Shown here: piece by piece, positions 1 through 18,678 of the stretch
How the letters are laid out: the number at the start of each line of letters is the position of its first letter
How positions within the stretch are numbered: position 1 is the stretch's first letter
Source: Candidatus Omnitrophota bacterium
GTDB lineage: Bacteria > Omnitrophota > JACPQZ01
DNA length: 18,678 bases
Direction: 5' to 3'
Assembly: GCA_016190205.1 (NCBI GenBank)
Contig: JACPQZ010000064.1
Location: 1-18,678 of the forward strand
The notes under the pieces: generated by a model
Databases searched by the model: none
Told to the model about the DNA's origin: nothing
Seen by the model: only the letters and a program-made list of their open reading frames with translations
Made by a program: the position numbers and the translations under genes

Positions 1-16
1 GTAATAGCTGTGCCGA

Positions 17-22
17 TATAAT
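17..22 (+). promoter_or_regulatory. -10 box of the XRE regulator gene
   Basis: A perfect TATAAT lies just upstream of the regulator gene. The expected start of transcription, about 7 nt further on, falls inside the palindrome at 24-41. A -35 element would lie at or beyond the window edge, so it cannot be judged. Confidence 0.6.
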
Positions 23-23
23 G

Positions 24-41
24 CTATCAATATATTGATAG
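24..41. promoter_or_regulatory. 18-bp perfect palindrome, probable operator
   Basis: CTATCAATATATTGATAG equals its own reverse complement over all 18 bases. It begins one base after the TATAAT box and covers the expected transcription start, directly before an XRE-type helix-turn-helix gene. Dimeric XRE proteins commonly bind such sites and repress their own promoter, so autoregulation is a fair inference. No second copy was seen in the window. Confidence 0.65.
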
Positions 42-66
42 TTTGTCAAGGGAAAAAAGAGCTAAC

Positions 67-258
67 ATGCTCTCCGCCAACATCAAGAAACTCCGCAAAA
101 AGCACCACCTTTCCCAGGAACAGCTCGCCAAGAAGGCGGGGGTTACCTACAGCACCCTCATCAAAATAGAGTCTGGCCTGAATAAGAACCCGACCCTCGA
201 CACACTTACAAAGCTCGCTCATGTTCTTAAGGTTAATTTGGACAGATTGGTCAGTTAG
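67..258 (+). CDS. Small XRE-family helix-turn-helix regulator
   Basis: This 63-residue protein is essentially one Cro/C1-type DNA-binding domain. The helix-turn-helix reads as LSQEQLAKKAGVTYSTLIKIE (in one-letter code, split here only by description), followed by the family's usual N-P-T-L-x-T-L-x-K-L-A stretch and a C-terminal helix. There is no second domain, so it resembles stand-alone regulators, antitoxin-like repressors or R-M controller proteins. ATG 67 was chosen because the family usually begins close to the NIKKLR helix; TTG 43 would add eight charged residues and start nearly at the mRNA end. It sits 31 bp before the epimerase gene in the same direction. Its own expression is probably controlled through the palindrome upstream. 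No toxin or methyltransferase partner is visible; the upstream side is cut by the window edge. Confidence 0.8.
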   Translation: MLSANIKKLRKKHHLSQEQLAKKAGVTYSTLIKIESGLNKNPTLDTLTKLAHVLKVNLDRLVS

Positions 259-289
259 GCGCAGTGGATAAGTCGGAGCGTTGGGGTGG

Positions 290-1294
290 ATGGCAAAAGT
301 CCTAGTTACAGGGGGCGCAGGGTTTGTGGGGTCGGCGCTGGTGCGGGCCCTGCTCAATCGGGGGGAAGACGTTCATGTCTTAGCCCGAAAAAGCAGCCAT
401 CTGGTCAATCTCACAGGCCTCAAGGTGCAGGTGCATTATGGCGACGTGTATTATCCCGAAAGCCTGCGCAACGCCATGAAAGGGGCGGAGGTGGTCTACC
501 ATACCGCCTCCGTCTACCGATTCTTCCCCTGGTGGAAACGCACGGTTCCGCCCATTTACAAGATCAACATCCAGGGCACCCAAAACGTCATTCAAACCGC
601 CCAGGAAGCGGGGGTGAAGAAGCTGATTTACACAAGCTCCATCATCACCATGGGGATCCGAAAAGACGGGGGTCTTTCCAACGAAAACACCCTTTTGAGG
701 AAGGCACAATTGGCCAGTCATTATGCCCGCTCCAAATATGACGCCGAATCGCTGGTGCTCCACGAAGCCGGGCGTGGTCTTCTGGCGGTGGTGGTCAATC
801 CAGGGATGGTGATCGGCCCAGGGGATCACAAACCGACACCTTCGGGCGAAATGATCGTTAAATTCTTGAATCGCACCTACCCCGGCTACTTTCACACGGT
901 GTTCTGCCTGGCCGACGTGGATGACGTAGCCGCGGGTCATATTGCGGCCGCCGAGAAAGGCGTTGTTGGGTCGCGATACATCCTGTGCAATCAAGAGCAT
1001 CGTTCGATGAAAGCGCTTTTTAAGATTCTAGAAAAGATTTCGGGTGTCCGGGCACCTTGGATCAAATTTCCATACCCTCTGCTTTTAGCCTTTGTCTATG
1101 CCGACGAATGGAGCGTGCGTTTGATCAAGCATCGGCCGCTGATGCCCAGCGAGGGGGTCAACTTTTGCCGCTCCTTCCTTCGCTGTGACAACACCAAAGC
1201 CGTGCAGGAGCTGGGTTACAAAACAACACCCATAGAGGAAACGCTTGAAAAAGCCGTCCGCTGGTTTCGAGATCATGGCTATGTCCACAGCTAA
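290..1294 (+). CDS. HpnA-like NAD-dependent epimerase/reductase (extended SDR)
   Basis: This 334-residue extended short-chain dehydrogenase has a Rossmann fold with the nucleotide-binding motif TGGAGFVG at residues 7-14, a Ser in TSS near 115-117 and the catalytic pair Y145-x3-K149. The stretch NPGMVIGPGDHKPTPSGE strongly recalls HpnA, the hopanoid-associated sugar epimerase family, and more loosely dihydroflavonol-reductase-like and 3-beta-hydroxysteroid dehydrogenases. Its substrate is therefore a sugar, a prenol or a sterol-like alcohol; the sequence does not decide. ATG 290 is preferred over TTG 281 because the family begins directly with the first beta strand (MAKVLVTGG). The 3' end overlaps the next gene by 20 bp, so translational coupling with the two downstream redox genes is likely. 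No squalene-hopene cyclase or other hpn gene is visible here. Confidence 0.8.
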   Translation: MAKVLVTGGAGFVGSALVRALLNRGEDVHVLARKSSHLVNLTGLKVQVHYGDVYYPESLRNAMKGAEVVYHTASVYRFFPWWKRTVPPIYKINIQGTQNVIQTAQEAGVKKLIYTSSIITMGIRKDGGLSNENTLLRKAQLASHYARSKYDAESLVLHEAGRGLLAVVVNPGMVIGPGDHKPTPSGEMIVKFLNRTYPGYFHTVFCLADVDDVAAGHIAAAEKGVVGSRYILCNQEHRSMKALFKILEKISGVRAPWIKFPYPLLLAFVYADEWSVRLIKHRPLMPSEGVNFCRSFLRCDNTKAVQELGYKTTPIEETLEKAVRWFRDHGYVHS

Positions 1295-1742
1295 ACCCGA
1301 CCACACGCTTCAGATATTAACTCTCTCTGAATACCGGATACTCAAGGCGGCCGCCGATCTTATGGTGCCGGAGGCGGTTGACTCACCTGAGACCGATCTC
1401 GCCTTCAAGATCGATACCGTACTAGCCCAAGTCCGCCCCCAGCTTCAGAGCCAGTTCAAGCAATTGTTGTGGCTGGTGGAGTGGGGCGGCCCTTTTTTAA
1501 GCTTTCGATTCCAACGCTTCACGCGTATGCCACCCCAGGGACAAGCCCGCTATCTCATAGCCTGGGAGCGCAGCCGGCTGCCCTTGAAACGGATGGGCTT
1601 TCAAGCCCTCAAGCGCAGTGTGATGGCGGCCTACTACGGCTCAGAACCGAGCTGGCAGGGGATTGGTTATAAGGGACCGTGGCTTCACCGGGGATTTCCG
1701 CATGAGTTTGAAGGCAAAGGCATCCAGACCCCCTCTGCGTGA
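1275..1742 (+). CDS. Gluconate 2-dehydrogenase subunit 3-like protein
   Basis: This 155-residue protein starts with a loose tail followed by LTLSEYRILKAAADLMVPEA, the opening of the gluconate 2-dehydrogenase subunit 3 family, and ends with the equally typical YYGSEPSWQGIGYKGPW. Members are small helical partners of a GMC-type flavoprotein dehydrogenase, often secreted together with it. Here no twin-arginine signal is visible, so the complex is probably cytoplasmic. The next gene encodes the expected GMC flavoprotein and overlaps it by 41 bp, which supports the pairing. ATG 1275 lies inside the end of the epimerase gene; ATG 1281 is an equally possible start. The catalytic chemistry would reside in the partner, with this subunit aiding assembly or electron transfer; that role is inferred from the family. 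Confidence 0.75.
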   Translation: MAMSTAKPDHTLQILTLSEYRILKAAADLMVPEAVDSPETDLAFKIDTVLAQVRPQLQSQFKQLLWLVEWGGPFLSFRFQRFTRMPPQGQARYLIAWERSRLPLKRMGFQALKRSVMAAYYGSEPSWQGIGYKGPWLHRGFPHEFEGKGIQTPSA

Positions 1743-3246
1743 TCTTGAAACCGACGTGTGCGTCGTCGGCTCAGGGGCCGGGGGCGCCGTCATGGCCAAA
1801 GAGCTGGCCGAAGGGGGCTTGCGGGTCGTCGTGCTTGAGAAAGGGGGGCGCTTCACCAAGCGTGACTTCACTCAAAAAGAAGAGGAGATGTTCCCCCGGC
1901 TGTATGAAGATGCCGGGTTGCGGGCCACTCAAGACCAGTCGGTTATCATCCTGCATGCGCAAGGGGTGGGGGGCACGACACTCGTCAACGATAACATCTG
2001 TTTCCGAACCCCGGACTTTGTACTGGAGCATTGGAAAGCGCGGGGGATTGAGCACATCGCACCCCCTCAAATGGTTCCCTACTTTGAAAAGGTGGAAAAG
2101 ACGATCGGCGTCTGCGAAATTCAAGCCGAAGAAGTCAGCCGCAACGACCAGCTTTTTTACCGCGGCGCCGCAAAGCTTGGCCTCCAGCCCAAACGTTTTT
2201 CTCACAACCGAAAAGACTGCATCGGCTGCGGCTTCTGCTACTGCGGCTGTGCCTACGACCGCAAGCAGAATATGGCGCTGACCTATCTGCCTCAGGCCGA
2301 AGTCGCCGGCGCCATGATCTTGGACCACACAGAGGCCGAAGAAATTGGCCGGAACACCAACCGGGTAACGCACATCACAGCTTCTCGAAAGGACCCTCGG
2401 ACGGGCTGTATAAAAGAGAAACTCCGCATTCGCCAAAAATGTCTCATTATCGCAGGGGGAGGAATTAGCACGCCCATCCTACTGCTTAAAAACGGGTTCG
2501 GTCGGTTAAATCCCAACGTGGGCAGGCATTTGAGCTTGCACCCAATTCTGGCCAGCTTGGGTGTGATGGCCGAAGAAGTGCGTTTCTACGAAGGAATCCC
2601 TCAGTGCGTGTATACTGATCGCATCGTTGCTTCAGAGATGGCCGGCTTCGTCCTGGAGGGGATCGGTGCCCATCCGGTGCTAACTTCCCTCGTCTTGAAT
2701 ACCTTCGGGGAAGGGCACCGCGAACGGATGCGGGACTTCAACCGGCTTACGGTCCATTACGTGATGGTGATGGACCGGCCCCAAGGCCGTATTCGGGTAG
2801 GACCCAAAGGACAGATTTCGATCACCTACCGGTTTCATCCGAGGGACCAACAAAGCTTGCGGGAAGGCATGAAGCTTTCAGCGCAGGTGTACTTTGCGGC
2901 CGGGGCTCGTAAGGTGTATCTCAATCACGTGGACGCACCCGTTCTTGAGGATAAGAGCCAAATCGAAGCCATCGACCGTCTCCGGATGGAGCCCAACCGG
3001 ATACTCCTTTACTCAGCTCATCAGATCGCAAGCTGTCGCATGGGGACTGACCCCAAACACTCTGTCACGGACTCCTTCGGCAAATTTCACGGCATGGAAA
3101 ATCTCTTTATTTCGGATGCCAGCCTCTTTCCCACTTCTTTGGGCTACAACCCCCAGGTCACCATCATGGCGCTTGCTACCCGGAATGCCGAGTATATTTT
3201 GAATTCGTCGGTCGTCTCCAAGACGGTTGGCTTTGGCGTCACGTGA
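1702..3246 (+). CDS. GMC-family FAD-dependent oxidoreductase
   Basis: This 514-residue flavoprotein has the FAD dinucleotide motif GSGAGG at residues 23-28 and the adjoining VVVLEKGG strand. Its middle carries a cysteine cluster C173-x2-C176-x2-C179-x-C181-x-C183, seen in the branch of GMC enzymes that includes long-chain alcohol oxidases; it may bind a metal or an Fe-S centre, which is not proven by sequence. The C-terminal GMC domain has the likely active-site pair H440 and N483 (GYNPQVT). It would oxidise an alcohol to an aldehyde or ketone. Start ATG 1702 follows a GGGGA stretch and keeps the N-terminus short; TTG 1663 would add 13 residues. It overlaps the subunit-3-like gene and lies downstream of the HpnA-like dehydrogenase, which suggests successive steps on the same hydroxylated substrate. 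Confidence 0.85.
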   Translation: MSLKAKASRPPLRDLETDVCVVGSGAGGAVMAKELAEGGLRVVVLEKGGRFTKRDFTQKEEEMFPRLYEDAGLRATQDQSVIILHAQGVGGTTLVNDNICFRTPDFVLEHWKARGIEHIAPPQMVPYFEKVEKTIGVCEIQAEEVSRNDQLFYRGAAKLGLQPKRFSHNRKDCIGCGFCYCGCAYDRKQNMALTYLPQAEVAGAMILDHTEAEEIGRNTNRVTHITASRKDPRTGCIKEKLRIRQKCLIIAGGGISTPILLLKNGFGRLNPNVGRHLSLHPILASLGVMAEEVRFYEGIPQCVYTDRIVASEMAGFVLEGIGAHPVLTSLVLNTFGEGHRERMRDFNRLTVHYVMVMDRPQGRIRVGPKGQISITYRFHPRDQQSLREGMKLSAQVYFAAGARKVYLNHVDAPVLEDKSQIEAIDRLRMEPNRILLYSAHQIASCRMGTDPKHSVTDSFGKFHGMENLFISDASLFPTSLGYNPQVTIMALATRNAEYILNSSVVSKTVGFGVT

Positions 3247-3340
3247 AGCATAGTCGCAGTCGTTCTACCAGAGCGCATGACCCAGGTATAATGGTCGTTG
3301 GGGGAGTAGAAGACGCGCAAGAAGGGGAAGGGCAAAATGC

Positions 3341-3600
3341 TCATCTCGGCGTCCTCCCAGTGTTAATGTATTTACAGGCATTCCAAGCAGTTTTGGTATC
3401 TACATTTAGGGCTGTGGCGATTTGAGCATAGGTCATCCCCAACAGACGTAATTCTCTTACATTTTGGGCTAATTTTTGGTATAAAGGTGTGTACTCTACA
3501 GGTAATATCTTGATCTGGGCCTGAATCTCGCCCAGGGTTCGAATTGGTCGTGACCGGGTCCAGACTTCATATTTAGAACGGTGCCGTGTTGAGGGAATCG
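3341..3600 (-). pseudogene. C-terminal remnant of a recombinase/resolvase-type HTH protein
   Basis: On the minus strand an open frame of roughly 80 codons ends at the TGA complementary to 3341-3343. It encodes ILPVEYTPLYQKLAQ followed by LRLLGMTYAQIATALNV, then TKTAWNACKYI. The second part is a clear helix-turn-helix of the kind that closes many serine-recombinase-like proteins, where it follows a PLYxKIAxKA segment. No start codon, catalytic domain or intact N-terminus is present; the frame fades into repeat sequence near 3600-3640. It is best read as a decayed mobile-element gene. The 5' limit is approximate. The base composition is AT-richer than in the neighbouring genes, which fits an imported fragment. 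Confidence 0.55.
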
Positions 3601-3640
3601 AAAGGAGCGAGGGCCCGCAACACAGCGAACTGCGACTTGT

Positions 3641-3835
3641 TCGTCGCTCGTTGATCGGTCTTCGGTGATCGCAGGATCGTTAATCGTTGATCGGTTATCG
3701 GTCATCGCAAGCGCTGTTAGCTGTCTTCTATCGGTAAACGCTGAATGACCAAGGTTTTTCTTTTCTTGCGATAACCGATCACCGAAAACCGATAAACGAA
3801 CTGGCGATAACCGATCACCGAACACCGATAACCGA
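3641..3835. repeat. Inverted repeat with arms built of 7-bp tandem units
   Basis: The left arm (3641-3711) has TCG at 3641, 3648, 3655, 3662, 3669, then 3677, 3684, 3691, 3698 and 3705: strict 7-bp steps with one 8-bp step after the fifth unit. The right arm (3765-3835) has CGA at 3769, 3776, 3783, 3790, 3797, then 3805, 3812, 3819, 3826 and 3833, with the same single 8-bp step. The reverse complement of the left arm aligns without gaps to the right arm at about 53 of 71 positions. The unit is close to CGATAAC. The arms are separated by 53 bp, so the element could form a long imperfect hairpin. No protein-coding sense was found. Confidence 0.85.
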
Positions 3836-3885
3836 CAAGGTGAATCGACGAAGTTGCGAGCCCAAACCGCCGATTCCCTCCACCT

Positions 3886-3916
3886 CCACCAATTTTGCCT
3901 TCGGCAAAATTGGTGG
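3886..3916. repeat. 14-bp stem hairpin around TTC
   Basis: CCACCAATTTTGCC and GGCAAAATTGGTGG form a perfect 14-bp inverted repeat around a 3-nt TTC centre. No T-run follows, so it does not look like a simple intrinsic terminator. The core belongs to the 31-bp direct repeat at 3892-3922 and 3994-4024. Confidence 0.8.
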
Positions 3917-4024
3917 AGCAATTGAGAATCGAAAATCGAGATTTGACATGGAGGATTCTCGATTGCGGTCAAATTTCGAATCTCGATTTTCAGATTTTGC
4001 CTTCGGCAAAATTGGTAGAGCAAT
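3892..4024. repeat. 31-bp palindromic repeat, two direct copies
   Basis: The copies at 3892-3922 and 3994-4024 match at 30 of 31 bases. Each begins ATTTTGCCTTCGGCAAAAT (a palindrome around TTC) and ends in a GAGCAAT tail. They are 102 bp apart and bracket the second heptad inverted repeat (3924-3991). They look like intergenic REP-type palindromes. Confidence 0.75.
3924..3991. repeat. Second inverted repeat with 7-bp periodic arms
   Basis: The arm at 3924-3947 and the reverse complement of 3968-3991 match at 20 of 24 positions. Within the arms TCG recurs at 7-bp steps (3929 and 3936; 3976 and 3983). The spacer is 20 bp. The unit (near GAAAATC) differs from that at 3641-3835, but the plan, heptad arms facing each other, is the same. 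Confidence 0.65.
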
Positions 4025-4145
4025 AGACAAAAAGCTCAATTGCGGTCTAATGCTCGATTGTTCTATTGTTCAAAGGAGCGGCGAGGAAGTGCCAGAAGCG
4101 TGAAGCGCATGGCGTCAGTCCACCACTAAAACGGATGTTAATGAG
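4025..4145. other. Gene-free stretch before the hairpin repeat
   Basis: It completes the non-coding interval that starts after the recombinase remnant. It holds CTCAATTGCGGTCTAAT (4035-4051), a 15-of-17 match to 3958-3974, and otherwise nothing recognised. Together with 3247-3340, which has an isolated TATAAT at 3287-3292 and no gene, it is treated as repeat-invaded spacer. Confidence 0.5.
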
Positions 4146-4192
4146 ATTGCTTCGCCCTCCTCCGCCCTTCGGGCTACGGAGGGACTCGCAAT
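4146..4192. repeat. Dispersed-type hairpin repeat before the amidase gene
   Basis: ATTGC at 4146-4150 pairs with GCAAT at 4188-4192, and CCCTCC at 4155-4160 with GGAGGG at 4178-4183, around a CCC-TTC-GGG tip, with mismatches in between. The outline, attgcttcg through ctcgcaatgac, resembles a widespread bacterial intergenic palindrome whose shadow translation reads like CHCEERSDEAIS; here the shadow frame reads VRHCESLRS. It ends about 12 bp before the ribosome binding site proposed for the amidase. Confidence 0.55.
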
Positions 4193-4218
4193 GACGGACA
4201 AAGAATAAGGGGCATACG

Positions 4219-5376
4219 ATCATCCGAACAAAAACGCTTGCCATTTTCCAACTTCTACTCCTCCTCCTTCTCGACGCCCCTTCGGCCGACGCCTACCGCA
4301 GCGCCATGGGCGAGCGGAGAGGGCCGTCGAAGACCCGCGAGTCAGCGGCCGCGCGCATGACCATCCGAGAGAGCGGTTCCGGCGTGCCGCAATGGGAAGG
4401 TTACACGAGGCAGTTTAACGGGACCCGCTATATGCCGCTTTTTTCCAAGTGCGAGCGGCACCAGGTGAGCTGGGACTGGGACGCCGCGAGCCGCCGGGTG
4501 GTTTTGGAGAAGGGCGAGGACAAGATGGTGCTTGCCCTGGGTCTTGAAGACGCGCTCGTGAATGGCGCGCTACATTCCTTTAAGCAACCTGTGGTTTTGG
4601 ACAATGGGGTGATCATGATCCCGGAGTCCATGGCTACGGACGCCTGGTGGAGTACCGCGCCGCCGCCCCCCGTCCACGTGCATCGCTTCGATTCCGTTGT
4701 GATCGATGCCGGCCATGGGGGGAAGGATCCCGGTGCGCAGGGCCCGGGGGGCATCCGGGAAAAGGACGTTGTTCTGGACATCGCCAAGCGGGTGCGGGAC
4801 ATTCTCTCTCGCTACGGGGTGCACGTCCTCATGAGCCGAAGTGACGACCGGTTCATTACCCTGGAGGGCCGGGCGCGCCTGGCCAATCAGAACGGCACCG
4901 ATTTCTTCGTGAGTATCCACGCAAATGCCTCGAAATCGAAGCGGGCCTCCGGGTTTGAGGTCTATTATCTCTCGGAGGCCATCGATGAGCATGCCCGGGC
5001 GACCGCGAGTTCAGAGAACAAGGTCTTTAACGTGAATGGGGACGAGCCCGATTTTCTTAAACAGGCGGATGCCACCCTGTGGGATTTGATCCACAGCGAA
5101 AACCGCCGCGAGAGCATGGAAATGTCTGGCATGATCGTAAACGCGATGCGCGCAGAGCTCCCTGTTCAAAACCGCGGGGTCAAGACCGCGAGGTTCTATG
5201 TCCTGCGGGGTGCGGAGACGCCTTCGGTCCTGGTCGAGGTAGGTTTTATCACGAATCCGAAAGAGGCCCAGCTTTTATCCACGCAGTTTTACCGCCAGCA
5301 GGTGGCCCAGGCCGTCTCGCAGGGAATCCTCGCATACAAGAGGCGTTTCGAAGAGACCAATGGCTTCACGGAGTAA
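4219..5376 (+). CDS. N-acetylmuramoyl-L-alanine amidase (Amidase_3), secreted
   Basis: The enzyme cuts the bond between muramic acid and the stem peptide during peptidoglycan remodelling outside the cytoplasmic membrane. Counting from ATG 4306, an AMIN/copper-amine-oxidase-N-like region spans about 40-110 and the catalytic domain 128-350, with zinc ligands H137 (AGHGG), E152 and H205 (SIHAN) and the catalytic E311 (VEVGF). ATG 4306 would leave a secreted enzyme without a signal peptide. The same frame is open back to 4195 and encodes RTKTLAIFQLLLLLLL then a SADA-Y cleavage site. No ATG, GTG or TTG exists in that stretch; ATC 4219 sits 6 nt after AAGGGG (4207-4212) and is my proposed, non-standard start. 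If that is wrong, the annotated start falls at 4306. It is followed by murI, which begins inside its last codons. Confidence 0.8.
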   Translation: MIRTKTLAIFQLLLLLLLDAPSADAYRSAMGERRGPSKTRESAAARMTIRESGSGVPQWEGYTRQFNGTRYMPLFSKCERHQVSWDWDAASRRVVLEKGEDKMVLALGLEDALVNGALHSFKQPVVLDNGVIMIPESMATDAWWSTAPPPPVHVHRFDSVVIDAGHGGKDPGAQGPGGIREKDVVLDIAKRVRDILSRYGVHVLMSRSDDRFITLEGRARLANQNGTDFFVSIHANASKSKRASGFEVYYLSEAIDEHARATASSENKVFNVNGDEPDFLKQADATLWDLIHSENRRESMEMSGMIVNAMRAELPVQNRGVKTARFYVLRGAETPSVLVEVGFITNPKEAQLLSTQFYRQQVAQAVSQGILAYKRRFEETNGFTE

Positions 5377-6256
5377 TGCACGCCGAAATCGCGGGCTTCG
5401 CCACCGGTCTCGGGTCTCGGGTCTCGGGTCTCGGGTCTCGGTCTCCGCTCGCCCAATCGGGGTATTCGATTCGGGGCTGGGGGGACTTACCGTCGTGCGG
5501 CAGCTCGCCCGCGTACTCCCCAAGGAAGACGTCATTTATTTGGGCGACTTGGCCCGGTTGCCCTATGGCCCCAAATCGGACCGAGAGATCATCCGCTACA
5601 GCGAACAGGCCGTCACCTTTCTCAAGCGGCAGGGCATCAAATTCCTGGTGATTGCCTGTAATTCGGTTTCTTCCATCGCCTACCCCGAGCTTAAAAAGCG
5701 CTTCACCCTGCCCATGGTGGGGGTGATCGCCCCCTGCGTGGAAGAGGCATTTCTCGCGACGCGCGCGGGCAGAGTAGGGGTCATCGGCACCCAGGCTACG
5801 ATTCGCAGCCGGGCGTACGCCAAGATCATGACGCGCCATGACAGCCGCATGCGCGTTTTCTCCAAGGCATGCCCTCTTTTTGTGTCACTGGTGGAGGAGG
5901 GCTGGTTGAATGGAACGGTCACGACGCGGGTCGCGCGCAAGTACCTTATGTCGTTAAAGCGGCGGGGGATCGACACCCTTATTTTGGGGTGCACCCATTA
6001 TCCACCCCTGGCGCCCACCATTCGGAGGGTTTTGGGGAGGGGAGTGCGGCTCATCATGTCCGGCGACGCGACCGCCGAAAGGGTCAAGCACATGCTCGCG
6101 GAACGGGGGCTATTGAGGATGGGGCGGCATACGGGTTCGATCCGTTGTTTTGTCACGGACGCGCCGGAAAGGTTCCGGGTGCTGGGCCAGAGGTTTCTGG
6201 GGCCCGTCATCAAGCGGCGCGTGAGATCCATCCGGGAGGTCCGGATCGATGTTTGA
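5360..6256 (+). CDS. murI: Glutamate racemase
   Basis: It converts L-glutamate to D-glutamate for peptidoglycan. The body starts at PIGVFDSGLGGLTV (residues 32-45), with the two catalytic cysteines at C100 (IACNS) and C211 (GCTHYP), the D37/S38 pair and the YLGD segment near 60-63. Usual racemases begin only a few residues before that glycine-rich start; here about 31 extra residues precede it, and residues 16-29 are translated from the tandem GGTCTCG array. ATG 5360 is the only standard start in frame and lies 17 bp inside the amidase gene, behind a weak GAAGAGA purine stretch. ATG 5376 overlaps the amidase stop (TAATG) but is in another frame. The 3' end overlaps queD by 8 bp (ATGTTTGA). 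Confidence 0.9.
   Translation: MASRSNARRNRGLRHRSRVSGLGSRVSVSARPIGVFDSGLGGLTVVRQLARVLPKEDVIYLGDLARLPYGPKSDREIIRYSEQAVTFLKRQGIKFLVIACNSVSSIAYPELKKRFTLPMVGVIAPCVEEAFLATRAGRVGVIGTQATIRSRAYAKIMTRHDSRMRVFSKACPLFVSLVEEGWLNGTVTTRVARKYLMSLKRRGIDTLILGCTHYPPLAPTIRRVLGRGVRLIMSGDATAERVKHMLAERGLLRMGRHTGSIRCFVTDAPERFRVLGQRFLGPVIKRRVRSIREVRIDV
5406..5446 (+). repeat. Tandem heptanucleotide array in murI
   Basis: Five identical GGTCTCG units run from 5406 to 5440, followed by a partial GTCTCC. The array is inside the translated 5' end of murI. The unit contains no stop codon in any frame and is not a multiple of three, so each gain or loss of one unit shifts the frame. Confidence 0.95.
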
Positions 6257-6620
6257 GATCAAGGTCACGGAACAGTTTTGTGCCTCCCACCAGTTGCGTG
6301 GCCACGACGGGCGCTGTGAAAACCTGCACGGGCATAACTGGCAGGTGGATGTCGCGGCCGAGAGCCGCGAGCTTGATAAGATAGGAGTGGTGGTGGATTT
6401 CGAGGAGGTCAAGCGCACCCTGCATGACATCTTGGAGGAATTCGACCACAGAAATTTGAACGACTGCCCGCCTTTTGATAATGGTAAGAATCCCACCGCA
6501 GAGCTTTTGGCGGAGCATATTTATGCGAGCCTTGAAAAGGCGTTCGGCGCCGGGAGATTTCGGTTTACGTCCGTCACGGTCTGGGAAACAAAGGATGCCT
6601 GCGCTACGTACCGGCCTTAG
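6249..6620 (+). CDS. queD: 6-carboxytetrahydropterin synthase QueD
   Basis: This 123-residue protein catalyses the second step towards preQ0, turning dihydroneopterin triphosphate into 6-carboxy-tetrahydropterin in the cytoplasm. The zinc ligands are H14 (CASH), H27 and H29 (the LHGHNW motif), the catalytic cysteine is C23 in CENLHGH, and D66-H67 (FDHRNLND) forms the second part of the site. NPTAEL and VTVWET complete the family signature. Length is normal for bacterial QueD. It overlaps the end of murI and its last 26 bp overlap queC, so the preQ0 genes are translationally linked to the cell-wall genes before them. The related eukaryotic-type PTPS is less likely given the queC-queE neighbours. 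Confidence 0.93.
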   Translation: MFEIKVTEQFCASHQLRGHDGRCENLHGHNWQVDVAAESRELDKIGVVVDFEEVKRTLHDILEEFDHRNLNDCPPFDNGKNPTAELLAEHIYASLEKAFGAGRFRFTSVTVWETKDACATYRP

Positions 6621-7302
6621 GTCAGCTGTCATACTCTTGTCGGGAGGGTTGGACTCGGCCGTGGCGCTTTACCTTGCCCGCGAGCAGGACTATCGTCTCC
6701 ACGCCTTGAGCTTTGACTACGGCCAAAGGCACTGCCGGGAACTGAAGTCGGCCGAAGCTGTTGCCGATGAGGCGGGGGCGATTTGGCGGGCAGTGAAGAT
6801 TTCTTTACCGTGGGGGGGGAGCGCGCTCACGGATGAAAAGGTCGCTGTCCCCACCCCGCGCCCGGCCGAGAAGATGAGGCAGGAAATCCCCGTGACCTAT
6901 GTCCCGGCGCGGAACACGATTTTCTTGAGCTTCGCCGCCTCCTGGGCGGAAGTGGTTGGGGCCGGGGCGATCTTTATAGGCGCTAATTCAATCGATTTCA
7001 GCGGCTACCCCGACTGCCGCCCGGAATATTTTGAACACTTCCATGAGCTTATCCGCGCGGGGACGCGCGCGGGGACCTTGGGCCGGGCGCCGGAGATCGC
7101 GGCCCCCCTGGTGAATATGACCAAGGCCGATATCGTCCGGGAAGGACAGCGGCTGGGCGTTCCTTTCGAAATTACGTGGTCGTGCTACCGCGGCGGGGAG
7201 GCCCCCTGTGAGAATTGCGAGGCCTGCGCCCTCCGAGCCCGCGGATTCGAAGAGGCCGGCATCGCTGATCCTCTAGTAACAAGGTCAGTCGCGAGTCGCT
7301 AG
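6595..7302 (+). CDS. queC: 7-cyano-7-deazaguanine synthase QueC
   Basis: QueC uses ATP and ammonia to turn 7-carboxy-7-deazaguanine into preQ0. The N-type ATP pyrophosphatase loop SGGLDS is at residues 16-21, and the zinc site uses C197, C205, C208 and C211 (SCYRGGEAPCENCEAC). Length 235 is normal. ATG 6595 was chosen because it places the PP-loop strand close to the N-terminus; ATG 6475 lies deep in queD and would add 40 unrelated residues. A purine-rich GGGAAACAAAGG precedes it. The C-terminal tail RSVASR and the stop codon are encoded by the left arm of the heptad inverted repeat at 7288-7317, so the native end seems to have been replaced. Confidence 0.93.
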   Translation: MPALRTGLRSAVILLSGGLDSAVALYLAREQDYRLHALSFDYGQRHCRELKSAEAVADEAGAIWRAVKISLPWGGSALTDEKVAVPTPRPAEKMRQEIPVTYVPARNTIFLSFAASWAEVVGAGAIFIGANSIDFSGYPDCRPEYFEHFHELIRAGTRAGTLGRAPEIAAPLVNMTKADIVREGQRLGVPFEITWSCYRGGEAPCENCEACALRARGFEEAGIADPLVTRSVASR

Positions 7303-7440
7303 ATGCTAGTCGCTAGCAAACAAAAACATTGTCGGCCCTTATTGGTTGATTCTGCCTTACTTGCGGCAATTGCCTGGGAACAAAGGAAAGAAGGTAGATG
7401 ATGATATTACGCCAGCGACCAGCGACCAGCGACCAGCGAC
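7288..7440. repeat. Third heptad-armed inverted repeat, across the queC-queE junction
   Basis: The left arm, 7288-7317, reads GTCGCGA, GTCGCTA, GATGCTA, GTCGCTA, GC. The right arm, 7411-7440, is GC followed by four CAGCGAC units, whose reverse complement is GTCGCTG four times and GC. The arms match at 23 of 30 positions without gaps. The 93-bp spacer holds the ribosome binding site and start codons of queE; the left arm holds the queC stop codon. Confidence 0.85.
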
Positions 7441-8138
7441 TTACGGGGTCCGCGGAAATTCACGAAATCTTCTTCTCTTTCCAGGGCGAGGGCATCTTGG
7501 TGGGCGAGCCCATGGTCTTTGTGCGTTTCGCCTATTGCGATCTGGCCTGCCGGTTCTGTGACACCCCGCCCCCTAAGACGCCAACACTCATGGCAATCGC
7601 TGAAATTGCGGGCGAGGTGAGCCGCCTCAATGCCGCCGAGGGGCCTTTTCGATTTGTGAGTCTTACCGGAGGTGAGCCGCTCCGCTATGCCGCGGCGCTC
7701 CGGGGGCTTTTGCCCCGGCTCATTGACTCCGGGTTCAAAACTTATCTGGAAAGCGATGGGACTAAGGCCCGGGAACTGGAAGAGGTTATTCAGTGGGTTC
7801 ACCTCATCGCCATGGATATCAAACTTCCTTCGAGCACGGGGATGAGGCCTTTCTGGACGGAGCACGAGTCTTTTCTAAATGTTGCCCGACGCACTGAATA
7901 TTTCATTAAGGTGGTTGTCACGGGGTCCACTCCGGCCCGCGAGGTGAACGAAGCCGCGCGGCTCGCCGCCCGGTTTAACCCAAACACCCCTTTTATTATC
8001 CAGCCGGCCTCTCCGTTCGGCGATTTCCGGGATGCCCCTGGCGCGGATGCACTCCCTGCTTTCGTGCGCGCGGCGCGCGCACACCTAGAGGACGTGCGGG
8101 TCATCGGGCAAAACCACAAGCTCATCGGGGTGCGCTAA
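7398..8138 (+). CDS. queE: 7-carboxy-7-deazaguanine synthase QueE (radical SAM)
   Basis: QueE converts 6-carboxy-tetrahydropterin to 7-carboxy-7-deazaguanine. The protein has the QueE opening EIFFSFQGEG with G-E-P-M-V-F-V-R, then C47-x3-C51-x2-C54 binding the radical-SAM 4Fe-4S cluster, and SLTGGEPL for SAM binding. Length 246 is within the family range. ATG 7398 is supported by a purine-rich AAGGAAAGAAGG just upstream; ATG 7401 is equally possible. Residues 6-14 (QRPATSDQR) come from the heptad array, so about 18 residues before the family core are not conserved sequence but translated repeat. It lies between queC and the nucleotide pyrophosphatase gene, all in one direction. Confidence 0.92.
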   Translation: MMILRQRPATSDQRLTGSAEIHEIFFSFQGEGILVGEPMVFVRFAYCDLACRFCDTPPPKTPTLMAIAEIAGEVSRLNAAEGPFRFVSLTGGEPLRYAAALRGLLPRLIDSGFKTYLESDGTKARELEEVIQWVHLIAMDIKLPSSTGMRPFWTEHESFLNVARRTEYFIKVVVTGSTPAREVNEAARLAARFNPNTPFIIQPASPFGDFRDAPGADALPAFVRAARAHLEDVRVIGQNHKLIGVR

Positions 8139-8145
8139 GGCCCGG

Positions 8146-8751
8146 ATGAACACGCTCGTCCTGGCCACGCTGAATCATAAAAAGGCGAAAGAGCTGCGGG
8201 ACCTTCTGGGGAAGGTCCCTTTCCGTGTGCGCGCATGGTCGGATTTTAACGGGGTCCGGAAGGTTCGCGAGGGGGGCCGGACATACCGGGAAAACGCTGT
8301 TAAAAAGGCCCGCGCCGCGGCAAAGGCAACGGGTTTTTGGACCCTCGCAGACGATTCGGGTCTCGAAGTTGAAGCCTTGGGAGGCCGGCCTGGAGTGCGC
8401 ACGGCCCGTTTTGCACGCAAGAGGAAGGGGATCACGCAGGATGAGTCCAATAACCGCAAGTTGCTGAAGGTGTTGCGCGGGGCGCGGGCAGCGCGCCGCG
8501 CGGCCCGGTTCCGCTGCGTGATTGCGGTAGTGAGTCCGCAGGGCATGCTTTTTGTAAGTGAGGGGGTTCTCAAGGGCCGCATTGCTGAAGCGCCCAGGGG
8601 GCGCTCCGGGTTCGGATACGATCCGGTCTTTCTGGTCCCCGGATATGGAAAGACTGTAGCGCAGTTGGGCAAGCAAGTGAAGCGCCGCATCAGTCATCGC
8701 GCAAAGGCGGTGCGCAAGGCGCGGCGCTGGCTGATGAGGACAATTACTTGA
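8146..8751 (+). CDS. rdgB: XTP/dITP pyrophosphatase (RdgB/HAM1 family)
   Basis: The enzyme hydrolyses deaminated purine nucleoside triphosphates to monophosphates, keeping inosine and xanthosine out of DNA and RNA. The family landmarks are LATLNHKKAKEL at the N-terminus, ADDSGLEVEALGGRPGV with the metal-binding D69/D70, SGFGYDPVF in the middle and SHRAKAV near the end. Length 201 is normal. The start ATG 8146 follows AAGG at 8137-8140. The protein is unusually rich in Arg and Lys (KVRE, RAARRAARF). It is last in the co-directional run beginning at the amidase, and its final 8 bp overlap the convergent AsmA-like gene tail to tail, leaving no room for a separate terminator. Confidence 0.92.
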   Translation: MNTLVLATLNHKKAKELRDLLGKVPFRVRAWSDFNGVRKVREGGRTYRENAVKKARAAAKATGFWTLADDSGLEVEALGGRPGVRTARFARKRKGITQDESNNRKLLKVLRGARAARRAARFRCVIAVVSPQGMLFVSEGVLKGRIAEAPRGRSGFGYDPVFLVPGYGKTVAQLGKQVKRRISHRAKAVRKARRWLMRTIT

Positions 8752-10759
8752 GCCGTTCGAGCAGGGGTTCCAGCACCCCTCTTTGCAGGGTATCCCAGAG
8801 GATGCGGTCGGGGCGCAGGTATTTGGGGTTGTATTTGGGCTTGTCCAGGGTGCCGGTAATCTCGATTTCCGAGTACTTCAAGAACTTGTCCGAGAGGATG
8901 GGCAGCTGACCCGTAGGGTCGGGGTTTTCAGGACTCACCTGGGCGATGATGTTTAAGTTGAGAGACTTGTCAAAACCGATATCGCCCTGGGCCACAAGCT
9001 CATAGTAGGATGACTTAAGCACCAGCCGGTCGCTCATGATTTTTTTCTCCTGGACGACGAAATCCCCCTGCGCGCCGTAGATGGGGATGGTGTCCAGTCC
9101 GGGGAGCTTGAGGACCCGCCCCAGTCCCGCGAGGAGCGGGATTTCCCAGATTTGGCCTTCGTCGAGAAGTATCCTTCCCTCGCCCGTCAAGGTGCCGATA
9201 TCCTCCTGTTTTCCATAGAAATAGGCTTCCGCGTTCACCTTTCCGGAAATCATTTTCCGCTCGACCGTTTTGGGAGGAAGGAGTCCGGCGAGCTCTACCC
9301 GGCTTACGTTCAAACGGCCCTCATAGGGTTTTCCCGGGGCTTTTAAATCTATTCCCCCCACGGCACGCACGCGTCCTCCGTAGAGCCCCGCGCTCAAGTT
9401 TTCCAAGGTAAGGCGCCCCGCGCTTAAGGCGGCCGTTGCTTCCGTCCGGTTCAGCTGGTAACGCCAAACTGTGAGACCGGGGCTCGTGATGCGGGCGCGG
9501 CCATTTATTTGGGAAATCTCCTTACCCCTGATCTCGACCGCGCCCTCCATGCGGATGGCCCCTTCCGCGGGGATGGTTTGGACAAAATCGTCGCCTGGCA
9601 GGAGCTGGTTTAAATCTGCCAGGTTTATGTCCAGGGTACCTTCGAGATTCAGGGAGGGCGCCGATCTTAAAGATGGAACGAGACCCCGCGCCTTGAATGA
9701 AACGTTGCGGTACAAACCCTCAAGACTTTGAATCTCGATGCGATCGGGCTGGATTCCTAAAACGGTTGAATAAAGGGCGTCCTGCGATTCGATCTTAAGC
9801 CTTGCCAAGGGGTACTCCTCCATGACCAGGGTCCCCTTTAATAAGTACGACGTCTTGCCGAACAGGGCCTTGACTTCCTTTAAGTCTACGCGGTCCTTTT
9901 CGAAAACAATGTCGGCGGACACGTCTTTCAATTCCTGCGCAATTTTCGGGTGGGCGAGGCGCGCGTTTTTCAACTTAAGACTGCCGGAGATTTCGTAGTC
10001 CTGCGGCCGCTCGAGGGGGAGCAAATAGAAGGCCTGCGCGCTGAGCCTGCCGGAAAGCGAAAATTCGGGGCGCAGGCCCTTGAGTTTTTCCTGGATAAGC
10101 TCTGCGACGGGTTTGAGGTCCGCGTCGCTGGATGCCCGGATCGAAAGTTTGGGGGCATCCGTCCGGTCAAGGGTGGCCTCCACCTTGACGGGGATGGCAA
10201 AGATCGCGGCCTCAAGGTCGTGAGCGGTGATTTCCTTTTCATCGAGGAAGACGCTCCCATTAAGTTCCTCTATGGAGCCGACGTAAGGAAGGCCGGAGAG
10301 GTTTCCTTCTGTAATAAACAGCGCGCCCCCTGCCTCGACCTCATGAGAGGGGTCCAGGGGGATCTTGATAGAGCCCTGGAGGGCCAGGTTTGCGCGCAGG
10401 CCCTCTGCCTTGCCGTGCAGAAGAACATCTCGCAGCTGAATGGAGGTAACCGTGAGCTTGCGCCGGAAGATGAGGTCCAGCAGGCGTACCCGGATTTTGA
10501 CCTCTTTTGCCTCGACAAAGGGCGCTGATTCAGCGGGGCCCTCGTGCAATGTGATGTTTTTGAAGGTGAGGCCCCCTCCAAGACCTAAGGAAACGTCTCC
10601 CACCTCGAAAGAGCGCCCCAGCGCCCGGCTCACGGCGTTTGTGAGCGCCTCTTTTCCGGGGCCGGGGAGCCAGGAGCGTGAAAGCCAAACCCAGAGGCCG
10701 ACAAAGGCAATGACAGCGACGAGGGCCAGCACAATCGCAATGCGCAGTGCAGATTTCAT
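8744..10759 (-). CDS. AsmA-family envelope protein
   Basis: This 671-residue protein has one N-terminal membrane segment (about residues 3-26, IAIVLALVAVIAFVGLWVWL) followed by a long beta-rich region with repeating patterns such as VGDVSLGLGGGLTFKNITL and IQLRDVLLHGKAEGL. That is the design of AsmA/TamB-like proteins, which are thought to bridge the periplasm and take part in lipid transport or outer-membrane assembly. The C-terminal part (LNIIAQVSP through EITGTLDKPKYNP) matches the AsmA-like C-terminal region. ATG 10759 was chosen over ATG 10774: the membrane helix then starts at once, and a TATAAT at 10771-10766 ends 6 nt before it, suggesting a leaderless or very short-leader message. 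It is the only minus-strand gene of the window apart from the recombinase remnant. Confidence 0.8.
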   Translation of the reverse strand: MKSALRIAIVLALVAVIAFVGLWVWLSRSWLPGPGKEALTNAVSRALGRSFEVGDVSLGLGGGLTFKNITLHEGPAESAPFVEAKEVKIRVRLLDLIFRRKLTVTSIQLRDVLLHGKAEGLRANLALQGSIKIPLDPSHEVEAGGALFITEGNLSGLPYVGSIEELNGSVFLDEKEITAHDLEAAIFAIPVKVEATLDRTDAPKLSIRASSDADLKPVAELIQEKLKGLRPEFSLSGRLSAQAFYLLPLERPQDYEISGSLKLKNARLAHPKIAQELKDVSADIVFEKDRVDLKEVKALFGKTSYLLKGTLVMEEYPLARLKIESQDALYSTVLGIQPDRIEIQSLEGLYRNVSFKARGLVPSLRSAPSLNLEGTLDINLADLNQLLPGDDFVQTIPAEGAIRMEGAVEIRGKEISQINGRARITSPGLTVWRYQLNRTEATAALSAGRLTLENLSAGLYGGRVRAVGGIDLKAPGKPYEGRLNVSRVELAGLLPPKTVERKMISGKVNAEAYFYGKQEDIGTLTGEGRILLDEGQIWEIPLLAGLGRVLKLPGLDTIPIYGAQGDFVVQEKKIMSDRLVLKSSYYELVAQGDIGFDKSLNLNIIAQVSPENPDPTGQLPILSDKFLKYSEIEITGTLDKPKYNPKYLRPDRILWDTLQRGVLEPLLERLK

Positions 10760-10765
10760 AGTGAC

Positions 10766-10771
10766 ATTATA
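10766..10771 (-). promoter_or_regulatory. -10 box of the AsmA-like gene
   Basis: Read on the minus strand this is TATAAT, ending 6 nt before ATG 10759. The start of transcription would coincide with the A of the start codon. No good -35 hexamer is visible. Confidence 0.45.
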
Positions 10772-10787
10772 CACACTTGTTGTACAC

Positions 10788-10793
10788 TATAAT
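10788..10793 (+). promoter_or_regulatory. -10 box of the tRNA-Pro/tRNA-Arg unit
   Basis: A perfect TATAAT lies 14 bp before tRNA-Pro. The expected -35 region falls on the opposite-strand -10 box at 10766-10771, so the two promoters overlap. No consensus -35 was recognised. Confidence 0.5.
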
Positions 10794-10807
10794 AGTTTAG
10801 AACCATG

Positions 10808-10882
10808 CGGGGTGTAGCTCAGCTTGGCTAGAGCGCTTGCTTTGGGAGCAAGAAGTCCTCGGTTCGAATCCGGGCACCCCGA
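10808..10882 (+). tRNA. tRNA-Pro (anticodon TGG)
   Basis: The acceptor stem CGGGGTG pairs fully with CACCCCG and is followed by discriminator A. The anticodon stem CTTGC/GCAAG carries loop TTTGGGA with anticodon TGG. The T arm contains GGTTCGAATCC. CCA is not encoded. Confidence 0.95.
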
Positions 10883-10887
10883 TTCGA

Positions 10888-10961
10888 GCGCCTGTAGCTC
10901 AGTTGGAAAGAGCATCGGCCTTCTAAGCCGAGGGTCACTGGTTCGAATCCAGTCAGGCGCA
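10888..10961 (+). tRNA. tRNA-Arg (anticodon TCT)
   Basis: GCGCCTG pairs with CAGGCGC, then discriminator A. The anticodon stem TCGGC/GCCGA holds loop CTTCTAA with anticodon TCT. The T arm is CTGGTTCGAATCCAG. CCA is not encoded. It lies 5 bp after tRNA-Pro and is probably cotranscribed. Confidence 0.95.
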
Positions 10962-10978
10962 TGCTTATGCGGCACATT

Positions 10979-10987
10979 TGATACAAT
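10979..10987 (+). promoter_or_regulatory. Extended -10 promoter of the PTS EIIA gene
   Basis: TGATACAAT fits an extended -10 element (TGn followed by TACAAT). The same 11 bases TGATACAATAG recur at 16172-16182 before the aminotransferase gene. The -35 position would fall on the 3' end of tRNA-Arg. Confidence 0.5.
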
Positions 10988-11005
10988 AGTCGAAGGAGGT
11001 ATTCC

Positions 11006-11449
11006 TTGATCGGTTTGGTGGTAAACGAACAGCGCGTCGTAGATCTGAAGGCCAAAGACAAAAAAACAGCCATCTGCGAGCTGGTAGGACTTATGGCGCA
11101 GGGGGGTTACATCCAACGCCCTGATGAGGCGTGCAAGGCGCTCCTCGAACGCGAGAAGATCTTGAGCACGGGGATCGGACTTGAGATCGCCGTGCCGCAC
11201 GCGCGGCTTGAGACGGTCGACAAGATCATTATGGCGATGGGCCGGCAGAAGGCGGGGATTCCCTTTGACGCCATAGACGGAAAGCCCGTCAAGCTCCTCT
11301 TTCTCATCGTGGGCCCGGAGGCGGCCCAAAGGCAGTATCTCAAGCTCCTAGCGCGCATCGTTCAGGTCATCAAAAAGTCCAGACTGCGTGAGAAGCTCCT
11401 CAAAGCGGCTGATGCCAAGGAGATGTACAGCATCCTGAAGCTGTATTAG
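11006..11449 (+). CDS. PTS EIIA type-2 domain protein (PtsN-like)
   Basis: This 147-residue single-domain protein matches the fructose/nitrogen-type EIIA fold: LLEREKILSTGIGLEIAVPHAR with the phospho-accepting H65, then VKLLFLIVGPEAAQRQYLKLLARI. In complete systems the histidine receives phosphate from HPr or NPr and passes it to a sugar permease or uses it for regulation. No EIIB, EIIC or HPr gene is nearby, so a regulatory, PtsN-like role is more likely than sugar uptake. TTG 11006 is chosen because AAGGAGGT at 10993-11000 lies 5 nt before it, a near-perfect ribosome binding site. The ABC exporter genes follow 19 bp downstream. Confidence 0.87.
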   Translation: MIGLVVNEQRVVDLKAKDKKTAICELVGLMAQGGYIQRPDEACKALLEREKILSTGIGLEIAVPHARLETVDKIIMAMGRQKAGIPFDAIDGKPVKLLFLIVGPEAAQRQYLKLLARIVQVIKKSRLREKLLKAADAKEMYSILKLY

Positions 11450-11468
11450 GTAGCAGGGCGCTTGCCCC

Positions 11469-13223
11469 ATGAAACCGCATTATCTTTTCTCCATCCTCCG
11501 CTGTTACCGGCGGGGTTTTTTTCTGGGATTTTTAAGTCTCATCGTTGTAAACCTGCTCGTGCTCGCCGTCCCGATGCTTACGAAATGGGCGGTGGACGCG
11601 ATCGGGGCGGCGCGCCCGCCGGGCGAGATCCTTCCCATTACGCTGGCCATCATCCTGGCCGGCGCCTTCATGGTTTTGTTCCGCTACCAGTGGAGGACCA
11701 AGATTTTTAATACGGCGCGGCACGTGGAGCGCCACATGCGGGACGATTTTTTTGCGCACCTCTTTCGCCTGCCGCAGGAGTTCTTCGACCGCACGCGCAC
11801 GGGGGATCTCTTAGCCATCGCCATGAATGATTTGGGCGCCATCCGGACCTTCGTCGGGGCCGGGGTCCTCTCGGCATTTGACGCGCTCCTCATCATCTGC
11901 CTTTCGCTCGTTATGATGGCCGTCCTGGACAGGCAGCTGACGCTGTGGATCATGATCCCGCTTCCTTTTATTTCCTGGAGCGCTTGGGCCATGGGACGGC
12001 GCATTCACAGATTGCACGACAGGATTCAATCCCTCTATGGAGATCTCGCGGCCAGGGTGACGGAAGACATCAACGGCATCCGCGTGATCAAGTCTTTCGC
12101 GCGCGAGGATGCGCGCCGCAAGAAATTTCACCGCCTGTGCGATGAGTATTTCGGGGCGAACATGGAGGCCTCGGGACTGCAGGCTGTCTTCCGGCCCTTT
12201 ATGAGGTTTTTAGGCGGGCTGGCCCTCACCATCCTCCTGTATCGGGGCGGGCTGGATGTCATTCAGGGGAGAATCAGCTTCGGCACCTTTGTGGCGTTTA
12301 CCGGATATGTGGGCCTTTTGAGCGGTCCCCTCATGGCAATCGGCTGGTTCTTGAGCCTGTACGAGCGCGCGCGGGTGTCGTGGGGCCGCGTGCGGTCTGT
12401 GCTGGGCCTTCCGGAGCAGGAGAGGGCGGAGCGCGGCGCGGTCAAGCGAGACCGGCACAGCAAATCCGCCGCAGGCCTTAAGGTCCAAAATCTCACGTAT
12501 ACCTATAAGGGCAGTACGCAACCTGCGCTTCGGGATGTGTCCTTCTCTGTGCCTGTGGGAAAGAGCCTGGCGGTGGTGGGGCCCGTCGGAAGCGGAAAAT
12601 CGACCCTGCTTCACCTCGCCCTGCGTATCTATGACCCTCCGGAGGGGACTATGTACGTAGGGGAGAAAGACGTGCGTTTATTCGAAATGAGCGGGTTGCG
12701 CGACGAGTTCGCTTTTGTGCCCCAGGATTCGTTTATCTTCAGCGCGACCCTCAAAGAAAACCTTGCCTTCGGAAAGAGCGATCTTAAGGATGCCGAGGCA
12801 GGGGAGTTTGTGGCGCGCGTCGGCATGGGGCATGAGGTGGAGGGCTTTGATAAGGGCGTCCACACGCTCATTGGGGAGCGCGGGATCACCCTATCCGGCG
12901 GCCAGCGCCAGCGCCTGTCTCTCGCGCGTGCCCTGGCAAAGGAGGCGCCCATTTTGCTTTTGGACGACCCTTTTTCAAGCGTGGATGTAAGGACGGAAAA
13001 GGAAATTCTGGACAGGCTTTTTGAGAAAAGAGACGGCAGGACGTTATTACTCGTCTCACAGCGTATCGAGGCCGTCCGGCGGGCGGATTTAATTTTGGTG
13101 CTCGATGAGGGCCGCGTGGTGGGGGAGGGGGATCACCTGTCCCTCATGCGCGACTCCCGGCTCTATCGCGATCTTTTTGAGCGGCAATTGCTGCATGAAG
13201 GAGTGCCCGGCCATGTCCGGTAA
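11469..13223 (+). CDS. ABC exporter half-transporter, degenerate ATP site (MdlA-like)
   Basis: The 584-residue protein has a six-helix membrane domain (about residues 15-310) fused to an ATPase domain. Walker A is GPVGSGKST (371-379), the Q-loop Q419, the signature LSGGQ 475-479 and Walker B ILLLDD (495-500). The catalytic glutamate after Walker B is replaced by D500 and the switch histidine by Q531 (LLVSQR). These two changes mark the degenerate partner of heterodimeric exporters such as TM287/288, BmrCD and MdlAB. It would work in the inner membrane as a dimer with the next gene product, exporting lipids, drugs or peptides; the cargo cannot be read from sequence. It overlaps the next gene by 11 bp. 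Confidence 0.9.
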   Translation: MKPHYLFSILRCYRRGFFLGFLSLIVVNLLVLAVPMLTKWAVDAIGAARPPGEILPITLAIILAGAFMVLFRYQWRTKIFNTARHVERHMRDDFFAHLFRLPQEFFDRTRTGDLLAIAMNDLGAIRTFVGAGVLSAFDALLIICLSLVMMAVLDRQLTLWIMIPLPFISWSAWAMGRRIHRLHDRIQSLYGDLAARVTEDINGIRVIKSFAREDARRKKFHRLCDEYFGANMEASGLQAVFRPFMRFLGGLALTILLYRGGLDVIQGRISFGTFVAFTGYVGLLSGPLMAIGWFLSLYERARVSWGRVRSVLGLPEQERAERGAVKRDRHSKSAAGLKVQNLTYTYKGSTQPALRDVSFSVPVGKSLAVVGPVGSGKSTLLHLALRIYDPPEGTMYVGEKDVRLFEMSGLRDEFAFVPQDSFIFSATLKENLAFGKSDLKDAEAGEFVARVGMGHEVEGFDKGVHTLIGERGITLSGGQRQRLSLARALAKEAPILLLDDPFSSVDVRTEKEILDRLFEKRDGRTLLLVSQRIEAVRRADLILVLDEGRVVGEGDHLSLMRDSRLYRDLFERQLLHEGVPGHVR

Positions 13224-14952
13224 GAGCGGGTCCGTTTTTTTGAGGCTCTTGCGCGCGCTCATGCCGCACCGCCGCTACATGCTGACGGCTTCCTCGGCGC
13301 TTGTTCTTTCCACAGGCCTTCAGCTCGTGGGGCCCTATCTCATCAAAGTGGGCATTGACGGGTTTATGCTGACGCGCGACGCGGGGGGGCTTCTGAAGAT
13401 CGGGGTCTGGTACCTCGCGGTTCAGCTGGGCCTCATGCTCTTTTCATATCTAGAGATCAATGCCGTGGCCCTGGCGGCACAGGGCTTGATGCGCGATTTT
13501 CGAAAGGCCGCCTATGATCATTTGAGCCGGCTCCACACCGCGTTTTTTGACAGGACCCCCGCGGGTAAGCTCATTACAAACGTCACCCATGACGTGGAGT
13601 CCTTAAACGAGCTCATCTCCTCGGGTTTGGTCACCATCCTGGGAGACCTCTTCATTTTGGCCGGTATTACAGCAGTCATGTTTTGGATGGATGCGGGCCT
13701 CGCCGTCCTCGCGGTGTCTCTAACACCGCTCGTCATCTTGATGACGCGTTTTTTTGCGAAGAGGCTGCGGGCCGCGTATCTCATGATCCGGCACCAGGTG
13801 GCCCTCCTGACTATTTATATCCAGGAGCGAGTGGCTGGGATGCGTATCGTCCAGGTCTTTAACCGTGAGCGGGATACCCTCGCCCAGCACCACCGCTTGA
13901 ATCTCGATCACCATAACGCCAATGTCGCCTCGATCCGCTTGCACGCGATCTTTAACCCCCTCATTGCTTTCTTGAGTACGGTCACCGTGGCGGTCATCCT
14001 TTGGGTGGGCTCGCTTAAGGTTATCTCCGGGGAGCTTACGCTGGGCTCCCTGGTTGCGTTTTTGGTCTACGTGGAGATGTACTTTAAGCCGATCGGAGAC
14101 CTTTCTGAAAAGTTTAATATCCTCCAGGGCGCGGCGGCCTCTTGCGAAAAGATTTTCGACCTTTTGGATGAGCCGCCGGGGATCTTGGACCCGCCGGTCG
14201 CCGCCGCGCCCGCCGAGCCCTTGACCGTCGACTTTGAGCGCGTGGATTTTGCCTACGACGGCCACGCTGTCTTAAGCGATGTTTCCTTCAGCGTGCGGCC
14301 GGGTGAGATGATCGCGGTGGTGGGACCCACGGGCGCCGGAAAGACCACCTTGGTCAACCTGCTTTTGAGGCTCTACGACGTAAAGGGCGGGGCGGTGCGG
14401 GTAGGGGGCGCGGATGTGCGACATTTGAAACAGCATGACCTGCGCTCCTTGTTCGGCATTGTGTCGCAAAACGTCTTTTTGTTTTCAGGTTCCCTTTGGG
14501 AAAATGTGACGCTCGGTGACGATTCGCTGGACCTGGCCTATGTGAGATCCTGCCTGGAATCCGTGGGGGCGCGGGCCTTCGTGGAGCGCCTCGCCGGGGG
14601 GAGCGGGGAGGAAGAGCTTCCCGAGGAGGCAAAAACACTTTCCGCGGGGGAGCGTCAGCTTTTGAGCGTAGCCCGCGCCCTCGCGCACGAGCCCCGCATC
14701 CTCATTTTGGACGAAGCCACCGCCCTCATTGATTCCGAGACCGAGCGCAAGGTCCAGGAAACCTTGAAGGCCCTGCGCGGAAAGGTGACTCAAATCGTCA
14801 TCGCCCACCGCCTCTCGACTATCGAGGAGGCGGACCGGATACTCGTCATCAACGAAGGCCGTCTCATTGAAACGGGAACCCACGAGGAGCTCATGCGCCG
14901 CCGCGGCATGTACTGGGGCTTCACCCAGCGCATCGGCACGCGCATGGCGTGA
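13213..14952 (+). CDS. ABC exporter half-transporter, catalytic partner (MdlB-like)
   Basis: This 579-residue partner has a membrane domain (about 15-300) and an ATPase domain with Walker A GPTGAGKTT (371-379), Q419, Walker B ILILDEA with the intact catalytic E501 and the switch histidine H532 (IAHRLSTI). Its signature is LSAGE (476-480) instead of LSGGQ. Because each ATP site uses Walker motifs of one subunit and the signature of the other, the altered signature here pairs with the altered Walker B of the upstream protein: one full catalytic site and one degenerate site. ATG 13213 overlaps the upstream stop by 11 bp; the longer frame from 13105 lies inside the upstream gene and was rejected. 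Confidence 0.9.
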   Translation: MSGKSGSVFLRLLRALMPHRRYMLTASSALVLSTGLQLVGPYLIKVGIDGFMLTRDAGGLLKIGVWYLAVQLGLMLFSYLEINAVALAAQGLMRDFRKAAYDHLSRLHTAFFDRTPAGKLITNVTHDVESLNELISSGLVTILGDLFILAGITAVMFWMDAGLAVLAVSLTPLVILMTRFFAKRLRAAYLMIRHQVALLTIYIQERVAGMRIVQVFNRERDTLAQHHRLNLDHHNANVASIRLHAIFNPLIAFLSTVTVAVILWVGSLKVISGELTLGSLVAFLVYVEMYFKPIGDLSEKFNILQGAAASCEKIFDLLDEPPGILDPPVAAAPAEPLTVDFERVDFAYDGHAVLSDVSFSVRPGEMIAVVGPTGAGKTTLVNLLLRLYDVKGGAVRVGGADVRHLKQHDLRSLFGIVSQNVFLFSGSLWENVTLGDDSLDLAYVRSCLESVGARAFVERLAGGSGEEELPEEAKTLSAGERQLLSVARALAHEPRILILDEATALIDSETERKVQETLKALRGKVTQIVIAHRLSTIEEADRILVINEGRLIETGTHEELMRRRGMYWGFTQRIGTRMA

Positions 14953-14958
14953 TATAAT
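14950..14958 (+). promoter_or_regulatory. Extended -10 promoter of tRNA-His
   Basis: TGATATAAT is an extended -10 element 12 bp before the tRNA. It overlaps the stop codon of the ABC gene (TGA 14950-14952). Confidence 0.6.
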
Positions 14959-14970
14959 AATCCACCCTAT

Positions 14971-15044
14971 GGTGGGTGTAGCTCAGCCGGCAGAGCACCT
15001 GACTGTGGCTCAGGGGGCCGTGGGTTCAAATCCCATCACCCACC
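14971..15044 (+). tRNA. tRNA-His (anticodon GTG)
   Basis: GTGGGTG (14972-14978) pairs with CACCCAC (15037-15043). The extra 5' G at 14971 faces C 15044, the G-1:C73 pair typical of tRNA-His. The anticodon stem CCTGA/TCAGG holds loop CTGTGGC with anticodon GTG. A full CCA is not encoded. Confidence 0.95.
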
Positions 15045-15055
15045 CATCTTATTTC

Positions 15056-15069
15056 GGTACCGGGTACGA
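15056..15069. repeat. GTACC pair at 7-bp spacing, left flank of the lipoprotein gene
   Basis: GGTACCGGGTACGA contains two GGTAC cores 7 bp apart. A similar pair, GGTACCTGGTACC, occurs at 15600-15612, and the surrounding TTTCGGTACCKGGTAC matches in both places. Together they flank the AT-rich lipoprotein gene. Confidence 0.6.
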
Positions 15070-15099
15070 TGGTGCCGGTTTCGCTCGGAGGGGTGTAAC

Positions 15100-15576
15100 G
15101 TGGCACGCGTGTGCCTGGTACCGTTATTAGCACTATTATTGTTCTCCTGTACGAATACTAACCCAGGAGTGGGGTCTATGAACAATAAAAATGCTTACGA
15201 TCGGCAGTTGATTCGAGCTCTTTTGACAAAAGATGTGGTCCGTTTCTGTCATTCTGAAGAAGTAACACGCATCTTGGCTGATAAAAGATCCGAAGCAAAT
15301 ATTAGATTATTAGAATCATTTCTTAACCCAAATTTTGAATCAATGGATGAAAGAGAACGAGCCTTATATGCAGCAGTGGCATTAGCGATATTTGACCAAA
15401 AATCCGGCATAAGTGTGTTGCAAGATTTCGAAAAATATTTTATGACTAACACGGGTATCGAATCAATGCACGTTCGCGCTGCGTTGATTCTTATTGGGGA
15501 AAATCCGGAACGAGTTAGATTCGCGAATGTTCCAATGTCACCTGATCTATGCAAGTCCATTTCTGCAGAACCTTAA
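15100..15576 (+). CDS. Putative lipoprotein of unknown function
   Basis: The 158-residue protein begins with a short hydrophobic signal, VPLLALLLF, ending in the lipobox-like LFSC, so C17 is probably lipidated. The rest is helical and charged, with stretches such as ERERALYAAVALAIF and HVRAALILIG that could form HEAT-like helical pairs; I do not recognise a family. GTG 15100 is supported by GGAGGGG at 15087-15093, 6 nt upstream. The gene is visibly AT-richer than its neighbours from about 15160 on and uses codons such as TTA, AGA and AAT that are rare around it. Paired GTACC repeats lie on both sides. This suggests a recently acquired single-gene insert between tRNA-His and the response regulator. 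Confidence 0.65.
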   Translation: MARVCLVPLLALLLFSCTNTNPGVGSMNNKNAYDRQLIRALLTKDVVRFCHSEEVTRILADKRSEANIRLLESFLNPNFESMDERERALYAAVALAIFDQKSGISVLQDFEKYFMTNTGIESMHVRAALILIGENPERVRFANVPMSPDLCKSISAEP

Positions 15577-15599
15577 GTTTTCCTTTCCATTTTCTTTTC

Positions 15600-15612
15600 G
15601 GTACCTGGTACC
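15600..15612. repeat. GTACC pair at 7-bp spacing, right flank of the lipoprotein gene
   Basis: GGTACCTGGTACC has two GGTACC cores 7 bp apart and is preceded by TTTTC, as in the left copy at 15056. A third, weaker pair, GTACCAAGTACC, is at 16156-16167. Confidence 0.6.
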
Positions 15613-15669
15613 GCGGAGCGAGGTTCGCGCAAGGTTTCGCAGGTTTAGGCCCCCAATCTAAAAATCGTG

Positions 15670-15675
15670 TATAAT
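15670..15675 (+). promoter_or_regulatory. -10 box of the response regulator gene
   Basis: A perfect TATAAT stands 63 bp before ATG 15739. The -35 region shows no consensus. The leader of about 55 nt holds no recognised riboswitch. Confidence 0.45.
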
Positions 15676-15738
15676 CTATTAATAGGGGTTAAGATCATTA
15701 GGTGGCGGTGTGAAGGTGTTTGAGGGCAAGGGCCGGTC

Positions 15739-16140
15739 ATGAGCGCTGAAAAGAAAAAACCAATTATTCTGATCGTCGAAGACGAACCCGCGCTTGCCCG
15801 CATTTTAAAAGCTAATTTGAGCATGCAGGGTTTTGATATTGCTTTGGCGCACAGCGGCGAAGAAGCGTTACGCCTCGTGAGGGAATTAACGCCGCGCCTA
15901 ATCCTCTTGGATGTTATGCTTCCTGACAAGGACGGTTACACCGTGCTAAAAGAAATACGCCAACAGGAGAGCAAGAAAAAGCGAAGATCCAAGGTCCCCG
16001 TCATCATGCAAAGTGCCCGGGGCCTGCCCACTGAAATCTTATGCGAGACGGAGGGGATATCCGGGTTCGTACATAAGCCTTACAAACTAGACGATCTCCT
16101 GGCGGCGGTCAAAGGCGCGCTAGGTCGCTCACCTCATTAA
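15739..16140 (+). CDS. Stand-alone response regulator receiver (CheY-like)
   Basis: The 133-residue protein is a single receiver domain: acidic pocket E14-D15 (VEDEP), phospho-accepting D58 (LLDVMLPDKDGY), S92 in the switch position (QSARG) and K113 (HKPY). There is no output domain, so it acts by protein-protein contact, as CheY or a phosphorelay intermediate would. No histidine kinase gene is adjacent, so its partner is unknown. The basic linker ESKKKRRSK (77-85) is an insertion between strand 3 and strand 4 seen in several such orphan receivers. ATG 15739 follows a GAGGGCAAGGG stretch. The next gene starts 49 bp later behind its own promoter. Confidence 0.92.
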   Translation: MSAEKKKPIILIVEDEPALARILKANLSMQGFDIALAHSGEEALRLVRELTPRLILLDVMLPDKDGYTVLKEIRQQESKKKRRSKVPVIMQSARGLPTEILCETEGISGFVHKPYKLDDLLAAVKGALGRSPH

Positions 16141-16171
16141 GATTATCAAAGCAGTGTACCAAGTACCCACG

Positions 16172-16180
16172 TGATACAAT
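16172..16180 (+). promoter_or_regulatory. Extended -10 promoter of the DegT aminotransferase gene
   Basis: TGATACAAT ends 9 nt before ATG 16190. The RNA would start about 2-3 nt before the start codon, and no ribosome binding site is present between them. The GTACC pair at 16156-16167 lies where a -35 element or regulator site would be. Confidence 0.55.
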
Positions 16181-16189
16181 AGCCTGCAA

Positions 16190-17320
16190 ATGGCCCACCA
16201 GGTTCAAACGAAGCAGACGGCTCAAAGGACCATCCCCCTTTTCTGGCCCTACGTTTCCCCCAAGGCTGCGGCGGCTCTCCAGGATGTGCTCGGTACCCGC
16301 TGGGTCGGGCAGGGACCGCGCGTGGAGCGGGCAGAGGACGAATTCCGGTTTAGATTTAATGTTCCTCATGCAGTATCCGTCAATTCCTGCACCTCCGCCC
16401 TCCACTTGGCCCTCATTTTAGCGGGGGTCCGGGACGGAGACGAGGTCATCACCACGCCCCTGACCTGCTATGCGACGGTCGCCCCCATCCTCTATCAAAG
16501 GGCGAAGCCGGTATTCGCGGATATCCGGCCGGACGATTTAAACATTGACCCCGAGGCGATCGAGCGGACAATTACAGACCGCACACGGGCGATCCTTCCC
16601 GTACACTGGGCGGGGGAGCCGTGCGATCTGGATGAGATTAATGCGATCGCGCGAGAGCGGGGGATTCAGGTTATTGAAGACGCAGCGCACGCCCTGGGCG
16701 CGGTTTACAGGGGCAGGTTCATAGGGGCGGCCAGCCCCTTCACCTGCTTTTCGTTCCAGGCGATCAAGCAAATTACGACGGGGGACGGGGGGATGCTGAC
16801 CGTGCTGGATGAGGCGGCTGCGGAGAGGGCGAGGAAACTGCGCTGGTTCGGGATTGACCGGAACTTTAAGGGCGATATCTACGGTAAATTTCAGATCGAG
16901 GAGCTCGGTTTCAAATACCATATGAACGACCTGGCGGCTGCCATCCTTATGGTCGAGCTCGAAGACCTTGACGCCGTTGGGGCCCGAAGGGCTGAAATCG
17001 TGGCGCGCTACCGGCAGGGGCTTAAGGACGTTCCCGGGGTTAAGCTCGTGACCCAAAGGGAAGATCGAAAGAGCGCCAACTGGCTTTTCAATATCCTGGT
17101 GGAGCGCCGGGCTGACTTTCAAAGGCGGCTCTCCGATTTTGGGATCGAGACGTCGCTGGTTCATATTCGCTGTGACGTGTACCCCATTTTAGGCGGAAGA
17201 CGGCAGGCGCTGCCGGTCATGGATGCGCTGGAGCCGAAATATATTGCTTTGCCCCTCCACTGCAGTCTCACGAATGAGGATGTCGATTTTATCATCGATA
17301 CCATCCGTCAGGGCTGGTAG
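16190..17320 (+). CDS. DegT/DnrJ/EryC1-type PLP-dependent sugar aminotransferase
   Basis: This 376-residue protein transfers an amino group to a nucleotide-linked keto-sugar. K193 in SFQAIKQITTGDGG carries PLP; D164 and H167 in VIEDAAHALG contact the cofactor, and SVNSCTSALHLAL (63-75) supplies the phosphate-binding turn. Length and motif order are typical. The product is probably a building block for surface glycan, since a glycosyltransferase and a methyltransferase follow with overlapping ends. The promoter sits so close that translation is probably leaderless. The exact sugar (for example perosamine, bacillosamine or a 3-amino sugar) cannot be told from sequence. Confidence 0.92.
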   Translation: MAHQVQTKQTAQRTIPLFWPYVSPKAAAALQDVLGTRWVGQGPRVERAEDEFRFRFNVPHAVSVNSCTSALHLALILAGVRDGDEVITTPLTCYATVAPILYQRAKPVFADIRPDDLNIDPEAIERTITDRTRAILPVHWAGEPCDLDEINAIARERGIQVIEDAAHALGAVYRGRFIGAASPFTCFSFQAIKQITTGDGGMLTVLDEAAAERARKLRWFGIDRNFKGDIYGKFQIEELGFKYHMNDLAAAILMVELEDLDAVGARRAEIVARYRQGLKDVPGVKLVTQREDRKSANWLFNILVERRADFQRRLSDFGIETSLVHIRCDVYPILGGRRQALPVMDALEPKYIALPLHCSLTNEDVDFIIDTIRQGW

Positions 17321-18380
17321 AGATTTCGTCGCAGGGCCCTCCACGGCGCTCTGCGACATCATTATTCCCGTGTGGAATAACTTTGCTCTTACCCGGCGTT
17401 GCCTTAAAAGCATCCTCAAGCACACGGGTGTCCCTATCCAACTTATCCTCATCGATAATGCCAGCGCTCCCCCTACCCGAGATTTTCTGCTCGATTTTAA
17501 GACGCGGACCCCAGTTCCCCTTCAGCTCATCCGCAACGTAGAGAACCTGGGAAATATCAAGGCCGTGAATCAAGGGATTGCGGCCTCAGGCGCGCCATAC
17601 CTCTTAATCCTCGATAACGACACGCGGGTATTTCCCGGGTGGCTGGAAGGCATGATCGCGGCCGCTCGATCGAGCGAGGACATCGGTCTTGTAAATCCGC
17701 AAAGTAATTCGCTCGGGTCGCGGAAGCCCTGGTATCGTTCCTGGGATACCGTTGCCCGGCGGGCGGCCCTTGAGGAAAAGAATGACGTACTCGAGACCGC
17801 AACCGCGACGGGCTTCTGCATGCTCGTCAAGAGGGCGCTCGTGGAACGAATAGGCGGCTGGTGCGAGGATTATGGGCTGGGCTATTTCGACGATGAGGAT
17901 TACAGCCTGCGCGCCGCGCGCGCCGGCTTTAGGTGTGTCCAGGCGCGCGGTGCCTTTGTGTACCATGAGGAGCAGGCGTCCTTCAGGAAGATGAAGCGCG
18001 CGCGGCAGAAGCTGTGGGCCCATAACCGGGCGCTTTTCGAGGGCCGTTACGGCAGGTCGGGAAGAATCGCTTATTGTCTGGCGCGGTCCACCGGACCTTT
18101 GAGGGAGAAGGTTCTGGCCGAGGCCTTCACGCTCGCCCGCGCAAATCACTGGATTTGGATTTTTGAGAAGCGGGGATTTACCCAACCGGATGTTCCCGCG
18201 CACTCAAACATCCGAGAGGTCAGGCTCTTGGGGGCTTTTTTTCCCTGGAACTGCCTTTTCCGCATCGTGACGAAGAAGAAGCAGTTTGAAAAGGTGGTCA
18301 CCGACGACGCTGGGCTTATTTCTATATTAAGGCGCGCCCGTCCGCTCCACAGGGCGGAGCTGGAGTATATCCGGCCATGA
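17280..18380 (+). CDS. Family 2 (GT-A) glycosyltransferase
   Basis: The 366-residue protein opens with CDIIIPVWNN, has LIDNAS near 58-62, the metal-binding LILDNDTRV (109-117, D-N-D) and the FDDEDYSLRAARAG acceptor-side motif about 100 residues later. It would transfer a sugar from a nucleotide donor to a glycan or lipid at the inner face of the membrane. The C-terminal 100 residues have no clear membrane helix. Start ATG 17280, overlapping the aminotransferase by 41 bp, is a compromise: ATG 17223 would add 19 residues, and no start codon lies closer to the fold. The gene ends in ATGA, overlapping the methyltransferase start. Confidence 0.88.
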   Translation: MSILSSIPSVRAGRDFVAGPSTALCDIIIPVWNNFALTRRCLKSILKHTGVPIQLILIDNASAPPTRDFLLDFKTRTPVPLQLIRNVENLGNIKAVNQGIAASGAPYLLILDNDTRVFPGWLEGMIAAARSSEDIGLVNPQSNSLGSRKPWYRSWDTVARRAALEEKNDVLETATATGFCMLVKRALVERIGGWCEDYGLGYFDDEDYSLRAARAGFRCVQARGAFVYHEEQASFRKMKRARQKLWAHNRALFEGRYGRSGRIAYCLARSTGPLREKVLAEAFTLARANHWIWIFEKRGFTQPDVPAHSNIREVRLLGAFFPWNCLFRIVTKKKQFEKVVTDDAGLISILRRARPLHRAELEYIRP

Positions 18381-18678
18381 CGTCGACCACGGCACCTGGA
18401 GCCCGCACGAGCCGCAGCACAGTTTGGGCGGGGGAGCGCGTGCTTGACGTGGGCTGCGGCGCGGCAAAGGGGAGCGGGGCAGTGGGGATAGACATCATGC
18501 CTCTCCCCGGCGTAGACGTCGTGCACGACCTCAACACCTACCCCTGGCCGTTTAGCGATAGCGAGTTTGACCGGCTCGTGTTTAGGGAATCGTTGGAAAT
18601 GCTCGATGACGTGGTGAAGACCATGGAGGAGGCGCACCGGGTGACCAAACCGGGCGGCCGCGTGGAGATTCACACCAA
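18377..18678 (+). CDS. Class I SAM-dependent methyltransferase, truncated by the window edge
   Basis: About 100 residues are visible and the frame stays open to the last base. Motif I is VLDVGCG, followed after a short gap by VGIDI, then VDVVHDLNTYPWPF, FDRLVF and HRVTKPGGRVEI, in the order of Methyltransf_11-like enzymes that accompany glycan operons. ATG 18377 shares four bases with the stop of the glycosyltransferase (ATGA). Where relatives usually have a His such as in LEH, this protein has ESLEMLDD. The substrate is probably a sugar or lipid intermediate of the same pathway. The 3' part is not in the window. Confidence 0.75.
   Translation, partial: MTSTTAPGARTSRSTVWAGERVLDVGCGAAKGSGAVGIDIMPLPGVDVVHDLNTYPWPFSDSEFDRLVFRESLEMLDDVVKTMEEAHRVTKPGGRVEIHT

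Follow-up and report, generated by a model that had tools for sequence, protein, structure and literature searches.

Tandem repeats of bacteria are over-abundant in heptamers, as described by Mrazek 2007 and taken up in PMC4679880 and PMC4692102, whose passages on the 7-bp excess offer only a guess at its cause, the footprint of the polymerase. The heptamers GGGAATC of Xanthomonas (PMC4692102) and TAACTGA of Beggiatoaceae (PMC4679880) are examples, and oppositely oriented heptamer pairs number 70 in X. campestris, where the arrays lie close together, and 75 in another Xanthomonas genome (PMC4692102). The heptad arrays described here share with such heptameric SSRs (LSSR/STRR), which include the heptanucleotides of Calothrix, an over-represented 7-bp unit, an intergenic location and a variable unit number. 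They differ in the use of some 50 words in one genome, in strongly diverged arrays, in nested hairpins with layer-specific words, in occupying 23.5% of the sampled intergenic bases (an upper estimate) and in having invaded ribosomal junctions.

The Foldback and Galileo elements of eukaryotes consist of long inverted arms built from short tandem subrepeats that vary in number; they are the topic of PMC4168063 and PMC3169594. Heptad hairpins resemble them in having inverted arms of tandem subrepeats of varying number, but are bacterial, far smaller, and known with neither a transposase nor a target duplication. REP stems measure 5–13 bp and carry a GTAG or CGTC tag, with 8–9 bp for the CGTC REPs (PMC3116915, PMC3733652). 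Like REP, REPIN and BIME sequences, the elements described here are short, dispersed intergenic hairpins in inverted arrangement; unlike them, the window family has stems of ~30–70 bp, formed by heptad arrays of variable length, and no RAYT neighbour was found. With MITEs, as defined in PMC3116915, they have in common a non-coding sequence of about 100–400 bp, inverted repeats and dispersal, whereas no target duplication, fixed ends or cognate transposase was found for heptad hairpins.

The window analyzed here is a stretch of 18,678 nt (contig JACPQZ010000064.1, positions 1–18,678) from Candidatus Omnitrophota bacterium (GCA_016190205.1), a 1.65-Mb metagenome-assembled genome (MAG) of 76 contigs. 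Comparisons of QueC and of ribosomal protein S3 both group it with Omnitrophota; its S3 is 53–60% identical to that of named Omnitrophota genomes and 48–54% identical to that of named genomes from other phyla. We propose, with a probability of roughly two in three, that an inverted heptad repeat in this window is one copy of a dispersed, non-coding family of imperfect hairpins that grows by 7-bp slippage. Earlier papers already describe both an excess of heptamers and heptamers paired in inversion; the present case is a strong variant of this, set apart by its many words, diverged arrays, nested hairpins and invaded junctions of an essential operon. The genome shows the 7-bp excess in extreme form, combined with nested inversion and with insertion at operon junctions of known usual length, and offers a way to address, through slippage assays and the comparison of strains, why the step is seven and how inverted arms arise.

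Architecture of the window element

A spacer of 1,059 bp, which separates a GMC-type oxidoreductase gene from an N-acetylmuramoyl-L-alanine amidase gene, contains the element. The left arm (3641–3711, plus strand) carries ten TCG marks, five at 3641, 3648, 3655, 3662 and 3669 and, after a single 8-bp step, five at 3677, 3684, 3691, 3698 and 3705. The right arm (3765–3835, minus strand) carries ten CGA marks at 3769, 3776, 3783, 3790 and 3797, followed after the same step by 3805, 3812, 3819, 3826 and 3833. The two 71-nt arms are complementary without gaps at 53 of 71 positions (75%) and enclose a loop of 53 nt (3712–3764). Marks and gapless alignment had been described in a sequence-only reading, which also suggested a large hairpin with the 53-bp centre as its loop, and our analysis confirms them. 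The segment folds into a predicted RNA structure of −77.5 kcal/mol (z = −6.4), with none of 200 shuffled sequences equally stable, and into a DNA structure with z = −5.6; overall, its folds (z −5.6 to −6.9) lie far above shuffled sequence in stability.

The earlier reading took the 8-bp step for a slip in a 7-bp repeat and argued that a slip shared by both arms meant that one had been copied from the other, or both from one template. The true repeat unit is instead 36 bp, comprising five heptads plus one base (5 × 7 + 1), with an inner side that ends in TCGC. A repeat finder describes each arm as two direct units at 36-bp spacing (D2 91%, D3 82%) and additionally lists several inverted pairs in the element; matches between units of the heptad array amount to 68%. 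Specifically, the left arm consists of ~36-bp units at 3641–3676 and 3677–3711, with five TCG heptads each and the inner end TCGCAAG, and the right arm of ~36-bp units at 3765–3800 and 3801–3835, with the inner end CTTGCGA. Single-unit versions, with the inner boundary TCGCAA...TTGCGA, are frequent elsewhere in the genome. In both arms, the 8-bp step marks the place where two 36-bp units join; that copying must have caused it is not supported. What stands of the argument is that the long hairpin is non-random and no artefact, and that both arms come from one repeat family.

A search of the window against Rfam 15 at the gathering score returned three tRNAs only and no family for the hairpin. 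We considered and rejected an intrinsic terminator: a T-rich tract adjoins, on either strand, just 15 of 60 hairpins, and no U/T tract follows the window hairpin.

Other heptad features occur in the window. The spacer of the main element contains a second, weaker inverted pair (3918–3997) with words like CAATCGA; it is flanked, within 3884–4030, by a 37-nt direct repeat (92%) in which the palindrome ATTTTGCCTTCGGCAAAAT occurs twice. An array of GGTCTCG (5.9 units, 5406–5445, plus strand) occupies the gap from the amidase gene to the next called start (5376–5494). At the junction between queC and a radical SAM gene (7302–7496), arrays of AGTCGCT (7287–7316) and CCAGCGA (7412–7440) have inverted words, a relation read from their consensus units. 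An open stretch on the minus strand (P0001, 3340–3598) resembles a fragment of a helix-turn-helix protein and has no Pfam match.

Copies at other loci and change in the arms

Searching the host genome for the family gave 67 matches at about 25 loci, three of them near full length. Near-identical elements are found at two further loci, C7:21874–22074 and C33:12047–12212. Whole elements, with left arm, loop and right arm, occur at unrelated loci, and their arms change unit number independently. The loop of the window element is common to the C33 copy and partly to the C7 copy. Its left flank (3593–3640) is common to the C7 copy and absent from the C33 copy, with homology reaching ~3593 in one other copy, and its right flank (3836–3878) is common to copies on C70 (L155) and C28 (L167) and absent from those on C7 and C33.

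Comparison of these copies lends no support to copying between arms as the necessary cause of the shared step: the arms evolve separately, and neither is a recent copy of its partner. Between the window and the C7 copy, left arms are 90% and right arms 96% identical, versus 75% (window) and 71% (C7) for left against right within one copy; same-side arms match better across loci than the two arms of one element, and divergence of the arms therefore preceded the dispersal of the element. Arm lengths, too, change independently. In the C33 copy, the left arm has two units plus an extra heptad (+7 bp), which is reflected in its overall identity of 77% to the window left arm, and the right arm has one unit only. 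The end of contig C73 (L006) and the start of C39 (L009) have a tRNA-Leu flank in common, but one heptad arm shows a clean gap of 29 bp between them; these two ends may be paralogues or strain variants.

We also compared the four variable positions of each heptad between arms of the same element and arms of foreign elements. As soon as the comparison takes in more than one heptad, likeness between own arms does not exceed that between foreign ones (0.667 vs 0.645, p = 0.23; 0.556 vs 0.554, p = 0.48), and no own-arm excess appears in two other genera, represented by 4 and 5 elements only. The innermost heptad alone has a small own-arm excess (0.653 vs 0.556, p = 0.02). That variable positions are unmatched between own arms argues against continuing arm-to-arm copying. 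We accordingly regard as distinctly unlikely a mirror-copying process in which fold-back of the nascent strand at replication lets one arm be rewritten time and again from its partner, with the slip kept in register. The 71-nt gapless pairing with a joint at the matching place, the slightly greater likeness of innermost heptads and the frequency of inverted partners agree with such a process, and all observations would fit one such event at the founding of the element; the better match of same-side arms across loci, the unmatched variable positions and the unequal unit numbers in other copies do not favor it. A founding inverted duplication may have occurred, or a hairpin may have become nested or inserted in another's loop. 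C26:5900–6260 and C42:2510–2910 clearly show nested hairpins whose layers differ in their words.

In the reading that we prefer, that of a dispersed family growing by slippage, the stems are arrays of diverged 7-bp words with a TCG...CGA core, this family being one of many that the genome harbors. Units would multiply inside each arm by slippage in 7-bp steps, and the 36-bp units may stem from duplication on a larger scale or from a hairpin that landed in another's loop. Now and then a whole hairpin would be copied to a further gene junction, surviving if it breaks no gene, and no host function need be assumed. Slippage by itself leaves unexplained the inverted partners and the words common to distant loci.

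Another possible explanation is a miniature element of the conventional type, either a MITE or a REPIN, mobilized in trans by a transposase or RAYT. Size, hairpin shape and intergenic dispersal suit such an element, and the genome has four Y1_Tnp (PF01797) RAYT-like genes. A heptad hairpin, however, lies beside none of these four genes, and of the 285 genomes examined from the phylum, 232 have the Y1_Tnp family, with or without heptads. No target-site duplication was found at a consistent offset across copies, and no fixed element ends, since homology stops at different places in different copies, giving mosaic borders. The outer heptad TCGTCGC does contain CGTC, but there it belongs to the array, and the stems far exceed the 8–9 bp of CGTC REPs. 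We rejected a classical transposon for want of target duplication, fixed ends and a RAYT neighbor, and consider it rather improbable that a MITE or REPIN of any conventional kind accounts for the family. Because target duplication is absent, ends vary and no transposase is linked, mobility is argued from the paralogous copies only. Elsewhere, a RAYT-like gene (L195, G000:C13, ~1330–2110) is flanked by hairpins of the ACACACATGTGTGT type; this locus, which has no relation to the heptads, is a candidate for a true REP/RAYT pair.

Several contigs of this MAG end inside heptad hairpins. An origin in assembly or amplification, which these ends and the metagenomic source of the genome might suggest, is hardly credible in view of a family with diverged arms at ~25 loci, many of them deep inside long contigs, and of similar hairpins in independent assemblies. 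For metagenomics there is a warning here: contigs break at heptad repeats, and the hairpins may pass for regulatory RNAs.

Heptad arrays between genes and in the ribosomal-protein cluster

Genome-wide statistics were obtained from a 363-kb sample of the host genome, whose stretches were partly chosen for family members; this choice biases absolute array densities upward and leaves the contrast between periods unaffected. In the sample, each 100 kb holds 39 regions of period 7, whereas no period other than multiples of 7 exceeds 1.9. Heptad arrays sit almost only between genes, the ribosomal-protein cluster included: coding sequence makes up 89% of the sample, yet only 16 period-7 regions fall in it, as opposed to 132 in intergenic DNA, and about half of the 16 lie at the extreme start or end of a gene, where start and stop calls are uncertain. 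Each other period tested has 0–6 intergenic regions. Period-7 arrays make up 23.5% of intergenic bases, an upper estimate given the sampling. They fall into 53 word clusters, have an inverted partner in 104 of 202 cases and a direct partner in 27 of 202, and form the arms of 29 of 35 long inverted repeats.

Arrays begin at a median of 8 nt past a stop codon and end at a median of 20 nt ahead of the next start. TCG arrays at L021, L023, L167 and L168 start at or just past a stop codon (TGATTCG, TAGATTCG) or immediately behind a tRNA 3′ end. Arrays are present in 15 of 32 tRNA-flanking spacers versus 61 of 190 other spacers, an association that is suggestive only. Within heptads, sorted column conservation drops from 0.98 to 0.50, near-perfect identity between units is not seen, and in a neutral simulation of duplication and mutation the columns vary no less than they do here (ratio 0.82). 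Contiguity of the three best-conserved columns is above chance (30% vs 20%) when each word cluster has one vote, which reduces the effect; this contiguity hints at a constrained core, unexpected from pure slippage alone.

In the fusA-to-adk ribosomal-protein cluster, whose genes were identified mostly by Pfam and, for a few small ones, from protein sequence, period-7 arrays are present at 13 or more of 23 junctions. Wide gaps in the cluster are mostly filled by heptad hairpins, many of which have stable predicted folds (z down to −11). The rpsS–rplV and rplV–rpsC spacers measure 131 and 133 nt here, versus medians of 14 and 8 nt in 36–37 other genomes, and this comparison of orthologous spacers at two junctions shows a gain relative to other lineages. 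In another genome of the phylum, G002 (L281), inverted arrays with 8-bp steps lie in the same two gaps (942–1042 and 1432–1489); this lineage uses eight in place of seven. The same operon of an Acidobacterium (G295, L304) has heptad hairpins with other words, CAATCCG, CAGAATC and AAATGAC.

Such positions raise the question of whether the hairpins are selected inter-cistronic stem-loops acting in mRNA processing, stability or termination, with the heptad core as a binding motif. Their placement shortly after stops and before starts, the filling of most wide ribosomal gaps by sequences that often fold well, and the contiguity of conserved columns are in line with a functional RNA. This explanation nevertheless seems to us very improbable, given the scarcity of T-rich tracts, the some 50 different words in one genome, the patchy presence among relatives and the variable positions that are not matched for pairing. 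Genes of the ribosomal-protein cluster are normally co-transcribed, and hairpins at its junctions are therefore unlikely to be efficient terminators. As members of a slippage-grown family, the hairpins would act in transcripts like inter-cistronic REP/BIME stem-loops and probably not terminate efficiently.

Distribution in other genomes

Relatives were compared at the level of the phylum, with 285 genomes of Omnitrophota. Five TCG marks at 7-bp steps occur in 87 of them, versus 4 for 8-bp steps, and the TCGGTKW word of the window family in 6. Among 30 loci taken from further members of the phylum, 12 have an inverted partner to the heptad array, 9 a direct partner and 9 none. Heptad arrays are thus widespread yet patchy in the phylum, and inverted pairing is common, not universal.

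Beyond the phylum, an ACCAG heptad is found in 17 of 297 Acidobacteriota genomes and in viral contigs too. The reversed-pattern control GACCA, likewise at 7-bp steps, is far commoner than ACCAG in some Acidobacteriota. With this control and the viral matches, we rejected the notion of universal heptad words, which look lineage-specific instead. A broader proposal is that one unrecognized process, involving neither RAYT nor TIR, constructs hairpins in steps of exactly 7 bp and spreads them to gene–gene junctions in bacteria of several phyla, most wide gaps of the ribosomal operon included, with words peculiar to each lineage; we hold this to be a tentative and, on balance, unlikely generalization.

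GACCA at 7-bp steps reaches 173, 117 and 156 matches per genome in the Acidobacteriota G558, G539 and G307, respectively.

Follow-up and report, generated by a model that had tools for sequence, protein, structure and literature searches.

Heptad (7-nt) repeat arrays in the 18,678-nt stretch of Candidatus Omnitrophota DNA analyzed here (the window), and in the rest of this genome, are probably recognition sites that bound a small element carrying a gene of the IVP/S23 family (PF05635), as judged by sequence comparison. One arm of such an element would span ~30 nt and hold five (A/C)G cores that recur every 7 nt or, in some lineages, every 8 nt; a pair of opposed arms would bound the element, and the full form would carry IVP/S23 as its one gene. 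IVP/S23 is a four-helix-bundle protein that crystallizes as a five-membered ring. By analogy with the TRAP ring and its KAG triplets, the IVP pentamer may contact one core per subunit, and may mark or join both ends of its own element. A wider reading, to which we give about an even chance, is that IVP elements form a previously unrecognized class of mobile elements in bacteria and archaea, in which a five-protein ring recognizes its own ends by number: each subunit would read one of the five (A/C)G cores, and the spacing of the cores, 7 or 8 nt, would evolve together with the protein. Scattered heptameric repeats, such as those known from cyanobacteria, Xanthomonas and Beggiatoa, would then be end arrays of such elements. 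For decades, reports of heptanucleotide repeats have offered no cause for them, and IVP/S23, common in bacteria and with structures solved, has no function assigned. The five-core rule would connect the two, and predicts protein-repeat pairing, site number, spacing and strand; it would suggest which nucleic acid IVP may target and why its ring is fivefold, and sequence alone would suffice to annotate gene-less copies and to match them with a partner protein.

The four arrays listed in a first-pass annotation of the window were all located where claimed, and each outscores shuffles (Table 1). Lag-7 identity is 0.63 and 0.62 in the arms of the first pair (3641-3709 and 3765-3835), 0.88 in the array at 5406-5446, and 0.67 and 0.88 in the pair at 7285-7318/7410-7441; the GAAAATC pair (0.70 and 0.71) is the weakest array of the window (right arm, p=0.0045). 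Mirrored alignments of the three window pairs score 29, 15 and 14, compared with 12 for the best of 1000 shuffles. A detail absent from the annotation is that the arms are built of blocks in which an (A/C/G)G core comes five times, 7 nt apart: each arm of the first pair contains two 30-nt five-core blocks, and each arm of the GAAAATC pair four cores only. The solo array lies at the amidase-murI junction, where the 5' part of the murI frame reads through it, and the left and right blocks of element C overlap the 3' end of queC and the 5' end of the queE frame, respectively. Full elements carry a PF05635 open reading frame and the window elements have no IVP; we infer that the window arrays are gene-less, non-autonomous derivatives served in trans by IVP.

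Table 1. Heptad arrays and their core blocks in the window.
Feature	Position	Strand	Description
Element A, whole	3642-3834		mirrored arms, gene-less
Element A, outer left block	3642..3671	+	five CG cores, 7-nt steps: CGTCGCT CGTTGAT CGGTCTT CGGTGAT CG
Element A, inner left block	3678..3707	+	five CG cores: CGTTAAT CGTTGAT CGGTTAT CGGTCAT CG
Element A, spacer between arms	3708..3768	.	~115-aa IVP gene would not fit
Element A, inner right block	3769..3798	-	five CG cores, - strand: CGTTTAT CGGTTTT CGGTGAT CGGTTAT CG
Element A, outer right block	3805..3834	-	five CG cores, - strand
Element B, weak pair	3923-3992		GAAAATC-like
Element B, weak left arm	3923..3945	+	four (T/C)G cores: TGAGAAT CGAAAAT CGAGATT TG
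Element B, weak right arm	3970..3992	-	four (T/C)G cores, - strand
Solo array	5411..5440	+	five CG cores: CGGGTCT x4 + CG
Element C, whole	7287-7441		mirrored blocks, gene-less
Element C, left block	7287..7316	+	five AG cores: AGTCGCG AGTCGCT AGATGCT AGTCGCT AG
Element C, right block	7412..7441	-	five cores, - strand: AGTCGCT GGTCGCT GGTCGCT GGTCGCT GG

Genome-wide lag analysis covered 1.646 of the 1.649 Mb of the genome, taken stretch by stretch. Between genes, identity at lag 7 reaches 0.313; the remaining lags between 1 and 13 give 0.247-0.281, and shuffled sequence gives 0.257. Arrays scoring at least 16 number 202 at lag 7 and 107 at its harmonic, lag 14; each other lag between 4 and 19 has 0-5. 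Pairs of arrays with related units 50-200 bp apart are in opposite orientation in 26 cases and in the same orientation in 2, and the units vary from array to array. The 7-bp period, the mirrored pairing within 200 bp and the class of heptad-armed elements proposed in the annotation (one period, mirrored arms and many units, not one consensus element) are thereby borne out; the lag-7 excess is present, and the arrays do not trace to a single consensus. Its further proposal, that a mechanism makes arrays from differing seeds in place of the spread of one element, is not supported: every unit family itself recurs at many loci, and the units are not free seeds, being constrained by a common core, a preference for five cores and the lineage of the flanked protein. 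The arm unit of a resident IVP gene is matched, with at most one mismatch, by 179 of 317 arrays; the other ~44%, which include the window arrays GGTCTCG and GTCGCTR, fit none of the resident units. Gene-less copies of a coding element accompany the terminal inverted repeats, as in MITEs and DNA transposons: C24:38967-39197 corresponds to C24:40212-40684 with an internal deletion.

Four of the five IVP genes of this genome lie between mirrored heptad arms, with four different units; no clear arms were seen at the IVP gene C16. Inverted arms flank 58 of 79 cross-phylum loci, which are best-scoring loci (swapped control, 1.0%), with a lag-7 identity of 0.636 vs 0.24-0.35 at other lags, 22 of 29 loci from the same phylum and this genome (control, 5.8%), and 25 of 30 loci in a separate gammaproteobacterial set (control, 2.5%). 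Lag-7 arrays at a threshold of at least 11 stand beside 28 and 27 of the best-scoring 80 IVP genes, and beside 4 and 2 at a 1.2 kb offset; these 80 loci are the top scorers of a longer scan, and two loci recur between sets. Roughly a quarter of the IVP loci examined have no clear arms. IVP genes with flanking heptad arrays occur in both bacteria and archaea. The arrays at two loci (L220 and L236) are expanded.

The units of IVP arms share the code NNN(A/C)G(T/G)N, in which the G is invariant in 92% (99% in the gammaproteobacterial set). The information in this code is 2.80 at IVP loci, where the null maximum is 2.06; the held-out score is 2.21 vs 0.99+-0.24, and within-array identity at the G is 0.98. 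Support for the code comes from IVP loci, and on the consensus units of this genome alone it performs no better than on shuffled units. The core is strand-polar, with G exceeding C in the upstream arm at 59 of 64 loci. Of 121 arms with four to six cores, 78 carry exactly five (p=3e-12 vs equal thirds), and the peak at five also appears on each arm side taken alone (21/51 and 25/51) and at period-8 loci. Chains of AGNNACC have four cores in 39 cases, five in 67 and six or more in none, and those of CGGGAWG four in 2, five in 16 and six or more in none. At the other five heptad positions the run lengths are shorter, partly overlapping those of the core. The five cores per array match the five chains per IVP crystal, as seen in the homologues 2gsc and 2rld, the former being reported as five four-helix bundles according to a reference entry in PMC4990558. 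Both the unit and the period go with the lineage of the IVP and not with that of the host: the more alike two IVPs are, the more alike their units (Mantel test, p=0.001, and p=0.004 in comparisons across phyla), and on the IVP tree the period needs 8 changes, with one period-8 clade covering four phyla. The preference for five cores, the shared core and the lineage-bound units together argue for arrays of recognition sites rather than for a mutational process that makes arrays.

Such a process would be polymerase slippage, which would build 7-nt arrays from random seeds with IVP genes merely landing nearby; a footprint hypothesis of slippage-made arrays is quoted in PMC4679880 and PMC4692102. 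The literature lists heptads as over-represented simple sequence repeats in many genomes, and the expansion at L220 and L236 would fit, but we find slippage quite improbable given counts that peak at five and are sharply capped in several families, the near-invariant G, the mirrored orientation, units and periods that track the protein lineage across phyla, and other small mobile genes (Y1_Tnp) that lack arrays. Simple sequence repeats have an unconstrained unit and length, in contrast to the core code and preferred five cores found here. G-quadruplexes or other DNA structures have next to no probability as the general reason: GGGAATC and GGGGA(C/T)T heptads form quadruplexes (Rehm 2015, PMC4692102), but most units have no G run (CGTACTG, AGATACC, CGTTGAT) and obey the same five-core rule, which refutes this explanation in general form.

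Two further alternatives act at the level of RNA. Selection could maintain pairing of the arms for cleavage by RNase III, as in the intervening sequences (IVSs) of 23S rRNA, which likewise encode PF05635, have inverted ends and are read as selfish elements. IVS termini are complementary and form a matched stem, of 28 bp in Coxiella (PMC4990558), whereas heptad-by-heptad matching beyond the shared unit reached p<=0.05 at 1 of 49 loci in a register test (Fisher 0.998): the unit is common to both arms, the order of heptads is not. Arms unmatched in this way point to site arrays and not to a hairpin. Rfam gave no rRNA match at the IVP loci scanned, in this and foreign genomes, and these loci lie outside 23S and other rRNA genes. 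The hairpin is largely refuted by the register test, and we regard it as highly improbable. Alternatively, IVP could bind its own mRNA at the upstream pentad, in the way that TRAP binds trp leaders, with the downstream arm as an antisense partner or within an antisense transcript, and the gene-less copies as a regulon. TRAP, an 11-mer ring that binds RNA through one KAG triplet per subunit, offers a functional comparison, in that each subunit of a ring oligomer would read one short AG-type triplet of a regularly spaced series; it differs in being an unrelated protein with 11 subunits, an RNA target, shorter spacing and no mirrored arms. The strand polarity of the cores, a five-subunit ring with five regular cores that would suit wrapping of single-stranded nucleic acid, and the occurrence of IVP relatives in rRNA and in retroelements favor such a regulator. 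We nevertheless consider it unlikely, since downstream arms, with the core on the antisense strand only, peak at five as well, the arms are unpaired in register, and the entire unit is present or absent between congeners.

This presence or absence of the whole heptad-IVP unit was observed in Anabaena, and is consistent with recognition sites that bound an element. The one occupied/empty pair, from Anabaena relatives, has an empty site that ends at the array edge, and no target-site duplication (TSD) was seen at the empty site in Anabaena UHCC 0204. Some copies in one Anabaena lineage moved as cargo inside an ISL3-like MITE, and the 8-bp TSDs seen by eye there are those of the enclosing ISL3-like element. 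IVP elements resemble MITEs and REP/RAYT systems in being short and inverted-ended, with gene-less copies and a coding partner, but they lack a TSD at the empty site and a Y1 transposase between the repeats, and Y1_Tnp genes of the same genomes have inverted ends without heptads (lag-7 identity, 0.27).

Cyanobacterial STRR heptanucleotides are anonymous repeats that share the 7-nt period, and in Anabaena, AGGGAAT/C repeats lie on both sides of an IVP gene and turn up repeatedly within the genus. The GGGAATC and GGGGA(C/T)T heptamers of Xanthomonas and Nostoc likewise form 7-nt intergenic arrays, and 70 and 75 convergent, mirrored pairs are given for two Xanthomonas genomes in the excerpted text of PMC4692102, so that mirrored arrays of one unit had already been published. 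That excerpt treats a single unit, read as a G-quadruplex, and mentions neither IVP nor a shared core nor a five-core rule. TAACTGA of Beggiatoaceae (MacGregor 2015, PMC4679880) forms intergenic heptads of 2-6 copies in sets split with related heptads, and its reverse complement TCAGTTA agrees with the core code; unlike the IVP arms, these repeats are direct, precede start codons and for the most part share one orientation, and IVP is not named. A search limited to openly available papers found no published link between IVP and heptads. At L366, the gammaproteobacterial locus nearest the crystallized IVP XCC0516, the arms are short and weak, and GGGAATC is absent. As a test of action in trans, AGTGGTT was unspecific: many of 36 genomes contain it regardless of the unit of their own IVP. 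TCGTATG is concentrated where the resident IVP has this unit, in one other genome tested. Genes of the PF13366 (GxxExxY) family, taken as a comparator, have irregular arms of their own, of 8-10 nt.

The heptad arrays that the first-pass annotation had placed in the window, as mirrored pairs and one direct array of a common 7-bp period and differing unit sequence, are present there, with lag-7 identity (sequence identity at a 7-nt offset) and mirrored alignments above those of shuffled sequences; the GAAAATC pair is the weakest. The genome to which the window belongs (contig C57) comprises 1.65 Mb in 76 contigs, of which 1.646 Mb were analysed, and the genome-wide lag test proposed in that annotation gave a clear lag-7 excess: intergenic identity is 0.313 at lag 7 vs 0.247–0.281 at each remaining lag up to 13, and at a score of at least 16 there are 202 arrays at lag 7, 107 at its harmonic, lag 14, and 0–5 at each of the remaining lags between 4 and 19. 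Units vary widely (TACGCWG, [AT][AT]ACCAG, GAAGCGG, CACGAAG, CGACCAG, CGTCCCA and others), and pairs of related-unit arrays 50–200 bp apart are opposite in 26 cases vs 2 that are not, with uniform polarity inside each unit family. Elements also nest: CGTGAATC arms enclose AAACCAG arms, which enclose AAATTCG arms, as if elements had inserted into one another or there were several arm layers.

Two mirrored pairs in this genome enclose an ORF for a member of the "23S rRNA intervening-sequence protein" family (IVP, PF05635). A search of the genome found five such genes, four of them flanked by mirrored heptads of four different units; the fifth, on contig C16, is not flanked in this way.

Heptad elements and associated features in the window, its genome and an Anabaena relative
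Sequence	Positions	Feature
Window	3361-3530 (- strand)	reading-frame remnant with helix-turn-helix-like stretch (..YTPLYQKLAQNVRELRLLGMTYAQIATALNVDTKTAWNACKYIN, by eye), adjoining element A; a degraded recombinase or transposase probably ended here
Window	3642-3834	element A; four blocks of five cores
Window	3892-4030	hairpin ATTTTGCCTTCGGCAAAATTGGTRGAGCAAT; two 37-nt direct copies bracket the weak GAAAATC pair
Window	3923-3992	weak GAAAATC pair; four + four cores
Window	5360-5445	array read through in N-terminal part of murI frame (SRVSGLGSRVS)
Window	5411-5440	solo array; five cores
Window	7285-7302	array read through in C-terminus of queC
Window	7287-7441	element C; five + five cores
Window	7398-7440	array read through in N-terminal part of queE frame
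C13		IVP gene, mirrored CGTACTG
C21		IVP gene, mirrored CGTGCTT
C24		IVP gene, mirrored AGATACC
C24	38967-39197	apparent copy of element C24:40212-40684 with an internal deletion and no gene
C31		IVP gene, mirrored GTGAGTG-like unit
C54	9031-9397	nested mirrored elements, order fixed, one unit's arms within another's
C71	9910-10141	as C54:9031-9397
L332	1857-1965	Anabaena IVP copy broken by a ~100 bp insert with short inverted ends AGAGACTTCCAA... / ...TTGGAAGTCTCT

We analysed the best-scoring 80 IVP loci among the matches listed for an IVP protein alignment against named genomes; these span many bacterial phyla and the archaeal Methanophagales. Of the 80 genes, 28 have a lag-7 array no more than 220 bp upstream and 27 have one within that distance downstream, compared with 4 and 2 at a 1.2 kb offset. 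Alignment of the upstream flank with the reverse-complemented downstream flank (threshold at least 14) revealed inverted arms at 58/79 loci, vs 1.0% when flanks were exchanged between loci. They also occur at 22/29 IVP loci from same-phylum genomes and the window's own, and at 25 of the 30 in a separate draw of 369 gammaproteobacterial genomes, 24 of these with period 7 or its double. Y1_Tnp genes of the same relatives are bounded by inverted ends of a different kind, without lag 7, and heptads are thus no general feature of small mobile genes. Flanks of GxxExxY genes (PF13366, PDDEXK_3; loci L254, L256, L297-L326) carry inverted short-repeat arms in 22/30 cases (control 6%). Their CACGAAG/CGCAAAG-like motif recurs irregularly, every 8–10 nt, and they may form a parallel class that uses a different ruler.

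Mirrored GGGAATC arrays in Xanthomonas, interpreted as G4 sequences (PMC4692102), and TAACTGA arrays in Beggiatoaceae (PMC4679880) have been described; a literature search of incomplete coverage found no published link between IVP and heptads, nor a five-core rule. The IVS literature (PMC4990558) discusses IVP as a component of what may be a mobile element within rRNA. Among the IVP loci scanned with Rfam, none contained rRNA. If the arms paired as an IVS-like RNA stem, their variant heptads should match in order; upon shuffling heptad order within one arm, only 1/49 loci exceeded chance (p≤0.05; Fisher 0.998), shuffled orders being equally good. This register test argues against such a stem and in favour of sites repeated at either end.

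When 51 period-7 upstream arms were rotated relative to one another, they gave a shared code, NN(T)(A/C)G(T/G)N, in which G reaches 92%; its information is 2.80 vs a null maximum of 2.06. Applied unaltered to 24 held-out gammaproteobacterial loci, it scores 2.21 vs 0.99±0.24; here the core G reaches 99% and is preceded by A in 78%, and identity within arrays is 0.98 at this G vs 0.60–0.87 at other positions. G exceeds C in the upstream arm at 59/64 loci. For the consensus units of the window's genome, taken alone, the code fits no better than for shuffled units.

The array period is 7 (or 14) at 51 loci, 8 at 12 and 9 at 1. On the IVP tree this needs 8 changes, and one period-8 clade spans Lambdaproteobacteria, Chitinophagaceae, Nitrospirae and KSB1. 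The tree rests on few columns and leaves many forks open, which makes these counts indicative. The more alike two IVPs are, the more alike their arms (Mantel p=0.001; pairs from different phyla, p=0.004). In the window's genome, 179/317 arrays are at most one mismatch from the arm unit of a resident IVP; for 43 foreign IVP units, the median number of matching arrays is one. TCGTATG arrays concentrate in the genome whose IVP carries a TCGTATG arm; AGTGGTT arrays showed no specificity for the genome of the matching IVP. Overall, unit and period go with the IVP protein.

Array spans in the window's genome peak at 30–32 nt (140/317), equal to four 7-nt steps plus the core. Chains with four, five and more cores number 39, 67 and 0 for AGNNACC and 2, 16 and 0 for CGGGAWG; CGCTTCC has 14 of five and none longer, and CGTA[CA]NG has 11, 28 and 5 of four, five and six. 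Five is also the modal count at foreign IVP loci (cross-phylum, gammaproteobacterial and period-8/9 sets), and is found in 78 of the 121 arms with 4–6 cores (p=3e-12 vs equal thirds), each side peaking at five on its own (upstream 21/51, downstream 25/51). Chance G's adjoining an array are expected to produce counts above five, and expansion did occur in some arrays. The window keeps to the five-core rule (core counts in the table). Because both arms have five cores and the downstream cores lie only on the antisense strand, we favour a predicted recognition at the DNA level. The solved IVP relatives 2gsc (XCC0516) and 2rld have five chains each, and the title of the XCC0516 paper, as cited in PMC4990558, gives the quaternary structure as five four-helix bundles; we propose that each IVP subunit would read one core.

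Anabaena UHCC 0204 carries a ~950 bp unit of heptads, IVP gene and mirrored heptads between two genes. In three congeners, these two genes are separated just by a short intact spacer. The right junction coincides exactly with the array end, and no target duplication is visible in comparison with these congeners. Other Anabaena carry the same IVP and heptads at additional loci, enclosed in an ISL3-like element (assigned by eye) with 8-bp duplications GTAGTTAT and AGATTTTC (by eye). The occupied and empty sites, together with the ISL3-like copies, show that gain and loss of IVP units take place, in at least some cases as cargo. At L330, L332 and L344, loci of Anabaena relatives, IVP and heptads are the cargo of an ISL3-like MITE (assigned by eye) with GGCTCTACCGGACTT ends and 8-bp duplications (by eye).
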